From Shewanella woodyi ATCC 51908 (GTDB lineage Bacteria > Pseudomonadota > Gammaproteobacteria > Enterobacterales > Shewanellaceae), in contig NC_010506.1 of assembly GCF_000019525.1 (NCBI RefSeq), positions 62,001-126,000 of the forward strand: DNA of 64,000 nucleotides, written 5' to 3'. The first letter of the stretch is position 1. Each line of letters opens with the position of its first letter. The notes under the pieces are model-generated. The model saw only the letters and a program-made list of their open reading frames with translations, ran no database searches and had not been told where the DNA came from. The translations under genes were made by a program, and so were the position numbers. This document shows positions 1 to 64,000 of this stretch, piece after piece.

Positions 1-552
1 AAAGCGGCGACTAATAGGCAGTTTAATGCCATACATGGGGGCTGAAAAAACAGCCGCCTTGAATGTTTGTGGGTGTTTATTCAGATAAAGAGTACCTATG
101 GCCCCACCCATAGAGTGGCCAACTAGAAACAGCTCCTGATGCTGATTTGGTGTCACTATTTCGTCGATAAAGAGGGCGAAGTCTTCGACATAGGTATCAA
201 ATCTGTCTATATGGCCTTGGTGTGTGTTGGCTGTGGTTCTACTTGAAAGGCCTTGGCCACGATGATCGATGGCGTAAATGCTATAGCCCTGCTGATAAAG
301 ATCAAATATCAGCTCTTGGTATTTTAAATAAGATTCAACTCTACCATTACTGATCACGATAGCCTTGGTGCTACCTGGATGTGCTACATAAGCATAAGCT
401 AAGTTGATATTGTCAGAGGTTTTGATGACCGATTGGGTGACTGTTTGCCAAAATGCTTGCTGCTCAGCTGTGTTGAGTGCGTGCTCCGATGAAAAAGTGT
501 TATCAGCAGCTTGAGGTTGAGCGTGTGTTTGTTGATCTAGGGCTAGAGACAT
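1..552 (-). CDS. pldB: Alpha/beta hydrolase, lysophospholipase L2-like (3' part outside window)
   Basis: The frame is open from an ATG at 552 to the window edge (184 codons), so the C-terminal part is missing. It reads as a monoacylglycerol lipase or lysophospholipase of the alpha/beta hydrolase fold. The oxyanion-side motif DHRGQGLSS is followed by the nucleophile elbow GHSMGG, as in PldB-type serine hydrolases that act on membrane lysophospholipids. The N-terminus is polar and no signal peptide is visible. A short AGAAG precedes the ATG. The catalytic Asp and His would lie in the missing part. The family call is firm from the two motifs. The gene symbol is by analogy only. Confidence 0.75.
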   Translation of the reverse strand, partial: MSLALDQQTHAQPQAADNTFSSEHALNTAEQQAFWQTVTQSVIKTSDNINLAYAYVAHPGSTKAIVISNGRVESYLKYQELIFDLYQQGYSIYAIDHRGQGLSSRTTANTHQGHIDRFDTYVEDFALFIDEIVTPNQHQELFLVGHSMGGAIGTLYLNKHPQTFKAAVFSAPMYGIKLPISRRF

Positions 553-643
553 ATCTTCTATAGAGTTCGTTATGCTTATTAGCCAGTGTATACCGAAACT
601 GTTTGTGAGCCACTATGTTTCTCGTGACTCACAAACTACTTAT

Positions 644-2419
644 CTATCCTTTTTGGGTCAAGATAAAGTCTTGGATCTGCTGCTCCAGCACCGACATGGG
701 CACAGAGCCATTTTCGAGTATAGCGTCATGAAAGGCTCTGATATCAAACTTTTCTCCTAGCTCTTGCTCGGCTTGGGCACGTAGTCGCTTAATGGTGAGC
801 TCACCCACTTTATAAGAGAGCGCTTGTCCTGGCCACGAGATGTACCTGTCTATCTCTGTCGTGACGTTGTGTAGCGATAGCGCGGTGTTGTTCGCCATAA
901 AGTCCAGTGCTTGTTGACGGCTCCACCCTTTAGCATGCATACCTGTGTCGACAACGAGTCGCGCGGCGCGCCACATCTCATAGGTCAGTCGTCCAAAATT
1001 ACTGTAGGGATCTTGATAGAAGCCCGCTTCTAATCCTAAGTACTCGGAATAGAGGCCCCAACCTTCACCGAAGGCTGAGATATAGCTGTAACGGCGAAAG
1101 TTTGGTAGTGAAGTCAACTCAGTATTGAGGGCTATCTGCAGGTGGTGACCAGGAACAGCTTCATGAAGTGTTAGGGCTTCCATCTCGTAGAGTGGACGTT
1201 TGTCCAAGGCGTAAGTGTTGACCCAATAGTAACCTGGTTCATCATCTCGGCTCGAACCTGAGTAACGTCCCGTGGTGTACTTAGGGGCAATCTCTGCTGG
1301 TACTTCCTGAATGCCATAGGGAGTGCGTGGCAGTTTCCCGAAATACTTAGGCAGCATTGCATCGGCTTTCTTGGCGATATAGGCGGCTTCTTTTAGTAAT
1401 TCCTCCTTGGTTTTGGGATAAAACTGGGGATCGGTACGAAGAAAGTTAAGAAACTCAGCAAATGTTCCCTTAAAACCCACCTCAGCAATAATTGCTTCCA
1501 TCTCACCGCGTATACGTTTGACCTCCTCTAGCCCTAATTCATGGACTTGATCTGAGGTCATCTCTAAGGTGGTGTAGTACCTAACTCGGTTTTCATAGAA
1601 GGCTTCGCCATCGGGTAAACTTGCCGTGGCTATGCTAGTGCGGGCGTTAGGGATATAACTTTGAGTCATAAAGTCATAGAACTGCTGGTAAAGAGGCAGA
1701 ACTTGTTTCTCAATCAGCTTATGGCCCTGTTTTTTTAGAGCTGTTCTTTGTGCCTCACTAAAGTGCTTGGGGAACTCAGTGAAAGGTTTGAAATAGCCAC
1801 TCTCCTCTACAGGTACCAGAAAGGCGCTGATGCTGTTTTCAAATCCATTGAGGGTGACCTTAGGCGGGGTGATACCTGCTGCTAAGCCCTGCTCGAGCCA
1901 ATAAGTCTGCTGGGCAAAGTATTGAGGCAGTGCTGCGAGTTTTTTTAGGTAGTTGGTGTAATCCTGTTCATTAGCAAAGCGATCCTTAGCTATTGAGCCT
2001 ATGTAGGCGTGAAAGCCGCTCTCCGATGAGATGGGAAGGTAGTGGTCTTTATAGCGGTAGAGGTCGACATCGTTTTGGAGCTGATCTTGTAGGATGCGCG
2101 CGTTAATCGACTCCTCTTTTGAAAGTGCCTCTCTGTCGAGGGCTTTGAGTTTGTTAAGTACGACTTGGCGTCTGTTATCTAGCTTAGCTAGGCTGTCAGG
2201 AGATAGATCAGTGAGCTTGCCCGCCTGAGCTAAATCTCCTTGGGAATAAGCAAAGTCGGGGCTGGCATCTAAGGTTATCTTCCAGGCTTCATCAATCATA
2301 CTTTGCAACGACAGGTTTGGCTGAGTTTGAACTGTTTGACTCGTTGCCTCTGGTGCAGTATTTACCTGGCAGGCTGTTAAACTGATAGCGAGTAAACTAG
2401 GTACAAGTATTCTGTACAT
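644..2419 (-). CDS. DUF885 family lipoprotein, putative metallopeptidase
   Basis: This 591-residue protein starts with a lipoprotein signal whose lipobox LTAC puts the lipidated Cys at about residue 17, so it should sit in the periplasm anchored to a membrane. The C-terminal half has HEAVPGHH (about residues 419-426) and GEGWGLYSE about 30 residues later. These fit the metal-binding pattern of the DUF885 family, which is thought to be zinc-peptidase-like. Its substrate is unknown. The ATG at 2419 has AAGGA six bases upstream. It stands alone between the hydrolase and the hemN terminator, transcribed in the same direction as both. Confidence 0.85.
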   Translation of the reverse strand: MYRILVPSLLAISLTACQVNTAPEATSQTVQTQPNLSLQSMIDEAWKITLDASPDFAYSQGDLAQAGKLTDLSPDSLAKLDNRRQVVLNKLKALDREALSKEESINARILQDQLQNDVDLYRYKDHYLPISSESGFHAYIGSIAKDRFANEQDYTNYLKKLAALPQYFAQQTYWLEQGLAAGITPPKVTLNGFENSISAFLVPVEESGYFKPFTEFPKHFSEAQRTALKKQGHKLIEKQVLPLYQQFYDFMTQSYIPNARTSIATASLPDGEAFYENRVRYYTTLEMTSDQVHELGLEEVKRIRGEMEAIIAEVGFKGTFAEFLNFLRTDPQFYPKTKEELLKEAAYIAKKADAMLPKYFGKLPRTPYGIQEVPAEIAPKYTTGRYSGSSRDDEPGYYWVNTYALDKRPLYEMEALTLHEAVPGHHLQIALNTELTSLPNFRRYSYISAFGEGWGLYSEYLGLEAGFYQDPYSNFGRLTYEMWRAARLVVDTGMHAKGWSRQQALDFMANNTALSLHNVTTEIDRYISWPGQALSYKVGELTIKRLRAQAEQELGEKFDIRAFHDAILENGSVPMSVLEQQIQDFILTQKG

Positions 2420-2560
2420 AAAAAGTCCTTTATCTGTTTTTATAATTTGGATTTTTAAGCAGAAGAGACCCTAGCATTATTTTAGAATTTTGTATGCAAT
2501 CTTGTTAGTTTTCGCTGTGATTATCACTTTGATGAGCTGCTAGTGTGGGCGTTTATGGAT

Positions 2561-2590
2561 AAAAAAAGCCGACACTCAGGTCGGCTTTTT
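2561..2590 (-). terminator. hemN rho-independent terminator, probably bidirectional
   Basis: A GCCGAC/GTCGGC stem (2568-2573 with 2580-2585) has a six-base loop. On the minus strand it is followed by seven T (A-run 2561-2567), just downstream of the hemN stop. There are also T residues on the plus side. Confidence 0.85.
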
Positions 2591-2612
2591 ATGGTTTAAC
2601 TTTTACTTCTCG

Positions 2613-3989
2613 TTAAATAACGCGAGAGAATTGCTGCTGTCTTGCCTTTTCACGGTAGTAAACATCAAAACAGATACAGATATTACGGATCAACAAACGG
2701 CCAGTAGGGCTGATGGTGATCTTTCTGTCTGTGATGTCGACTAGCTTATCATCGATAAAGGTTTGCAGTAGTTTAAGGTCTTCACTGAAGTACTCTTCAA
2801 AGTTAATACCTAGTTTCTCATCGATTTGAGCCATATCAAGGTCAAAATGACAGATAAGCTGCTTAATCACCACACGACGGATCTCATCGTCACGGTTTAA
2901 GCTACAGCCTTTCCACAATGCATGACCTAACTTATCTACTGACTCATAGTAAGGGCGAATGTCTTTTTGGTTTTGAGCGTAACAGTCACCGATCTGGCTG
3001 ATTGATGATACACCCAGTCCCAATAGGTCGCACTCCTCTTGAGTGGTATAACCTTGGAAGTTTCTGTGCAGACGACCTTCATTTTGCAGAATCGACAGTT
3101 CATCATCTGGCTTAGCAAAGTGATCCATACCTATGTATTGGTACCCTGCACCCGTTAAGGTTTCGATAGTCTGGTGGAGCATATCTAGCTTCTGCTGAGG
3201 TGATGCTAGATCTTCATCTTTAATCTTACGCTGAGCTGCAAAACGGGCAGGCAGATGTGCGTAGTTAAAGACAGATAAACGATCTGGGTCGAGATCTAGC
3301 ACGCGCTGCATTGTCTCTGCGAAAGTCTCAGGTGTCTGGTGTGGCAGGCCATAGATAAGGTCAATGTTTGTTGAAACAAAGCCTAGCTCTTTTGCTCTGG
3401 CCATCAGGTCAAAGATGAACTGCTCATCTTGCTCACGGTTTACCGCGATTTGAACCTTTTTATTGAAGTCTTGTACACCGATAGAGATGCGGTTAAAGCC
3501 CGCTTCTTTAAGCGTATCAAGCATAGAGAGCTCAATCTCACGTGGATCCACTTCGATAGAGTATTCGCCTTTATCAGCGACATTGAAGTGCTCTTTGATA
3601 AGTGAAGAGAGCTTTAGGATCTGATCTGGGCTTAAAAAGGTCGGTGTACCGCCACCCCAGTGAATTTGAGTTACAAGGTAGTTCTTAAACAGCGGAGCAC
3701 GTTTAACGATTTCAGCAGCTAGGTATTCGATATATTGATCGGCTTTATGTTGGTGACGAGTGATCACCTTATTACAGCCGCAGTAGTAGCAAAGCTTAGC
3801 GCAGAAAGGGATATGCAGATAAAGAGATAACTTATCGCTTTTGCTGTTTGCAATGGAAGTGAGTAGCTTCTCTTCAGTAAAAGAGTCATCAAATTCCAAT
3901 GCCGTAGGGTATGACGTATAACGGGGACCGCTGTAATTGTATTTTTCGATCATTGACTGATCCCAACTAATTTGGGTGGGCTGCTTCAA
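2613..3989 (-). CDS. hemN: Oxygen-independent coproporphyrinogen III oxidase HemN
   Basis: This radical-SAM enzyme decarboxylates coproporphyrinogen III to protoporphyrinogen IX in the heme pathway without oxygen. The 4Fe-4S site CAKLCYYCGC is visible near residue 60, followed by HWGGGTP and the C-terminal QQFSRVI typical of HemN. I place the start at a TTG (3989): GGAGG lies seven bases upstream, and the resulting 458 residues match the E. coli length, beginning in register with its N-terminus (MKQPTQISWD). The longer ATG reading from 4034 adds 15 residues that are not family-like and lacks a Shine-Dalgarno. yihI lies nearby upstream, as in enterobacteria. Confidence 0.95.
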   Translation of the reverse strand: MKQPTQISWDQSMIEKYNYSGPRYTSYPTALEFDDSFTEEKLLTSIANSKSDKLSLYLHIPFCAKLCYYCGCNKVITRHQHKADQYIEYLAAEIVKRAPLFKNYLVTQIHWGGGTPTFLSPDQILKLSSLIKEHFNVADKGEYSIEVDPREIELSMLDTLKEAGFNRISIGVQDFNKKVQIAVNREQDEQFIFDLMARAKELGFVSTNIDLIYGLPHQTPETFAETMQRVLDLDPDRLSVFNYAHLPARFAAQRKIKDEDLASPQQKLDMLHQTIETLTGAGYQYIGMDHFAKPDDELSILQNEGRLHRNFQGYTTQEECDLLGLGVSSISQIGDCYAQNQKDIRPYYESVDKLGHALWKGCSLNRDDEIRRVVIKQLICHFDLDMAQIDEKLGINFEEYFSEDLKLLQTFIDDKLVDITDRKITISPTGRLLIRNICICFDVYYREKARQQQFSRVI

Positions 3990-4210
3990 GGCGTGTCCTC
4001 CGGGTAGTAATTTAGCAAGGTGTAAAGTATGCATCGTTATTCATTGGATAACTATGATCCATGTTATAAAAATGAAGTCTGCATAATTAAAGAGTGAAAG
4101 AATATCCCTGAAATCGAGGTGAATGTCAGTGTTCCTGTGGAGAATTTGTGCACGGACTCACGCCTTAACCCTTTTTATCCTATTTAATTCTTAGCTTTAC
4201 CTAAAAAGTG

Positions 4211-4678
4211 TTAATGCAAAGGAGTAGGGGTAAACGTGGTGAGCTGCTTAGCTTCTTGCAAAATTTCTGTCTCTAATTCGGCTTCTGAGCGCATACGAGC
4301 ATAGTCGAGCTTCATGCGGGCTCTTTTCTCAAGCTGCTTACGCTCGGCCATAATGGGGTGAGACTCAATCACGGCAAAGTGTTTAAAGATAGCTGGGTAA
4401 TCGTTGGCCACCTGCTCAGATAGCGAGATAATATTGAATAAGTTGGCAATTCTCATCACACCTTCAGATAGCTCACACCTATCCTCCAACATCGCGGTGG
4501 CGATATAACGGATACTATCTAAGTGCTCTTCGAGTTTAGCTTTATGGGCGGCATCTAGCTCAGCCTGTTTTGCTAGTCTATCGGCAGTCTGCTTACGTAG
4601 TTTGAGTATTAATATGGTGGCGTAGCAGGCTAGAGAAGCTACGATGATAAAACCGAGTATAAGCAGTACTGTTGTCAT
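4211..4678 (-). CDS. DUF2489 family membrane-anchored protein
   Basis: This 155-residue protein has one N-terminal transmembrane helix (about residues 4-26), then a charged, probably helical cytoplasmic part. It resembles the DUF2489 family found between yihI and hemN in Shewanella and Vibrio. The function is unknown. A CYAT segment at the membrane edge and a conserved-looking DRCELSEGVMRIANLF segment are visible. It follows yihI after 62 bases containing a TGGCATC/GATGCCA hairpin (4701-4720), so the two are probably co-transcribed with some attenuation. Confidence 0.75.
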   Translation of the reverse strand: MTTVLLILGFIIVASLACYATILILKLRKQTADRLAKQAELDAAHKAKLEEHLDSIRYIATAMLEDRCELSEGVMRIANLFNIISLSEQVANDYPAIFKHFAVIESHPIMAERKQLEKRARMKLDYARMRSEAELETEILQEAKQLTTFTPTPLH

Positions 4679-4740
4679 CTTTTATCCATATATAGAGAAA
4701 TGGCATCAATATCGATGCCATTTTAGAAGGTAGAAAGTCT

Positions 4741-5277
4741 TTATTCTTTGTTTTGGAAATCTTTAAGCAGATCAGCGCCCGATTCAAACTTATCGAATAG
4801 ATCGTCATCGCTGTTGGTGACTGATTTCATCACATGCTCAAGATCATCCTCTTCGGTAATGCCTAAACGCTCCATTAGTGCTTCGATCTGGTTTAGTTGC
4901 TTCTCTAACCACTTTTGATCATCTTGTGGTAACTCTCGTCCCTCTTCAAGCATATCAAGAAGCTGGTTTAGTCTTGGATCGTCTTCTAATTTAAGTAACT
5001 TCTGCTCATCAGTGAGCTTAGGCCCTTTCTCTTTTTTAGGTGCAACAACCTTAGAGGGAAGATCGAGTTTTACAGCCACTTTGCTACCGTGACGAGGATC
5101 TTTTTTCTGAGTCGCAGTGCCGTTTACACTACCTACAACCTTTTTGTTGTGGCGGCTACCGGCTTTATTGCCTGTGTCTTTCTTTTTACCAGAAAGAACA
5201 CGTTCGTTCTTCTTGGTTCTGGGAGCTAACTTAGGTGAGTTTTCATTAGCTTTACGCGATTTTTTAGAGTGTGCCAT
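4741..5277 (-). CDS. yihI: YihI, Der GTPase-activating protein
   Basis: This 178-residue, highly basic protein begins MAHSKKSRK and carries long Lys/Arg-rich stretches. An acidic, helical C-terminal part follows (LTDEQKLLKLEDDPRLNQLL). This is the layout of YihI, which stimulates the GTPase Der and so modulates late 50S ribosome assembly. The start is set at the ATG at 5277. An upstream in-frame TTG (5289) adds only four residues. Its position between hemN and the CsrB/C-type RNA matches the E. coli order hemN-yihI-csrC-engB. Confidence 0.85.
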   Translation of the reverse strand: MAHSKKSRKANENSPKLAPRTKKNERVLSGKKKDTGNKAGSRHNKKVVGSVNGTATQKKDPRHGSKVAVKLDLPSKVVAPKKEKGPKLTDEQKLLKLEDDPRLNQLLDMLEEGRELPQDDQKWLEKQLNQIEALMERLGITEEDDLEHVMKSVTNSDDDLFDKFESGADLLKDFQNKE

Positions 5278-5340
5278 GGGTTTTCTCAATAACTGGTAAT
5301 ACGAATTTGGTATGGAAGCGCCGATGAAATATCAAGCTAG

Positions 5341-6012
5341 CTAACTTTGGCCGCGTGTTATATCAGATCCTGATGGTTTTTGCACCAAAATGAGATCATT
5401 TGCTGCGAATAATAGCTTAAAACCCGCCTGCTCGGCTAGATACTCGAAAGTTGAGCGTTGATAAAAGCTGACATGGGTCAGGTTGTTCTTGTGGTGCCAT
5501 TTATCGAAAGAGTGGATATCTGTGAGTAATTTGGTGCTAATGGCGAGCCAGCCTCCAGGTTTGAGCATGGTGCCTAGCAGAGACCACTCTTTAAAAGGAA
5601 AGCGGAAATGTTCAAATACTTTGTAGCAGCAAATATAGTCATAATGCTGCTTTAATAGGTGGTGATCGGGTGCAAAGAAGGGATCATATTGTTCAATATG
5701 GTGCTGATGTAGTCCCGTACTTGAAAGTGAGCTTGAGTCTAACACTCGGCCAAAGTTAAGGCCGGATAGTGGTGCTGATGAACCTTGTTCACATTGCGCA
5801 ATTAAACTGATTAGAAATTGAGTCAGTGCAGCCTGCTTCTTTCTGTTGCTTTCAAGATATCTATTCTTCTCAACTTGAGGGGGAAGGTGAGAGGTCGCAT
5901 CGGAAAAAATTAACTGGCAGTGGCTGCATGTATACATGTCGCGTTTTTTGTTGCGGTGAAATAGAGAGGTATCAGTGTTGTGGCAAAGGGGACATCTGTG
6001 CATCTTCAGCAT
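5341..6012 (-). CDS. Class I SAM-dependent methyltransferase with N-terminal zinc ribbon
   Basis: This 223-residue protein starts with a zinc-ribbon-like CPLCHN...CSHCQ module (about residues 7-33). A methyltransferase-like domain follows, with DYICCYKVFEHF and LKPGGWLAIST as post-I and motif-IV-like segments. The glycine-rich SAM motif I is weak (RVLDSSSLSSTG), so cofactor binding cannot be read with certainty. The substrate is unknown. It lies just downstream of the terminator of the CsrB/C-type RNA. The start could be ATG 6012 or ATG 6003, three codons later. No strong ribosome-binding site decides this. Confidence 0.7.
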   Translation of the reverse strand: MLKMHRCPLCHNTDTSLFHRNKKRDMYTCSHCQLIFSDATSHLPPQVEKNRYLESNRKKQAALTQFLISLIAQCEQGSSAPLSGLNFGRVLDSSSLSSTGLHQHHIEQYDPFFAPDHHLLKQHYDYICCYKVFEHFRFPFKEWSLLGTMLKPGGWLAISTKLLTDIHSFDKWHHKNNLTHVSFYQRSTFEYLAEQAGFKLLFAANDLILVQKPSGSDITRGQS

Positions 6013-6048
6013 TCACTAATCGAGATAGGTCGTAGGACAAAGTAGCAT

Positions 6049-6076
6049 AAAAAAAGGCGACAGTATGACTGTCGCC
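6049..6076 (-). terminator. Terminator of the CsrB/C-type RNA
   Basis: A nine-base-pair stem GGCGACAGT/ACTGTCGCC (6056-6064 with 6068-6076) has an ATG triloop. On the minus strand it is followed by seven T (6055-6049). Confidence 0.9.
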
Positions 6077-6493
6077 TTCAAAAAGTGTCAAAGACACCAA
6101 TTCTTGTTCCAAGTTTCCGTACTTGCTATGCGACTTTCCCGGTCAGTATCCATCTTTTTTTTGGCTGCTTTCCATGCATAGTATTTTAGTTGTCGGTCAT
6201 CCAGACACTTTCTTAATATCCTGAGTCATCCTGACCACAGCTTCCGTAGATGGTCTTCATGACACATCACTATCCAAATCGTCATCTTTGACGTTTAATA
6301 AACCATCCCTGTTTGGTTTACTGTTAGCTTAGTTAATCATTACTCTAAAACAGCAAGCTGCGAAGTAATCTTCTCTAAACCTGTAAGGGAGCGCTACTAG
6401 AGCTATTTGGCCTTCCTAACCAAGTTCCTTACAAAAGTTTTACTGACCTGGATTTCAAGTGAAATCACGACTCTTTATTATTTTTAGAGAGTG
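6049..6493 (-). ncRNA. csrC: CsrB/CsrC-family CsrA-sequestering sRNA (ends approximate)
   Basis: About 440 bases without an ORF lie where E. coli has csrC, between engB and yihI and co-oriented with yihI. The minus strand carries about 13 GGA triplets between 6430 and 6105, several in AGGAT or TGGAT contexts and many flanked by short complementary arms, as in CsrA-binding hairpins. The RNA ends in a strong intrinsic terminator. A TATAAT -10 box (6505-6500) sets the 5' end near 6493. There is no good -35 box, as expected for an activator-dependent promoter. The family is inferred from synteny and GGA density. Whether it is nearer CsrB or CsrC is not decided. Confidence 0.72.
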
Positions 6494-6499
6494 GTCTTA

Positions 6500-6567
6500 A
6501 TTATATTATTGTTATTGAATATATTTATTCTTATATCTTAAATGTAATTGTAACCGAAAACTGTAAG
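6500..6567 (-). promoter_or_regulatory. Promoter region of the CsrB/C-type RNA with possible GacA/UvrY half-site
   Basis: The minus strand has a TATAAT -10 box at 6505-6500. A TGTAAG half-site (6562-6567) and a TGTAATTGTAA segment (6543-6553) lie about 50-75 bases upstream of the predicted start. This is the distance at which GacA/UvrY sites (TGTAAG-N6-CTTACA) occur in csr/rsm promoters. The second half-site is not clear, so the activator site is tentative. Confidence 0.4.
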
Positions 6568-6699
6568 TTGTTATTAGATATTTTATACAAACAGATGGGT
6601 TCATCTCGGTACGGGCTCAATTAAACCTAAATCTGTGATCACTGTCAAGCATGTTTTTAAGGTAAGTTTACGTAAAGGTAATGCTAAAGTACAAAAAAA

Positions 6700-6721
6700 G
6701 GTGGCCTCGCCACCTTTTTTT
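6700..6721 (-). terminator. Cytochrome c4 terminator
   Basis: A GGTGGC/GCCACC stem (6700-6705 with 6709-6714) is flanked by A7 and T7, giving a symmetrical intrinsic terminator 15 bases after the cytochrome stop. Confidence 0.85.
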
Positions 6722-6735
6722 AACATGCCTAAATA

Positions 6736-7356
6736 CTACTTAAGGCTTGATATATATTTAGATAATGCTTCTGCATCTTCAGTTGTAAGCTTGCTAGCAA
6801 TATCTTGCATCATGCCATTTAAATCGTTGTTACGACTTGTATCACGAAACTTATTTATCTGGATCGTGAGATAATTAGCATGTTGTCCACCGATTGCAGG
6901 GAAACCTGCTAGTTCAGAACCTGCTCCACTAGGACCGTGACAAGCGATACAGGCAGTAATGCCACGAGCGACATCACCGCTCTTGTATAGTTGCTCACCT
7001 AGTTCAGGAATATCTGCGACTTCCACTTGAGTTTGTGTCTGTGAAGCGTAAAATGCCGCGACATCTTTAATATCTTGGTCGCTAAGCATCATGGCCATTC
7101 CGCCCATGATTGGATCGTTACGACCCTCTTTACCACCTGTCTGAGCAGCGCTGCGGAAATCGCGCATCTGCTTTTCAAGGTAAGTCGCTTGTTGACCGGC
7201 AAGTTTTGGGTACATGTCTATCATGCTGTTACCATCAACACCGTGACAGGCAGAACAAACGACGGCTTTCGTTTTTCCTGCTTCAGCATTACCTTCTGCC
7301 ATTGCAGGTGAAGAGATTGAGGCTAAAACAGATAGCGCAAGAGCTAACTTTTTCAT
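6736..7356 (-). CDS. Cytochrome c4, diheme periplasmic
   Basis: This 206-residue protein has a Sec signal peptide (cleavage after AMA at about residue 20) and two homologous cytochrome c halves. The heme sites are CSACH (34-38) and CIACH (136-140). Length and two-domain layout fit cytochrome c4, a periplasmic electron carrier that passes electrons to terminal oxidases such as cbb3. It is divergent from engB, with about 170 bases between them, as is usual in Shewanella and related genera. Its own terminator follows directly. Confidence 0.93.
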   Translation of the reverse strand: MKKLALALSVLASISSPAMAEGNAEAGKTKAVVCSACHGVDGNSMIDMYPKLAGQQATYLEKQMRDFRSAAQTGGKEGRNDPIMGGMAMMLSDQDIKDVAAFYASQTQTQVEVADIPELGEQLYKSGDVARGITACIACHGPSGAGSELAGFPAIGGQHANYLTIQINKFRDTSRNNDLNGMMQDIASKLTTEDAEALSKYISSLK

Positions 7357-7525
7357 GGCGTTCCAACTTATTTGTTAAATTTTTTGTCCTGAGCTTACTA
7401 GCATAGCTCGCAAGCGTGATAAAATGTACTTATTGTGATCGAGGTAATATTTTACACGAAATTGTGAAAATGTAAGCAACTCTTCGATATTTAAAGTGCA
7501 AAACATCATATTTTTGGAGTCGGTA

Positions 7526-8200
7526 GTGACTGAATCTCGTATGGATTTTCGTAAAGCAAAGTTTTTAATCAGTGCTCCTGATATTGCGCATCTTAACCAG
7601 TATTTACCGGGAGATGCAGGGGTTGAGATCGCGTTTGCGGGTCGTTCAAATGCCGGTAAATCGAGTGCATTGAATATGCTAACCGACCAAAAAGGGTTAG
7701 CAAGAACCAGTAAAACCCCAGGAAGAACACAATTAATTAATGTGTTTGAGTTAGATGAACACCGCCGATTGGTGGATCTGCCTGGTTATGGTTTTGCTCA
7801 AGTTCCTTTGGCGCTGAAGAAAAAGTGGCAGTACGCCCTAGGTGAATACCTGCAAGAGCGCCAATGTTTAACTGGCGTTGTGGTTTTGATGGATATTAGA
7901 CACCCTCTTAAAGATCTCGATATGCAGATGATTGAGTGGGCAGTTGAAAGCGAGATCCCTGTACTTGCTCTGTTAACCAAAGCGGACAAGATGAAGCAGA
8001 GTGAGCGGATGAAGATGATTAACGAGGTGAGAAAACACCTTGGTGATTATGATGACCGAGTCAAAGTTGAAGCATTTTCATCGCTAAAAGGCTTAGGTAA
8101 GCCTAAAGTGCTGAGTATTTTGAATGAGTGGTGTCATCCTGAATGGTTAATGGAAGCGATAGCCGAAGCTGAAGCCGCTGATGAGAGCGAAAATGATTAA
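7526..8200 (+). CDS. engB: Ribosome biogenesis GTPase EngB (YsxC/YihA)
   Basis: This essential GTPase takes part in 50S subunit assembly. With the GTG start at 7526 the 224-residue protein begins MTESRMDF, as its homologues do. TGGAG lies six bases upstream. The earlier in-frame start adds ten atypical residues. G1 GRSNAGKS (39-46), the G2 region [10 protein letters not shown]3 DLPGYG (84-89) and G4 TKAD (151-154) are all intact. The C-terminus is acidic ([11 protein letters not shown]). Its neighbours spf and polA on one side and the CsrB/C-type RNA on the other reproduce the E. coli neighbourhood. Confidence 0.95.
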
Positions 8201-8203
8201 GTA

Positions 8204-8217
8204 ATACCAATTACTAT
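8204..8217. repeat. Variant ATACCAAT palindromic repeat after engB
   Basis: ATACCAATTACTAT lies four bases after the engB stop. It is a variant of the ATACCAATCAGTAT ends found at 8871, 9486, 15703 and 52048, nearly always beside gene ends. Confidence 0.5.
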
Positions 8218-8232
8218 AAGTATCGAATAACC

Positions 8233-8269
8233 AAAGCCCCGATTTCATTTTATGAGGTCGGGGCTTTTT
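8233..8269 (+). terminator. engB terminator
   Basis: An AAAGCCCCGA/TCGGGGCTTT stem (8233-8242 with 8258-8267) runs into TTTT on the plus strand. Confidence 0.85.
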
Positions 8270-8363
8270 GTTGCCATAAACAGATGCCGTTAAACCATTA
8301 TGTAGTGATAAACGGTATTGTTTTACTTAAGGGAGGCTTTATCTAGGAGGTTGAATTTTAGAT

Positions 8364-8469
8364 AAAAAAATAGCCGACGGAAAAACCATCGGCCCAATTA
8401 GCTCTTTTGGGGAGAAGCTAAATTCAACAAGACTCAAGTACCAACTAGCTAAGCTTTTTGACACTCAAT
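8364..8469 (-). ncRNA. Candidate sRNA between engB and Spot 42
   Basis: The minus strand has a promoter-like pair, TTTAAA (8504-8499) and TATGCT (8481-8476), with a 17-base spacer. About 100 bases later comes an intrinsic terminator: GCCGATGG/CCGTCGGC with a T5 loop (8393-8373), then T7 (8370-8364). The terminator stem pairs fully only as minus-strand RNA (one U-G pair). There is no ORF, and the next gene downstream is on the other strand. A second hairpin TAGCT/AGCTA precedes the terminator. It is separate from Spot 42, whose own terminator lies upstream. Confidence 0.5.
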
Positions 8470-8532
8470 ATCGATAGCATACATGGAAAAAGGGTGGTTT
8501 TAAAGTAAATGCTCTAAATTAAATTTTAGGCG

Positions 8533-8644
8533 AAAAAAAGCCCCAGCAAACTAAGTTGCTGAGGCGCCATAATTTGGCTATTCACTATAAACTAGCGAAT
8601 TAAAAAGGTCTGAAAGATAGAACATCTTAACCTCTGTACCCTAC
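8533..8644 (-). ncRNA. spf: Spot 42 RNA
   Basis: The minus strand from 8644 begins GTAGGGTACAGAGGT and continues with AAGATGTTCTATCTTTCAGACC. This is nearly identical to the 5' half of E. coli Spot 42, the Hfq-binding sRNA that represses secondary carbon metabolism genes. The 3' end is an intrinsic terminator (GCCTCAGCA/TGCTGGGGC, then T7 at 8539-8533), giving about 112 nt. Its location between polA and engB is the conserved one. The TATTAT -10 box is at 8657-8652. A TGTGA half-site at 8708-8712 could belong to CRP, which represses spf in E. coli, but it is not a full palindrome. Confidence 0.95.
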
Positions 8645-8870
8645 GCAGAGAATAATACCCCATTGACCGTAATTTAGAAAACTGTTTTTCAAATAAAAGC
8701 GTAACAATGTGACACAAGTCCAACCTTAAGCAGCTTTTTTACTCAGATTTTGATCCTGTTATTATGATTTTTTGCCTATATATAAATCGGTTAGCTATTT
8801 TTGGATGCTTTTGCATCATATTCTGATCTTTTTGCCACATTTATGCCTTTCTGGGCTGTGAAAAGGAGGC

Positions 8871-9499
8871 ATACCAATCAGTATGAGAAGTTGATCTACT
8901 CAGAGTGTTTTTTGGCAAACTAATTCAAGGCGAATGGATGATAGAATGGTTGCTCCCTTGTGAGTTCATTCAACGCAGAAGTAGGCAGCCAAAAATACTC
9001 CTTCACTGGCGAGTTTTAGCGGTGCAGATGCTGTGACTTTTTATAAACAAAGAGGGAGCTTAACCCTAGTTTCACTATGCTCTTCACTCGTTGCAAAGAA
9101 CATGGTCTTGTATGTTCCTGACATACATAAGACATTTCCTCCACTGACCCATAGGGATATGGGAAATGTCTTTAAAACATATGGAACGCTTAAGACCCTG
9201 GAGGTCAGATGTAGTGAATGTCATTAAAGCACGACTATATGGTCTATTTTGTTCCATACAAAATAAGACATTTCTTCCTTTCCATGGAAGTCAGATATAG
9301 GAGGTAGGGCGAAGCACGACTGAATGGATTCAGGAGGTACGAAGCTATGGATGGCTGAAGGTAGAATAATGCAGGAGCAATTATCGAGAGTAACGCAGGA
9401 GCAGTTACCGAGGATGCTAGAGCCGAGGAGCAATTAAGGACCTTGCCCTAAGACCGCTAAACTCTCGCTGAGCGATCAAATCTTTATACTGATTGGTAT
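8871..9499. mobile_element. MITE-like 629-bp element with ATACCAATCAGTAT inverted ends
   Basis: The stretch is bounded by ATACCAATCAGTAT (8871-8884) and its exact inverse complement (9486-9499). The similarity of the two ends runs further inward (TTGATC...CTCAG). Inside are an inverted pair AAGACATTTCC/GGAAATGTCTT (9132-9173), a second AAGACATTTC copy near 9263, and degenerate tandem units such as GCAGGAGCAATTA/GCAGGAGCAGTTA (9371-9405). No coding sequence is convincing. It is best read as a non-autonomous element or composite repeat. No target duplication could be defined. Confidence 0.5.
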
Positions 9500-9558
9500 T
9501 AGCTGTTTTAGAGAAGCAAAGGTCAATGTCCCATCCTGAAATAGGTTGACGGTTTTAA

Positions 9559-10443
9559 TTAGACCAGTTGCTCTTGCTGCTGGTCTTTTTTATGCACTTG
9601 ATTTGGTGTTCTCATACCTAAACTCAAGTGCGGCCTCATTTCATTGTATATAAAAACTGACTCTTCAACGAGTCGCTTTAACTCATCAAGATTGCTGCAC
9701 GGATATAACAAAAACTCTTGCTTCAAAATACCATTTACTCGCTCCGCTAATGCGTTTTGATAGCAATCATACCCATCCGTCATTGATGCTCGGATACCAT
9801 TTTTCTGTAATGCTGACTGATAGACTGCTGAACAATACTGTAACCCTCTGTCTGAATGATGAACTGCATGGCCTTGATATTGGCGATTATTCACTGTCAT
9901 TTTTAAGGCTTTAACTACATCAGTTGCTTTCATCTCATCACTAAGTTCATAACCCATAATCTTACGACTAAACGCATCCGTCACCAGTGACAAGTAGTGA
10001 ACACCTTGCTCTGATTGAACATAAGTTATGTCACTCACAAAGACCTCTTCAGGCGATAAAGGCGTAAACTCTTTGAGTAAATTCGGGTGTTTCTTCATCC
10101 AGTGTTTACTGTGGGTTGTCTTGGTATAGTTATGCTTAGGTTTTACCAATAACCCTTCACGTTTCAAGTAACTAAAGAAGTTATCTCGCCCAAGTTTAAT
10201 TCCTTTCTCGATGAACTTGGGTTTCAGTAAAAAGTAGAGTTTCCTGCCACCCACACGTGGCATAAAGCGACGGATATCAAGCACCATTGCTTTTACTGGG
10301 GCCAGTTCTATAGCTCGGCAGAGTTCTCTCGTTTCTCTTTGGTAGATAGCTTGTCTTGTTATGCCAAGAAGCTCGCAAGCACGATTTAAGCTTGTTACTT
10401 TCTGTTTTTGAAGACTTCTCGCTCCCTGGCTAAGTACTTTTTT
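9559..10443 (-). CDS. IS3-family transposase OrfB part (made by -1 frameshift from OrfA)
   Basis: This frame is open from the slippery site AAAAAAG (10443-10437) to the stop at 9559, with the usual start of an unshifted OrfB at ATG 10287. It carries the DDE integrase core: VSDITYV (first Asp), HSDRGLQY (second Asp) and NALAERVNGILKQE (Glu), with an N-terminal HTH_21-like part (RVGGRKLYFLL). It catalyses cutting and joining of the IS ends. The frame relation to orfA is exactly -1, as expected for OrfAB production. All catalytic residues are present, so it should be active. Confidence 0.9.
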   Translation of the reverse strand, partial: KKVLSQGARSLQKQKVTSLNRACELLGITRQAIYQRETRELCRAIELAPVKAMVLDIRRFMPRVGGRKLYFLLKPKFIEKGIKLGRDNFFSYLKREGLLVKPKHNYTKTTHSKHWMKKHPNLLKEFTPLSPEEVFVSDITYVQSEQGVHYLSLVTDAFSRKIMGYELSDEMKATDVVKALKMTVNNRQYQGHAVHHSDRGLQYCSAVYQSALQKNGIRASMTDGYDCYQNALAERVNGILKQEFLLYPCSNLDELKRLVEESVFIYNEMRPHLSLGMRTPNQVHKKDQQQEQLV

Positions 10444-10793
10444 CTTAGGCCTGCGCCATACTCAGCATCAATGATATCAACGGCTTCATTGAGTAATAGA
10501 TTACGTAAATGTTCATCCTCAAGCTCTTTTTCAAGGCGCTTTATTTTTTGAGCTGGCGTTTCTTTAGCTTTGGTGGTCTTAGGCATGGTTATTCTCACTG
10601 GTTGAGTCCAATCCATCTTACCGTGCTTTCTGAGCCAAGTAAGTACGGTTGAACGACCTTGGATACCATAAATGCTTTGAGCTTGCTTATAAGTCATGTC
10701 GCCTTTTTCAACGGCTGCTACAACTTGTAATTTAAAGCCTAACGAATAATCTCGTTGTGTTCGCTTAACGTGGGTGGGGATTTGAGTTGTCAT
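10395..10793 (-). CDS. IS3-family transposase OrfA
   Basis: This 132-residue protein has an N-terminal helix-turn-helix (YSLGFKLQVVAAVEKGDMTY...IYGIQGRSTVLTWLRKHG) for binding the IS ends. A leucine-zipper-like C-terminal coil follows (AQKIKRLEKELEDEHLRNLLL). The end of the gene overlaps the OrfB frame, and the heptamer AAAAAAG at 10443-10437 allows -1 slippage into it. Start ATG 10793 lies 41 bases inside the right end of the element. Confidence 0.9.
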   Translation of the reverse strand: MTTQIPTHVKRTQRDYSLGFKLQVVAAVEKGDMTYKQAQSIYGIQGRSTVLTWLRKHGKMDWTQPVRITMPKTTKAKETPAQKIKRLEKELEDEHLRNLLLNEAVDIIDAEYGAGLRKKYLAREREVFKNRK

Positions 10794-10841
10794 AATAAAG
10801 TCCTAAATGTGTAAACACATTTCAGGACAAGACACAAAAAC

Positions 10842-10872
10842 AAAAAAAGCCTCTAAGAAGTAGAGGCTTTTT
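10842..10872 (-). terminator. polA terminator
   Basis: An AAGCCTCTA/TAGAGGCTT stem (10847-10855 with 10861-10869) is followed on the minus strand by a T-run (10848-10842). It survives intact between polA and the IS. Confidence 0.85.
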
Positions 10873-10901
10873 ATTGATTACTTTTACTTACTGCAGAGGC
10901 G

Positions 10902-13661
10902 TTAGTGAGCTTGCTCCCAGTTGTCGCCTATTCCGCCTTCGGCGAGTAGTTCGACATCTAAGCTAACTGCATCGGCCATCATCTTACATATCTGCTCTTT
11001 TAATGCTTCAGCTTTATCACTATCGACCTCAAATACCAATTCATCGTGTACCTGCATGATCATAGTGATCTCACCATGGGTCTCAGATTCGATCCAGCTA
11101 GCAATATTGATCATTGCCTTCTTAATAATATCAGCGGCTGTTCCTTGCATAGGCGCGTTAATTGCGGCGCGCTCGGCGGCTTGTCTGCGCATGGCGTTTC
11201 TGTCTTTAATCGCAGGTAGATAGAGTCTGCGGCCATAAAGAGTCGAGACGTAACCAAGATCAGCGGCTTCTGCTCTGGTGTCTTCCATATACTTGAGCAC
11301 ACCTGGGTAGCGATCGAAGTAAGTGTCGATATACTTTTGCGCTTCACCGCGAGGAATATCAAGCTGCCTAGCAAGACCAAATGCAGACATGCCGTAGATT
11401 AAGCCGAAGTTAACGGCCTTAGCACGGCGGCGCTGCTCTGTGGTGACCTCACTGAAATCAACACCAAATACCTCTGCTGCCGTGGCTTTATGAATATCTT
11501 TACCTTCAGCAAAAGCGGTGAGTAAGCCCTTGTCTTGTGACAGATGAGCCATGATCCGTAGCTCGATTTGAGAGTAATCGGCTGCCAGCACTTTTTTACC
11601 CTCTTGAGCAATAAAGGCATGGCGTATGCGGCGTCCCTCTTCGGTTCGGATCGGGATATTTTGCAGATTAGGTTCGCTGGAAGATAAACGACCCGTTGCG
11701 GCATTAGCTTGGTGATAACTGGTGTGTACTCGGCCAGATTGAGCATTAACCATTAGGGGAAGCTTGTCAGTGTAAGTGCTTTTAAGCTTCGCTAAGCTTC
11801 TGTGTTGCAAGATTATCTTAGGCAATGGGTAATCTAGAGCAAGCTCGACCAACACCTCTTCGGCGGTTGAAGGGGCTCCCTTGGGGGTCTTCTTAATCAC
11901 TGGGTAGCCAAGCTTCTCGAAAAAGAGTGCTTGTAACTGCTTAGGTGAACTTAGATTGAAGGTTTCTCCAGCTATTTCGAAAGCATCTTGCTCTAGCTTA
12001 TCGATAGAGATAGCGATCTCTTGGCTTTGCTGACCTAGCATCATGCTGTCGATAAGTACGCCTTGGCGTTCGATCTTTGAGAGTACTTGAACCAGTGGCA
12101 GTTCGATATCAGTAAATACTGAAGCAAGCTTTGGTTCTTTCTCTAATCTTGCCCATAGATGTTGATGTAATCTAAGGGTGATGTCGGCATCTTCTGCGGC
12201 ATAAGGGGCAGCTGTTTCGAGATCGATCTGATTAAAGGTGAGCTGCTTAGCGCCTTTCCCGGCGATCTCTTCGAAACTAATATTTTTATGACCTAGGTAT
12301 TTAAGTGCCAGATCATCCATATTGTGCTTTGAAGCTACCGAGTTAAATACGTAGGACTCGAGCATGGTATCGAAGGCAACACCTTGTAGCTTGATGCCGA
12401 CATTGGCAAAGATGCTGATGTCATATTTAAGGTTTTGTCCCACTTTTTTAAGCTTGGGATCTTCAAGTAGAGGCTTAAGCTTGGCGATAGCCTCATCGAA
12501 ATCCAGTTGCTCAGGAGCATCGAGGTAATCGTGTGCTAATGGGAGATAAGCGGCTTTGCCAACCTCTACAGCAAACGAGATCCCCACAAGCTTAGCTGTC
12601 ATGTAATCTAGGCTGGTGGTCTCAGTGTCGATAGCAATGAGATCTGCTTTGGTGAGTTGTTCGATCCATTTGTCCAAAGCTTCATGAGTCAGAATTGTCT
12701 CATATTCGGCGTCGATAGCCTGTGGAACAACCTCCTCTTCATCTGCACTGTTATCTGAGCTTTGAGCTGAGCTGCCTTTATTGTCTAAGACTTCGGCTAA
12801 CCAGCGCTTAAATTCCATCTCGCCATAGTATTTCACCAGATCATCTTTATTCGCTGGTGCAATGACTAACTCTTTCCAGTCTTGCTCCATCTCTACATCG
12901 AGTTTAATGGTCGCTAACTCGTAGGATAACTTAAGCATCTCACCATGTTCGGCGAGTTTGGCAGGCATGGTTTTAGAACCTCTAAAGCCTAAAGCCGGTA
13001 TCTTTTCTGGAGCCGCTAAGATCTGCTCGACGCTACCCGCCCCTGTTAGCATAGCCACTGCTGTTTTCTCACCAACACCTGGAAGACCTGGAATGTTATC
13101 TGCCTTATCGCCCTGCAGTGCTAGCAGATCAATAATCAACTCAGGCCCTACACCAAACTTTTCAGTCACCTCTTCCGGTCCCATAATGGTATTGGTCATG
13201 GTGTTGATAAGTGTGACATTATCATCGACCAGCTGAGCCATATCCTTATCACCAGTGCTGATTAGGACGGCGCGTCCCTCTTTGCTGGCTTGTGTCGCAA
13301 TCGTGCCTATCACATCGTCGGCTTCGACGCCGGGAATACAGACAAGAGGTAAACCTAATGCGCGAATAATATTATGCAGTGGCTCTATTTGGGTGCGAAG
13401 ATCATCTGGCATAGGTGGACGCTGTGCCTTGTACTCTTCGTACATATCATTACGGAAAGTTTTACCTTTTGCATCGAATACCACAGCCATCTGACTTGGT
13501 TTATATTGATTAAGTAAGCTGCGTAGCATGTTGATCACGCCATAGACTGCTCCAGTCGCTTCCCCTTTTGAATTTGTTAGATGTGGTGGTGCGTAATAGG
13601 CTCGGTAGAGGTATGAAGAACCATCCACAAGAACTAAAGGGTTTTCAGCAATTTTAGGCAT
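10902..13661 (-). CDS. polA: DNA polymerase I
   Basis: This repair and Okazaki-fragment polymerase has 919 residues in three domains. The N-terminal 5'-3' exonuclease begins [14 protein letters not shown] and contains [11 protein letters not shown]. The 3'-5' proofreading exonuclease contains IDTETTSLD and still has its acidic residues. The polymerase domain has motif A ([13 protein letters not shown]), motif B ([14 protein letters not shown]) and motif C ([11 protein letters not shown]). I use the ATG at 13661, which gives the family N-terminus [14 protein letters not shown]. The frame stays open to an ATG at 13739 that would add 26 atypical residues. Neither start has a strong ribosome-binding site. 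Confidence 0.93.
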
Positions 13662-14060
13662 AATAAGTATTCGGCTTTGGTTTCGAGATCTGTTTTCGAT
13701 AGTGGCGCTAGCATGCCATAGAAGGGAGTTTTCGGCCATGATAATTTAACCTACAGCCTGTGGATAAGTCTGTGTGTTAAAAAAAACAGCAAGAGTGAAA
13801 GTTACGAACTCATTCAATTTGAGTGGTAGCTAAGCTTATGAAAAGTTAGGTTAAAATAAAAAAGTGTGAAGTAGGTTCTAGTTTCTTTATTTTATTTTTA
13901 TTTTGTGGACTTTATTATTTTTGTTCTTATAGCTCTTATCTCTTGGTTGAATAAACAGCAGTTGATAAAGTTGATGAACTAACTTAGCACGAAAAATAAA
14001 CAGATCAAGAGATTTGTTATCCTCTTGTTAAAATAAAAAAGTATATATGGAGAGATTTTA
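13662..14060. other. polA/elbB divergent spacer, AT-rich
   Basis: About 400 AT-rich bases lie between two divergent genes. They must hold both promoters. TTGTTA and TATATAT elements lie close to elbB, but no pair with standard spacing stands out. GGAGAG six bases before the elbB ATG is a good ribosome-binding site. Nothing else was recognised. Confidence 0.5.
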
Positions 14061-14714
14061 ATGAAAAAAATAGCAGTGCTTCTGAGTGGGGCTGGTGTTT
14101 TCGATGGTAGCGAGATCCATGAGTCTGTTTTAGCTATGTTAGCGCTGGATAAGTTAGGTGCAGAGTATCAATGTTTTGCTCCTAATATTAATCAGATGCA
14201 TGTGGTTAATCATTTAACTGGTGAGGTTGAAGCTGGCGAGCAGCGTAATGTATTGATTGAGTCAGCGCGCATCGCTCGTGGAGAGGTAAAGGCCACCGAT
14301 GAGTTGGATATCGCTATTTTTGATGGGTTGATCATCCCAGGTGGGTTTGGTGCGGCAAAAAATCTGTGTAACTTTGCAACCAATGGCAGTGACTGTGAAG
14401 TTTCGCCAGAAGTAAGTGTATTTATTCGTGAGTTTGTTGAGGCTAGTAAACCAGTTGGATTTATCTGTATCGCACCGATTATGATCCCAAGGCTGTATGG
14501 TGAAGGTGTTAACGGCACCATAGGCTCAGATCTCGAGACGGCACAAGCGTTTAATTTAATGGGTGGCATACATCAGGCAGCAGAGGTTCAAGAGATTATT
14601 GTCGACGAAGAGAGAAAAGTGGTGAGTACGCCAGCTTATATGTTGGCTGGCAGCATCTCGGAGGCGAATATCGGCATTGAGAAGCTAGTTAAAAAGGTGC
14701 TAGAACTGGTTTAA
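14061..14714 (+). CDS. elbB: ElbB, DJ-1/PfpI-superfamily glyoxalase-like protein
   Basis: This 217-residue protein starts MKKIAVLLSGAGVFDGSEIHE, the signature N-terminus of ElbB (sigma cross-reacting protein 27A). The elbow GFICIAPIM contains the nucleophile Cys of the DJ-1/PfpI fold, and GLIIPGGFGAAKNL forms the preceding glycine loop. ElbB of E. coli has weak glyoxalase activity and was linked to isoprenoid synthesis. Its true role is unsettled. It is monocistronic, with a convergent terminator shared with glpG. Confidence 0.92.
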   Translation: MKKIAVLLSGAGVFDGSEIHESVLAMLALDKLGAEYQCFAPNINQMHVVNHLTGEVEAGEQRNVLIESARIARGEVKATDELDIAIFDGLIIPGGFGAAKNLCNFATNGSDCEVSPEVSVFIREFVEASKPVGFICIAPIMIPRLYGEGVNGTIGSDLETAQAFNLMGGIHQAAEVQEIIVDEERKVVSTPAYMLAGSISEANIGIEKLVKKVLELV

Positions 14715-14720
14715 CGTTAA

Positions 14721-14749
14721 AGCCCTAAACATGAAATCGATTTAGGGCT
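14721..14749. terminator. Convergent terminator elbB/glpG
   Basis: An AGCCCTAAA/TTTAGGGCT stem (14721-14729 with 14741-14749) lies between two convergent stop codons. The U-tract is weak on both sides. Confidence 0.6.
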
Positions 14750-14750
14750 C

Positions 14751-15587
14751 TTAAACTCGTCTTTTACTGTCGATAAATCCTTGCAGTAGACCAACTACAA
14801 GCCCGCCTACATTTGCACAATTAGCGATCGAGAGGCCGAATAGATCGGTAAAGCCAAAAACGAGCCATAACAGCATAAAGCCAATATAGGCTGGAGGCAG
14901 GCCTATACCAAGTTCTGGGCGTTTTACTCCCATGATCCAGGTATAACCGACCACGGCATACACCACGCCAGATAATCCACCAAAGTTAGGGCCGCTAACG
15001 TAGTACTGGACGAGGTTAGGTACGGTTCCAGCCACTAGCAGTAAGATAAACAGCGGAGCAACCCCAAGTTTGTTCTCAATTTTTCCTCCTAGATACCACC
15101 ACCAGAGTAGATTAAAGATGATGTGCAGGGCGGAGAAGTGAAGCAAGATCGGCGTGAAAATCCGCCAAAATTGACTGAGATCTGGGCCGGGAGCCGCACC
15201 GAAGAAGGAGAGGTATTCGTAAATAGGGTTGGCAAAACCTAAGTTGAAGCCTGCAAACACTAAGATGCAGATAAAGAAGACTGCCAGCGTAAGAGGACCA
15301 GCGCCTGAGATAAACTGAGTTAACAACTGCAGAGATGGCGCGCCATAATCCATTTTTAAGCGTGTATCACCGTTATCCCATGAGGCTTGTAGATATTTAT
15401 CGTCGTGGGGGTTTAGCACGAATTGCTGAAACTCCATGGTGGCTTTCAGACTATCGTGATCATGAACTACGGCTATAATGACACCTTGTTCAGAGGGGAT
15501 GACTTTGCAGTCGACGTTCTCACCTTTGAGATAATCGACCAGAGCTTGAGCTGCTCTTTCATTAGGTAACCTGCCTATCTCTATCAT
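14751..15587 (-). CDS. glpG: Rhomboid protease GlpG homologue with catalytic His replaced by Asn
   Basis: This 278-residue protein has the GlpG layout: an N-terminal cytoplasmic domain (residues 1-80) and six transmembrane helices. The L1/TM2 motif HIIFNLLWWWYLGG is intact, as is the catalytic Ser206 in GGLSGVVYA. In the last helix the E. coli sequence ANGAHVAG, which holds His254 of the Ser-His dyad, reads ANCANVGG here. The Ser-to-Asn spacing is 53 residues, exactly the E. coli Ser201-His254 spacing, so Asn259 (codon AAT, 14813-14811) replaces the catalytic His. The frame is otherwise intact. It may be an inactive rhomboid or an allele one base away from CAT. glpE lies upstream on the same strand. 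Confidence 0.92.
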   Translation of the reverse strand: MIEIGRLPNERAAQALVDYLKGENVDCKVIPSEQGVIIAVVHDHDSLKATMEFQQFVLNPHDDKYLQASWDNGDTRLKMDYGAPSLQLLTQFISGAGPLTLAVFFICILVFAGFNLGFANPIYEYLSFFGAAPGPDLSQFWRIFTPILLHFSALHIIFNLLWWWYLGGKIENKLGVAPLFILLLVAGTVPNLVQYYVSGPNFGGLSGVVYAVVGYTWIMGVKRPELGIGLPPAYIGFMLLWLVFGFTDLFGLSIANCANVGGLVVGLLQGFIDSKRRV

Positions 15588-15702
15588 AGGAGAGCCTTAT
15601 ATCTAGAAGGGGAACTTTAGATAGGATAGCACTCTTTGATTAGATAAATACAAGTATCTCTAATTAATACAAAGACTAACTTAGTAAAGCCTCTTAAGGT
15701 TT

Positions 15703-15716
15703 ATACTGATTGGTAT
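15703..15716. repeat. ATACTGATTGGTAT repeat at the glpE stop
   Basis: One copy of the 14-bp motif overlaps the first base of the glpE stop codon. It matches the right end of the element at 8871-9499, and no second end is nearby. Confidence 0.6.
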
Positions 15717-16024
15717 TAATCCTCAGACTCTCGCCACGCTTGATAGCCACCATCTAAGCTATATACCTCATCGAATCCCTGTTCAACCATATACTGCGCT
15801 GCACCTTGGCTACTGATCCCATGGTAACACACCACAATCAAGGGCTGATCCATATCCGCTTCAGCGATGTAGTTGGCAAGATTATCGTTATTAAGGTTTA
15901 TTGAGTCTTTGATATGTGCAGATTCAAAGCTTGCTGCATCACGGATATCGACAATTTGAGTCTCTGGGTTGGTTTCTGACAGTTGAATCAACTGGCTCAC
16001 GCTAAGGTGTTGGAAGGTAGACAT
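15716..16024 (-). CDS. glpE: Thiosulfate sulfurtransferase GlpE (rhodanese)
   Basis: This single rhodanese domain has 102 residues, close to the 108 of E. coli GlpE. The active-site loop [11 protein letters not shown] has the catalytic Cys that accepts sulfur from thiosulfate. The substrate-side segment [14 protein letters not shown] is also present. The start is ATG 16024 ([12 protein letters not shown]). The longer frame from 16090 would run through the tdh terminator and is rejected. The gene lies between the tdh-kbl terminator and glpG, like the E. coli glpEG pair, but no glp regulator is present here. Confidence 0.9.
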
Positions 16025-16051
16025 AATCTTACTCTGTAGGGTGAAAAATAT

Positions 16052-16082
16052 AAAAAAGGACTGATTCTTCAGCCCTTTTTTG
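16052..16082 (-). terminator. kbl-tdh operon terminator
   Basis: An AAAAAAGG-A-CTGA/TCAG-C-CCTTTTTT stem with a TTCT loop gives T6 on the minus strand (16057-16052), immediately after tdh. Confidence 0.85.
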
Positions 16083-16096
16083 GCAGTCAATAACGG

Positions 16097-17122
16097 TTAA
16101 TCCCAGTTTAGGATAACCTTACCCGATTGACCCGAACGCATGGCATCGAAGCCCTGTTGGAACTCATCAACCTTGTAATGGTGGGTAATAATAGGTGAGA
16201 TATCTAGCCCTGACTGGATTAAGCTCGCCATCTTGTACCAGGTTTCAAACATCTCACGACCGTAGATCCCTTTGATGATGAGCCCTTTGAAGATAACTTT
16301 ACTCCAATCGATAGCCATATCGCCACCAGGAATACCTAACATGGCAACTTTACCGCCATGGTTCATGGTATCAAGCATTGAGTGGAAAGCAGAAGGCACA
16401 CCAGACATCTCAAGACCGACATCGAAGCCCTCAGTCATGCCAAGTTCGCTCATGACATCTTTAAGATCCTCTTTAGCCACATTGACGGCGCGTGTTGCTC
16501 CCATCTTTTGGGCTAACTCAAGACGATACTCGTTAACGTCGGTGATGACCACATGTCGTGCACCAACATGACGACAGACAGCTGCGGCCATAATGCCGAT
16601 AGGACCTGCACCTGTGATCAATACATCTTCACCCACAAGATCGAAAGAGAGCGCAGTGTGAACCGCATTGCCAAATGGGTCAAAGATAGAGGCCAGATCG
16701 TCAGAGATATCATCGGGGATCTTAAAGGCGTTAAATGCCGGGATCACTAAGTATTCGGCAAAGGCACCATCACGATTAACGCCCACGCCTGACGTGTTAC
16801 GACATAGGTGAGTACGGCCTGCACGACAGTTACGGCAGTGACCACAGGTGATGTGCCCTTCGCCAGAAACGCGATCGCCAATAGAGAACCCACGGACCTC
16901 TTGGCCGATATCGACAACTTCACCGACATATTCATGACCGACGACCATAGGCACTGGAATCGTGTTCTGTGACCACTCATCCCAGTTGTAGATATGGACA
17001 TCAGTGCCGCAAATAGCGGTTTTTCTAATCTTAATCAGTAGATCATTATGGCCCATCTCCGGTTTCGGAGCATCGACCATCCAGATCCCCTCTTCTGGTT
17101 TAAGCTTGCTTAGTGCTTTCAT
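16097..17122 (-). CDS. tdh: L-threonine 3-dehydrogenase
   Basis: This 341-residue zinc-dependent medium-chain dehydrogenase oxidises threonine to 2-amino-3-ketobutyrate with NAD. The catalytic zinc ligands are in [11 protein letters not shown] and GHEYVGEVV. The structural zinc site [15 protein letters not shown] is complete, and the NAD-binding [12 protein letters not shown] is intact. The product is unstable and is passed to Kbl, whose gene lies 11 bases upstream in the same operon. The intrinsic terminator follows six bases or so after the stop. Confidence 0.97.
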
Positions 17123-17133
17123 CCCATCGATCC

Positions 17134-18327
17134 CTATATGATGCCCATCTCTTTGGCGATACGAGTAAATGCCTCGATAGCTTTATCTAGCTGCGCTTTA
17201 GTGTGCGCCGCTGACATCTGAGTGCGAATACGTGCCTGACCTTTAGGTACTACTGGGAACGAGAAACCGATAACATAGATATTCTCTTCAAGTAATCTGC
17301 TGGCAAAATCACCGGCAAGTTTTGCATCACCGATCATTACCGGAATAATCGCATGGTCTGCACCACCTAAAGTAAAGCCTGCTTCTGTCATCTTTTCACG
17401 GAAGTAGCGGCTGTTTTCCCATACAGCTTCACGCAGAGCCTGACCCGACTTTAGCATCTCAAGTACATGGATAGATGCGGTGACGATCGAAGGTGCTAAT
17501 GAGTTGGAGAATAGGTAAGGGCGTGAGCGTTGACGTAACCAGTCGACAACCTCTTTTTTAGCCGAAGTGAATCCACCTGAGGCACCGCCGAGTGCTTTAC
17601 CCAGTGTTCCAGTAATAATGTCAACGCGGTCCATCACTTGGCAATGTTCGTGGGTACCGCGGCCATTTTGGCCAACGAAACCGACGGCGTGAGAGTCATC
17701 GACCATCACAAGTGCGCCATACTGATCAGCAAGATCGCATACACCATTGAGGTTAGCGATAACGCCATCCATAGAGAATACGCCATCGGTAGCGATCATT
17801 ATGTTGCGTGCGCCAGCTTCTTTCGCCGCTTTTAGCTGGGCTTCAAGCTCAGCCATATCATTGTTGGCGTAACGGAAACGCTTAGCTTTACATAAACGTA
17901 CGCCATCGATAATCGACGCGTGGTTTAACGCATCTGAGATGATGGCATCTTCTGGGCCTAATAAGGTTTCGAACAGACCAGCATTAGCATCGAAGCATGA
18001 AGAGTAGAGAATGGTGTTTTCCATGCCTAAAAATTCGCTAAGACTTGCTTCAAGCTGCTTATGAATATCTTGAGTACCACAGATAAAACGTACTGAAGCC
18101 ATACCGAAACCATGATCGTTTAAGCCACCTTGTGCTGCTTTAACTAACTCAGGATGGTTAGCTAAGCCAAGGTAGTTATTGGCACAGAAGTTCATCACTT
18201 CAGCACCATTTACCTGAATTTCAGTCTGCTGAGGAGAGACGATAATACGCTCACTCTTGTATAAGCCTTCCGCTTTTACTTGGGTAAGTTGTTGATTAAT
18301 TTGATCGTAGAATGAGGTCTTTGCCAC
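17134..18327 (-). CDS. kbl: Glycine C-acetyltransferase (2-amino-3-ketobutyrate CoA ligase)
   Basis: This 397-residue PLP enzyme of the alpha-oxoamine synthase family cleaves 2-amino-3-ketobutyrate with CoA to glycine and acetyl-CoA. The PLP lysine is in [15 protein letters not shown], and [15 protein letters not shown] holds the cofactor Asp and His. It is the first gene of the kbl-tdh threonine-degradation operon. Start ATG 18327 follows AAGGAG (TTAAGGAGAATTC). No Lrp or other operator could be assigned in the upstream 260 bases. Confidence 0.97.
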
Positions 18328-18589
18328 CTGAATTCTCCTTAATTAGCATTATTTTGTTTGTTGGAGTGGCGGCATTTTAACCTTAAACTTGCTCAGGCTC
18401 ACAGCCTTTTTTTACTGGTAGGAGCTAGATTATTTAGTTTAGTGCAAGGGGCTTTTTCACATAAAAAAAACTAATCAGTAACAATTTGGGTTGTAGTAGG
18501 GGAGATTCGCTTCTTAGAAGTTGATTGTAGAGGGGGTTTTAGGATTATTTGCTCCACCAATCAGGCTGGTGGAGCATGGCCTGTAGCCG

Positions 18590-19237
18590 CTATTCGATGG
18601 GGGCTGCTGCTAACTCTCGGTAGTGCTGCTCCAGTCTGACAAATGTCGTGCGAGATTCTGAAGTTGAGTAAGCTTTCGATATCATCAGTATTCTGAGCAA
18701 GCCTTCATAGAGAGATGACTTAGTGATCTCCATCTGGCTCGAGTGAGTCTGTTTATAGCCAATCCAAAAACACACTATCATACGTATGGTTTCGGCAAGG
18801 TGTGGGATCTCCTCCTCATCGATAGCGATAACGCCATCTTGATTGAGCTTGCTTAACACATGGCTGCAGCGAGTAAGCACTTGCTGTTGAGTGACGAGAT
18901 AGAGAGACTTAAGTTCCTCATCACGATTTAAGATATCCGTCAAATTGGCATACATAAAACGGAACTCCCACATGGCATAGAACATGGCATCGAAGTAACC
19001 GATAAGTAGATCTATGGTGGCGGGCTCACCTTCGTAAGGCTGAAAGCTTGTCTCTAGATGTGCTTGATACAGGCTAAAGATGGAGCGAATGATGTCCTCT
19101 TTATTACGGAAGTGATAATAGAGGTTACCAGGGCTTATTCCTAAGTGGGCGGCGATATGGTTAGTGGTGATATTGCGTTCACCTTTCTCATTAAATAGCT
19201 CTAGGCTGGCGTAGATTATTTTATCGCGGGTTTTCAT
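18590..19237 (-). CDS. TetR-family transcriptional regulator
   Basis: This 215-residue protein has an N-terminal TetR helix-turn-helix (IIYASLELFNEKGERNITTNHIAAHLGISPGNLYYHFRNKEDI, residues about 8-50). The C-terminal ligand and dimer domain with two FRFMYANL/YFDAMFYAMWEF-type segments resembles the TetR_C domain of PF13972. Start ATG 19237 has AGGA five bases upstream. It stands alone between kbl and waaA, so neither its target nor its ligand is evident. Self-control through the short spacer before waaA is possible but no operator was read. Confidence 0.85.
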   Translation of the reverse strand: MKTRDKIIYASLELFNEKGERNITTNHIAAHLGISPGNLYYHFRNKEDIIRSIFSLYQAHLETSFQPYEGEPATIDLLIGYFDAMFYAMWEFRFMYANLTDILNRDEELKSLYLVTQQQVLTRCSHVLSKLNQDGVIAIDEEEIPHLAETIRMIVCFWIGYKQTHSSQMEITKSSLYEGLLRILMISKAYSTSESRTTFVRLEQHYRELAAAPIE

Positions 19238-19514
19238 TTTCGTCCTAATTGAATCTATGTTAAGTGTTATTCACAGGTCGATTGATACTGGCCCATCATA
19301 GTCCTGATCTTTGAAGAGTGAAGATACCCAAATTGTTCGAGAGGTATACTAGCACTGTCAGAATTCATCAGGCAAAACTGATTTAAGTTAAATTTAATAT
19401 TCTTGAGAATAAGCTGTGGCAATTGGAGAAGCACCCTGTCAATTATCGCTATTTTTATCGCTTGTGTTAGCATTGCCCTTTGTGCCGTTAGCACCCACTT
19501 AAGTGTCAAATTCC

Positions 19515-20780
19515 ATGAACCGTTTTTTATATTCAGTACTGCTTTATCTTCTACTACCTCTGCTTGTCCTCTATCTGGCGTTTAGAGCCATAAAAAGCCC
19601 AGATTATCGAGGCCGTTGGGGAGAGAGGTTTGGGCTGAGCAAATTGAAACAGAGCGATCTCTTGATCCACTCCGTTTCTATGGGGGAAACATTAGCGGCT
19701 ATCCCTTTGATAAAAGCGGTTCAACAGCAGTACCCACAGATGTCCATCACAGTGACCACAACCAGCCCGACCGGTTCGGCTGAAGTGATAAAAGCCTTAG
19801 GCTCAAGTGTGCAACATTGTTATCTTCCCTTTGATATCTCTGTGTGTGTGAAACGTTTTCTCAATCAAGTATCGCCTAAGCAGATCATCATTATGGAGAC
19901 TGAGCTTTGGCCAAACTTGGTCCATCAGGCCTCAAAGCTTGGGGTGAAAATCATGTTAGCCAATGCCAGGTTGTCACAAAAGTCGGCAGATCAATATCAA
20001 AAGCGGATCACCTTGAGTCTACCTATGCTACAGAGCTTAGATATGATTGCGGCGCAATCTCAGCAAGCTGCCGAGCGATTTGTTGCTCTAGGTGTTAGTC
20101 CTGATAAAGTTAAGGTCTGTGGCAGCTTAAAGTTTGATCTCACCATTCCTGCAGAGAAGCTTGTGCAAGCTAGAGCACTGCGTGAGCTGTGGCGTGATAA
20201 TAATGCCCCTATTTGGGTTGCTGGCAGTGTTCACCCCGGCGAGTTTGATGCTATGTTAAAGGCTCATAAGCGTTTACTGCTAGAAAACCCCGACGCCTTA
20301 CTTATCATGGTTCCCCGTCACCCTGAGCAGTTTAATACTGCAGCTGAGCAGATCACTGCATCGGGTCTTAGCTTGGCTCGCCGAAGTCAGCAAGATGAGG
20401 TGAGCGCGACTACCCAAGTACTGCTAGGTGACACCATGGGTGAACTTCTCACCTTTTATGGTGCTGCGGATCAAGCTTTTGTGGGGGGAACCTTAATCGA
20501 TAATGGTGGCCACAACCCACTGGAACCTGCTGCATTGGGATTACCTGTCTATGTGGGGCCAAACCATTGGGACTTTGCCGAGATCGCCGGCTTGCTTAAT
20601 GATGCCGGAGCATTAAAGGTGATCGCCAGTGGCGAGGAGTTAGCGACTGAGCTGCTGGCTAAGTTTCATGATAAGCCAACTTACCAAGCCGCCAGTGAAG
20701 CTGGTTTACGGGTTGTGGATGCTAATAAAGGTGCCCTGAAACAGCAGTTTGAACTTGCCTGCACCTTGATTGATGCTTAA
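19515..20780 (+). CDS. waaA: 3-deoxy-D-manno-octulosonic acid transferase
   Basis: This inner-membrane glycosyltransferase (421 residues) adds Kdo from CMP-Kdo to lipid IVA, the first step of LPS core assembly. An N-terminal membrane helix (LYSVLLYLLLPLLVLYLAF) is followed by RWGERFGL. The conserved HSVSMGE segment carries the general-base Glu, and IIMETELWPN is also seen. The CMP-binding C-terminal half has VAGSVHPGE and GGHNPLEPAALG. Start ATG 19515 is used. A GTG four codons earlier is possible, and neither has a good ribosome-binding site. It opens the LPS region. Confidence 0.93.
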   Translation: MNRFLYSVLLYLLLPLLVLYLAFRAIKSPDYRGRWGERFGLSKLKQSDLLIHSVSMGETLAAIPLIKAVQQQYPQMSITVTTTSPTGSAEVIKALGSSVQHCYLPFDISVCVKRFLNQVSPKQIIIMETELWPNLVHQASKLGVKIMLANARLSQKSADQYQKRITLSLPMLQSLDMIAAQSQQAAERFVALGVSPDKVKVCGSLKFDLTIPAEKLVQARALRELWRDNNAPIWVAGSVHPGEFDAMLKAHKRLLLENPDALLIMVPRHPEQFNTAAEQITASGLSLARRSQQDEVSATTQVLLGDTMGELLTFYGAADQAFVGGTLIDNGGHNPLEPAALGLPVYVGPNHWDFAEIAGLLNDAGALKVIASGEELATELLAKFHDKPTYQAASEAGLRVVDANKGALKQQFELACTLIDA

Positions 20781-20804
20781 ACCTATCTCTGTCTTTTAGT
20801 TAGA

Positions 20805-21260
20805 AGGGCGGGCTTCGCCCTTCGAGGACGGCACTATGTGCCTTCGAGAGCGTTCGCAGGCTCACTGCTAGAACGCTGCGCTACGAGTGAGCTATTGTCG
20901 CTCTTACCCTCGTTTCTTATCTTCTCGGCTTTGCTTCTCTCCGTGTTCTTCGTGTCCTCTGTGGTAAATCGCTTTTTTGAGTGTTGAGAGGGCGGGCTTC
21001 GCCCTGCTAGGACGACACTATGTGCCTGCGAGGACGTTCGCAGGCTCACTGCTAGAACGCTGCGCTACGAGTGGCGAGTGAAAAATCGTTATTCTTATCC
21101 TATCTCCCTATATTTTAGTCTTTGTTCCTCTCAGTGGTCTTCGTGTTCTCTGTGGTAAATCGTTTTTGAGTGTTGAGAGGGCGGGCTTCGCCCTGCTAGG
21201 ACGGCACATCGTGCCTGCGAGAGCGCTGACAGACTCACTGCTAGAACGCTGCGCTACGAG
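20805..21260. repeat. Three copies of a ~83-bp palindromic repeat with CTCCGTG/GTGGTAAAT linkers
   Basis: Copies lie at about 20805-20887, 20989-21071 and 21178-21260. Each starts with GGGCGGGCTTCGCCC, then has short hairpins such as GGCAC/GTGCC and a GCGAG...CTCGC type stem, and ends in GCTGCGCTACGAG. Between copies is a second repeat of the type CTTCGTGTCCTCTGTGGTAA. The same pair recurs at 34.3 kb, 36.3-36.8 kb and, truncated, at 63.9 kb. The layout resembles REP/BIME clusters. Short frames through them are not genes. Confidence 0.75.
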
Positions 21261-21320
21261 TGGCGAGTGAAAATATAGAAGTTGGGAGTTAATAGCATTC
21301 AGTAAACAAACCAAACAGCA

Positions 21321-21374
21321 AACCTGCCTAATGAACCCACTAAAAAGAGACTTGAAACTCGCTATCAGGCAAGT
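21321..21374. repeat. AACCTGCCTAAT...ATCAGGCAAGT hairpin repeat, copy 1
   Basis: AACCTGCCTAATGAACCC and CTATCAGGCAAGT are partly complementary ends of a roughly 55-base hairpin just after the kdkA stop. The same unit occurs at 39317-39372 and 39495-39574. Confidence 0.6.
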
Positions 21375-21376
21375 GA

Positions 21377-22135
21377 CTAACCTTTTGAGTAACCCACCAT
21401 CAAGGCTTGCCAGTTTTCTTGAGTAAAGTGTAGTGAGCTGAGGATCCCTTTCTCCTTATTGAAGGAGCGCTGTAGCCTCTCTAAATTGGCAGTTTGCCAC
21501 TTAGTTGAGGGCTGGCGGATCTCGCCTCTGTCGAAATCGATAAGATAGAATTTATCGTCAGTGATGAGAATATTCTTGGCATTAAGGTCGGCATGATAAA
21601 CACCGCGCTGGTGGAACTGAGCGATACCGCTACCCAGTTGCTGCCATTGGCTGTCAGACATAGGGGACTTACTTAATTTAGCCACCAGATCTTGTGCACC
21701 TTCGACACGCTCGATAATGATATCGGCGCGGTAGTGCAGGCCATGTCGCTCAACATTGGCCGCTACAGGTTTAGGTACGGGAAAACCTTCATTATAGAGC
21801 TGTACAAGCAGGGCAAGCTCGGCCACTGCGCGAGTCTTGTGAAGCCCTGTGTATAGGTAACTATCCTTACTCAGCTTCTCCATTAGCCCACCACGGTAGT
21901 AGTGACGAAGTACCCACTGGCTATCATCCCCTTCACTTAGGTCTGGTTTCACAAACCAAGTGGTGTAACGCCCTTTTGATGAACCCGTTATCGCCGATTT
22001 TTGTTGCCAATACTCCATGGTAAACCAGTTGCTGGAGATGGTATCTGGCGTGGGGTGACAAACAGCGATCGCTCCTTGAGGAGAGCTGATTATCTGCATC
22101 TCAGTTGGCGTTGTCACAGGTGAGGCTATTGGCAT
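21377..22135 (-). CDS. kdkA: 3-deoxy-D-manno-octulosonic acid kinase
   Basis: This Kdo kinase (252 residues) phosphorylates the single Kdo of lipid A in bacteria whose WaaA adds only one Kdo, using a eukaryote-like kinase fold. GSSKGRYTTWFV and WVLRHYYRGGLMEKL match KdkA, and the catalytic loop YHADLNAKNILI and metal site LIDFDRGEIR are intact. It faces waaA across the repeat cluster, which fits their shared pathway. A second ATG (22099) is a possible start that removes 12 residues. Confidence 0.92.
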   Translation of the reverse strand: MPIASPVTTPTEMQIISSPQGAIAVCHPTPDTISSNWFTMEYWQQKSAITGSSKGRYTTWFVKPDLSEGDDSQWVLRHYYRGGLMEKLSKDSYLYTGLHKTRAVAELALLVQLYNEGFPVPKPVAANVERHGLHYRADIIIERVEGAQDLVAKLSKSPMSDSQWQQLGSGIAQFHQRGVYHADLNAKNILITDDKFYLIDFDRGEIRQPSTKWQTANLERLQRSFNKEKGILSSLHFTQENWQALMVGYSKG

Positions 22136-22271
22136 AGGGAGTTGGCTTTTATGGTTAAGGTTAAAGTTAGCAAGCTAGCCCTATTCTACAGTAACTTAGA
22201 TACTGAGTTAATCATCCTTACTGAGATTTTATGGCTGAGAGCTAGAGCCCTTATCAGGGCTCTATATTGAG

Positions 22272-24230
22272 CTATTTACTATAGCGTTCAATATGTGTTT
22301 GTTGAGGGGCTGCTTTAGCGAGCTCCTCAAACGTATAGCCGGGTTTGGCTGAAAGGCGCTTTATCAGTTGTGGAACTATGACCTGCTTGGCGATCAGCCG
22401 TGATCCAGCTTGCGTTAAATGGCCGTAATCGAATACCAAGAGTTGCTGTTTATCTGTCTTAGCCAAACAGGTCATCTCCTTGTCTATACAGAGGCTGTCG
22501 ACGAGTGAGATAAAGGTAATATCTTCATCTTGGGTTTGAATATCGAGTTTATCGTCGCTAATTAAAATCGAGTTATCTAACGCTTGATCTGTAATGTATT
22601 GGCCCTTTTCCTGCCAATGACGCTCTGCAATTACGTAGGGAAGTGATGGACGCCACTGGGGAACAGGTCCGATTAATACTGTCTCCTTTGCTCCCAACTG
22701 CGCCAGCTTAGCCTCAATCTGTTCCCAGTTGGTATCTTCGTGATGGTTAGCCTGAGCAATGATGACGATGTCAGGTTTAATTCTGCTTATCGTTTCAAGC
22801 GCTATTTGATTAGAGGTGTTACAAGCTTGGGCTAAGCTCGATTGATCATCACTTTGCTTAAGGCTGGGTTTACAGCCCGAAGAGGCGACTTGATAAAAGT
22901 TGATTGTATCAGGGAGAGTTTCTCTTAAACCCAATGAGAGAGCTTGGGCATGGGAGTCTCCCCAAAGCATGACGCCGCCAGTACCACCATCTGAGTGATT
23001 ACAGCTTGCTGCTATTTTTGCTTCACCCGTACTCTTTAGCGAGTGGTAGGCATTGCATTGATCTAGGTAGGCACCTTGCAGAGGAAAGTGTTCATACTCC
23101 TCCAAGAACTTGGCTTGAGCTGTTGTGCTATATGGCCGTATCTCTGAGGTGATCCCATGGAGCTGGTAGATTGTGATACCAGCGACTAAGGTGATGGTAA
23201 ATAACCACTTGGGTGTTAGTAGTTGAGTAGGCAGATACCTTGTTATTTTACCTTGCTCTATTAGCTTGTAGGATAGCCAGCCTAAAATGAGCGAGGCTAA
23301 AACTCCCATTAAGACAACACCACTGTTTTGCATGTAACCCATCTGGTAAAGATAGATACAAACAGGCCAATGCCAAAGGTAGATTGAGTAAGAGCTATTT
23401 CCAAGTTTTTGCATTATCAAATTATTAGTGAAGAGGGATTCTTGTCGATTAGCGATAATAATCATCGAGGCGCCAAACACTGGGAGCAAGGTGAGATAGC
23501 TTGGCCAAGCATTATTGGAAGAGATAAATAGGTAGCTTAGCAAGATCATTACCATGCCTGATACTTCAACAGGCTTACTTAACTGAGGTGATAATTTTAA
23601 GGGGTAGAGGAATAGCAAACCGCCAAACAATAGCTCCCAAGCTCTGAAAGGAAGATGAAAAAAGGCTTTTTCAGGTAGATGGCTAGACATATATAAGCCA
23701 AACATAAAGCTAGCAAGTGTCAGTGACACTAACCAGAGTTTTATTGCATCGACACTGAACCTCTTTTTCAATCCTAATATCAGCAGTGGGTATAGCATAT
23801 AGAACTGCCATTCAAGAGAGAGTGACCAGGTATGTAGTAGCCATTTCTCAGTTGCCGATGCGGTGAAATAGCCGGTTTCGTTGGCGTAGATGAAATTAGA
23901 GACAAAGGCGATACTGCTTGCTGCATGTTTCGCCAAATCTCGATAATCTGAAGCTGAAAAGTTAATCCAACCAAATATCAATAAGCTGATACAGAGTATC
24001 GCCAGAGGCGGTAGGATTCTTTTTGCCCTTGAAGAGTAAAAGCCGCTTAAAGTAAATCTGTTTTGTTCGATGCCATTAAAGATAATGGTGGTCATCAAGT
24101 AGCCAGAGATAACAAAAAAAACATCTACGCCAGTAAAACCTCCAGGTAGCAGGTTTGCGTCGAAGTGGAAGAGGAGGACGGCAATAATTGCCATAGCCCT
24201 TAGGCCATTAATGTCTTTTCTGAATAGCAT
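22272..24230 (-). CDS. OafA/YrhL-type acyltransferase with C-terminal SGNH domain
   Basis: This 652-residue membrane enzyme has an acyltransferase-3 domain of about ten transmembrane helices (start MLFRKDINGLRAMAIIAVLL, with the HF active-site region near residue 22 and GFTGVDVFFVISGYL). A periplasmic SGNH domain follows from about residue 390. The nucleophile block is MLWGDSHAQAL and the terminal catalytic pair is in DYGHLTQAG. Such two-domain proteins O-acetylate LPS O-antigen or core sugars using cytoplasmic acetyl-CoA. The exact acceptor is unknown. Its place inside the LPS core cluster supports a surface-sugar role. Confidence 0.9.
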   Translation of the reverse strand: MLFRKDINGLRAMAIIAVLLFHFDANLLPGGFTGVDVFFVISGYLMTTIIFNGIEQNRFTLSGFYSSRAKRILPPLAILCISLLIFGWINFSASDYRDLAKHAASSIAFVSNFIYANETGYFTASATEKWLLHTWSLSLEWQFYMLYPLLILGLKKRFSVDAIKLWLVSLTLASFMFGLYMSSHLPEKAFFHLPFRAWELLFGGLLFLYPLKLSPQLSKPVEVSGMVMILLSYLFISSNNAWPSYLTLLPVFGASMIIIANRQESLFTNNLIMQKLGNSSYSIYLWHWPVCIYLYQMGYMQNSGVVLMGVLASLILGWLSYKLIEQGKITRYLPTQLLTPKWLFTITLVAGITIYQLHGITSEIRPYSTTAQAKFLEEYEHFPLQGAYLDQCNAYHSLKSTGEAKIAASCNHSDGGTGGVMLWGDSHAQALSLGLRETLPDTINFYQVASSGCKPSLKQSDDQSSLAQACNTSNQIALETISRIKPDIVIIAQANHHEDTNWEQIEAKLAQLGAKETVLIGPVPQWRPSLPYVIAERHWQEKGQYITDQALDNSILISDDKLDIQTQDEDITFISLVDSLCIDKEMTCLAKTDKQQLLVFDYGHLTQAGSRLIAKQVIVPQLIKRLSAKPGYTFEELAKAAPQQTHIERYSK

Positions 24231-24533
24231 GCTTATCCCCCGAAAAATCGATGATTATCTATAGGGATAAAAACGAGTCAATATCAGATTTAACTTTTTT
24301 GCTATATATGTTTCAAGTGTATGTTTTTACATATTTTAAATGATGTTCTGCATATGTTTTTATGGTGTCTGTATTGTTGCGCATGTATCTTTGTGGTTGC
24401 GGATTTGTTTGCAGCGTTCGCGAGTGAGAAATGTGATTAAGGGCTTTCAGCTAGCGTTTTTCGCTTTAAGTTTGGAACCTCATCCAATCTCATTTAAACT
24501 CCCTTGGTGACTCCTTTAAAAGCATCTCTCCTT
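24231..24533. other. Divergent spacer between acyltransferase and heptosyltransferase
   Basis: About 300 AT-rich bases hold the promoters of two divergent genes. No operator, hairpin or repeat was recognised. Confidence 0.4.
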
Positions 24534-25577
24534 ATGAGCCTAAACTTAAATAGCATTACCTCTTTGTGTTTACTTCGCCTCTCAGCAATTGGCGATGTGT
24601 GCCATGCCGTAGCTATGGTGCAAGCGATACAGAAGCAATACCCCAACCTCAAGATCACTTGGGTGATAGGTAAAGTTGAATATCAGCTTCTTAAGCACTT
24701 GCCTGGCGTGGAGTTTGTTATTTTCGATAAGTCTCAGGGGTGGAGAAGTTACTTTAATTTGAGAAAAGCGCTGGCAGGACAGAGGTTTGATGTTTTGCTG
24801 CATATGCAAGTTGCGCTGCGAGCAACGATTGCATCATTGGCTATCTCGGCTAAAACCCGTATTGGCTTCGATCGTGCCCGCGCAAAAGAGGGGCAGTGGT
24901 TAGTCACAAACCATAGAGTGGATGCGATAGCCTCTCCCCATGTGCTTGAGGGCTTTATGGGGTTTGCTAAAACCCTAGGAGTGACAGAGTTAACGCCACA
25001 GTGGAATATTCCTGTCCCAGAGGCTGATACTGAGTTTGCTAAGCTGTTACTACCCGATGGAGAGAGGAGTTTAGTGATCTGTGCGGCTGCCAGTAAAGCT
25101 GAGCGTAACTGGTTACCTGAGCGCTATGCAGCTGTCGCTGAACATGCCATTGCTAAAGGTTACCGAGTGATCCTGTGTGGTGGACCTACTGAGTTAGAGC
25201 AAACTTTGGCGCAACAGATTGTGAGTCACAGCTCGCGGCCACTGGAAAATCAAGTGGGTAAGACCACACTGACTCAGCTACTGGCGGTATTAAAGCAAGC
25301 TTCAATCGTATTAGCACCTGATACAGGACCTGCTCATATGGCGGTTACACAGGGTACGCCAGTTATCGGGCTATATGCCCACTCCAATCCTGGGCGTACA
25401 GGGCCTTATATGAGTCTTGAACATGTGGTGAGCGTTTATGACAAGGCGATAGCGAGTCAACATAGTCAGCCAGTTGTTTGGGGAACACGAGCCAAAGGTG
25501 AACACCTTATGGAGATGATTGAGGTCGCTCCTGTACTGTCTGTGTTTGATGATTTAGCCCGTGAGTTTGATAAGTAA
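24534..25577 (+). CDS. Glycosyltransferase family 9, LPS heptosyltransferase I-like
   Basis: This 347-residue GT-B enzyme of family GT9 starts with LCLLRLSAIGDVCHAVAMVQAI, the nucleophile-side motif of heptosyltransferases. The donor-site block VLAPDTGPAHMAV and GLYAHSNPGRTGPY are conserved. It probably transfers L-glycero-D-manno-heptose from ADP-heptose to Kdo or another heptose of the core. The start is set at ATG 24534. The frame continues upstream to a TTG with ten atypical residues. No clear Shine-Dalgarno precedes either. The pyruvyl-transferase-like gene follows 46 bases on. Confidence 0.88.
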   Translation: MSLNLNSITSLCLLRLSAIGDVCHAVAMVQAIQKQYPNLKITWVIGKVEYQLLKHLPGVEFVIFDKSQGWRSYFNLRKALAGQRFDVLLHMQVALRATIASLAISAKTRIGFDRARAKEGQWLVTNHRVDAIASPHVLEGFMGFAKTLGVTELTPQWNIPVPEADTEFAKLLLPDGERSLVICAAASKAERNWLPERYAAVAEHAIAKGYRVILCGGPTELEQTLAQQIVSHSSRPLENQVGKTTLTQLLAVLKQASIVLAPDTGPAHMAVTQGTPVIGLYAHSNPGRTGPYMSLEHVVSVYDKAIASQHSQPVVWGTRAKGEHLMEMIEVAPVLSVFDDLAREFDK

Positions 25578-25623
25578 GTATCTATAGTAAATTAATCATA
25601 AGTTTTATCTTGAAGGTGTATTG

Positions 25624-26520
25624 ATGCAAGAGTTGAAAAGGGTGTTGTTCGAGCTGTCAGCCCAAGAGTTTGTGTTTATTCCTAATCCGGGCAATGCCGG
25701 AGATTCTTTGATCAATGCTGCTAGTTTTCAGTTTCTAGATGACATGAAACTTAACTACAAGGTTATATCTCCTCGAGAGATTAAACAGACTTTGAAAAAA
25801 GGGCGCTCGATTGTAGATAAGTTTAACCTTAAGGATAAAGTCATTGTGCTTGGCGGTGGTGGTGGATTTACTGAACATTACCCCTACTCCAATGCCTTAG
25901 TTAGCGCTCTTGATAAGCAAGTTAAGCAGCTTATTTTGCTCCCTTGTACCATAGAGGGCTATCAGGAAACCTTGAGTGGGCTTAGCGATCGTGTAACTGT
26001 ATTTTGCCGTGAGAAGGTGAGTTTCGAGTATCTCAATCGCGTCTGTAATGGGCCGACAATATACCTGAGTCATGACATGGTATTTGCTGCTGACTTTACA
26101 CGTATTATGGCGGTAACATCCTCTCTTTCATCTATTCGAAATCGTATTAAAGCCGCTAAGAGCCGTGCTCAAGTTGCTGATTATATTAAGCGTAATGGCA
26201 TAGTTAAATTGAATGCTTTACGGTTAGATGAGGAGCGCAGTGATATCGAAGTGCCAACTGAGAATATGGATATGTCGGCACTATTTTCGTTGGGGACAAA
26301 AACCAAAGCCACAAATTTCTATGCTGCTCAGGAGTTTTTGTCACACTTAGATAAGTTTGAGCAGGTTGTGACCAACCGATTGCATGTGTGTATCGCGTCA
26401 ACCCTGTTAGGTAAGCAAGTTACCTTCCTTGATAACTCCTATTTTAAAAATCGTGCCGTGTTTGATCGCTCAATGGGTAAGTTCAACAATGTTAAGCTAG
26501 TGAGTGAGTTACCAAGCTAG
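25624..26520 (+). CDS. Polysaccharide pyruvyl transferase family protein
   Basis: This 298-residue protein has the PF04230 layout: an N-terminal PNPGNAGDSLINAA nucleotide-fold motif, then VIVLGGGGGFTEHYP, and near the C-terminus TNRLHVCIASTLLGK. Family members transfer pyruvate from PEP to sugars of exopolysaccharide or act on related sugar phosphates. Here the acceptor is unknown but is probably an LPS core or capsule sugar. Start ATG 25624 has GAAGG upstream. The last 29 bases overlap the convergent glycosyltransferase gene. Confidence 0.82.
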   Translation: MQELKRVLFELSAQEFVFIPNPGNAGDSLINAASFQFLDDMKLNYKVISPREIKQTLKKGRSIVDKFNLKDKVIVLGGGGGFTEHYPYSNALVSALDKQVKQLILLPCTIEGYQETLSGLSDRVTVFCREKVSFEYLNRVCNGPTIYLSHDMVFAADFTRIMAVTSSLSSIRNRIKAAKSRAQVADYIKRNGIVKLNALRLDEERSDIEVPTENMDMSALFSLGTKTKATNFYAAQEFLSHLDKFEQVVTNRLHVCIASTLLGKQVTFLDNSYFKNRAVFDRSMGKFNNVKLVSELPS

Positions 26521-27340
26521 CATCAAATTCATCGACTTGGGGTAATTCGACTGCTATAAACTCGTTTATCCCTAGCGGGCACCAGCGGGCCCTGTTGATT
26601 TGGATATCTTCAAAAATAGCTCTATTGGCTTCTAGAAGTGTTTTAGGGCTTTCATCATGGTAGATATGAAAAGCGATACCCGCGTATTTTAGGCGCTTTC
26701 TTTTGATGCCACTGTTGATCATACGCAGGGCGAACTCTTTATCTTCAGGCCCCCAACCTTCAAATTGTGTATTAAAGCCGTTGACGGTTAATACATCTGC
26801 TTTCCAGAAAGCCAAATTACACCCGTGGATCCCCTCAACACTGGTTGTTTGTGTCTTGCTCATCAGCTTAGGTTGCCAAGCGAGTCTAAAAGCATTCTCT
26901 CGTCCACGAGATAAGCCTCGACTAAACAATGTTAGTGGCTTAGGGGATTTGAACTGCTTTTGACTTAACTCTGCGGACAATTTGACGCGCTTGCCGGTAA
27001 TAAAGAAGCCTTTCTCTGCGTGCTTTAGATGATCAGCAATGAACTTGTGGTGCAGAATCATATCGCCATCGATCATGATGATGTAGTCCATCTTAGCGAC
27101 AGAGATAGCCTTATTTCGGCTACGTGACAATCTAAAACCATTGTCCTCCTGCCAGCTATGAATAATTGGAATCGAGGAGCGGCCTTGGTATTGGCGAATC
27201 ACCTCTTTCGTTTCCTCTGTAGAGCCGTCATCGGCAATAATGATCTCATCAGGAGTGACTGACTGAGACATGACGCTCTCAAGTACTCGAGCTAATGCTT
27301 CGGGCCAGTTATAAGTGGTAATGATGAGTGATGAGGTCAT
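26492..27340 (-). CDS. Family 2 glycosyltransferase with galactosyltransferase C-domain
   Basis: This 282-residue GT-A enzyme has SLIITTYNWPEALARVLES at the start, the nucleotide-binding block IIADDGSTEETKEVI and the metal DxD in MIDGDMILHH. The C-terminal GCNLAFWKADVLTVNGFN...GWGPEDKEFALRM segment matches the Glyco_transf_7C module of chondroitin-synthase-like enzymes. It probably adds a hexose or HexNAc to the LPS core. ATG 27340 follows GGAAAG. The frame also has a TTG four codons earlier. The gene ends inside the 3' end of the opposite gene. Confidence 0.85.
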   Translation of the reverse strand: MTSSLIITTYNWPEALARVLESVMSQSVTPDEIIIADDGSTEETKEVIRQYQGRSSIPIIHSWQEDNGFRLSRSRNKAISVAKMDYIIMIDGDMILHHKFIADHLKHAEKGFFITGKRVKLSAELSQKQFKSPKPLTLFSRGLSRGRENAFRLAWQPKLMSKTQTTSVEGIHGCNLAFWKADVLTVNGFNTQFEGWGPEDKEFALRMINSGIKRKRLKYAGIAFHIYHDESPKTLLEANRAIFEDIQINRARWCPLGINEFIAVELPQVDEFDASLVTHSLA

Positions 27341-27662
27341 GATGCTTTCCAATCTTGAAAATAACGAAAAAGAGTGAGTATTTTATACACTCATTTTTCT
27401 CTGGTTAAGAGCTGAAAGCCAGTTATCATGGGCTTTTTGTGACCTTGTGCATACGCTTGTTTTTTGTTTGATCTCTTTGTTGTCTTTGTGTGTTTTTTTG
27501 ATTTTTAGTCTGTTGTGAGTTGGTTTTTTGTACTAAGCGATTTAACAGCATAGTTACAGCTGTTTTATTTGCTTACGTGTGTTTCTTAGTTGTTTTCAAC
27601 GTTGCTAGTGTGTGCTTTTTTGGTAGACTATCCACACATTTTCTATTTTGAGAGTTAGGTAA
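27341..27662. other. Divergent spacer, T-rich
   Basis: About 320 bases separate two divergent glycosyltransferase genes. The sequence is rich in T and in GTTTTTT-type runs but shows no clear promoter pair, operator or ORF. Confidence 0.4.
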
Positions 27663-28418
27663 GTGGATCATCCAAACGTTTCATTCGTACTGACTAGCTG
27701 TAATCGATTTGATCTGCTCGAAGAGACCTTAATTAGTTTCTTTAAGTTTAATACTTACCCGATCGCGCAATATGTGATTATTGAAGATAGTCACAATCGA
27801 GATAAGCTCGATAGAGTGCTAGCTAAATTCCCCGATATCGATTTCACTGTGCTTAACAATGAGCCGCAATTAGGGCAGATGAAGAGTATCGATAGGGCTT
27901 ACTCAGTGGTCACTTCCGAGTACATTTTTCACTGTGAAGATGATTGGGAGTTTTACCGTGAGGGCTTTATTGAGGAGTCATTTAAAGTTCTCAATGCCGA
28001 TGAGAAGGTGGTGACCATCTGGCTTAGAGAGCAAGATGACACCAACGAGCATCCGGTAGAGCCTGAGATCTTCTATTGTGGCGAAGATAATTCCACTCCT
28101 TATCAGATCATGATGCGTAACCATAGGCGCCGTGAACACTCAAGTCTATGGCATGGCTTCACCTTTAATCCAGGTTTAAGAAGACTCAAGGACTATCAAC
28201 TCTTCGCACCTATCGGCGAGTTGGGAGGCGAGTTGAATATGAGCGAGCTTTACCATGAGAAGGGGTTTAAGGCTGCGATATTTCCTAAAGGGTCGGTGCG
28301 CCATATTGGCGATCATCGCGGCATTAGATATAAGGTTGGTCAAAGCCAACTGGCTAAAGATTTCTCCGTTGGCTTTAAAAGAGTCAAAGCCAAGGTATGT
28401 CATATCCTAGGAATATAA
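27663..28418 (+). CDS. Family 2-like glycosyltransferase
   Basis: This 251-residue protein begins VSFVLTSCNRFDLLEETLISF and has YIFHCEDDWEFY, a DxD-like acidic motif in which the usual aspartates are EDD. The ending differs from typical GT2 enzymes (SVRHIGDHRGIRYK, probably the acceptor or His site). It is likely to add a core or O-unit sugar. The start is a GTG at 27663 with TTAGGTAA directly upstream. No earlier ATG is available. It is followed by a MITE-like element. Confidence 0.78.
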   Translation: MDHPNVSFVLTSCNRFDLLEETLISFFKFNTYPIAQYVIIEDSHNRDKLDRVLAKFPDIDFTVLNNEPQLGQMKSIDRAYSVVTSEYIFHCEDDWEFYREGFIEESFKVLNADEKVVTIWLREQDDTNEHPVEPEIFYCGEDNSTPYQIMMRNHRRREHSSLWHGFTFNPGLRRLKDYQLFAPIGELGGELNMSELYHEKGFKAAIFPKGSVRHIGDHRGIRYKVGQSQLAKDFSVGFKRVKAKVCHILGI

Positions 28419-28440
28419 TAGTGGTTAGTCGCTGGCGCTA

Positions 28441-28707
28441 TATACCCAAACAACTTCAAGATGCAGGATTCAGCATGTCGAGAAGTGACAGAGTTCAAGG
28501 CATGAAATAGTAGGACTAGTTATTCTAATTCAATATTTCATAACACAGAAAAATGTTGCTTCTCGCCTTGCCCTTCGGGAGTTCCCGTAGAATCGCTGCA
28601 CTGCGTTAGTGATATCGACAAGGGAATAACCATTATCCTCAATCACTGCCTTATTCAGCTATCCTACGGGGGCTCTGAAACGAGCATCTTGAGGTAGCTT
28701 GGGTATA
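28441..28707. mobile_element. MITE-like 267-bp element with TATACCCAA ends
   Basis: The ends TATACCCAAACAACTTCAAG (28441) and, read inversely from 28707, TATACCCAAGCTACCTCAAG form near-perfect inverted repeats followed by ATGC on both sides. The interior is non-coding with further small palindromes (CTTCGGGAG, CCTACGGGGG). The size, inverted ends and A/T target are those of a miniature inverted-repeat element. It fills most of the gap between two convergent genes. Confidence 0.75.
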
Positions 28708-28749
28708 CTGTAAATGCTTGTGTATAGCGATGTTTCTATCGTATCAAGC

Positions 28750-29508
28750 CTATTTATTATCTTTTAACTGATGGTGTTCATACAGCTTGGCCTCTTTGAT
28801 AAAGGCGTAATAGGCGTCCATAACGGCTAAGATAAAACCGCGTCTCCCAGAGAATATTTTTCGTTGAATAAAATACTCTTTGATAAAGATAAGCGGAAAA
28901 ACCGTAATCAACTTCAAGTTGGAAAACTTCTTCCCTTTAGCAAACTTTTCATCGGCTTTTAAGCCTGAATAACTGTTGTTTTTGCTGGTGATAGCTTCAA
29001 TTGAGCAGTAGCCAAAGTGATCAAAAGTCTCATTAATAAAGATCTCCTTGCCATCTACCGTTGCGCTTTCATGGGCTAAGCGTGAATCATCAAAGAAAGA
29101 CTTTGAGCGCTTATAAAACCTATGGTTATTAGGTTTCTTACTCCAAGAAGATAGAGGTTTATCGATAAAGATATCGTTGCGCCAAAAGCGAACGCTGTCG
29201 GCTTTATCTTGTTCCATAATTGTCTTAAACGCTTCGATTAAACTGGTGTTTATCGCTTCATCGCCATCTAAGTTCAGTACCCACTCGTGTGAGCAGAGGG
29301 ACATGGCGTACTGCTTCTGTTTGGCGTAACCCTGCCAAGGGTGGGAGTAGATTTTAGCACCATAACGCTCGGCTATCGCCAAAGTACCATCTGTACTTCC
29401 TGAGTCGACCAATATCACCTCATCTAAAAGAGCAACACTTTGTAGTGTTTTCTCAATATGCTTCTCTTCATTCTTGGTGATGATAAATACGCTAATAGGC
29501 AGTTTCAT
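28750..29508 (-). CDS. waaE: WaaE/KdtX-like LPS core glycosyltransferase (family 2)
   Basis: This 252-residue GT-A protein has ISVFIITKNEEKHIEKTLQSV, VDSGSTDGTLAIAERYGAKIY, HPWQGYAKQKQYAM and the metal motif WVLNLDGDEAI. These match WaaE/KdtX beta-1,4-glucosyltransferases that decorate heptose I of the LPS inner core. The product assignment is by family and by location two genes from coaD, as in many proteobacteria. The ATG at 29508 is the only reasonable start. It is divergent from the GT25 gene. Confidence 0.87.
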   Translation of the reverse strand: MKLPISVFIITKNEEKHIEKTLQSVALLDEVILVDSGSTDGTLAIAERYGAKIYSHPWQGYAKQKQYAMSLCSHEWVLNLDGDEAINTSLIEAFKTIMEQDKADSVRFWRNDIFIDKPLSSWSKKPNNHRFYKRSKSFFDDSRLAHESATVDGKEIFINETFDHFGYCSIEAITSKNNSYSGLKADEKFAKGKKFSNLKLITVFPLIFIKEYFIQRKIFSGRRGFILAVMDAYYAFIKEAKLYEHHQLKDNK

Positions 29509-29631
29509 AATGGCTTCGTTAAGGCAAATTAATTGAACAGGATTCTAACATCAAATAGGGAAATTTTATGAAATAAAATAGCTGCATGTTATTATCCTCG
29601 CCAAATATGTTTCTACTCTTTCGATGGTCCA

Positions 29632-30378
29632 ATGAAATTTAATGTAATGGTGATTAATCTCGATTCCAGCACTGACAGGTGGGAGTCTATGACTAAACAG
29701 TGTGAACCTTTAGGCATCACGCCTGAAAGGGTTTCTGCTGTGCGTGGCAGCCTGCTAAGTGAGAAAGAGAAGAGTGATGTTTACCAGCTTTCGGCCAACC
29801 TTTCTAAGTATGACAAGATACTCAACGATGGTGAAATTGGTTGTTACATGAGCCATATTCGCTGCTGGGAGCAGATAGTCGAGCAGGAGTTAGATTTTGC
29901 TTTGGTGTTAGAGGATGACGCCATATTAACCGATAACATTATTAAGTATGTCGAGAAGTTAGCGCCTAGCAGTGCTGATTGGGACTACATTAAACTGTCC
30001 CATGGCAGTAAGGTTAAGTCTGCCGTTGACTCCATGGATCTTGGTGACGGTTTAACGTTAAGAAAAGAGCTAAAACTGCCCTCAACTACCACTGGACAGC
30101 TGATCTCACTCTCTGGGGCGAAAAAGCTGTTAGCACACGCCTACCCAATCACTAGACCGATAGATATGGATATTCAGTATTGGTTTGAGAAATCACTTCG
30201 CTGCTTTGTGGTTGCGCCTTTTCCTATCTTAAACGGCGACTTTGGTAGTGAGATCAATAAAACCGACGATAGACGTTTTGTTAAGAAAAGACCGATTCGA
30301 CGTGTACTGCAAAAGCTCCGCTATGAAATACTACTCTTGTGCAGCCGTCATAAGTTACCTGATTTCCCTAAGTTATAG
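29632..30378 (+). CDS. Glycosyltransferase family 25 (LPS galactosyltransferase-like)
   Basis: This 248-residue protein starts VMVINLDSSTDRWESM, the GT25 signature, followed by GEIGCYMSHIRCWEQIVEQ and the metal-binding LVLEDDAIL. Family members such as LgtB/Lpt add galactose or glucose to lipooligosaccharide. The substrate here is not determined. A basic C-terminus (KKRPIRRVLQKLRYEI) could attach it to the membrane. coaD lies 150 bases downstream on the same strand. Confidence 0.85.
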   Translation: MKFNVMVINLDSSTDRWESMTKQCEPLGITPERVSAVRGSLLSEKEKSDVYQLSANLSKYDKILNDGEIGCYMSHIRCWEQIVEQELDFALVLEDDAILTDNIIKYVEKLAPSSADWDYIKLSHGSKVKSAVDSMDLGDGLTLRKELKLPSTTTGQLISLSGAKKLLAHAYPITRPIDMDIQYWFEKSLRCFVVAPFPILNGDFGSEINKTDDRRFVKKRPIRRVLQKLRYEILLLCSRHKLPDFPKL

Positions 30379-30521
30379 GGTTAATCAACCCAGGGATAAA
30401 AATTTATCCCTCTATTAGTGTTGAGCCGTATGTGGACAATTCACATGCAAAAATAAACCAAGTAAGATGTGTGTCTGACTCATCTGTCGTTCCAATGGAT
30501 GTTGGAATCATCACCGGATAG

Positions 30522-31004
<483 letters not shown>

Positions 31005-31016
31005 CCGTTAATTATT

Positions 31017-32522
31017 ATGTTGAAATCTTATAGCACAAAGCTTATTGCCGTTTTTCTGTTTTGTACTTCTTTGTTGTCAGCCTCGTTTGCAGCCCTATCG
31101 GCTCCCTGGGTCGATGTGTCTGATATCTACCTAAGGGCTGATATTCAGGCGTTGGCCGATGAAGGCGTGATCACTGTGCCTGTTAATACCTATCCACTGA
31201 TGTGGTCTGGTATTGCGGTTGATCTCGATAAAGTTGAGCCATCAACTCTGACGCCTGCATTAGCAAAAGCGTTCGCTCGAGTGAATTTCTACTATCGTAA
31301 TGCCGTAGGTAACAAAGGTAACACACGGATTAAGGCCGCTGCTGCAACGGATCCTGCTCGTTTCCAGCACTTTGGTTCAGATTATCGTGAAAAAGGGGAA
31401 CTGCAGGTTTCCCATGAATACCTTGGTGAGCGTTTCGCTTATAAGATTGCCGCCTCTGCTAACTATGATGCGACAGATGATAAAGAGTTTCGCCTCGATG
31501 ACTCTTATATAGCGATGGCGCTGGGTAACTGGATGTTTACCGCCGGTGCCATTGAGCAGTGGTGGGGGCCAGGTTTCGATTCCGCCATGCACAGATCAAA
31601 CAATGCGCGTCCTTTGCCATCTGTGATGGTGACTCGCAATAATGCGGCAGCCTTTGAAACCCCTTGGCTCTCTTGGTTAGGCCCTTGGACGCTAACAGCA
31701 GGTGTGAGCCGTCTAGAGGAGGAGCGTGCTATTGCTAATCCTCTACTGTGGAACTTTCGCAGCTCACTACGCCCCTTTAGACAACTAGAGATAGGTTTCT
31801 CGTGGGCAACCCAGTTCTGTGGAGAGGGCGAGGAGTGTTCGTTTAAGAGCGCGCTGAAATCGATAACTGGTCAACGTGATTGTCGTGCTGAAAATGTCGG
31901 CGAAGTTGGCTGTAGTAGTTACGGTAATCAGATGGCCGGTTATGATGTTCGCTTTAGCGATACTTGGTTTAATGTGCCTTTTGGTATCTATTACGAGAAG
32001 ACCTGTGAAGATGCTAACGGTTCAGCCCCTTGGGACATTGTCGATTGTGGTCACGCAGCGGGTCTAGATACACGTTTTAGCTCAGACAGCGCTCAGTACA
32101 GACTGTTTTTCGAATACACAGATACCATGGTCGCCTGTGGTGCCGATGATAATGTCTTTAACTGCATGTATGAGCATAGCGAGTACAAAAGTGGCTCACG
32201 TTACTACGGTAAAACCTATGGCAGCACCTATGAGAGCGATGCCATCGTTTATGCGCTGGGCTTAATCGGCCAGTTTGAAAATAGTAAAGGGCTCACCTCT
32301 ATTGTGAGATATGCTCAGCTTAATAAAGATGGTTCAAGCCGGAACAATGGCTGGGCGCCACAGTCGCCTAAAGAAGATCTGTTAATGTTGGAGCTGAGCT
32401 ACCGTATGCCTATTTGGCAGGGGATGATGAGTGTTGGTGGCACTGTGTCTCAATCTGAGTTTGAGGTTGAAGATAAAAAGACAGATGCGACACTATTTGG
32501 CACCTACGAGTATCGTTTTTAG
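31017..32522 (+). CDS. Capsule assembly Wzi-family outer membrane protein
   Basis: This 501-residue protein has a signal peptide (cleaved near AALSA, residue 28) and then an N-terminal alpha-helical part (DIYLRADIQALADEGVI). A long beta-strand-rich region ends in a terminal aromatic residue (GTYEYRF), typical of an outer-membrane beta-barrel. The motif AGAIEQWWGPGFDSAM is characteristic of the Wzi/CapsuleAssemblyWzi family, in which Wzi binds group 1 capsule at the surface. No wza-wzc genes are in the window, so the ligand is open. Six or more cysteines in the middle are unusual for a barrel. Confidence 0.85.
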   Translation: MLKSYSTKLIAVFLFCTSLLSASFAALSAPWVDVSDIYLRADIQALADEGVITVPVNTYPLMWSGIAVDLDKVEPSTLTPALAKAFARVNFYYRNAVGNKGNTRIKAAAATDPARFQHFGSDYREKGELQVSHEYLGERFAYKIAASANYDATDDKEFRLDDSYIAMALGNWMFTAGAIEQWWGPGFDSAMHRSNNARPLPSVMVTRNNAAAFETPWLSWLGPWTLTAGVSRLEEERAIANPLLWNFRSSLRPFRQLEIGFSWATQFCGEGEECSFKSALKSITGQRDCRAENVGEVGCSSYGNQMAGYDVRFSDTWFNVPFGIYYEKTCEDANGSAPWDIVDCGHAAGLDTRFSSDSAQYRLFFEYTDTMVACGADDNVFNCMYEHSEYKSGSRYYGKTYGSTYESDAIVYALGLIGQFENSKGLTSIVRYAQLNKDGSSRNNGWAPQSPKEDLLMLELSYRMPIWQGMMSVGGTVSQSEFEVEDKKTDATLFGTYEYRF

Positions 32523-32553
32523 AAGAAGGTTTGAGATTTTAGGATCTAGAAGC

Positions 32554-32602
32554 AGCTCGCTGCGTAACTCGCAGTGAGCTTGTGAACCTCCTAGATTTTT
32601 TC
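32554..32602 (+). terminator. Terminator after the Wzi-family gene
   Basis: An AGCTC-CTGCG/CGCAG-GAGCT stem (32554-32580) is enclosed by outer arms GATCTAG/CTAGATT and ends in a T6 run (32597-32602). Confidence 0.65.
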
Positions 32603-32603
32603 T

Positions 32604-33419
32604 TTATCTCGTTTGGCACAAGCCACAGAATACAGTGGCTCTCTGGCCTAACTTAATCTCACTGAGCAGGTTACCACACTGAGTACAGCTCTCTCCTCCG
32701 CGGCCATAAACGTGAAGCTTCTGGGCAAAGTAGCCAGGCTTGCCTTCGGCGTTGGTAAAGTCTTTTAGGGTGGTTCCCCCCTGTTTTATCGCATTGGCTA
32801 AGATCTGTTTCACCTCTGAAACTAAGATAATCAAGCGCTCTTGATCTACCTTACCCGCTTCCATTTGTGGATGTATTCCCGCTGCAAAGAGAGCCTCGTT
32901 AGCGTAGATATTGCCTACACCAACCACGATATGGTTATCCATCAGACAGAGCTTTATCGCTTTTTTCTTCCCTTTTAACGATTCAAACAGATAGCTTGGA
33001 TTGAATGCATCAGTTAAAGGTTCGGGCCCAAGTTTAGACAGTAGGGGGTGTGCATCAATGGGCAGCTCATACCATAACCAAGCACCAAAGCGCCTCGGGT
33101 CGTTAAAGCGCAGTATCTTGCCACTGGCCAAGCTTAAATCGATATGGTCATGCTTCTCAACCGGAGTGAGCTCTGTCACCACCCTTAAGCTGCCAGACAT
33201 ACCTAGATGCACAATTGTCGTACCTGCATCGGTATCAATAAGCAGATATTTAGCGCGGCGATGCACACTACGTATGGTTTGACCGACAATCTGCTGCGCC
33301 AAATCAGGGACGGGCCAACGCAAGCTGGCGTTACGTACGGTAAGGCCTGTGACCTCTTGGTCAATCAGATAGGGTGAGACCCCTTGACGGGTGACCTCAA
33401 CTTCCGGAAGTTCTGGCAT
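32604..33419 (-). CDS. mutM: Formamidopyrimidine-DNA glycosylase
   Basis: This base-excision repair enzyme (271 residues) removes 8-oxoguanine and formamidopyrimidines. The N-terminal catalytic [12 protein letters not shown] (Pro2 and Glu3 after Met removal), the Lys in [11 protein letters not shown] and NIYANEALF are present. The C-terminal zinc finger CTQCGNLL...CGLCQTR is complete, with the last Arg positioned as in family members. It is convergent with the Wzi gene. The following gene on the same strand, upstream in transcription, is a small membrane protein. Confidence 0.96.
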
Positions 33420-33487
33420 ATTAGCTCTCTGGTTTAGTTCTCTTATGTTTAGGTTTCTTGTTTAGTTTTTTATATTAGCTTTCTTGT

Positions 33488-33976
33488 TTAGTTGCTTGTT
33501 GTGTCATTCAGGGGAGCCGCCGATATCTTAGTGATAGGTGTTAAGGCTTCTCTTAAGCTAGGTGGGATCTGATACCAGTTCTTTGCTGGAGAGACAAGCA
33601 AACCATGGGCTGGATACCAGAGCCAAGCTTGCCCTTGGCTATTATTGGCAACCAGAATTGTCACATTGATGGGAGCATCAAGGCTCTCCTGTTCCATTAA
33701 GCCTTGCTGATCTGCCACAGGTGAGAGTTGTATCTCACTCCATGCCGTAGCCCAGGTTTTACAATTGAGCACATCTTCATGGCACTGCCACTGGCTTCCC
33801 TTGCTTAACCAAAGTTCATCGAGCTGCAACTGAGCTAATGGCGCTTTATCGTCAAACAGAGGCGCTGCATCCGATGGCAACTCGGCAGTGCGATCATCGA
33901 GCAGAGTGAGTATGGCGATCATCGATGCCGTAGCAAAGATAAGAATGTTATTCCATTTTTTACGTGAAAGAGCCAT
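33488..33976 (-). CDS. Hypothetical single-pass membrane protein
   Basis: This 162-residue protein has a short basic N-terminus (MALSRKKWNN) and one transmembrane helix (about residues 10-26). The rest should be periplasmic, with two cysteines close together (WQCHEDVLNCKTW) that could form a disulfide. I do not recognise the family. Similar small proteins lie upstream of mutM in Shewanella, by memory. The spacing of 68 bases to mutM allows co-transcription. Confidence 0.65.
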   Translation of the reverse strand: MALSRKKWNNILIFATASMIAILTLLDDRTAELPSDAAPLFDDKAPLAQLQLDELWLSKGSQWQCHEDVLNCKTWATAWSEIQLSPVADQQGLMEQESLDAPINVTILVANNSQGQAWLWYPAHGLLVSPAKNWYQIPPSLREALTPITKISAAPLNDTTSN

Positions 33977-34185
33977 GGCGTGTTAATTCAGTTGCTTATC
34001 TAATATTGAGTGTTTAGTCAGTGTATCCACAAGTTAGGCTGTCTTCAAATGAAGACTTATTACATTTATTCTTTTTGGGTCTGGCCTATATTGGTATTTG
34101 CTTAAGTGTCTGAAGCTCATCGCTCCATTGCTTTTTAGCGCCTCCCAGCGGGGGATATGCAGATGCCTCTGCGAACCGCCGCGAG

Positions 34186-34224
34186 CACATCCTTGTGGGC
34201 TCTACCAAAACATCCATGTTTTGG
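34186..34224 (-). repeat. Repeat with two GGA-loop hairpins
   Basis: On the minus strand CCAAAACA-TGGA-TGTTTTGG (34224-34205, eight-base-pair stem) is followed by CACA-AGGA-TGTG (34197-34186). Both expose GGA in the loop. ACAAGGATGT matches the in-vitro consensus for CsrA binding sites. It belongs to a longer palindrome-rich repeat that includes CTCGCGGCGGTTCGCAGAGG. A related pair occurs at 39186-39223. Confidence 0.6.
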
Positions 34225-34327
34225 AAGCTCGCAGTTGCATCTACACTGGGTGATTTACAAGAAGGTTTTTGTCGTTTCAATTTATGACTAATGTGTGCAG
34301 TTCCCTTAATCCTCTTCATCGTTTAGA

Positions 34328-34409
34328 AAGGGGCTTCGCCCTTCTAGGACGGCACTGCGTGCCTACGAGAGCGTTCGCAGGCTCACTGCTAGAACGTTGC
34401 GCTGCTAGT
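34328..34409. repeat. GGGCTTCGCCC palindromic repeat, single copy
   Basis: It reads GGGGCTTCGCCCTTCTAGGA, then CACTGCGTG and GAGAGCGTTCGCAG blocks, the same order as the copies at 20.8 and 36.3 kb. Confidence 0.7.
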
Positions 34410-34779
34410 ACAAAGAGTGTAGTTGAAAGCTACCGTACTCTTACCTGACTTATTACCAATAACCTCACTTATTACACAACCCATTTCAGTGTGCTTAATG
34501 AGGTTTAGAGCAGGTAAGGATAGTCATCCCTAAACTTTATCATTCCATCACTAAAATCACCATTTCTAACCTGATCGACGTCATAACCTATCTCGGCGTG
34601 CTCGATAAGAGCTAACAGCATTGATAATTAGCAGTCGAGTTGTTATGTAATTGATTAGTAGTATCTGACTTTATTATTGTATTCAATCTGTTTGAAAATG
34701 TTATCATTTTGCTTTGTCGTGGTTGCAATTCATCAATAGCTGCAGTAATGCTCATCGATTTAACTATATAAGGGATTTT

Positions 34780-36267
34780 ATGCGGTATGAAGCAAGTGAG
34801 TTGGAGTTAGCTTTTGTTAGCTTAAATAAAAACGAAAGGCCACTTTGGGCATTGGCTGCGGTGTTTATTAGTTATGTCTGTATGCTATTTCTGATGTTTT
34901 TTGCAGAAAAATATGTAGGCGGTACAATTCTGCATTTTATTGTTCAGCCATTCGTTGTTGGGTTTTGTACGCGTTATGTTGGGCGATTGTACTCTATTAA
35001 AGCACGTGCTCCTTCTGTGATTTTGTTCGCATTTTTATACATCTGCATAGGGGTACTCGCCAGTCTGCAGGCCTTATATTTTATTGCCTTACCTATTCCT
35101 ATGTTAATCGTTTTCTTCACAAGTAGAATAAAGCTTACAAGAGTTCAAGAGTTTGCTTTACTTGAGTATCAAACAACTTCATTAGATATAGATCTTCATC
35201 CAAGAAGTAGAAAAACCTTGTATGCATTTTTAGGAGTACTTTTTATTACTGCTTTAACCGTATATTGGTGGACAAGTAATGCAAATAGCTGCATGAATGC
35301 TCTTGAAGGTAGTAATAATTCTTTTGTGGTAGAAAGTTGCTCGTATAACCAATTCTCTTCATTGGAGGAGATGGCAACTATTGAGGATGAGCTATCCATT
35401 GACTTATTTGGTACATTTTCATTGCCTAGCCCTGAAGCATTATTGATAAAAGAAAAGGCTGAGTCTGGTGATGTATTTTATCAACGCTTCTATTTCGTAA
35501 TCTTAGCTATCTTTTATCAGAAAAGTGTTTTGTGGGAGGGGAATTTTATTGTCGAGCGACACCGTGAAGAGGTGGCTTATTGGTCAGCGATTACGGCAGC
35601 TGATGGCTTCACTCCTGCAATGATAAAAATACTCAATGGCTTACTTGACTTACCTTTAGTCTCTGAGGAGCAGAAACTTGAAGCAATGGATTTGGCTGAG
35701 GAGCTAGTTATTAATGGTTCTGAAGAAGCATATTTATTAACTCTGGTTGGTAAATTGGTAACGATTGAGGATGTAAGGCAATTGTTTCATCAGCAATCTA
35801 ACACGCTTGACTTGCTAACAGAGGAGCAGTTGGAAAATTTGATGTATGCATATAAACAAGGTGATTATTTTTACAATTTGTCAGATTTTGATCCATCTAT
35901 AGAAGTTGAGGAGCCTTATACTAAAAGTATAAGAGTTCCTCGGCAAAAGGATAAAGTTATAGACGTGTTGAAAGTGATGTCTAAAAAGTTTAATGACACA
36001 GATGCCTCATACCAAGTTGCTCAAATGTTGTTAAGAGAAAGTAGCCTCGAGTCGATAGATTTTTTTACCTTAGCTGCTGAACAAGGTCATGCTTACGCAG
36101 CAACAAAGTTAGGTTCTTTATATTTTTGTTCTGGCAGAAAAGTTGAGAGTTTGTCTTGGTTGAAGAGGGCTATTAAGCTGGGGAGCAAGGAGGCTGTTGC
36201 AATTCAGAGGAAGATTATAAAAGGCGAGTCTTTATCTGTTTGTCAGAGGGGGGATCGGAAGCTGTAA
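34780..36267 (+). CDS. Membrane protein with C-terminal Sel1-like repeats, function unknown
   Basis: This 495-residue protein has several predicted transmembrane helices in the first 190 residues (for example LWALAAVFISYVCMLFLMFF and TLYAFLGVLFITALTVYWW). A soluble part follows, ending in Sel1-like helical repeats (DFFTLAAEQGHAYAATKLGSLYFCSGRKVESLSWLKRAIKLGS). Sel1 repeats usually bind proteins. ATG 34780 is preceded by AAGGGA, so I reject the longer frame from a TTG at 34714. Base composition is more AT-rich than the flanking housekeeping genes, and it is bounded by repeats, which suggests an acquired gene. No homologue is recognised. Confidence 0.7.
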   Translation: MRYEASELELAFVSLNKNERPLWALAAVFISYVCMLFLMFFAEKYVGGTILHFIVQPFVVGFCTRYVGRLYSIKARAPSVILFAFLYICIGVLASLQALYFIALPIPMLIVFFTSRIKLTRVQEFALLEYQTTSLDIDLHPRSRKTLYAFLGVLFITALTVYWWTSNANSCMNALEGSNNSFVVESCSYNQFSSLEEMATIEDELSIDLFGTFSLPSPEALLIKEKAESGDVFYQRFYFVILAIFYQKSVLWEGNFIVERHREEVAYWSAITAADGFTPAMIKILNGLLDLPLVSEEQKLEAMDLAEELVINGSEEAYLLTLVGKLVTIEDVRQLFHQQSNTLDLLTEEQLENLMYAYKQGDYFYNLSDFDPSIEVEEPYTKSIRVPRQKDKVIDVLKVMSKKFNDTDASYQVAQMLLRESSLESIDFFTLAAEQGHAYAATKLGSLYFCSGRKVESLSWLKRAIKLGSKEAVAIQRKIIKGESLSVCQRGDRKL

Positions 36268-36287
36268 CACCTTTAGGGTAGAGTGGA

Positions 36288-36849
36288 TTCGCCCTGCTAG
36301 GACGGCACTGCGTGCTTACGAGAGCGTTCGCAAGCTCACTGCTAGGACTCTGCGCTGCTAGTTAAAAGCAAAAGATGTCTCTTTTTTGCTCCTCTCCGTG
36401 GTCTTCGTGTTCTCCGTGGTAAATTGCTTTTTTGGGTGTTGAGATTAGAGGGCGGGCTTCGCCCTGCTAGGATGGCACTGCGTACCTGCGAGAGCGTTCG
36501 CAGGCTCACAGCTAGGACTCTGCGCTGCTAGTTAAAAGCAAAAGATGTCTCTTTTTTGCTCCTCTCCGTGGTCTTCGTGTTCTCCGTGGTAAATTGCTTT
36601 TTTGGGTGTTGAGATTAGAGGGCGGGCTTCGCCCTGCTAGGATGGCACTGTGTACCTGCGAGAGTGTTCGCAGGCTCACTGCTAGAACGCTGCGCTGCGA
36701 GTTAAGATCAAGAGATATTCTCACCACAGAGCGCTTCGCTCCACGGAGATCGCGGAGAAAAGCTGGAGGAAGAAATGTTGGTTTTTGGCTCTCCGTGGTC
36801 TTCGCCCTGCGAGGACGACACTGGGGGCCTGCGAGCGCGGCGCTGCTAG
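36288..36849. repeat. Cluster of three full and one partial GGGCTTCGCCC repeats
   Basis: Copies lie at about 36288-36361, 36447-36531 and 36619-36700, with a broken copy at about 36797-36849. Between them is a nearly identical linker with CTCCGTGGTCTTCGTGTTCT and GTGGTAAATTGCTTTTTTGG. The first two copies plus linkers are a direct duplication of about 160 bp. Frames through the cluster are not coding. Confidence 0.75.
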
Positions 36850-37562
36850 TTAAAAGCCTTAAGGGAGGAGAAGCGTCTACAGAACGCGTTGCTCACGGAA
36901 TAGCCTGTGGCTACGGGTAAAAAAACTGAAGTAGTGAGTTATGTTAGTGGTTGCTTAACTATCTGTAATATAATGAGTAAATTGAGTAATGCTACAAACC
37001 TAATCAGTGAAATTACTGATAGACATACAGTATACATATCGCTATATTCTCATCCAACAGGATAACCCTAATGTCACCAGTGGCTTTGTACCACTAACCA
37101 GTACAACATTAGCGGACACTTGCATTAGGGACGATGTACCAGTTTACATATCAGCTTATGTTTTCAGTTTATGAATTAGATAACAACCTGATATCCATCA
37201 CGAATCCATCCCCCCCCACACAAGCGTATATTCCCTTTAAAGTCTCTCAAGACAAACACAGTGTTAAAGGTGAGTGCTGTGCTGACCACAGAGCGCTTCG
37301 CTACACAGAGTTCACGGAGAAAAGAGAGAGGCTTAAGCTGAGAAATATGGGCTTTGAACTGCGAAGGTAAACATTCTTAGTAAGTACTTTGTAAACCTCG
37401 ACAAGTTTTTGATCAAATAGCTATTCAGGGCACCTTACAGAAAAATATTACTTAATTTTCAATGGCTAATAATATGCTCTTTAAGTTGCTAGAGAGTTAT
37501 CGTGTTGATACGTAATAAAAAGTAGAGTTAAGTTATGAATCATAGAAAAAGGAATGAAAGTT
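36850..37562. other. Non-coding AT-rich spacer with repeat remnants
   Basis: It holds two remnants of the ACCACAGAG...CACGGAGA repeat (near 36722 and 37283), an eight-C run at about 37209-37217, and otherwise AT-rich sequence. No gene was supported. A frame at 37134-37370 crosses the repeat and is rejected. Confidence 0.5.
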
Positions 37563-38954
37563 ATGGTAGCAATTGATATGAATATATTAATAGCTGGAGT
37601 TGTACTTTGCTTTATTGGTATCTCGGCATTATTTTTTACTCTAAAGAAGCGTAAATCAATTCTCCTTACAGCAACTAAAGAAGCTGAAACACTTCTTTCC
37701 CAAAGCCAAGCTAAAGCAAGTAATATCGTTAATTCTGCTGAGAAAACGAAGAAAAACCTGTTAGATGAAGCTGAAAATAGAAAAAGATTCTTGTTAGAAG
37801 AAGCTGAGCAAGGAGTTATTCCTTTCCATGAAAGAGTTGAACGCTTAAAGCTTGCAGATAAAGAAATAACTTCTCGCCTTAAGCAATCAAGATCCATCAT
37901 TGATGATATTACAGATAAAAGCTGTTCTCATGCCGCAGACATAGAATTATTAACAGAAGAAGATCTCCTTTCAAGTCAATCTTATCAAGATGATAGAAAA
38001 GATGTGAAGGCTAGATTAAAGAAATTAGCTGTGAATGCGATCGATGGTGTTAGAGGAAGCGGTTCAAATGTAAATATCGGGAAGTTTGTTTCTATTTCTG
38101 CTAAAGCAGACATGGCTGGAGCATTGCTATTAACTACAGTAGAGATGCTTTGCACTAAGACTAATGCAAACAATGGACACCAAGCCTTAGAAAAGTTATC
38201 GGAGTCTATTATTGCAACAGAAGCTTTGATTAAATGTATTGATAGCAGAGCTACAATCAATCAAGAATTTAAAGCTTTACTCATCAAAAGGCTAGAAATA
38301 GAGATTCATTTTAAAAAAGCAAAACAGCTGGCCAAGGAAGAGCAGAGAGAATTAAGGGAGCAAGAGAAAGAAGAGAGAAATGCAAGGCAAGAAGCAGAGC
38401 GAATTCAGAAAGAAGCAGAAAAAGAAGAGAGAATAAAAAGCGATGCAATTGCAGAACTTGAAAAGAAAATGGCTGAAAAATCTGATGCAGAAAAAGCAAT
38501 TTATCAAGAAGAGTTAAATCGATTAAAACTAGAGCTTGAAGAAGCCCATCAAAAATTTGAAAGGGCTAAAAGTCGCGCGCAAGAAACTAAACAGGGTCAC
38601 GTATACGTTATATCAAATATTGGCAGTTTTGGAGAAGATATACTTAAAATTGGTATGACTAGAAGAATGGACCCTATGGACAGAGTTAAAGAGCTTAGTG
38701 ATGCAAGTGTTCCTTTTACATTCGATGTTCATGCTTTAATTGAGTCTGATGACGCACCTAATTTAGAATCTACTTTGCACAAGGTTTTCGATGATAAACG
38801 TGTGAATAAGGTCAATCGCAGAAAAGAATACTTCAATGTGAACCTTAGTGAAATTGAGCAAGAGCTCCAAAGGTTAGATATTAATGCGCTAATAAATAAA
38901 GTAGCTAGTGCTGATGAATATTACCAGTCTATAAGACTTGAAAAGTGCTTGTAA
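37563..38954 (+). CDS. DUF4041 / T5orf172 (GIY-YIG-like) domain protein
   Basis: This 463-residue protein has one N-terminal membrane helix (about residues 6-25), a coiled-coil stretch (ATKEAETLLSQSQ...), a DUF4041-like middle (about residues 100-230) and a long Glu/Lys-rich coil (240-330). The C-terminal T5orf172/MUG113 domain (GHVYVISNIGSFGEDILKIGMTRR...RRKEYFNV) is a relative of GIY-YIG nucleases, with the Y-V-I start, KIGMT, Glu/His region and terminal EYF as expected. Such proteins occur with phages and mobile defence loci. AAGGA lies nine bases before ATG 37563. ATG 37554 lacks useful spacing. No partner gene is adjacent. Confidence 0.8.
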   Translation: MVAIDMNILIAGVVLCFIGISALFFTLKKRKSILLTATKEAETLLSQSQAKASNIVNSAEKTKKNLLDEAENRKRFLLEEAEQGVIPFHERVERLKLADKEITSRLKQSRSIIDDITDKSCSHAADIELLTEEDLLSSQSYQDDRKDVKARLKKLAVNAIDGVRGSGSNVNIGKFVSISAKADMAGALLLTTVEMLCTKTNANNGHQALEKLSESIIATEALIKCIDSRATINQEFKALLIKRLEIEIHFKKAKQLAKEEQRELREQEKEERNARQEAERIQKEAEKEERIKSDAIAELEKKMAEKSDAEKAIYQEELNRLKLELEEAHQKFERAKSRAQETKQGHVYVISNIGSFGEDILKIGMTRRMDPMDRVKELSDASVPFTFDVHALIESDDAPNLESTLHKVFDDKRVNKVNRRKEYFNVNLSEIEQELQRLDINALINKVASADEYYQSIRLEKCL

Positions 38955-39185
38955 TAAAGAGATAAACACTCAGGTGTAGATGCGGCAGTGAGCTTTGATG
39001 ACAAGGCCGATAATGTTCTCGATATTATTCGGCATTTCCTACTATCCGTGTGGGTTAGATGTCATCGTAGAGACTACAGGGATTGTACTTTACAACGATA
39101 TCCCTATCTACAAACAAAGGGGTCGTAGCCAATTAGCCAAAATCGAAGAGATAAACACTCAGGTGTGAACGCGGCTGTGACCTTT

Positions 39186-39223
39186 GGTTTCATGGATGAA
39201 ACCGTAGAGCGCCCATGGATGGG
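39186..39223 (+). repeat. Repeat with two GGA-loop hairpins, second locus
   Basis: GGTTTCA-TGGA-TGAAACC (39186-39203) and CCCA-TGGA-TGGG (39212-39223) follow each other on the plus strand and present GGA in their loops, like the pair at 34186-34224. A GTGTCACAG segment follows. Confidence 0.55.
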
Positions 39224-39316
39224 TTTACAGCGTGTCACAGAAGTGTTTGCACGTTGGCCTGCTGCAAGCAATAAGTAGCAATATAGTCATGGTGTTCGGA
39301 TTATCGCCAAACACCA

Positions 39317-39372
39317 AACCTGCCCAATGAACCCCTACAAAAAGTTACTTGTAACTTGCTATCAGGCAAGTT
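39317..39372. repeat. AACCTGCC hairpin repeat, copy 2
   Basis: AACCTGCCCAATGAACCCC and CTATCAGGCAAGTT flank a short CTTGTAACTTG centre, matching the copy at 21321. Confidence 0.6.
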
Positions 39373-39494
39373 CTCTAATGCCGTCTCACAGAAGTATCTG
39401 CACATAAGGTCGCTCCTTGGCATCCTTGCACGGCACCCACGGCAGGTGATAAACACCATTGAAGCTATGGTTACCAACAAACCATCAAAAATAT

Positions 39495-39574
39495 AACCTG
39501 CCTAATGAACCCCAAAAAAGATACTTCACCACTTACTATCTGGTAAGTGACTAAAACTTGTTATCAGGCAAGTT
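39495..39574. repeat. AACCTGCC hairpin repeat, copy 3, reaching the moaA stop
   Basis: AACCTGCCTAATGAACCCC at 39495 and TTATCAGGCAAGTT ending at 39574, with a partial internal repetition (CTATCTGGTAAGTGACTAA). It overlaps the first bases of the moaA stop codon region. Confidence 0.6.
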
Positions 39575-40559
39575 AACCCCCAGTTGCATTCATAAACCGC
39601 AATATCTGCACATCGCCCTCATCCCCAAACACATGTTCTTTCGGTTTACGCTTAATCGCCTCTAAAATCGTGGTTTTTAACCGCTCAATATCGCCGGGGA
39701 ACTCACGCACGATAGCTTTGAGATCCACCGAGTGTTCGTTGCCTAAACAGAGGAGTAGGCGACCTTCAACCGTAACGCGTACTCGATTGCACTCATGGCA
39801 GAAGTTATTGCTGTGGGGGGAGATAAAGCCCACATGGATTGAGCTGCCTGGCATAGTGTAATAGCGTGCGGGGCCGCCGGTGCGTTTGTCCGATACCGTG
39901 AGCGGGTAGCGCTGTGAGATGATAGCTTTAACCTCTTCACTGCTGCAGTGACGGCTTTTCTTGCGCTCATCAATTATGCCTAAGGGCATCTCTTCGATAA
40001 ACGCGATATCTAGTTCTCGACCACGACAAAACTCGATAAGATCGAGTACTTCATCATCATTTTGTCCACGAAGGATCACCGCGTTGATCTTGATGCGTTT
40101 AAAGCCTGCGGCCTTGGCGGCGTCTATCCCTTGTATCACCCGCTCAAGTTTGCCATTGCGGGTCAGATCGGTAAAAAGCTCAGGTTTGAGGGTGTCCAAG
40201 CTGATGTTTAATCTTGCTAATCCTGAGCCTCGCATCTTCTGGGCAAACTTGGTGAGTCTGGAGCCGTTGGTGGTCATAGAGAGCTCAGTGAGTCCTGGAA
40301 GCTCGCCTAAGAGCTTAACTAACCGATCGCAGTCGGTGCGAACCAGCGGCTCTCCGCCAGTTAAGCGGATCTTTTTAACGCCTAGTTCGGTAAAGGCTTG
40401 GCCTACCCAAGCTAGTTCTTCGAGGCTTAATACCTGATCTCGTTCGAGAAAGCAGGGGTCTTCGCTCATGCAGTAAACACAGCGAAAATCGCATCTATCG
40501 GTAACAGAGAGACGCAGGTATTCCACCGTACGTCCGAAGGTGTCGACGATTAAACTCAT
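39573..40559 (-). CDS. moaA: GTP 3',8-cyclase MoaA
   Basis: This 328-residue radical-SAM enzyme starts molybdopterin synthesis by converting GTP to the cyclised precursor used to form cPMP. The N-terminal cluster site CDFRCVYCMSE and the C-terminal 4Fe-4S site (CHECNRVRVTVEGRLLLC) are both complete. The protein ends in Gly-Gly, essential for activity in the family. It is the last gene of the tup-mob-moe operon, 21 bases after mobB/moeA. The partner moaC and moaE/D genes are not in the window. Confidence 0.95.
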   Translation of the reverse strand: MSLIVDTFGRTVEYLRLSVTDRCDFRCVYCMSEDPCFLERDQVLSLEELAWVGQAFTELGVKKIRLTGGEPLVRTDCDRLVKLLGELPGLTELSMTTNGSRLTKFAQKMRGSGLARLNISLDTLKPELFTDLTRNGKLERVIQGIDAAKAAGFKRIKINAVILRGQNDDEVLDLIEFCRGRELDIAFIEEMPLGIIDERKKSRHCSSEEVKAIISQRYPLTVSDKRTGGPARYYTMPGSSIHVGFISPHSNNFCHECNRVRVTVEGRLLLCLGNEHSVDLKAIVREFPGDIERLKTTILEAIKRKPKEHVFGDEGDVQILRFMNATGG

Positions 40560-40580
40560 ATTAGAACCCTACAGAGTTAC

Positions 40581-42386
40581 CTATAAAAGGTCGGCAAAAG
40601 GTTGAATGTAAACGGTATCACCTGGATTCAACTGTTCATCTTGTTCACCGATAACGACGAAACAGTTTCCCTTTACCATTGAGCTCAACATCCCTGAACC
40701 TTGTGCACCTGTAGTGGTTACATGTAGCTTGCCATCTGCCGCTAAGTGAAATACACCTCGAGTAAACTCGGTGCGTCCGACACGGCTGCGCATCTTGCAA
40801 TCGGCAACAGCGGGAACCATGGTCTGGCTCCAGTTTTTCTCGCCCGCAAGCTTTCTTAGGGCGGGTTGGACAAATTGCATAAAGGAGACCATAACGGCAA
40901 CTGGGTTACCCGGTAAGCCGAAGAAGAGGCTGTCACCTATCTGTCCGAAGGCCAAAGGCCTGCCAGGACGCATATTGATGCGCCAGAAGTTAATCTGTCC
41001 CACTTTTTCTAGAGCCAGCTTGATAAAGTCGGCATCGCCAACGGAAACTCCACCTGAGCTGATCACCACATCGGCTTTTACCGCCGCTTGGCTCAGTGCA
41101 TCTGCTAGTGCCTCTTCTGAGTCATGTATGATGCCTAAATCGATCACCTCACAACCTAGCTTTCTTGCCATCGATTTTATGGTAAAGCGGTTTGAGTCGT
41201 AGATGCAGCTTGCTTTGAGTGGTTCACCGGGCTCACACACTTCATCACCAGTTGAGAACACGGCGACTTTAGGGCGTCTAAATACCGGCAGTTTGCCAAA
41301 ACCTAGTGAGGCGAGCATACCTTGCTCTGGTGCCTGCAGGCGGTTATGAGCCGCTAGCGCTGTTTTGCCTTTAGCGATATCTTCACCTGCCAGTCTGACA
41401 TGTTGACCTAAGGTGATATCACCTTGAAAGCTCACATTGTTGCCGCTCTCTGTTGCCAACTCTTTCATCTGCACGGTATCAGCACCTGCGGGTACTGGTG
41501 CGCCTGTCATGATGCGTACAGCTTCACCAGCTTGCAGGGTGCCAGCATATTGGTGACCCGCCATCACATCGGCGACTAAGGTGTAGCTTTCTAACATGGG
41601 CTCAGAGTAGTTAAACGCATAACCGTCCATGGCCGAGTTGGTCTGTTGAGGTACATCTACTGGTGAGATTGCATCTTGGGCGAGTACGCGGCCATTGAGT
41701 TCGTCGAGTTCGACAAGCTTGTGCTCAGTTACAGGGGTCACATAGGAGAGTATTTTCTCTATGCCTTGGCAGACTGAAAGTGTTTTGCTGCTATCGAGTT
41801 CGCAGCCGCACTCCGGGGTTTGGGGCGTTAAAGGTAGCTTGCTGGTGGGCTGCCAGTTTTGAGCATATTCGATAACGAAGTCGGCTATCTGGCCTACGTC
41901 ATTGATATCGAGTCGGCGTAGTTCGCTAGGAACTTGTGTGTCGTCACAGCAGGCGATCGCTTGAATATTGCTGTCGTGGGTATGAATAAAGGGTTTTCCG
42001 TGGGCGGCACGGTGAAGCTCTATCTTAGGCAGCTCAAGCTTTTTAAATCCCTCGACGAGTACGATATCGACGGCGTCTTGCTCAATCTGCTGCAGTAGGT
42101 GAGGCAGTTCGGGCGCTTCATCGACCTCATCTTCTGTCATCAATGCCCAACGTATATGGGAGGCGACCAACATCTGTCTTGCGCCAGCTTTGCGCATCTC
42201 GTAACTGTCTTTACCGGGAATATCCACATCGAAGTTATGATGAGCATGCTTAATGACGGCGAGTTTTATGCCGCGATTATTCAGCTCAGGAATGAGCTTC
42301 TTCAGCAGAGTGGTTTTTCCTGTGCCACTGTAGGCACAAAATCCGAGGACAGGGATCGACAGCGGATTGGTAAAGGGAGTAGACAT
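40581..42386 (-). CDS. MobB-MoeA fusion protein
   Basis: This 601-residue protein joins two molybdenum-cofactor proteins. Residues 1-170 are MobB-like, with Walker A FCAYSGTGKTTLL and VIKHAHHNFDVDIPGKDS, a GTP-binding adaptor for MGD formation. From about 205 it is MoeA (NSAMDGYAFNYSEP, GGVSVGDADF, PGRPLAFG and FFGLPGNPVAV), which inserts molybdate into adenylated molybdopterin. A linker with CGCELDSSK lies between. Both halves look complete. The gene is between mobA (14 bases) and moaA, so the late steps of cofactor synthesis share one transcript with the transporter. Confidence 0.93.
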   Translation of the reverse strand: MSTPFTNPLSIPVLGFCAYSGTGKTTLLKKLIPELNNRGIKLAVIKHAHHNFDVDIPGKDSYEMRKAGARQMLVASHIRWALMTEDEVDEAPELPHLLQQIEQDAVDIVLVEGFKKLELPKIELHRAAHGKPFIHTHDSNIQAIACCDDTQVPSELRRLDINDVGQIADFVIEYAQNWQPTSKLPLTPQTPECGCELDSSKTLSVCQGIEKILSYVTPVTEHKLVELDELNGRVLAQDAISPVDVPQQTNSAMDGYAFNYSEPMLESYTLVADVMAGHQYAGTLQAGEAVRIMTGAPVPAGADTVQMKELATESGNNVSFQGDITLGQHVRLAGEDIAKGKTALAAHNRLQAPEQGMLASLGFGKLPVFRRPKVAVFSTGDEVCEPGEPLKASCIYDSNRFTIKSMARKLGCEVIDLGIIHDSEEALADALSQAAVKADVVISSGGVSVGDADFIKLALEKVGQINFWRINMRPGRPLAFGQIGDSLFFGLPGNPVAVMVSFMQFVQPALRKLAGEKNWSQTMVPAVADCKMRSRVGRTEFTRGVFHLAADGKLHVTTTGAQGSGMLSSMVKGNCFVVIGEQDEQLNPGDTVYIQPFADLL

Positions 42387-42400
42387 TGATACCTCGAATA

Positions 42401-42991
42401 TTATTTGGCAATTGCCTCAGCAAGTTGTTGTTTTTGTTCTGGCGTATTCACATTAATAAAGGCATTAGGTTGATCTGAAAATTCGGTCACGACACAGTGA
42501 TGTTTAGCGTACCAAAAATCTATTTTACGCTCGCCACCATCTAAAAATGCCTTCATGGAGTCACGTAAACTGGGTTTTAACAGCAGTACGACAGGCTGTT
42601 CGCGTTTTCCATCGCTTGCCACGGCAAGCTCAGCGCCCTCACTCTGGATTTTAGTCAGCATACGCTCAACAAGATCTAAAGGTAACAGTGGGCAATCACA
42701 AGGAACCACTAACAGATAATCTGCTTGAGTCTGTCCCATGGCGGTGATCATACCAGCCAACGGCCCTAAGTAGCCTGAGTCTTCATCGCTGAAAACCGGG
42801 TAACCTAAGTCAGCATAACGACTTTGGTTACGATTTGCGTTGATCATGATCTCCTTAACTTGAGGTTTTATCCGATCTATCGAATGTTCTATCATAGGCT
42901 TGTCTAATAGCTCGACTAAACCTTTGTCGTTCCCACCCATACGTCTGGCCATGCCGCCAGCTAAGATGACAGCATCAATTCGCAATGACAT
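42401..42991 (-). CDS. mobA: Molybdenum cofactor guanylyltransferase
   Basis: This 196-residue enzyme attaches GMP to Mo-molybdopterin to make MGD for DMSO-reductase-type enzymes. The N-terminal [16 protein letters not shown] is the GTP-binding loop, followed by [10 protein letters not shown] with the metal Asp and INVNTPEQ near the end. ATG 42991 ([13 protein letters not shown]) has AGGA nine bases upstream. The longer frame to 43072 lies inside tupC in another frame and is rejected. The start overlaps the tupC 3' end by 17 bases, indicating translational coupling. Confidence 0.94.
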
Positions 42992-43694
42992 ATCTTGGTT
43001 CCTGTAATGTTGTTTGGGGACTCGTGGCGCAGCTTGCATCGTTAATTGATGAGCTAATACCTTGATTCTCAATACGCCAGTTTTGGTCGCATAAACTAGT
43101 TAGTGCGCAAGATTGATGGCTACTGACTAGCATTCCTGTACCTAGCTGTTGCAGATCTTTGACCATAGCTAAGACTAACTCTTGAGAGTAGGTGTCCATG
43201 TTAGAGGTCGGCTCATCTAGCATGAGTAACTTGGGTTGCATAATCCAAGCTCTGGCGATAGCCAGACGCTGCCGCTCACCACCAGATAGACTAGAGGCTG
43301 CTTGCTTAGTGAGATGAGTCAGGCCTGCTTTTTCTATCGCATCCTGGGTTCTTTGCTCTATAAGCTGTTTGCTTATGGTGCAAAATGGGTGCGGGTAGCG
43401 CAGGTTGTACTCAACACTGCCATCGAACAGGTAGGGGTGTTGGTGCAGATAAACTGCCTTGCCCAGCAGAGAGTTTGAACGCCACCAAGGCAGTGGTGCG
43501 AAGCCTTGAGTGGTGATTTGACCTTTGGTTGGTGCAATCAAGCCTGCTAGCATCTTCATCAAGGTGGTTTTGCCACTGCCGTTATCACCTTGCAGGTGTA
43601 CGGTTTGACCTTGAGAGAGCTGTATTCTCTCGACGGCGAAGAGCCTGCGCTCACCAAAGCGCATCTCGATATTTTGAGCGATCACTTTAACCAT
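42975..43694 (-). CDS. tupC: Tungstate/molybdate ABC transporter ATP-binding protein
   Basis: This 239-residue ABC ATPase has Walker [15 protein letters not shown], signature [15 protein letters not shown], Walker [13 protein letters not shown] and a switch His in VSSHQSC. It powers the TupB permease. The substrate is inferred from tupA and from the molybdenum-cofactor genes downstream, not from the ATPase itself. It lacks the C-terminal TOBE domain of ModC. It begins 3 bases after tupB. Confidence 0.9.
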
Positions 43695-43697
43695 ATC

Positions 43698-44405
43698 TTA
43701 ATGGCTCCTCGGCTCAGCTTTTCCCCTTAGCGTACCTAAGGTGAAGTTGAGAACAAGTGACAGGATAAGCAGCACTAAGCCAAGCGCTATCGCTTGTGCA
43801 AAGTCCCCTTTACTGGTTTCCAAGGCGATGGCCGTGGGTATATTACGGGTGACATCGGCAATGTTACCTCCCACCATCATTGAGCAGCCTATTTCAGTTA
43901 ATATTCGGCTAAATCCCGCGACGATGGCCAGCAGTAGAGGCACTTTTAGCTCTCTGCAGAGTGTCCAGATGGATCTGAACCAAGAGGCGCCTAAGGTACG
44001 TGATGTTTCCCATGCACGCCTATCGACACTAGTAAAAGCGGCTTGGCTCATCGAGACTAGCACGGGGGCGCAGATCAGCATCTGACCCAGTATCATCCCC
44101 TTTTGCGTGAATAGCCATCTTAGATCGCCCAAGGGACCCATGCGAGTCAGCATTAGGTAAACCAGTAGACCGATAACGACTGTGGGGATCGATTGCAGGG
44201 TTTGGATCATATTGGTGATAAACCAGCGTCCGCGAAACCGTCCGAAAGCCAGAATAAAACCCAATATCATTGAGGGAAGTAGAGTGATCGCCAGTGCTGC
44301 AAAAGAGACAGAAAAGGAGACAGAAACAATGGACCATACATCTGGATCCAATGAAAACAGCAGGCCTAAGGCCTGCTGTATAAGGGCTAACCAGCCTTCA
44401 TTCAT
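43698..44405 (-). CDS. tupB: Tungstate/molybdate ABC transporter permease
   Basis: This 235-residue inner-membrane permease has about five or six hydrophobic segments and the EAA-like cytoplasmic loop AAFTSVDRRAWETSRTLGASWFRSIW, which contacts the ATPase. Family resemblance is to TupB/WtpB-type permeases of tungstate uptake. It follows tupA after 94 bases that carry an attenuator-like hairpin. The ATG at 44405 gives a natural start. Downstream tupC is nearly abutting. Confidence 0.9.
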   Translation of the reverse strand: MNEGWLALIQQALGLLFSLDPDVWSIVSVSFSVSFAALAITLLPSMILGFILAFGRFRGRWFITNMIQTLQSIPTVVIGLLVYLMLTRMGPLGDLRWLFTQKGMILGQMLICAPVLVSMSQAAFTSVDRRAWETSRTLGASWFRSIWTLCRELKVPLLLAIVAGFSRILTEIGCSMMVGGNIADVTRNIPTAIALETSKGDFAQAIALGLVLLILSLVLNFTLGTLRGKAEPRSH

Positions 44406-44425
44406 CTGTGATACACCAATTTGAA

Positions 44426-44455
44426 AAATGGCGCACCTAGAACATTAGGTGTGCC
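44426..44455 (-). terminator. Attenuator-like hairpin between tupA and tupB
   Basis: On the minus strand GGCACACCTA/TAGGTGCGCC (44455-44446 with 44439-44430; one mismatch) is followed by ATTTTT. It could stop part of the transcripts after tupA, yielding more binding protein than permease, or protect the tupA 3' end. Confidence 0.6.
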
Positions 44456-44499
44456 TGTTACACAAGATTGTAAATAAAAGCTTAAGCAGAACCTTAGGG

Positions 44500-45312
44500 T
44501 CATTCGCTATATGTTGCCTTAAATAGTTGCTCACCTTGAACCTTATAGCTATTAATCATGCCTTGAGCTTCAGCACCGATTAACCAGTCACTAAAGGCAC
44601 GTGCGCCTTTATGATTCAGTTCAGGGTATTTTTCTGGGTTAATTAATACGATCTGATAAGGGTTTGCTAGTGCTTTACCGCCATCATAATCAATCGCAAG
44701 ATCTAATTTTGCTTTATACGCTACAAATGTACCACGATCTGACAGGGTGTAACCCTGAAGCTCGCTAGCCATTAATAGTGTCTTACCCATGCCTTGGCCT
44801 ACGGCTTTGTAGCCATTAAAAGTCAGCGCGATATCGGCATTTTTCCAGATAATTAACTCTTTCATGTTAGTGCCAGAGTTATCGCCACGAGAGATAAAGG
44901 TGGCGCCAGACTTGGCTATTTTAGCAAATGCTTCCTCTGCTGTCTTACTGCCACGGATCTTAGCTGGGTCATTTTTAGGGCCTAAGATCACAAAATCGTT
45001 TTCCATAATGCCACGAGGCAAAATTCCGAAGCCTTCGTTAACGAATTTTGCTTCAGCCGCTGGCGCGTGAGTCATCACTAGATCCACATCGCCTTGGCGA
45101 GCAAGTTTTAATGCTTTGCCTGTGCCTGTTGCTATCACTTGTACTTTATAACCAGTTTCTGCTTCAAATTTAGGCAGTAGGTTTTTCAATAAACCTGAGT
45201 TCTCTGTACTGGTTGTTGTCGCTAACTTGATAATCTCTTCTGCTGTTGCAGGCATAGCTGTGACTAGAGTTGCAGCTAAAGCTAAGCTGAAGATAGATTT
45301 AAGGTTTAACAT
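44500..45312 (-). CDS. tupA: Tungstate/molybdate-binding periplasmic protein
   Basis: This 270-residue protein has a Sec signal peptide (cleaved near ATA/EE, residue 24). The TupA hallmark KLATTTSTENSGLL is present, whose TTTS binds the oxyanion. RGDNSGTNMKEL and SDRGTFVAY are further TupA motifs. It delivers tungstate, possibly also molybdate, to TupBC. Start ATG 45312 has AAGGAG five bases upstream. The frame runs 60 codons further upstream but that part crosses the sigma-54 promoter and is not coding. The gene is first of the operon running to moaA. Confidence 0.94.
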   Translation of the reverse strand: MLNLKSIFSLALAATLVTAMPATAEEIIKLATTTSTENSGLLKNLLPKFEAETGYKVQVIATGTGKALKLARQGDVDLVMTHAPAAEAKFVNEGFGILPRGIMENDFVILGPKNDPAKIRGSKTAEEAFAKIAKSGATFISRGDNSGTNMKELIIWKNADIALTFNGYKAVGQGMGKTLLMASELQGYTLSDRGTFVAYKAKLDLAIDYDGGKALANPYQIVLINPEKYPELNHKGARAFSDWLIGAEAQGMINSYKVQGEQLFKATYSE

Positions 45313-45394
45313 TCTTGCTCCTTGGCGTTTATGGAAATGGCCCTCTGCCAAGATGGACCACTTAAAATTTTGTATTACTCTTAGAGACTTATTT

Positions 45395-45411
45395 AGCAAG
45401 TTGAGTGCCAA
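45395..45411 (-). promoter_or_regulatory. Sigma-54 promoter of the tup-mob-moe-moa operon
   Basis: The minus strand reads TTGGCACTCAACTTGCT (45411-45395). It matches the -24 (TGGCAC) and -12 (TTGCW) elements with the exact five-base spacing. Transcription should start near 45384, about 70 bases before the tupA ATG. The adjacent divergent gene encodes a sigma-54 activator with an intact GAFTGA loop. Confidence 0.85.
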
Positions 45412-45487
45412 CTTATCCTGTCCGATTTTTGCTTCACAAAACATTGGGCTTTGTGATCTCCATCGCAAATAGAAATGGTCCAATACA

Positions 45488-45499
45488 GACATTTTGTCC
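45488..45499. promoter_or_regulatory. Candidate enhancer site GACATTTTGTCC
   Basis: The 12-mer lies about 105-115 bases upstream of the predicted sigma-54 start, a normal activator distance. The same 12-mer occurs at 53717-53728 before the TonB-receptor gene, and a near copy in the opposite orientation at 45570. That the neighbouring response regulator binds it is inference. Confidence 0.5.
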
Positions 45500-45569
45500 C
45501 ACGTGCCTCATTCTTTGGTTCACAGTGACCTATTTGCTCAACTATGGTGATAGAATCACCAGTATATGA

Positions 45570-45581
45570 GTCAAAATGTCC
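45570..45581. promoter_or_regulatory. Second candidate enhancer site GTCAAAATGTCC (inverted)
   Basis: Its complement GGACATTTTGAC shares GACATTTTG with the site at 45488. It lies about 190 bases upstream of the tupA start and only 14 bases before the response-regulator ATG, so it could also mediate autoregulation. Confidence 0.45.
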
Positions 45582-45594
45582 TAAAGAAGACAAT

Positions 45595-46974
45595 ATGAGC
45601 CAGAGTAATAAAGAGCTAAAACCCCTTCCATCAGCCGTTTCTGTGCTTATTGTTGACGATGAGCCCGGAATGCGCAGCTTTTTGAAAAAAGCCCTCTCGA
45701 AAAAGTTTGCCTTAGTCGAGACCGCTTCCAGCGTTGAAGATGCTGAGCAGCTACGAAGTCGCTGCCATTTTGATCTACTTATTGTTGATATTCGCCTGCC
45801 TGGACGTTCAGGAATTGAGTGGCATGAAGCCTTAAATGATCAGGAGCGCCGCTCAGATATCATCTTTATGACGGGTTACGCCGATATGGATGTTGCCATT
45901 AAAGCGCTGCGAGCAGGTGCTTCAGACTTTATTATGAAGCCATTTCATTTAGAGCAGATGATGAAGGCGGTTGATCGCTGCATCGAACGGCGTCTACTTA
46001 AGCGTGAAAACCTGATGCTTAGGCGCGAGGTCTCTATAGGTCAATCCTCTACCATCATAGGCAGCAGTGATGCTATGCAGGAGGTGAAACACATTATTGA
46101 GCGTGTGGCGCCAACCAATGCGGTTATTTTGATTGAAGGTGAATCAGGCACAGGTAAAGAGCTGGTTGCCAGACAGCTGCATCTGCTTAGTGGAAGGCAG
46201 GGCCCCTTTGTTCCCGTTAACTGTGGTGCTATCGCGCCTGAGCTACTTGAAAGTGAGTTGTTCGGCCATTGTGCTGGGGCATTTACTGGTGCTAAAGGCA
46301 ATCGTGAAGGTCTATTTAGTTTTGCCTCTGGCGGCACTATTTTTCTTGACGAGATTGGCGAGATGCCACTTAAGATGCAAACCGCACTGTTGCGCGTACT
46401 TGAGCAGAGAACCATCCGGCCTGTAGGCAGTGAAAAAGAGACCAATATTGATGTCCGGGTATTGGCTGCCACAAATAGAAAATTGGCTGAAGAGGTTGAG
46501 GCTGGCCATTTCAGACGCGATCTCTACTATCGACTCAATGTGCTCGATATCTTAATTCCTCCTTTGCGAGAGAGACCCGAAGATGTGGTGGAGTTGACGC
46601 ATCACTTCACCCGCCAACTTGCGTCTGAGCTTGGGGTGAAGGAGGTGGTCTGGAGCCATGAAGATATGCTAAAGCTACAGCAGCATGAGTGGCCGGGTAA
46701 TATCCGTGAGTTAAGGAATATGATTGAACGCTGTATTTTACTTGGCAAACCCCCGGCTGAGTATTGGAAGCAGCAGCCAAAAGCCGAAGTGGTAGGTGAG
46801 TCGGGTTATCCGCTCAATTGGTGCCTTAAAGAGGTCGAAAAGCACCATGTGACTCAGGTTGTCGATGCTCATAATGGTAATAAATCTGCGGCAGCAAGGG
46901 ATCTTGGTGTTTCTAGAAAGACCCTAGATAGAAAGTATAAAGAGTGGTTTGACAGTGAAAGTGCCGGAGAATAA
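45595..46974 (+). CDS. NtrC-family sigma-54-dependent response regulator
   Basis: This 459-residue protein has a receiver domain (acidic pocket DD at 21-22, phospho-acceptor Asp65 in IVDIRLPG, Lys in FIMKPF). A AAA+ domain follows with Walker A GESGTGKE (about 182-189), the sigma-54-contacting GAFTGA (228-233), Walker B TIFLDEIGE and the arginine-finger region. A C-terminal Fis-type HTH (NGNKSAAARDLGVSRKTLDRK) ends it. It should activate sigma-54 promoters when phosphorylated. The kinase gene follows after 4 bases. The sigma-54 promoter next door makes the tup operon the likely target. ATG 45595 follows AAGAAG. Confidence 0.95.
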   Translation: MSQSNKELKPLPSAVSVLIVDDEPGMRSFLKKALSKKFALVETASSVEDAEQLRSRCHFDLLIVDIRLPGRSGIEWHEALNDQERRSDIIFMTGYADMDVAIKALRAGASDFIMKPFHLEQMMKAVDRCIERRLLKRENLMLRREVSIGQSSTIIGSSDAMQEVKHIIERVAPTNAVILIEGESGTGKELVARQLHLLSGRQGPFVPVNCGAIAPELLESELFGHCAGAFTGAKGNREGLFSFASGGTIFLDEIGEMPLKMQTALLRVLEQRTIRPVGSEKETNIDVRVLAATNRKLAEEVEAGHFRRDLYYRLNVLDILIPPLRERPEDVVELTHHFTRQLASELGVKEVVWSHEDMLKLQQHEWPGNIRELRNMIERCILLGKPPAEYWKQQPKAEVVGESGYPLNWCLKEVEKHHVTQVVDAHNGNKSAAARDLGVSRKTLDRKYKEWFDSESAGE

Positions 46975-46978
46975 TAGG

Positions 46979-49096
46979 ATGTCTTTCTTCCCACGAATTT
47001 TTGGCATTAACTGGCAGCAGATGCAGGCAAAGGTGCGTTATCGCATCTTGATTTTAACCTTGCTCCCGATATTGTTAACCTTGGTAAGCTTAGTGTTTAT
47101 CACCATCTACTGGAACATTAGCTACACGGGCAAGCAGCTGTTTATGAAGGTGAAAGCTGATCTTACTGTTGCCAATAACACCTTAATTTCAGTGCAGCGC
47201 AGTCAAGAGAAGCAGCTTGAGATGGTGATGGAATCTTGGCCATTTCAAAATGACTTTAGATTGTTTTCCGGCACTAAACAAAAATATAGAGATGAGATAG
47301 ATAGTTTACTCGAAGAGCGAAAAGAGCAGCTTAATTTAGACTTTTTACGGTTAGTGAGTGTCTCTGAAGCGGCAGCCGATCCCGATCTTCGTCAGATGTT
47401 GCAGCGAGTGAATGGGGTCACTCCCTTTTCTGGGTTGATGGTGTTATCACCGGAGCGTCTAGCCAGAATTGATCCTGAGTTGGTTAAGCTTGCCAGTATC
47501 CCCCTTGTTGAAACGCCTAGATCTCAAAAGCCAAGTAAGAGTGTGGAGGAGCGGGGGATGTTGAGCCGTAGCCTGCTCCCTGTGCCCGATGCACATGGTA
47601 ATGTCTCCTGGTATCTCGATGGCGGTATTTTATTTAATCGCGATATCCGTATTGTCGATCATATTCGCGATCTGGTTTATGACAAGGGCACACTTCCTGA
47701 ACGCTCTATAGGTACTGTCACTATCTTCCTCGACAATACCCGCATTAGCACCAATGTACCGCTGCACTTTTTCCCCCAAGGCGATCAATCCGTTGGTCGA
47801 GCCTTAGGTAGCTTGGTCTCTGAGGAGGTGAAGTCAAAAGTGTTAACTCAGGGGATGCTTTGGGTCGATCGCGCTTTTGTATTTAATGATTGGTTTATCT
47901 CGGCTTATGCGCCCCTTGAAGATGTGCAGGGCAAGCGAGTTGGCATGATCTACACAGGATTTTCAGAATCGCCTTTTATCCATAATTATCTACTGAATAT
48001 TATCGAATTAGGTACCATCTTGATGTTGGTACTGCTGGTATCGGGACTGTTGGTTTATCGAGGGGCGTACAGTTTACTTCAGCCTATTGAGCGTATTCAC
48101 CATGTTGTTAAGGCGGTGCAGTCGGGACGTAACTTACGTATTGGCTCACTAGGGCTAGAGCGTGACAATGAGCTATCCAATTTGGCGGAGCAGTTTGATC
48201 GCATGTTGGATCTGCTGCAGAAGCGTAATACTCAGATCCAAGCGGCAGCAGAGCAGCTTGAGGTGAAGGTGGAGGAGCGCACGCGCAGTCTTCAGGAGAA
48301 GACGGTTGAGCTACAAAATAACGTCGAGCTGTTAAATGAAACCAGACAGCAGTTGGTGACCAATGAAAAGCTTACCGCTTTGGGTGAGTTAACGGCGGGT
48401 ATCGCCCATGAGATCAATAACCCAACAGCGGTTATCTTGGGAAATATGGAGCTGCTTAAGTTTGAATTGGGACAGAACGCCGATTGTGTTGAGGAGGAGA
48501 TCGAGCTGGTTATCCAGCAGGTGGGACGAATTAGCACTATTATTCGTAGTCTTCTGCAGTACAGCCGACCAGGAGAGTTCAATGCGCCTTTAGAGATGCA
48601 TCAACTCACCCCTATTATCGAAGAGATGTTGGTGTTGGTTAGGCACTCGATTAAGGAGCAGAAGGTGGTGCTGACTCAGGAGCTCAATGCCAGTTACCCC
48701 ATTGAGGTTAATCGTCCTCAGCTGCTTCAAGTATTGATTAATTTAGTGGTCAATGCTGCCCATGCGATGAATGAAGATGGACGCATCTGGATACGCACCT
48801 ATGACTGGGTTGTGAAGGATGAGCCTATTGGTGTGAAGATAGAGGTGGAAGATGAAGGTAAGGGGATCCCTAAGGAGCAACTTAATCGTATCTTCGATCC
48901 TTTTTATACCACCAGAGCCGATGGGACAGGATTAGGCTTGTCTCTGAGTTACGGGATCATCAAGCGTATTGGTGGCACCATAGAAGTGAGCTCCACCGTG
49001 GGCAAGGGGACGCTATTTACCATAGGTCTCTACCATAAAGCTAAAGAAGATCAGAATGACACCCCCTACAAAGGGCTGCATTTTAACGAGAGTTGA
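46979..49096 (+). CDS. Membrane sensor histidine kinase with Cache-like sensor
   Basis: This 705-residue kinase has TM1 (about 22-44), a periplasmic domain of about 290 residues resembling a Cache sensor, and TM2 (about 338-360). A HAMP region (SLLQPIERIHHVVKAVQSG), a coiled coil, HisKA with the phospho-acceptor His477 in TAGIAHEINNP, and HATPase_c with N (VNAAHAMNED), G1 (VEDEGKGIP) and G2 (DGTGLGLSLS) boxes follow. It should phosphorylate the preceding regulator. The signal is unknown. An oxyanion such as tungstate or molybdate, or a linked metabolite, would fit the neighbourhood. ATG 46979 has GGAG upstream. A TTG ten codons earlier is less likely. Confidence 0.94.
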   Translation: MSFFPRIFGINWQQMQAKVRYRILILTLLPILLTLVSLVFITIYWNISYTGKQLFMKVKADLTVANNTLISVQRSQEKQLEMVMESWPFQNDFRLFSGTKQKYRDEIDSLLEERKEQLNLDFLRLVSVSEAAADPDLRQMLQRVNGVTPFSGLMVLSPERLARIDPELVKLASIPLVETPRSQKPSKSVEERGMLSRSLLPVPDAHGNVSWYLDGGILFNRDIRIVDHIRDLVYDKGTLPERSIGTVTIFLDNTRISTNVPLHFFPQGDQSVGRALGSLVSEEVKSKVLTQGMLWVDRAFVFNDWFISAYAPLEDVQGKRVGMIYTGFSESPFIHNYLLNIIELGTILMLVLLVSGLLVYRGAYSLLQPIERIHHVVKAVQSGRNLRIGSLGLERDNELSNLAEQFDRMLDLLQKRNTQIQAAAEQLEVKVEERTRSLQEKTVELQNNVELLNETRQQLVTNEKLTALGELTAGIAHEINNPTAVILGNMELLKFELGQNADCVEEEIELVIQQVGRISTIIRSLLQYSRPGEFNAPLEMHQLTPIIEEMLVLVRHSIKEQKVVLTQELNASYPIEVNRPQLLQVLINLVVNAAHAMNEDGRIWIRTYDWVVKDEPIGVKIEVEDEGKGIPKEQLNRIFDPFYTTRADGTGLGLSLSYGIIKRIGGTIEVSSTVGKGTLFTIGLYHKAKEDQNDTPYKGLHFNES

Positions 49097-49116
49097 TGCT
49101 GGGCTGATTGCTAGGC

Positions 49117-49259
49117 AAAAAAATGCCGGGAAAATTAAATCCCGGCTATAAGAGTGTGTGAGCAATGTCTTGCAGAGAGAACTAGTTCAAAAATTACTAA
49201 AATAAGTCAACAGAGATGAAGTGCTTCGTTATCTTATTTCTGAGTAGTTCTTGGAACGC
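49117..49259 (-). ncRNA. ryhB: RyhB-like sRNA, copy 1
   Basis: The minus strand holds GACATTGCTCACACACTCTT, matching the conserved RyhB core (GACATTGCTCACATTGCTTC in E. coli), next to a GCCGGG/CCCGGC terminator with T7 (49123-49117). The promoter is TTGCCA (49294-49289), a 17-base spacer and TACTAT (49271-49266), overlapped by a Fur box. The predicted length is about 143 nt. RyhB represses iron-using proteins under iron limitation. The core differs from copy 2 just 5' of the seed (TGCAAGACATTG rather than AAGCACGACATTG). Confidence 0.88.
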
Positions 49260-49261
49260 AT

Positions 49262-49280
49262 GCAAATAGTAATCATTATC
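49262..49280. promoter_or_regulatory. Fur box of RyhB copy 1
   Basis: GCAAATAGTAATCATTATC matches the 19-bp Fur consensus at about 15 positions and covers the -10 box and part of the spacer, so Fe-Fur would block transcription. Confidence 0.85.
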
Positions 49281-49432
49281 ATTTGGGTTGGCAAGTCTTT
49301 TTGTTCACTTTTTTTACTTTTCTGTTAAGTTACTGAATAAAATAGCTTTACGTTATAGCCTTTAGCAACAAGCTTGGCTTGTTGTGGGGAATGCTGTGGA
49401 TGACCAGTGGATCTTTAAGCTGAAATTTAGAC

Positions 49433-49596
49433 AAAAAAATGCCGGGAAAATAATATCCCGGCTATAAGAGTGTGTGAGCAATGTCGTGCTTTGCAAACTC
49501 GTTATACATAACCCGACAAGAATCTGAAGGGAGCGAACAATAACCAGAGATGAAGTGTTTATTAGTTCAGTTATGTATTAAGAGTTTTTGGAACGC
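49433..49596 (-). ncRNA. ryhB: RyhB-like sRNA, copy 2
   Basis: The minus strand has AAAGCACGACATTGCTCACA, identical over 20 bases to the core of E. coli RyhB, then CACTCTTATAGCCGGG and an intrinsic terminator (CCCGGC stem, T7 at 49439-49433). The promoter is TTGCCA (49631-49626), 17 bases, TACTAT (49608-49603), again covered by a Fur box. The predicted length is about 164 nt. The 5' part differs strongly from copy 1 except in the first bases and CACTTCATCTCTG, so the pair is an old duplication with conserved promoter, seed and terminator. Confidence 0.92.
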
Positions 49597-49598
49597 AT

Positions 49599-49617
49599 GC
49601 AAATAGTAATCATTATC
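49599..49617. promoter_or_regulatory. Fur box of RyhB copy 2
   Basis: It is the same 19 bases (GCAAATAGTAATCATTATC) as in copy 1, again over the -10 element. Confidence 0.87.
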
Positions 49618-49662
49618 ATTTGAGCTGGCAAGTTTTTAATTACCATTTATCCAATCTTTACA

Positions 49663-50127
49663 TTAGGCCACTAATGACTTTTGTAAGCTTATTTTATTAA
49701 GTTCTAATTTATCAGTGTCTTGCTTAAGATTGGTGATCTGATATTGGTTTGAAATAAGCATCTTAAGCATGGAGGTAAAGCGATTTAAGGTTTTTACCTC
49801 AATCTGATGGTAGCCCTGCTCTTTCGCCCAACGCTCTTGAGTTTGTAGTAGCTGCTTTGCTAAACCTAAGCCTCTGAACTCAGGTAAGATCCCGCCCAAC
49901 CAGCTGTAGAACTGGCCATTATCACGTTCATATCCCAGTTTAAACCCAGCAACTTCTCCCTCAACCTTGATAAACAATGCCAACATTGGCTTGTCTGATA
50001 GGCGTGTTTGATACTCTGTCATTGGGTAAGCGTTATCAAATTCAGGGATCGCTTGATTAAGCTCCATAAGGCTTTGTAACAACTCTGGAGTGACTATGGT
50101 TGCTTGCACTATTTCAACTTGATACAT
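49663..50127 (-). CDS. GNAT family N-acetyltransferase
   Basis: This 154-residue protein has the GNAT acetyl-CoA site LGGILPEFRGLGLAKQLL (motif A, Q/RxxGxG/A-like) preceded by VAGFKLGYE. The ending EVKTLNRFTSMLKMLISNQYQI is typical of the fold. The substrate is unknown. It lies about 30 bases from the Fur-controlled RyhB promoter region and is transcribed in the same direction, upstream of both RNAs, so read-through from it into ryhB copy 2 is possible. No terminator was seen between them. Confidence 0.82.
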   Translation of the reverse strand: MYQVEIVQATIVTPELLQSLMELNQAIPEFDNAYPMTEYQTRLSDKPMLALFIKVEGEVAGFKLGYERDNGQFYSWLGGILPEFRGLGLAKQLLQTQERWAKEQGYHQIEVKTLNRFTSMLKMLISNQYQITNLKQDTDKLELNKISLQKSLVA

Positions 50128-50334
50128 CTTGATTCTCTCTGTTTAGCTAGATGCAAAAGAACATTAGCCAGCCATGAAATTGGAAAGGCGGCTATTTTAG
50201 TTGAAGCTTGGGTATAAAAACAACTGGTCTGTCCAGTATTTTTGAGGAAATTTTACACAAAATTGAGAGGGGGCTCGCTAAGCAATTAATTAGCAAGCAT
50301 TAACGGTGTAATGCTTGCTTGGTCGTGTTGGCGC

Positions 50335-51006
50335 TTAGGCTAAGTTTTGTTGGTCACCAGTAGCCTGAGATGGATTAACTATCTTCTGCTCGAGTATTTT
50401 TAGCAAAACGCCGTAGGCAGGCAAGAATAGGCCTAAGCTGACAATCAGTTTAAATCCATAATCTACCGTTGCGATTTCGGGCCAGTGCTGAGCCATAAAG
50501 GCATCAGTTGAAGCGTAAAAGGCCAGAGCGAAAAAGACAATCGTATCTACCAGATTGCCTATTAAGGTTGAAGCTGCTGGAGCTACCCACCAAGAGCGAG
50601 TATCTCTGAGTTTTGCAAATACAGTGATATCCATTAATTGACCGACTAAGTAGGCGGCAAAACTGGCAAAGGCGATACGAAATACAAAGGTATTAAATTC
50701 AGATAGTGAACTTAGTCCTTGAAAGCTGCCTTGATGAAAGAGTACTCCCATTAGGTAGGAGATAAGCAGCGCTGGCAGCATCGCCTTGAGGATAATGCGC
50801 CGTGCCGGACTTTGGCCAAATATTCTGACGGTCAGATCCGTTGCCAAATACACAAATGGAAAGCTAAATGCGCCCCAAGTGGTATGAAACCCAAAGATCT
50901 GAAAGGGCAGTTGAACCAAGTAATTACTGGCGCAAATAATGGAGATATGGAAGCCGACGAGCAACAATAGTGCACGACGGACCTGTGTGGTCGTTAAGGT
51001 TAACAT
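50335..51006 (-). CDS. yhhQ: YhhQ/VUT family queuosine precursor transporter
   Basis: This 223-residue inner-membrane protein has about six transmembrane helices and the family patterns ASNYLVQLPF, FPFVYLATDLTVRIFG, AAYLVGQLMDITVF and STLIGNLVDTIVFF. The E. coli YhhQ imports preQ0 and preQ1 for queuosine tRNA modification. Start ATG 51006 has AAAAAGG seven bases upstream. That Shine-Dalgarno lies within a possible preQ1-I riboswitch. A GCAAGCATTA/TAATGCTTGC hairpin lies just after the stop. Confidence 0.9.
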   Translation of the reverse strand: MLTLTTTQVRRALLLLVGFHISIICASNYLVQLPFQIFGFHTTWGAFSFPFVYLATDLTVRIFGQSPARRIILKAMLPALLISYLMGVLFHQGSFQGLSSLSEFNTFVFRIAFASFAAYLVGQLMDITVFAKLRDTRSWWVAPAASTLIGNLVDTIVFFALAFYASTDAFMAQHWPEIATVDYGFKLIVSLGLFLPAYGVLLKILEQKIVNPSQATGDQQNLA

Positions 51007-51011
51007 CTTGT

Positions 51012-51058
51012 GGCCTTTTTAATTACGTTTTCACGGTCGCGGGGTGAGGGAACCCGCT
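51012..51058 (-). promoter_or_regulatory. Possible preQ1-I riboswitch before yhhQ
   Basis: On the minus strand GCGGG-TTCCCTCAC-CCCGC forms a five-base-pair stem (51057-51053 with 51043-51039), with the GGUUC...ACCC loop layout of preQ1-I aptamers. The tail AAAAAGG holds an AGG that can pair with CCT of the loop as the pseudoknot helix, and is also the ribosome-binding site of yhhQ. The tail is longer than usual, with an inserted CGT-GAAA-ACG hairpin. The transported substrate makes a preQ1 switch plausible. The long insert keeps this tentative. Confidence 0.4.
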
Positions 51059-51288
51059 GTTGCATATAACTTGTTTGAATTTCGGTGGCGATAATGAATG
51101 ATTAAGTCGCTTCGGATCCTGTTAAGGGCGAAGAATTATAGAGATCTTTTCGTGAGTGACAAGTGCATTTTTAAGATACTCATCAAAAATGGATAAATTG
51201 TTCTAAAATTAGGTGACGGTATTCCCTGACTATCTATTGATTGGCACTGAGTACTTTTAGATTAACGAGAGCGCGCTAACTCTCAACA

Positions 51289-52047
51289 ATGGCCTATAAC
51301 AATATAATGAATAGACTAAAAATCTACTTGTTCATACTCTGCTCAAGCTGGGTTTCTCCTCAGTTAATGGCAACCCCTCAAACCATACAGGTCGCGACTG
51401 AGTCTTGGCTTGGTTACACCAATGAAGATGGAACTGGATTCTACTTCGATATCTTAAAACATGTTTTTCCACAAAAGGATTGGACGCTTGAGATAGACAT
51501 AGCTCCCTTTTCCAGAGTCAGGTACCTGCTCAATCATGAACGTGCCGATATAGCGTTAGGCTTCTATGTGGGTGATAAAACGAAGGCGCTATATAGTGAA
51601 CATGCGGTTGAGGTTGATAGTGTCGATGTTGCGTTAACACCTGAAATGGCACAGATATGGGAGGGGGTTAATAGCCTCTCTTTTAAAAAAGTGCAGGCGT
51701 TGCTGGCCTATCGCTACGATGAGTTTATTGATGTTCCCATGTATTACGAGGAGAGCAGCAACTTATTGGATATGCTTAATCGAGTTAATCGGGGTCGGAT
51801 AGATGCGGTACTGGACTATAAGCCAGCTATGCTAGCGAAAGCTGCAAAATTGGCTCAGCCCAGACAATTCGTGATTATTGAGAATATATTTCAAGCCGAG
51901 ATCTATTTTGTGTTTGCCCAAAACAGTAAGGGAGCGCTATTAAAAGCTCACTTCGATATTGAGCTACAAAAAATGATCGACAGTGGTGAGCTAGATAGAC
52001 TATTCCAGCAGTATATGGGTCAGGAGGCCAGCAGACTTTTGCGTTAG
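51289..52047 (+). CDS. Periplasmic substrate-binding protein, family 3-like
   Basis: This 252-residue protein has a signal peptide (ending near QLMA/TPQ, residue 29) and a solute-binding fold (IQVATESWLGYTNEDGTGFYFDIL...YLLNHERADIALGF). This resembles family 3 amino-acid binding proteins often called HisJ-like or bacterial extracellular SBP_bac_3. No permease or ATPase is adjacent. Orphan proteins of this type may work with sensors or unlinked transporters. ATG 51289 or ATG 51307 could be the start. The former gives a slightly long n-region. Confidence 0.78.
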   Translation: MAYNNIMNRLKIYLFILCSSWVSPQLMATPQTIQVATESWLGYTNEDGTGFYFDILKHVFPQKDWTLEIDIAPFSRVRYLLNHERADIALGFYVGDKTKALYSEHAVEVDSVDVALTPEMAQIWEGVNSLSFKKVQALLAYRYDEFIDVPMYYEESSNLLDMLNRVNRGRIDAVLDYKPAMLAKAAKLAQPRQFVIIENIFQAEIYFVFAQNSKGALLKAHFDIELQKMIDSGELDRLFQQYMGQEASRLLR

Positions 52048-52094
52048 ATACCAATCAGTACAAAGATTTGATCGCTCTATGCTAATTGGTATTA
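52048..52094. repeat. 47-bp compact ATACCAATCAGTA repeat filling a convergent gap
   Basis: ATACCAATCAGTACAAAGAT (52048) and TAATTGGTATTA (52083-52094) are inverted ends. The inner TTTGATCGCTC matches the end of the 629-bp element at 9499. It begins one base after the binding-protein stop and its last three bases are the menF stop codon. Confidence 0.7.
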
Positions 52095-53462
52095 AAGCTC
52101 GGTAAGAATTGAGAGTATGGTGGTGAGTTTATTCTCCAGCTCTATCCACTCAGAGTCGGCCTCAGATCCTGACACTATGCCTGCTCCAGCAAACAAGTTG
52201 ATACGACCAGGTTCGATTAGCGCGCTGCGAATCGCCACAGCAAATTCACTCTCGTACTTGTTAAAGTAACCACATGCCCCCGCATACCAACCTCTGGCAT
52301 AGCCTTCACTTTGGCGAATAAAACTCATGGCAGGCTCTTTGGGTAAACCACCAACTGCCGGTGTTGGATGTAGCGCTTGAAGTAACTGAAAGTCATCAAC
52401 CCCAGGCTTTAACTCCGCACGAATTGAGCGATGAAGGTGCTGAATGTGACTGAGCTTAAACACTTTAGGAATGCTCTCTGCACCCACATAATTACTCAGA
52501 GGTGTTAGCGCATCGACAATATGATCTTTGACCAATCGGTTCTCATGGCTATTCTTATTATCTTCCATCAGTGTCTGAGCAAGCACCTTGTCCTCTTCAA
52601 GGTTCAAACCTCTGGTAGTGGTGCCTGCCAGAGCCTCGGTGAATAGCTCTCTTTGTCTACGCCGATATAACCGCTCCGGAGTACAGGAGATAAAGGTGCT
52701 ATCGGGACTAAACTGAAAGCCAAACTGAAAACTGTTTTTATTCCGCCCTTGCCAACAAGCAAGTAGCATCCAAGGATCGACAGGTTGATTTATCTCAAGT
52801 TGAGTTAAACGGGAGAGCACAACCTTAGGGGTCTCTTGGATAAACTTTTGATGAGTGACCTGATTAACCAGTTCAGTCCAGCGGTAGCGGTCTGGTCGAT
52901 CGCTACGACTTAAGATATTTATCTTGTTTGGTGGTGGTAGAGGCTTTGGAGAAGCAAGCTGAGCTAAGCTCGTCATGGCCTGATCGCGTTCTGATTCGGC
53001 GTTACCCGTTTCGCAGTTTAGGTTTACCAGCAGCTTGTAGTCGTTACCATGACGCCTAAGCTCGACCCGAGGAAGGACAAAGTGGGCACGGCCAAATTCA
53101 GGCCAACACTCTGTGGTTCTATCGAAAGCAACGCCACCGTAATAACGGATATCTTGATTGTTTGAGAGCGCTCTTTGCTTCTGATATTCAATAGAGAGTT
53201 GATTATCATCAATATTATCTGCGTAGAAGAAATCTTTACAGCAACCGATCGCTGCCACTTCCTCTTCCGTGTCTCTGCCCTTCCAATAGATCCTTGGGTA
53301 GCAAGGTTGAGCTGCAAGCCAAGCGATGGCTGGAACAGGCTTAATAGACACAGACAGTTGAATGATAGGATCGCTTTGTGTTTGAAATTTGAGTTGTTTT
53401 AAAGTGTCAGTAAGAGAGGCAATAGCCTGTGACAACGAGTAGACAGCCAATTCAAACTCCAA
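52092..53462 (-). CDS. menF: Isochorismate synthase MenF
   Basis: This 456-residue enzyme converts chorismate to isochorismate for menaquinone. The chorismate-binding block has LAGTTTRG (residues about 281-288, the switch region), LHPTPAVGGLP and GYARGWYAGACGYF, with the Mg site near SGSEADSEWIELENK. The N-terminal 170 residues are less conserved, as in MenF. EntC is less likely since no siderophore genes are near, and menaquinone is central to Shewanella respiration. Its stop is supplied by a repeat. Confidence 0.9.
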   Translation of the reverse strand: MEFELAVYSLSQAIASLTDTLKQLKFQTQSDPIIQLSVSIKPVPAIAWLAAQPCYPRIYWKGRDTEEEVAAIGCCKDFFYADNIDDNQLSIEYQKQRALSNNQDIRYYGGVAFDRTTECWPEFGRAHFVLPRVELRRHGNDYKLLVNLNCETGNAESERDQAMTSLAQLASPKPLPPPNKINILSRSDRPDRYRWTELVNQVTHQKFIQETPKVVLSRLTQLEINQPVDPWMLLACWQGRNKNSFQFGFQFSPDSTFISCTPERLYRRRQRELFTEALAGTTTRGLNLEEDKVLAQTLMEDNKNSHENRLVKDHIVDALTPLSNYVGAESIPKVFKLSHIQHLHRSIRAELKPGVDDFQLLQALHPTPAVGGLPKEPAMSFIRQSEGYARGWYAGACGYFNKYESEFAVAIRSALIEPGRINLFAGAGIVSGSEADSEWIELENKLTTILSILTEL

Positions 53463-53862
53463 AACATATCAGAAATAACGAAGATTACAGCTAAGGCCAG
53501 ATCCCTAAATAGTGGGGAATAGCAAAGTATCAAGCGTGTGAACAATAATCTTTAACACAAAGTAATGTGCGCGGGAAAAAGTGTCAAGTTGCAGCCTGCC
53601 AAGCTGTGAGGTTAGCCGTAAATTCAACACTGAACCTCCTATTTTGAACGTATTTTCATGAGCTTGGCTATATTCGTTAAGCGTGTTTCTTTTTGTCCAA
53701 AACCCTGTCCATCTTAGACATTTTGTCCTTCTTGTGTTGCCTCTTCCTCAGATAATGTATGAATTAGTCGATCTAGGTTTGTTTTATGATTTTATTTGCT
53801 TGAGCGATAGTGAGTGCTCTTTAAAAATAGCGCCAAATATATCGTTAGGGTTATGAAACTAG
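53463..53862. other. Divergent spacer menF / TonB-receptor gene
   Basis: These 400 bases hold GACATTTTGTCC at 53717-53728, further TTTTTGTCC (53691) and CCTGTCC (53704) half-copies upstream of it, and otherwise AT-rich DNA. No B12, TPP or other riboswitch, no Fur box and no -24/-12 promoter was found on either strand. Confidence 0.55.
53717..53728. promoter_or_regulatory. GACATTTTGTCC motif before the TonB/ECF operon
   Basis: This is an exact copy of the 12-mer at 45488-45499. It is about 135 bases upstream of the receptor ATG, with extra TGTCC half-copies within 30 bases on its left. A shared regulator with the tup operon is inferred. Confidence 0.45.
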
Positions 53863-55812
53863 ATGAAAAAACAACAAAAAGTGCTGAGAGTATCTAGCTT
53901 GGCGCTAGCCATGAGCTTGGCTTATCAGGTTCAGGCTGATGAAATCGAAAGAGATCCAATTCTTGATGTGACAGACGTTATTGTGGTGCACGGTGAGCGC
54001 GCTTCAGTAACCGAGGCCGCTACGACTCATTGGAGCGTAGATGCGGAAGAAATTAAGGCGTCAGGCGCACAGAGTTTAGATCAAGTTCTTGAAAACGTTC
54101 CAGGGGTTTATGTGCGCGTGGGTGGTGATTCAACTCCACGAGTTGATATTCGAGGTTTAAAAACGCGCCACATTACTTTCTTAATTAACGGTGTACCAGC
54201 AAGTAGCACCGAAGATGGTCAGTTTGATCCAAGTGTTATCCCAACGAATCTAATTGCTCGAGTTGATGTTTCTGTTGGTCCTACATCTGTGCTGTATGGC
54301 CCGGGTGGAAGTGCGGGTGTGATTAACATTATCACTAAGCAAGGTGATGAATCATCTTCGCTGTCAGGTAAAGTAGAATCCGCTGCTGACAATACGCTCA
54401 ATGCTGATATCAGTGCAGCAGGTTCAGGTGATAACTGGCAAGGTATTATGAGCGTGACTCATCAAGAAACTGATGGCACTCCAATGCCTGATGATTTTGA
54501 AGATACGCGCAATCAGATCGGTGATCTGCGCTTTAATTCAGACAGAAAGTTAACTAACTACTACGCCCAAGGTAGTTACTTCATCAACGATTCAACTAAG
54601 TTAATGGCTAATTACACTCAGCGTGATGGTGAGTGGGGGAAAGCACCTACCGTTGACCGCAAGAAAGCTCCCTCAAGGATTGAAGATTTCAATGAGCAAA
54701 GCATGCAACTTGGTGCAGCCCATGAAATAAACGAGAAGTATGTTGTTCGTGGTTTTGTCTACTATAACCAAACAGATATGGTTGAAAACTTCTATAACCA
54801 TAGAATGAACAACCTAAATAGTATTGTTGAAAGTACCTCTAAAGTCAGCGGTACTAACCTTCAATTTATTAGCGAATTTGATTATGGCGCAGTGTTAACC
54901 ACCTCTGTCATTGTTGAAAAGCAAGATTGGTTCTCTCATACAGATAAAATTCGTAGTGAAAAAGGCACGGGCAGTGGTGGCGGCTCTGGCGGCGGTCAAG
55001 GCAGTTCTGGTGATATCGATGAAAGCTTGATGGTTTATACCGGTGCTGCAGAGTACCAATATCAAGATGACGGTATATATGGCTACAGCTTAGGTGTTGC
55101 GGTTCACAATTACGATCTTGATGTGAACAGTGAGACAGACTTTTCAGCGCAAGCGTCTGCATTTTACCAAGTCACAGACTCAAGCCGTATCCATACAGGT
55201 CTTGCTCGAAAAGTTCGTTATCCATCGATCAGCGATCTTTACGCGCCTAACAGCGGTAACGTGAACCTAAAAGCCGAAGTTGCTAACCAGTTTGAACTGG
55301 GTCTACAGCAATCTCTACCTTTCGATACTCAGTTAGATATCAGTAGCTACATAACTGATGCCAATGATTACATTGCTAAAGATGATAACAACCACGAGCA
55401 AAACATTGGTGATTATCGCTTTATGGGGGTTGATTTGCAGATGACGAATCAATATTTCGATAGCCTAGGTTTAACGTTTGCCTATAGCTACATCGATACC
55501 GAGGACCGTGCTACTAATGAGCGTTTGCAATACCGTCCGACCCATAACTTGCGCCTGCAAGCGAGCTATGACTTCTCCTTTGGTTTAACGACACGTTTAA
55601 ATGCTGAGCGCGTTATTGATCAAGTGAATGGCAAAGGTGTTCAGCTAGATAATTACACCTTAGTTGACCTAAGTTTGAGCCAGAATATCTGGCATGACAA
55701 TTTAGAGTTATATGTCCGAGCTACAAACCTATTTGATGAACTTTATTATCAAAGCGACTTTATGCCACAGGCGGGTCGTCAGGTGTTTGTCGGTATTAAC
55801 TGGCAGCTTTAG
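53863..55812 (+). CDS. TonB-dependent outer membrane receptor, substrate unknown
   Basis: This 649-residue protein has a signal peptide (cleavage after VQA, residue 25), a TonB-box-like DVTDVIVVHG (about 37-46) and a plug domain (SLDQVLENVPGVYVRVGG, VDIRGL, LYGPGGSAGVINIITK). A 22-strand-type barrel ends in VFVGINWQL. A loop near residues 367-383 is very rich in Gly and Ser (GTGSGGGSGGGQGSSGD), probably an extracellular loop. The ABC/ECF genes follow with a 3-base gap, so the receptor should bring the substrate of that transporter across the outer membrane. It resembles siderophore and cobalamin receptors in layout only. Confidence 0.93.
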   Translation: MKKQQKVLRVSSLALAMSLAYQVQADEIERDPILDVTDVIVVHGERASVTEAATTHWSVDAEEIKASGAQSLDQVLENVPGVYVRVGGDSTPRVDIRGLKTRHITFLINGVPASSTEDGQFDPSVIPTNLIARVDVSVGPTSVLYGPGGSAGVINIITKQGDESSSLSGKVESAADNTLNADISAAGSGDNWQGIMSVTHQETDGTPMPDDFEDTRNQIGDLRFNSDRKLTNYYAQGSYFINDSTKLMANYTQRDGEWGKAPTVDRKKAPSRIEDFNEQSMQLGAAHEINEKYVVRGFVYYNQTDMVENFYNHRMNNLNSIVESTSKVSGTNLQFISEFDYGAVLTTSVIVEKQDWFSHTDKIRSEKGTGSGGGSGGGQGSSGDIDESLMVYTGAAEYQYQDDGIYGYSLGVAVHNYDLDVNSETDFSAQASAFYQVTDSSRIHTGLARKVRYPSISDLYAPNSGNVNLKAEVANQFELGLQQSLPFDTQLDISSYITDANDYIAKDDNNHEQNIGDYRFMGVDLQMTNQYFDSLGLTFAYSYIDTEDRATNERLQYRPTHNLRLQASYDFSFGLTTRLNAERVIDQVNGKGVQLDNYTLVDLSLSQNIWHDNLELYVRATNLFDELYYQSDFMPQAGRQVFVGINWQL

Positions 55813-55815
55813 TCC

Positions 55816-57171
55816 ATGAGTTTACTTGAGCTAGATGGGGTGAGTTTTCGCTATGACTGTGGCGAGCCGTTTATTCTGGAGGATCTTAATCTCCAGATTA
55901 AACCGGGTGAGTGTCACTGTATTAGCGGGCCGACTGGCTCAGGTAAATCGACGCTGCTTAAGTTGATTATGGGTGTTCTTTCACGGCCCTTTGACGGTGA
56001 AATGATTAGAACTGGTGACTTAACACTGGGTCTAGTGATGCAAGATCCCAATGTGCAGTTTATCCGTCAAAGTGTGGGGGCTGAGGTTGCTTTTGCACTG
56101 GAAAACTTATGTGTTCCGCTTGAGTTAATGCGGGCTAAAGTGATCTCCGCCTTAAGAAAGGTGGGTCTGTTTGTTCGCTTAGATATGCCGATTGAGCAGT
56201 TGTCTTTGGGGCAGAAGTACCGCGTCATGATAGCGGCTCAACTGGTTTTCGAGCCCGAGATACTCCTACTTGATGAGCCTTGGGCTCAACTCGATAACTC
56301 TGGGGTTGAAGAGCTTATATTGGTCTTGTCACAGCTAAAACGTGACGGGGTTGCGGTGCTGCTGGTGGATCATAACCCAAGGGCGTTTAGCGAGCTGGTT
56401 GATGCTTTTTATCATATGAAAGATGGAAGCTTAGTGGCTGGCTGTTTACCACCTGTTACTGTCGAGCATCTTGTTGGTGCTCCTGTATTGCTCGACACTT
56501 GCGTGGTGCAAGCTGAACCATTTGAGTTCAGCTTTATCGATCAAGCGCCACTGTTTAAGAGCGTAGAACCCTTAGCTATCTATAGTGGCGAGATTATCGC
56601 TCTGATAGGCGATAACGGTACTGGCAAGAGCAGTTTTTTGAAAACTCTTGCGGGGATCCAAGCGGATATCGGTAAGCTGCCTCTCACTGTGCTAGGCAAG
56701 CAACCTAAATTAGGTATTTTTGGCGCTGAGATGGGACTCCTGCTACAGGCGCCTAATCGTCAACTGTTTGAAGAGACTGTTTTAGGGGAGTTGCAGTTTA
56801 GCCTAAAGCGTTTCGGCTTGCCGCTACATCGGGCTGAGCAGTTGTTGGATGAGCTGGAGTTAAGCCATTTAGCCGAGCACTCTCCTCACAAACTCTCCTA
56901 TGGTCAGCAACATATGGTGGCATTGGCCTCTTTAGTCTGCCTAAGGCCTAAAGTGCTTCTGCTCGACGACCCGTTTGCTGGGTTAGATGCTGAGTACCTT
57001 AATCGTGTCTGGTCTTTGCTGGTCAATCTTAGTCATAGGGGAAGTGCAATTTTACTGACGAGTCATCGGCAGATGGTAAACCTACCTGTCACTCGGTATT
57101 GGCAGGTCGAAGCGGGCTTTCTGCGCTGCGAATATGATCCCTCTGTTACTCAAACCTTGCAGTTCGGTTAG
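55816..57171 (+). CDS. ECF-type fused double ABC ATPase
   Basis: This 451-residue protein holds two ABC ATPase domains in one chain, like EcfA-EcfA' fused. The first has Walker A GPTGSGKST (38-46), signature LSLGQKYRVM and Walker B ILLLDEPW. The second has GDNGTGKSSF (about 265-274), LSYGQQHMV and VLLLDDPFAG. In the second Walker B the catalytic Glu is replaced by Asp (DDPF), which may weaken that site. The gene lies between the receptor and EcfT. It should energise uptake of an unknown vitamin, metal or other scarce compound. Confidence 0.92.
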   Translation: MSLLELDGVSFRYDCGEPFILEDLNLQIKPGECHCISGPTGSGKSTLLKLIMGVLSRPFDGEMIRTGDLTLGLVMQDPNVQFIRQSVGAEVAFALENLCVPLELMRAKVISALRKVGLFVRLDMPIEQLSLGQKYRVMIAAQLVFEPEILLLDEPWAQLDNSGVEELILVLSQLKRDGVAVLLVDHNPRAFSELVDAFYHMKDGSLVAGCLPPVTVEHLVGAPVLLDTCVVQAEPFEFSFIDQAPLFKSVEPLAIYSGEIIALIGDNGTGKSSFLKTLAGIQADIGKLPLTVLGKQPKLGIFGAEMGLLLQAPNRQLFEETVLGELQFSLKRFGLPLHRAEQLLDELELSHLAEHSPHKLSYGQQHMVALASLVCLRPKVLLLDDPFAGLDAEYLNRVWSLLVNLSHRGSAILLTSHRQMVNLPVTRYWQVEAGFLRCEYDPSVTQTLQFG

Positions 57172-57184
57172 GTGAGTTTTGACT

Positions 57185-57850
57185 ATGAAAACTAGGAGAG
57201 GTGTTCGTCATTCAACACTGGAACGAAACGCTGATAGAGGCTCAAAGTCCATTGGCTGGACTGCTGGTGCGCTGAGCTTAGCGTTAATCTTATCGAGTAG
57301 CGCATTTTTCATCCCACAAGATTATCTATTGGCGCTTATCGTTTGTGACATTGTCTTGGTTATCCATGGTGTTTTTCGCCGTGGTGACTTTTGGGTTCTG
57401 GGACGGGTGTTTCTCGTTCAACTTGCAATCACTCTGACGCTCTATTACTTAATTCACGGCCAAGAACAGCTAGTCCAAGGGGCCTTAGCTGTGGTTAGGG
57501 TGTTGCTGGCATTTATTCCTGGTTGGTGGCTATCAGTGAGCTGTAAGCCTGAGCAGATAGGTGAAGTCCTTGCCTGGATATTACCAGTCAAATGGGCCTT
57601 TGTTATCGCTGCCTCGTTAAGTTTACTGCCGACAATGACAACTGAGATTCGAGAGATATACCAAACTCAATGTCTGCGAGGGGCAAAAATATCCCCCAAG
57701 GCGTTGAGAGATCCAAGAAATTGGGCCGAGTTGATCCATTGCGTTGTTTTTCCACTCCTTATTCAACTGCTTAAGCTATCTAAGCAAACTGCGATGGCTG
57801 CTCAACTGCGTTATTTTGGCAAACATAAACGCACGACTCACTGGCGTTAG
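57185..57850 (+). CDS. ECF transporter T component (EcfT/CbiQ family)
   Basis: This 221-residue inner-membrane protein has about five transmembrane helices and two cytoplasmic arginine motifs, QTQCLRGAKISPKAL and AAQLRYFGKHK. They correspond to the two coupling helices (x-R-G) that contact the ATPases in ECF transporters. ATG 57185 is chosen with GGTGAG eight bases upstream. A TTG at 57179 would add two residues. The gene follows the ATPase by 13 bases and precedes the S-like gene. Confidence 0.87.
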   Translation: MKTRRGVRHSTLERNADRGSKSIGWTAGALSLALILSSSAFFIPQDYLLALIVCDIVLVIHGVFRRGDFWVLGRVFLVQLAITLTLYYLIHGQEQLVQGALAVVRVLLAFIPGWWLSVSCKPEQIGEVLAWILPVKWAFVIAASLSLLPTMTTEIREIYQTQCLRGAKISPKALRDPRNWAELIHCVVFPLLIQLLKLSKQTAMAAQLRYFGKHKRTTHWR

Positions 57851-57877
57851 TCGTGCTCATCATTAAAGAAGGTTGTT

Positions 57878-58423
57878 ATGGGTAAAGTTTTAAATTTCAG
57901 TCTGCAGGATGCACTTTTTATCGGTTTTTGCGCCACCTTACTGGTCGCACTAAAGAGCATGTTACGCCTTAAGTTAGGCATAACAGGTCACTCTATGTTT
58001 CTGATGACATTTTTCTATCTTATCTGCTACGGGGTTGTTGGTCGTGTGGGCTGTATTACCGCCTGTGGTCTGCTGTCTGGCTTGGTTGCCATGATGCTGA
58101 GTATCGGAAAAGGGGGCCCTTTGATCCTGATAAAGTTCGGTTTACCTGCCTTAGCGATGGACTTGAGCATGTTGCTGTTTTCTGGACTGTTGACCTTAAA
58201 GCTACGCTGTATTGTCGTTGGTTTAGTTGGTTGCTTTGCCTGGGCTGCCAAAAGCTGGGTTGAAAATCTGCTGGTGGGGATGACTATTCAGGTAGCCTTG
58301 GTGCAGTTTATGTTGAGTATGCTCAAGGGGGGCGTATTTACCATTTTGGCTGCATTAATGGTTCCCTCTGTGTTAAGTCGATTAAAAGCACATGATCTAC
58401 TGTTTAACGAAGATGTGAAGTAA
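57878..58423 (+). CDS. Putative ECF S component, substrate-binding membrane protein
   Basis: This 181-residue hydrophobic protein with about five or six membrane helices (for example DALFIGFCATLLVALKSML and FLMTFFYLICYGVVGRVGCI) lies directly after EcfT, where S components sit. It has no recognised substrate signature for biotin, riboflavin, thiamin, cobalt or queuosine S proteins. A run MMLSIGKGGPLILIKFGL could be the binding face. SD AAGAAGG precedes the ATG. The role is inferred from size, topology and place. Confidence 0.72.
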   Translation: MGKVLNFSLQDALFIGFCATLLVALKSMLRLKLGITGHSMFLMTFFYLICYGVVGRVGCITACGLLSGLVAMMLSIGKGGPLILIKFGLPALAMDLSMLLFSGLLTLKLRCIVVGLVGCFAWAAKSWVENLLVGMTIQVALVQFMLSMLKGGVFTILAALMVPSVLSRLKAHDLLFNEDVK

Positions 58424-58488
58424 CTCCTTGTGAGTGGTTACTTAGCTTGATTGCTAATTCTATTGCACTATTTTTCTAGGAAAAAAAA

Positions 58489-59241
58489 ATGAATCTACCC
58501 CCATTGAAATCTTGGCTTATCTGTATTGATGATACCGATGATATTGGCACTAAAGGTACCGGTGAGATTGCTGAAGAGATTGCCAATCTGCTTTGTGATA
58601 GCACAAGTCTGCAACCTTGGGTGACCCGCCATCAGCTATTTGTACATCCAGATATCCCCTATACCTCTCACAACAGTGCCATGTGTTTTCGATTGGAGAC
58701 TCAGGCGCAGCTTGAGCAGATAAAGCAGGTAGCGGTGAAGCATCTAGTTGAACAGAGTGCGCCAGCATCGGATCCTGGTTTAGCGATATTAGAGCTCGAC
58801 ACTGAGTTTGACTCAAACGCATTGGTTGAGTTTGGTTTGCTGGCCAAAAAAGAGGTGATAACTAAACCACAAGCCTATGAGTTGGCAGAAAAGTTGGGTG
58901 TATCACTCAGTGAGCATGGTGGTACAGGGCAAGGGGTGATTGGTGCGTTGGCTGGGTTAGGCTTACGCCTTTATGGTCAAGATGGCCGGGTGAAGGGGCA
59001 AGTTGATCTAGGTCAAGAGGAGTCTGAAGAGGGGGTTAAGTTAACCGTTGCCGAGGTACTTAAGCGGACTGGGCTGGGTAGGGTTATCAGCATCGAGGGT
59101 GAGATCTTAGATGCTTGTGAAATCTTGCACCTCACTAAGAAGGTAAAAGCTATCTACTATCAACATGAGTTTTCCTTGCTGGTTTATCGCCATGAAGGGC
59201 GCTGGTGTAATGCACTGAAAAAACATCTGAAGGCATATTAA
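58489..59241 (+). CDS. Stand-alone TiaS-like (IDDTD) domain protein
   Basis: This 250-residue protein begins with LICIDDTDDIGTKGTGEIAEE. This resembles the ATP-binding N-terminus of archaeal tRNA-Ile2 agmatinylcytidine synthetase TiaS (IDDTDS...), and a later EHGGTGQGVIGALAGLGLR is the second conserved glycine-rich block. The zinc-ribbon and OB parts of TiaS are absent, and bacteria use TilS rather than TiaS. A tRNA role is therefore doubtful, and an ATP-dependent ligase or kinase acting on the imported substrate is possible. It follows the S-like gene after 65 bases with AGGAAAA before the ATG. Confidence 0.68.
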   Translation: MNLPPLKSWLICIDDTDDIGTKGTGEIAEEIANLLCDSTSLQPWVTRHQLFVHPDIPYTSHNSAMCFRLETQAQLEQIKQVAVKHLVEQSAPASDPGLAILELDTEFDSNALVEFGLLAKKEVITKPQAYELAEKLGVSLSEHGGTGQGVIGALAGLGLRLYGQDGRVKGQVDLGQEESEEGVKLTVAEVLKRTGLGRVISIEGEILDACEILHLTKKVKAIYYQHEFSLLVYRHEGRWCNALKKHLKAY

Positions 59242-59243
59242 TC

Positions 59244-59468
59244 ATGGAGAAAGTTATCGCGAGTTTTGAGTTTGATGGACAAGTGTTTCGCTTCAGGTTT
59301 GGTAATGAAAATGAGCTTGAGTCACGGAAAACTGCCAATGAGTGTTATCAATTCACGCCCGATGATGAGGATGAGCAGATCGATGACTTCCCTACCTCCT
59401 GCTATAACTGCATGAACAGACGTTGGCTTATCGATGGGATGGCATGTTCAAAGATTGAACGGATTTAA
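59244..59468 (+). CDS. Small four-cysteine protein, function unknown
   Basis: This 74-residue acidic protein has cysteines at 34, 53, 56 and 68 (NECYQF, SCYNCM, MACSK). They could bind a metal or an iron-sulfur cluster. It begins two bases after the TiaS-like stop and is clearly in the same transcript and probably translationally coupled. Its N-terminal IASFEFDGQVFRFRF looks like a beta hairpin. No family is recognised. Confidence 0.65.
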   Translation: MEKVIASFEFDGQVFRFRFGNENELESRKTANECYQFTPDDEDEQIDDFPTSCYNCMNRRWLIDGMACSKIERI

Positions 59469-59693
59469 TGTTGAATAGTAAAATCTATTTACTAAGAGGT
59501 ATTTAATTTATATGAATCACTTAACCATAATGGCACTAAGGTTTTATGTTTTGATTTTTATCGGTTTTTTAGTTTATTAGTTGGTCTGGCCTCGCTAGTA
59601 TATACTCTTCTAAAAAAATTAAAGAAGGTAAGCCGTACTAATATATTAATAAACGCTTACTGGTTTTTATCTTCTTTGGGAGAGTTTGTTCGT

Positions 59694-60872
59694 ATGGTTG
59701 AATCGGTAGAATCTAAGGCTCATGTTAAGTTTCCTGTCTCAAAATTGAGCGTAGGTATGTTTGTTACATCGATTGATAATGATGGGCAAGTGGCCATAAC
59801 CAATGCTGGTCAGATTAAAGACAGAGAAGCGATTAACAAGCTCATCAAAAATGGTATTAAATATGTTTGGGTCGATAAGGAGAGATCTGCCGACTCCTGT
59901 GGTTTTAAAAATACGGTCCAACCTCCTCCAACAGTAAAGAAGAAAGCCCCATCTAGAGAAGCATCACAACAAAAAGCCAAAAAGTTAGTGACCGAAGCGA
60001 AAGATCTATTAGCTAAAGTCTTGTCTGAAACCTTCGAGGGAAAGGCGATAGAGGTCGCACCTTTTGAGGAGTTTGCTGATAACCTTATTGATTCTGCTCT
60101 GCTTGATTCCGATGCACTCAAATGTGTGTCAGCATTAAGAACAAAAGATGCCTATCTGCTTGAACACTCCGTCAATGTCGCCTTTTTATTGATCACCTTT
60201 GGTCAGCACCTTAACCTTGATAAGCAAAAGCTTAAGGAGATGGCTGTCGGTGGCATATTGCATGATGTGGGTAAGATTCAAGTCGATGATAAAGTACTCC
60301 ACAAACCGGGCAAGTTGAGCCAGGAGGAGTTTGAGCACATGAAGAAGCATCAGAACTTCGCCATGAATATTATGTCAAAAACCGATGGCATATCGCAGAT
60401 AAGCAAAGATGTTTGTTTGATGCATCATGAGAAGCTTGATGGTAACGGTTACCCCAATGGATTAAAGGGAGAGGAGCTGCCACTTCATGGGCGTATGAGC
60501 TGTATTGTGGATATTTATGACGCCTTAACTGCTAAGCGTTGTTACAAAGATGCCATGAGTCCAGCAGCGGCATTTAAAGTGTTACTTAGCTTAACCCCTT
60601 TTCACTTAGATGAAGCATTGGTTTATCAGTTTATTCGCTCTGTTGGCGTCTATCCCGTAGGCTCTCTTGTTGAGCTCTCTGATGGTCGAATAGGGATTGT
60701 ATGGCATGCAAAAGGTAGAGATGCACTACACCCGATACTGAAATGCTTCTATTCTATTAAACATAAACGCTATCTCGATGTGACGTTCGTTGATCTGCTT
60801 AAGAGTGATGCCAATATTGAACGCGGTATTTCCCCCTGTAGCCTCGATGTCGATCCAGCTCCATTTTATTGA
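59694..60872 (+). CDS. HD-GYP domain cyclic-di-GMP phosphodiesterase
   Basis: This 392-residue protein has an N-terminal DUF3391-type region (FPVSKLSVGMFVTSI...) and an HD-GYP domain. HDVGKI carries the HD metal pair, and HHEKLDGNGYPNGL the HHExxDGxGYP signature with all ligands present, so it should hydrolyse c-di-GMP. ATG 59694 is preceded by GGAGAG nine bases upstream. It is unlinked in function to the preceding operon, with a 225-base gap. The hairpin at 60897-60915 follows. Confidence 0.93.
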   Translation: MVESVESKAHVKFPVSKLSVGMFVTSIDNDGQVAITNAGQIKDREAINKLIKNGIKYVWVDKERSADSCGFKNTVQPPPTVKKKAPSREASQQKAKKLVTEAKDLLAKVLSETFEGKAIEVAPFEEFADNLIDSALLDSDALKCVSALRTKDAYLLEHSVNVAFLLITFGQHLNLDKQKLKEMAVGGILHDVGKIQVDDKVLHKPGKLSQEEFEHMKKHQNFAMNIMSKTDGISQISKDVCLMHHEKLDGNGYPNGLKGEELPLHGRMSCIVDIYDALTAKRCYKDAMSPAAAFKVLLSLTPFHLDEALVYQFIRSVGVYPVGSLVELSDGRIGIVWHAKGRDALHPILKCFYSIKHKRYLDVTFVDLLKSDANIERGISPCSLDVDPAPFY

Positions 60873-60896
60873 TCTATTTTATAAGTATATGCTTTT

Positions 60897-60922
60897 AAAG
60901 GGGCTAAGCCCCTTTAGGGCCA
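60897..60922 (+). terminator. Terminator after the HD-GYP gene
   Basis: An AAAGGGGC/GCCCCTTT stem (60897-60904 with 60908-60915) has a TAA loop. A T-tract follows only after a gap (60923-60927), so strength is moderate. Confidence 0.5.
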
Positions 60923-60989
60923 TTTTTCGTTTTATGGCGTTGAAATTGATATAATTCACTCCATGTTTCGCTGCTTCTAGGTATTCCTC

Positions 60990-61649
60990 TTGTCAAAAAA
61001 TCGCATATTTACCACCGCTATTTTGCTTATCTCCCTCGCTCTTTTAATCCCAGGTGTCACTCAGCCAATTCTGAGCATTAGTGGATCCATAGAGAAATCA
61101 GAGCTGACTAAAGCGGGGATAGATCAGCTGGCAACAAGCTTGGGAGATAACTCTGCGAGCGGCAATACCAGAGGTATGCTCTCCATGTTTAGTGGAATGT
61201 TAGGACTCAATGATCTGGAGGGGGAAGTTGAAGTCTTTCAGAAAACACGCAGTATCTGGGGAACAGTAGATGAGCTGTTTAGATCAGGAAATGCTGCCGT
61301 TGCAGCTTTAGTTATGCTGTTCAGCGTTATTATTCCAGTATTAAAGCTCTCATTAATGTTGCTACAACAACTGCCGATCACCCCCTCATTTAGACAGGCG
61401 ATCACAGGCTTTACCACTAAGATTAGCAAGTGGTCGATGGCCGATGTGTTTGTGGTTGCGCTCATCGTCACCTATATGGCGGGTAATGCCTCGGCAGGCA
61501 TGGGAGAGATGCTGAAAACCACGGCGAATTTTGAGGTCGGTTTCTACTATTTCAGTGCTTACTGTCTCTTTTCTATTGCCAGTACCTATCTGGTTAATAC
61601 TGATGTTACAGAGTCAGATACTAGCTTGCCAGAAACTGAGAGAACTTAA
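60990..61649 (+). CDS. Paraquat-inducible protein A family membrane protein
   Basis: This 219-residue protein has about four transmembrane helices and a short PqiA-type layout: IFTTAILLISLALLIPGVTQPILSI at the start, VALVMLFSVIIPVLKL-like second helix, FTTKISKWSMADVFVVALIV as third, and FYYFSAYCLFSIASTYL as last. It lacks the N-terminal zinc ribbon of full PqiA. PqiA-type proteins work with MCE proteins in lipid transport. None is adjacent. TTG 60990 is the likely start because the next in-frame ATG would remove the first membrane helix. Confidence 0.78.
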   Translation: MSKNRIFTTAILLISLALLIPGVTQPILSISGSIEKSELTKAGIDQLATSLGDNSASGNTRGMLSMFSGMLGLNDLEGEVEVFQKTRSIWGTVDELFRSGNAAVAALVMLFSVIIPVLKLSLMLLQQLPITPSFRQAITGFTTKISKWSMADVFVVALIVTYMAGNASAGMGEMLKTTANFEVGFYYFSAYCLFSIASTYLVNTDVTESDTSLPETERT

Positions 61650-61797
61650 GGTTTTCACCTGTTTGAGATCTGCGTGAACTCTCAAAAATCACTTAGGTAG
61701 GCCTGTGCTCACAAGTTTGTTAGTCGTTAGATATTTAATTGAATTTAACAGTGTGAATTAACTCTATCTCAGTATGATTTTATCAATTGAGAGACCT

Positions 61798-62481
61798 ATG
61801 AAACGTCGAGATTTTATCACTGCTGGCGGCATTGCTGTTGCGAGCGCCCTATTTGCACCACACTTGTTTGCTACACCAAAGGGGAAGCCCTTGAAGATTC
61901 TCGCTTTAGTGTTTGATGATTATGAAACACTAGACTTACACGGTCCTGTTGAGATGCTGGGACATATGAGTCATGTGCAGATTCTGTTGGTGGGGGCCAA
62001 ATCTATCATTAGAAGCTATCAGGGCCCTAAAGTGGTGACCGATATCTCGATGGAGCAGGTGACGCCCTGTGATCTTTTGATTGTCCCCGGTGGGATCGGC
62101 ACCCGAACACTCGTTGAGGACAGTGAGTTGTTGAGTTGGCTACAAGCTCAGGAAAAGGTCTCTAAGAAGGTGTTTTCTATCTGTACGGGCTCCGCTCTAT
62201 TAGCTAAAGCTGGCATTTTAGACGGTGTTAATGCCACGACCAATAAGATGGCTTATCAATGGGTAACAAGCTTATCTCAGAGAGTCCACTGGCAACCAAG
62301 TGCACGTTGGGTTGATGAGGGGAAGTTTCTGACCTCATCTGGCGTCTCCGCTGGAACAGATGCAGCCCTGTTTTATGTCCGCCAACTACGTGGTGAAGAG
62401 GAAGCAAGACGTATTGAACGGTTAACTGAGTATCACTGGAATGATGACTCGACTAATGATCCTTATGCCGTTGAGGTGTAA
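61798..62481 (+). CDS. DJ-1/PfpI family protein with Tat signal
   Basis: This 227-residue protein begins MKRRDFITAGGIAVASALF, a twin-arginine (RR-D-F) signal followed by a hydrophobic stretch and a probable cut after LFA. The rest is a DJ-1/PfpI domain: LALVFDDYETLDLHGPVEML, LLIVPGGIGTRTLVED and the Cys elbow FSICTGSALLAKAGILDG, as in isonitrile-hydratase-like and AraC-associated DJ-1 proteins. Export via Tat is unusual for this family. ATG 61798 follows GAGAG. An ATG eight codons earlier would bury the signal slightly. Confidence 0.85.
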   Translation: MKRRDFITAGGIAVASALFAPHLFATPKGKPLKILALVFDDYETLDLHGPVEMLGHMSHVQILLVGAKSIIRSYQGPKVVTDISMEQVTPCDLLIVPGGIGTRTLVEDSELLSWLQAQEKVSKKVFSICTGSALLAKAGILDGVNATTNKMAYQWVTSLSQRVHWQPSARWVDEGKFLTSSGVSAGTDAALFYVRQLRGEEEARRIERLTEYHWNDDSTNDPYAVEV

Positions 62482-62666
62482 TTAAAATTTCCGCCTTAGT
62501 TGTTATAGCTATTTATTAGTAAAAACGAGTATTTGTGAATTAATTGGAATATGAGAAATAATAACCACTTCTAATAGAGCTGCTTTGCATCTCTATTTAT
62601 GCCACTACGTGGCGTTATATGGATTGAGTTCAAAGCGATGGAACTCTAGTCTGTTGGAGGACTGGC

Positions 62667-62828
62667 ATGAAGAAGTGGTTAATTGTTTTATCTTGTACTG
62701 TATTCGTTGCAGCCTCACTGCTGACTAGCGGACTGACTCGTGCGCTAATTGATCTTGTTGCCTTTGCTAGTCTGCTGTGGATCGTACTGGTAATGAGATC
62801 AGATCCTAGCTCAAAGCAGGATATATAG
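62667..62828 (+). CDS. Small membrane protein, 53 residues
   Basis: ATG 62667 is preceded by TTGGAGGA six bases upstream, an excellent ribosome-binding site. The frame is 53 residues, starting [17 protein letters not shown] and containing two hydrophobic segments (about 4-20 and 27-43) with a polar tail. The last 18 bases overlap the convergent YeiH-family gene. The good start site and membrane character support a real small protein. No function is known. Confidence 0.6.
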
Positions 62829-63743
62829 CAGAGAGCTCACTCCGATAGCCAACCAAAGTATTACCCCTAAGGCGAGAGGTTTAACGCCTGCCGCCCGCAT
62901 CTTTTTGACCGTGATCCCCGCACCAATTAAAAATAAACAAAGCACTAAAACACGCTTCGATAGGGCAAATATCACCTCAAAAGCCGCTTCTCCTTGAGGA
63001 AAAAAGTGGGCTATGGCGATGGCCAGACAGTAGAAGCCGATAAAGTAGGGGATGGTGATGCGCTTCTTATCTCCACCAAAAATGATGGCACTGATCAGCG
63101 CGATGGGAATGATCCATAGTGCTCTGGCTAGCTTGATGGTGGTCGCTGTAACGAGTGCTTCTTCACCATAGGCAGATGCAGCACCGACCACTGAGGAGGT
63201 GTCGTGGATCGCAATCGCACTCCATACGCCGAAATCATATTGGCTCATTGACAATAGATGACCTAGAGTGGGAAAGAGAAACAGGGCGATGGAGTTGAGT
63301 ATAAATATGGTTGCTAGCGCAATGGCGGTCTGGTCGCTTTTTGCATTGATCGCTGGAGAAACTGCCGCAATGGCACTTCCACCACAAATCGCTGTGCCTG
63401 CAGAGATTAGATGGCCAGTTTTTGTATCAAATTTTAGGGCTTTGGTTAACACTGCACCCAATATTAAGGTGAAGACAATAGAGCCTAAGATAAGCGGAAG
63501 GTTAGCTAAACTCACTGATATCGCTGTCTGCAGATGGATCCCAAAGCCGAGTCCTATGATGGAGTAAGAGAGTAGCTTCTTAGTCAAAGTCGCGAGATCG
63601 AGATGTGCTGGCACTAGGCCTAAACTAGCCAAGGTAAACCCTAATACTAAGGCAATAGGAGAGGATATCTGAGGTAACAGACACAGGAAGCCAGTAATGA
63701 CAAAAATAGCGACATGTATTTTATTCTGGGTTTTAGTGTTCAT
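62811..63743 (-). CDS. YeiH/UPF0324 family putative sulfate exporter
   Basis: This 310-residue inner-membrane protein has about ten helices and the family blocks [40 protein letters not shown] and [23 protein letters not shown]. Members of PF03601 are named putative sulfate or thiol exporters, but transport has been shown for few. It has no regulator next to it, unlike E. coli yeiH with yeiE. The ATG at 63743 starts with a polar N-terminus. It is convergent with the small membrane protein. Confidence 0.9.
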
Positions 63744-64000
63744 TAAAAGGCTGTCATTAGGTAGCTGTTCAGCCGTAAATTATAGCGTTTGGAATATGTT
63801 TAATAAATTAAATAGTGCTGACGGTTAGCGTAAGAAAAATTGAATCTAAGTTCTAGGTACTAGGAAAAGAAGATACGAGGACGGGCTTCGCCCTGCGAGA
63901 AAAGGCAAAGAAGGTCCTAGGTTCTAGGAAATGCAAAGATGGAAAAGCATATTTTCAGTAAGTTGGGCTTTAGCCCATCTAGCTTGGTTTATATTAAACA
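63744..64000. other. Non-coding right end with repeat remnants
   Basis: It contains a truncated GGGCTTCGCCC repeat (63880-63899), two TTCTAGG(A/T) AGG-like segments (63848 and 63916) and a GGGCTTTAGCCC hairpin (63964-63975). No gene was seen. Confidence 0.55.

Follow-up and report, generated by a model that had tools for sequence, protein, structure and literature searches.

A six-gene operon with a TonB receptor and the parts of an ECF transporter

The operon lies at positions 53863-59468 (+) of the window, by which we mean the whole 64,000-nucleotide stretch of Shewanella woodyi ATCC 51908 DNA analysed here, and consists of six co-oriented genes. All on the plus strand, these encode a TonB-dependent outer-membrane receptor (649 aa, 53863..55812; Pfam PF00593/PF07715), a fused EcfA-EcfA' ATPase (451 aa, 55816..57171), EcfT of the CbiQ family (223 aa, 57179..57850), a putative S component with six helices (181 aa, 57878..58423), a protein with a TiaS-type kinase domain that we call the IDDTD protein (250 aa, 58489..59241), and a four-cysteine protein (74 aa, 59244..59468). 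A first-pass annotation had proposed the same six-gene set, and domain, structure and sequence analysis recovered each member; with the ATPase pair, EcfT and a protein of predicted S fold all found in the operon, its view that a complete ECF transporter is present is supported, and the set looks like a real uptake system with a dedicated transporter of this kind.

Pfam places two ABC_tran stretches in the single ATPase chain. In NCBIfam this chain scores highest with ECF ATPase models, though under their cut-offs, and cobalt-type models are also among the matches. EcfT scores 40.1 bits against PF02361 (cut-off 25), and its gene has another possible start, an ATG at 57185. Neither a FecB or FecCD match nor a TupA/ModA/WtpA-type binding protein was found among the six genes with Pfam and NCBIfam. 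The top NCBIfam model for the receptor is the BtuB-type TIGR01779, at 137.8 bits against a cut-off of 599.7. Within its own genome, the receptor gene is the best match (E 9.7e-86; runner-up 3.3e-13) to the receptor of a Desulfobacterium locus that also contains a FecBCD-type importer.

Judged by its predicted structure, the S protein looks like an ECF S component, but one with a sequence family of its own. Its predicted model (pLDDT 86.6) adopts the six-helix S fold, and the top five Foldseek matches are all S components, the best being 5edl (TM 0.67, E 3e-3), with zero matches at E <= 0.001. A sequence comparison gave no match, and the protein fits none of the curated S families tested; the first-pass concern that it might prove to be a known S component was not borne out. 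Across a 34-row alignment, G37, H38, M40, G80 and P81 are invariant and K26, R30, K78 and K86 nearly so, and a profile search recovered relatives in Geobacter-group loci (E ~1e-43) and, with E values between 1e-16 and 1e-18, in six loci from Firmicutes.

These data also bear on whether the operon might simply take up vitamin B12, heme, cobalt or another unrelated substrate, as the BtuB-type receptor match and the cobalt-type ATPase matches might suggest. We disfavour this reading and consider it very improbable: the BtuB-type score is far below its cut-off, the S protein has no Pfam match, CbiM included, and the sole riboswitch of another kind found near the relatives is a glycine riboswitch on the opposite strand of a Ferrimonas locus (L069).

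The S and IDDTD genes travel together, with two alternative importer types

When we examined the co-occurrence that the first-pass annotation had proposed as a check, 83 of the 129 Shewanella genomes searched proved to carry the S gene, and precisely these 83 carry IDDTD, the two genes adjoining one another; S was never found without IDDTD (0/129). The gene set is also kept in other genomes and is conserved as a unit, contrary to the possibility raised earlier that it might not be. Among 60 non-Shewanella loci, 21 have an ECF S protein near IDDTD, 28 have a FecBCD-type importer and none has both, so that 49 encode importer parts in the same stretch. The 11 loci with neither include several short stretches (L087 and those from class samples) and one, L084, that carries a receptor-like gene. 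A gene for a membrane Fe-S (CCG/Fer4) oxidoreductase precedes the Cys and IDDTD genes of L098; L097 and L103 have genes of 671 and 686 aa at the corresponding position.

The four-cysteine protein, recognised from its sequence, combines a C-x18-C-x2-C-x11-C arrangement with an acidic DDEDE stretch, and its motif recurs 3' of IDDTD in 66/80 loci; the two proteins are a recurrent pair. The IDDTD protein has the TCKD kinase domain fold together with ~90 additional residues. It scores 33.1 bits against the curated TiaS equivalog model (cut-off 600) and 40.5 bits against TIGR03280, methanogenesis marker 11 (cut-off 255.8), and the profile match to TiaS is confined to the kinase domain. Its invariant T24 aligns with TiaS Thr18, the autophosphorylated residue. 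TiaS had been described in the first-pass annotation as restricted to archaea, which may be true of TiaS proper, but proteins with its kinase domain are common in bacteria: a search gave 5,033 matches at E <= 0.001, and where an organism is named among the 120 matches listed, it is a bacterium. Genes currently annotated 'DNA-binding protein' are among them.

Relatives of the operon often follow a molybdenum/tungsten-cofactor riboswitch

The first-pass annotation noted that no riboswitch reveals the substrate. This stands for the operon itself, since the Mo/W-cofactor riboswitch RF01055 has no match over the gathering score in the window and none at 53400-60000 at E up to 5, but not for its relatives. 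Of the 53 non-Shewanella loci scanned, 22 have RF01055 immediately upstream of the unit (IDDTD, ECF or FecBCD), by our own reading of its position, and 31 have none there. By class, this was the case for 9/28 FecBCD loci, 5/14 scanned S loci and 8/11 loci with neither. The IDDTD and ECF units are each preceded by their own riboswitch in L064, L066 and L070 and, by position, in L078. The loci hold 28 copies in 406 kb, compared with 184 in ~113 Mb of the same genomes, a ~40-fold higher density. Stem P3 is missing in all 12 RF01055 alignments displayed, eight of which precede the unit; the form without P3 is the one linked to tungsten (PMC2408646).

Among Shewanella loci the scan covered the window, and among the eight Ferrimonas/Oceanospirillum-type loci one from Ferrimonas, L069, which has no RF01055. 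There was likewise none within the stretches fetched for the six Firmicutes ECF/S loci, in a class sample where RF01055 occurs in only 6/20. Simple sigma-54 and ModE-like patterns were sought ahead of the receptor gene in 39 loci; two weak matches came up, neither of them in the window. A conserved AATAAGAATCTTTACCACAAAGTAAT element was considered as an operon regulator and dropped: at ~230-375 bases upstream it sits towards menF, and it is missing where the neighbour is not menF and also in some loci with menF.

The loci in which no importer was detected bear on a different assignment, in which the IDDTD and four-cysteine proteins would mature the W/Mo cofactor or its enzymes rather than handle an imported compound, the transporter being merely co-regulated. 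Some loci argue for such a role in cofactor assembly: the riboswitch precedes the IDDTD/Cys unit in eight of the 11 (L084, L085, L087, L096-L099 and L103), even if some of these stretches are short and L084 has its receptor-like gene, and the L098 arrangement points the same way. With importer parts encoded alongside IDDTD in most loci and S never occurring without IDDTD in Shewanella, we consider this assignment improbable.

Molybdenum and tungsten genes lie near the operon and some of its relatives

The substrate had been thought to be without clues, a view that the riboswitches and some Mo/W genes at the relatives, together with tupABC, mobB-moeA and moaA in the window, 8-14 kb from the operon, no longer allow. 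All of these neighbours are on the minus strand. TupA (44500..45492) was matched by a TupA-like query and has NF041772 as its sole match (209 bits, below the cut-off of 400); in the PDB, the tungstate-binding protein 3lr1 (E 3.6e-71) ranks second after the uncharacterized 3muq. The TupB-like permease (43698..44405) scores 172.6 bits with NF041773, below the cut-off of 320, and is over the cut-off of NF038017. The TupC-like protein (42975..43694) is a generic ABC ATPase named by its gene order with TupAB, NF041774 (93 bits, below the cut-off of 400) being the lowest of its best 25 matches. The MobB-MoeA fusion (40581..42386; NF011060, 1067 bits, cut-off 532) and MoaA (39573..40559; TIGR02666, 361.6 bits, cut-off 284) are over their cut-offs.

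Genes of the MoeA, MoaA, MoaC, MOSC, TupA or Mo-storage type occur in 9/42 loci and 33 have no Mo/W cluster, these clusters having been named mostly by eye, with MoaC and Mo-storage checked (Mo-storage E 1.6e-62). Elsewhere, L057 has MOT1, L074 has AOR and L071 a molybdopterin oxidoreductase. TupA is present in 83/83 IDDTD-positive Shewanella versus 36/46 IDDTD-negative ones, a linkage that may be inherited synteny. AOR was tried as a co-occurring tungsten enzyme and set aside as uninformative: in the class of genome G219 it is found in 97/113 genomes, including 20/24 IDDTD-positive ones (compared by hand). S. woodyi itself has no AOR.

Could the receptor and ECF transporter carry bare tungstate or molybdate, with the IDDTD and Cys proteins as metal-handling or regulatory partners? 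TupA-type proteins or the MOT1 molybdate carrier in some neighbourhoods, the conserved basic residues and invariant H38 of the S protein, and the precedent of the FecBCD-type molybdate importer MolABC are all consistent with this. We nevertheless hold it to be quite unlikely, as porins let oxyanions through and TupA is already present in all 83 IDDTD-positive Shewanella genomes, which would make another path for that ion superfluous.

Alternatively, the cargo might be the pyranopterin cofactor itself (Moco/Tuco or a dephosphorylated or dinucleotide form), with the IDDTD kinase restoring or altering its phosphate or nucleotide part. By analogy, kinases act likewise on other salvaged vitamins. 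MoaC is present in 41/42 IDDTD genomes, so their own pterin synthesis is probable, and no auxotroph was found; the likeness of IDDTD to HPPK may be merely a common ferredoxin-like arrangement. On balance such salvage appears possible but unlikely. The stronger proposal, that the operon would be the first known bacterial uptake route for the W/Mo pyranopterin cofactor, with IDDTD a new type of kinase re-activating it and the four-cysteine protein its carrier, is doubtful.

A probable tungsten/molybdenum acquisition system

We put the odds at roughly even (about 0.5) that the operon is an acquisition system for tungsten and/or molybdenum, a reading favoured by how often relatives of these genes, in distant bacteria, lie behind the Mo/W-cofactor riboswitch. 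Counting against it are the lack of RF01055 at the window operon, the 33/42 loci without a Mo/W cluster and the own genome without AOR. In such a system, the TonB receptor would pass a W/Mo compound across the outer membrane, and it is the receptor by itself that suggests a ligand-bound cargo. At the inner membrane, the S protein would then catch the compound, which the EcfT-EcfAA' motor would import using ATP; we infer both this direction and, for Shewanella, the class of substrate. Once the compound is in the cytosol, the IDDTD protein might use ATP on it, so that the metal is released or committed, and the four-cysteine protein might take the metal or its dithiolene to cofactor assembly (MoeA). 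Chemical modification of an imported compound by this pair, as first proposed, would fit such a scheme.

In the open-licence PMC literature, we found nothing joining TiaS with ECF transporters, nothing on methanogenesis marker protein 11, nothing on a TonB receptor with ECF in Shewanella or with molybdenum, and nothing linking the Moco riboswitch to TonB. For ECF S components with Mo/W, the one paper to come up deals with a cobalt ECF; judged by title and the start of the abstract, none of the matches listed for tungsten, TonB and TupA describes the six-gene system, and none of those listed for Moco import concerns bacterial import. A 2018 comparative survey states that 278 of 3,683 Mo-using bacteria have no known Mo/W transporter and that further systems may exist, and lists TupABC, ModABC and WtpABC as the prokaryotic importers (PMC6147048). 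The operon offers a candidate for these missing transporters, with representatives in Gammaproteobacteria, the Geobacter group and Firmicutes. Such loci use one or the other of two importer types, have a receptor in Gram-negatives, and share a recurrent, unexplained pair of cytosolic proteins. The finding would also give an S-component family without assignment a testable substrate, and point genes named 'DNA-binding protein' toward Mo/W metabolism.

Comparison with known systems

As in CbiMNQO, NikMNQO, BioMNY and other dedicated (group I) ECF transporters, EcfA, EcfA', EcfT and S are encoded together in the operon, but its S protein is of a separate sequence family, its EcfAA' is fused and an outer-membrane receptor is linked. 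MolABC, a FecBCD/BtuCDF-type molybdate importer, belongs to the same broad class as the FecBCD-type importers beside IDDTD, whereas the window operon uses ECF. As in cobalamin uptake by BtuB-BtuFCD, a TonB receptor feeds an ATP-driven inner-membrane importer, although the receptor here is not BtuB by the curated cut-off and the setting is Mo/W. The IDDTD protein shares with TiaS, the tRNA-Ile2 agmatidine synthetase, the kinase domain fold, the IDDTD motif and an equivalent of the autophosphorylated threonine, but is 250 rather than ~420 residues long, and we saw it in no tRNA-related context. Methanogenesis marker protein 11 has distant similarity across the IDDTD domain; the IDDTD protein is far below the cut-off of TIGR03280, which marks methanogens, and marker 11 is apparently retained in Methanomassiliicoccales, for which PMC4153887 reports no absences other than those of markers 10 and 14. 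Finally, the operon resembles TupABC, ModABC and WtpABC in the Mo/W genomic setting of part of its loci and in the ATP-driven import proposed here, yet it is probably an acquisition system unlike any of them: it has no TupA/ModA-type binding protein in the operon, relies on an ECF S component together with a TonB receptor, and adds a kinase-domain protein and a four-cysteine protein.

Conservation of the six-gene unit in Shewanella

The genes for the TonB receptor, fused EcfAA' ATPase, EcfT, S (the ECF substrate-binding membrane protein), IDDTD (the TiaS-type kinase-domain protein) and the four-Cys protein (window 53863-59468, + strand) form a unit. When the co-occurrence of S and IDDTD was checked, as the first-pass annotation had suggested, the same 83 of 129 Shewanella genomes were found to have both proteins, and in all 83 the two genes are co-oriented neighbours. 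The original six-gene observation is upheld. Of at least 572 confirmed matches to the IDDTD alignment, the loci of the best 80 were compared, 40 from Shewanella and 40 from elsewhere. The C-x18-C-x2-C-x11-C motif of the four-Cys protein lies within 0.9 kb 3' of IDDTD in all 40 Shewanella loci and in 26 of the 40 others. The complete gene order was recovered in 21 of the 40 Shewanella loci, counted by hand from a naive ORF caller; in most of the remainder it was missed because one gene was masked by an overlapping ORF, truncated or split. IDDTD copies are split or contain stops in a few Shewanella genomes (G370, G407, G422 and that of locus L050). An element at window 53541-53566, 5' of the receptor gene, is conserved in many Shewanella and probably belongs to menF.

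Importer type varies outside Shewanella

Sixty non-Shewanella IDDTD loci were tallied, 40 from the best-80 set and 20 from the Sporotomaculum class, in which 24 of 113 genomes are IDDTD-positive (4 of the 24 were already among the 40); the 60 are partly non-independent, L094 and L109, for example, being mostly 90-99% identical to earlier loci. As judged with locus-built profiles on stretches of which several are short, 21 loci encode an S-family protein, 28 encode a FecCD permease, a FecB-type binding protein or both, and 11 encode neither importer; these profiles found S and FecBCD-type parts together in none of the 60. The S profile comprises 29 alignment rows, mostly from Shewanella (the others include the two most distant, P0197 and P0198), and was built without Geobacter-group, Ferrimonas/Oceanospirillum or Firmicutes loci. 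It matches eight Ferrimonas/Oceanospirillum-type loci, five Geobacter-group loci (E 2e-42 to 7e-45), six Firmicutes loci (E 1e-16 to 1e-18) and, weakly, L075 and L061. The Firmicutes loci encode, in order, two ATPases, EcfT, an Ig-like surface protein, a protein of 147-155 aa (5/6), S and IDDTD, and the Cys motif is present in all six stretches. Across the 60 loci, the Cys motif occurs in 42, Ig-like surface proteins in 32 and TonB receptors in 16. In Desulfobacterium L063, the receptor gene adjoins a FecBCD-type importer, and its product has the window receptor as its best match in the S. woodyi genome (E 9.7e-86; next 3.3e-13). From the distribution of S versus FecBCD, the importer type is therefore variable, IDDTD constant and the Cys protein mostly constant.

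In L071, L077 and L079, IDDTD is present as two or three paralogues in tandem beside FecBCD-type parts, and one of the copies has a degraded motif (IDDSLQLD or similar). L054, on a contig labelled Marinobacter nauticus, has gene clusters in common with Ferrimonas L051 and L069, and the label may be wrong. In L098 (3780-5849), the gene just 5' of Cys-IDDTD encodes a membrane Fe-S oxidoreductase with CCG and Fer4 domains; genes whose N-termini look similar start 3' of Cys in L104 and L107.

Molybdenum/tungsten-cofactor riboswitches precede some of the relatives

An Rfam scan covered 53 of the 60 loci (33 plus the 20 of the Sporotomaculum class; all but L046-L048 and L051-L054). RF01055, the Moco/Tuco riboswitch, was found in 24; as read from positions and tallied by hand, 22 of these (16/33 and 6/20) have it directly 5' of the IDDTD, ECF or FecBCD unit. 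This placement holds for 9 of 28 FecBCD loci, 8 of the 11 with neither importer and 5 of 14 scanned S loci, all five from the Geobacter group; the scan placed none directly upstream in the six Firmicutes S loci. L064, L066 and L070, and by position L078, have two riboswitches, one before IDDTD and one before the ECF unit. The loci hold 28 matches in 406 kb, a roughly 40-fold enrichment over a hand-summed background of at least 184 in ~113 Mb (33 genomes), a lower bound because only 69 candidates were scored in most genomes.

The P3 stem is absent from all 12 matches displayed as alignments, of which eight precede the unit and four neighbouring genes (three in L072, one in L080); the remaining full-length matches span 116-123 bases, and some elsewhere in the same genomes at least 135. 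P3-lacking RNAs are described as associated with tungsten-cofactor genes by Regulski et al. 2008 (PMC2408646), who also mention an operon in Syntrophomonas containing functionally unassigned genes, which may be the same system. RF01055 was found near the operon neither in the window nor in L069, the sole scanned Ferrimonas locus; S. woodyi has one elsewhere in its genome.

Molybdenum/tungsten genes in the neighbourhood

Clusters of MoeA, MoaA, MoaC, MOSC, TupA or Mo-storage type, mostly named by eye, were seen in 9 of 42 loci (L056, L059, L060, L063, L064, L074, L076, L080 and L086) and, by the same naming, were absent from 33. MoaC was confirmed at the cluster positions in L056 and L080; L063 encodes a Mo-storage protein (E 1.6e-62) and a MoeA-family protein below curated cut-offs, L057 a MOT1 molybdate carrier, L074 an aldehyde:ferredoxin oxidoreductase, and L071 a molybdopterin oxidoreductase and an XdhC-domain protein. 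A different EcfA/EcfT pair, possibly another Mo/W ECF module, lies near the unit in L056 (67-3197) and L099 (35-2841), together with genes judged by eye to be MobB-like or of a small, kinase-like type.

In the window itself, moaA, a mobB-moeA fusion and tupCBA-like genes occupy 39573-45492 on the strand opposite the operon, to which they had previously been left unconnected. The Tup models score below their cut-offs here; TupA also matches PDB 3lr1 (E 3.6e-71). TupA is present in 83/83 IDDTD-positive versus 36/46 IDDTD-negative Shewanella genomes, and lies within 50 kb of IDDTD in 58 of the 66 with both on one contig, on the opposite strand in all 58, a linkage that shared descent can explain in part. 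Next to tupA in the window, a sigma-54 type response regulator and a histidine kinase (45544-49096) might, at a guess, sense Mo/W or formate; 51 bases separate the tupA ORF from the start of the regulator ORF, which is on the opposite strand. Spot 42 sRNA is at 8532-8654.

Taken with these neighbours, the relatives' riboswitches supersede the earlier view that the substrate was unknown: we assign the operon to Mo/W with a probability of roughly 85%, and in anaerobes tungsten seems somewhat the likelier metal.

Proposed mechanism and comparison with known systems

The presence of a TonB receptor points to a cargo that is poorly passed by porins or very scarce. A ligand-bound W/Mo species would fit, as would a pterin cofactor; MoaC is found in 41 of 42 IDDTD genomes, and obligate cofactor salvage is therefore unlikely. 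G37, H38, M40, G80 and P81 of S are invariant in the alignment, and K26, R30, K78 and K86 nearly so, residues that would suit an anionic cargo.

A Tup/Mod/Wtp system was rejected since the operon has no binding protein of those types, and BtuB, TiaS and mmp11 were each rejected by the cut-off of their own model. A YhhQ-type 7-deazaguanine (queuosine precursor) transporter gene (window 50335-51006, opposite strand; 361 bits, cut-off 252) is separate from the operon.

ATP is consumed in the TiaS reaction and, by analogy, the IDDTD-Cys pair suggests an ATP-using step in the cytosol. The pair might act on the import; riboswitch-bearing units with no importer in the stretch (e.g. L085, L096) favour instead a role in cofactor assembly. 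We consider the mechanism in full, from receptor to cofactor assembly, an even bet. TiaS, for its part, is described as attaching agmatine (decarboxylated arginine) to cytidine (PMC7694415).
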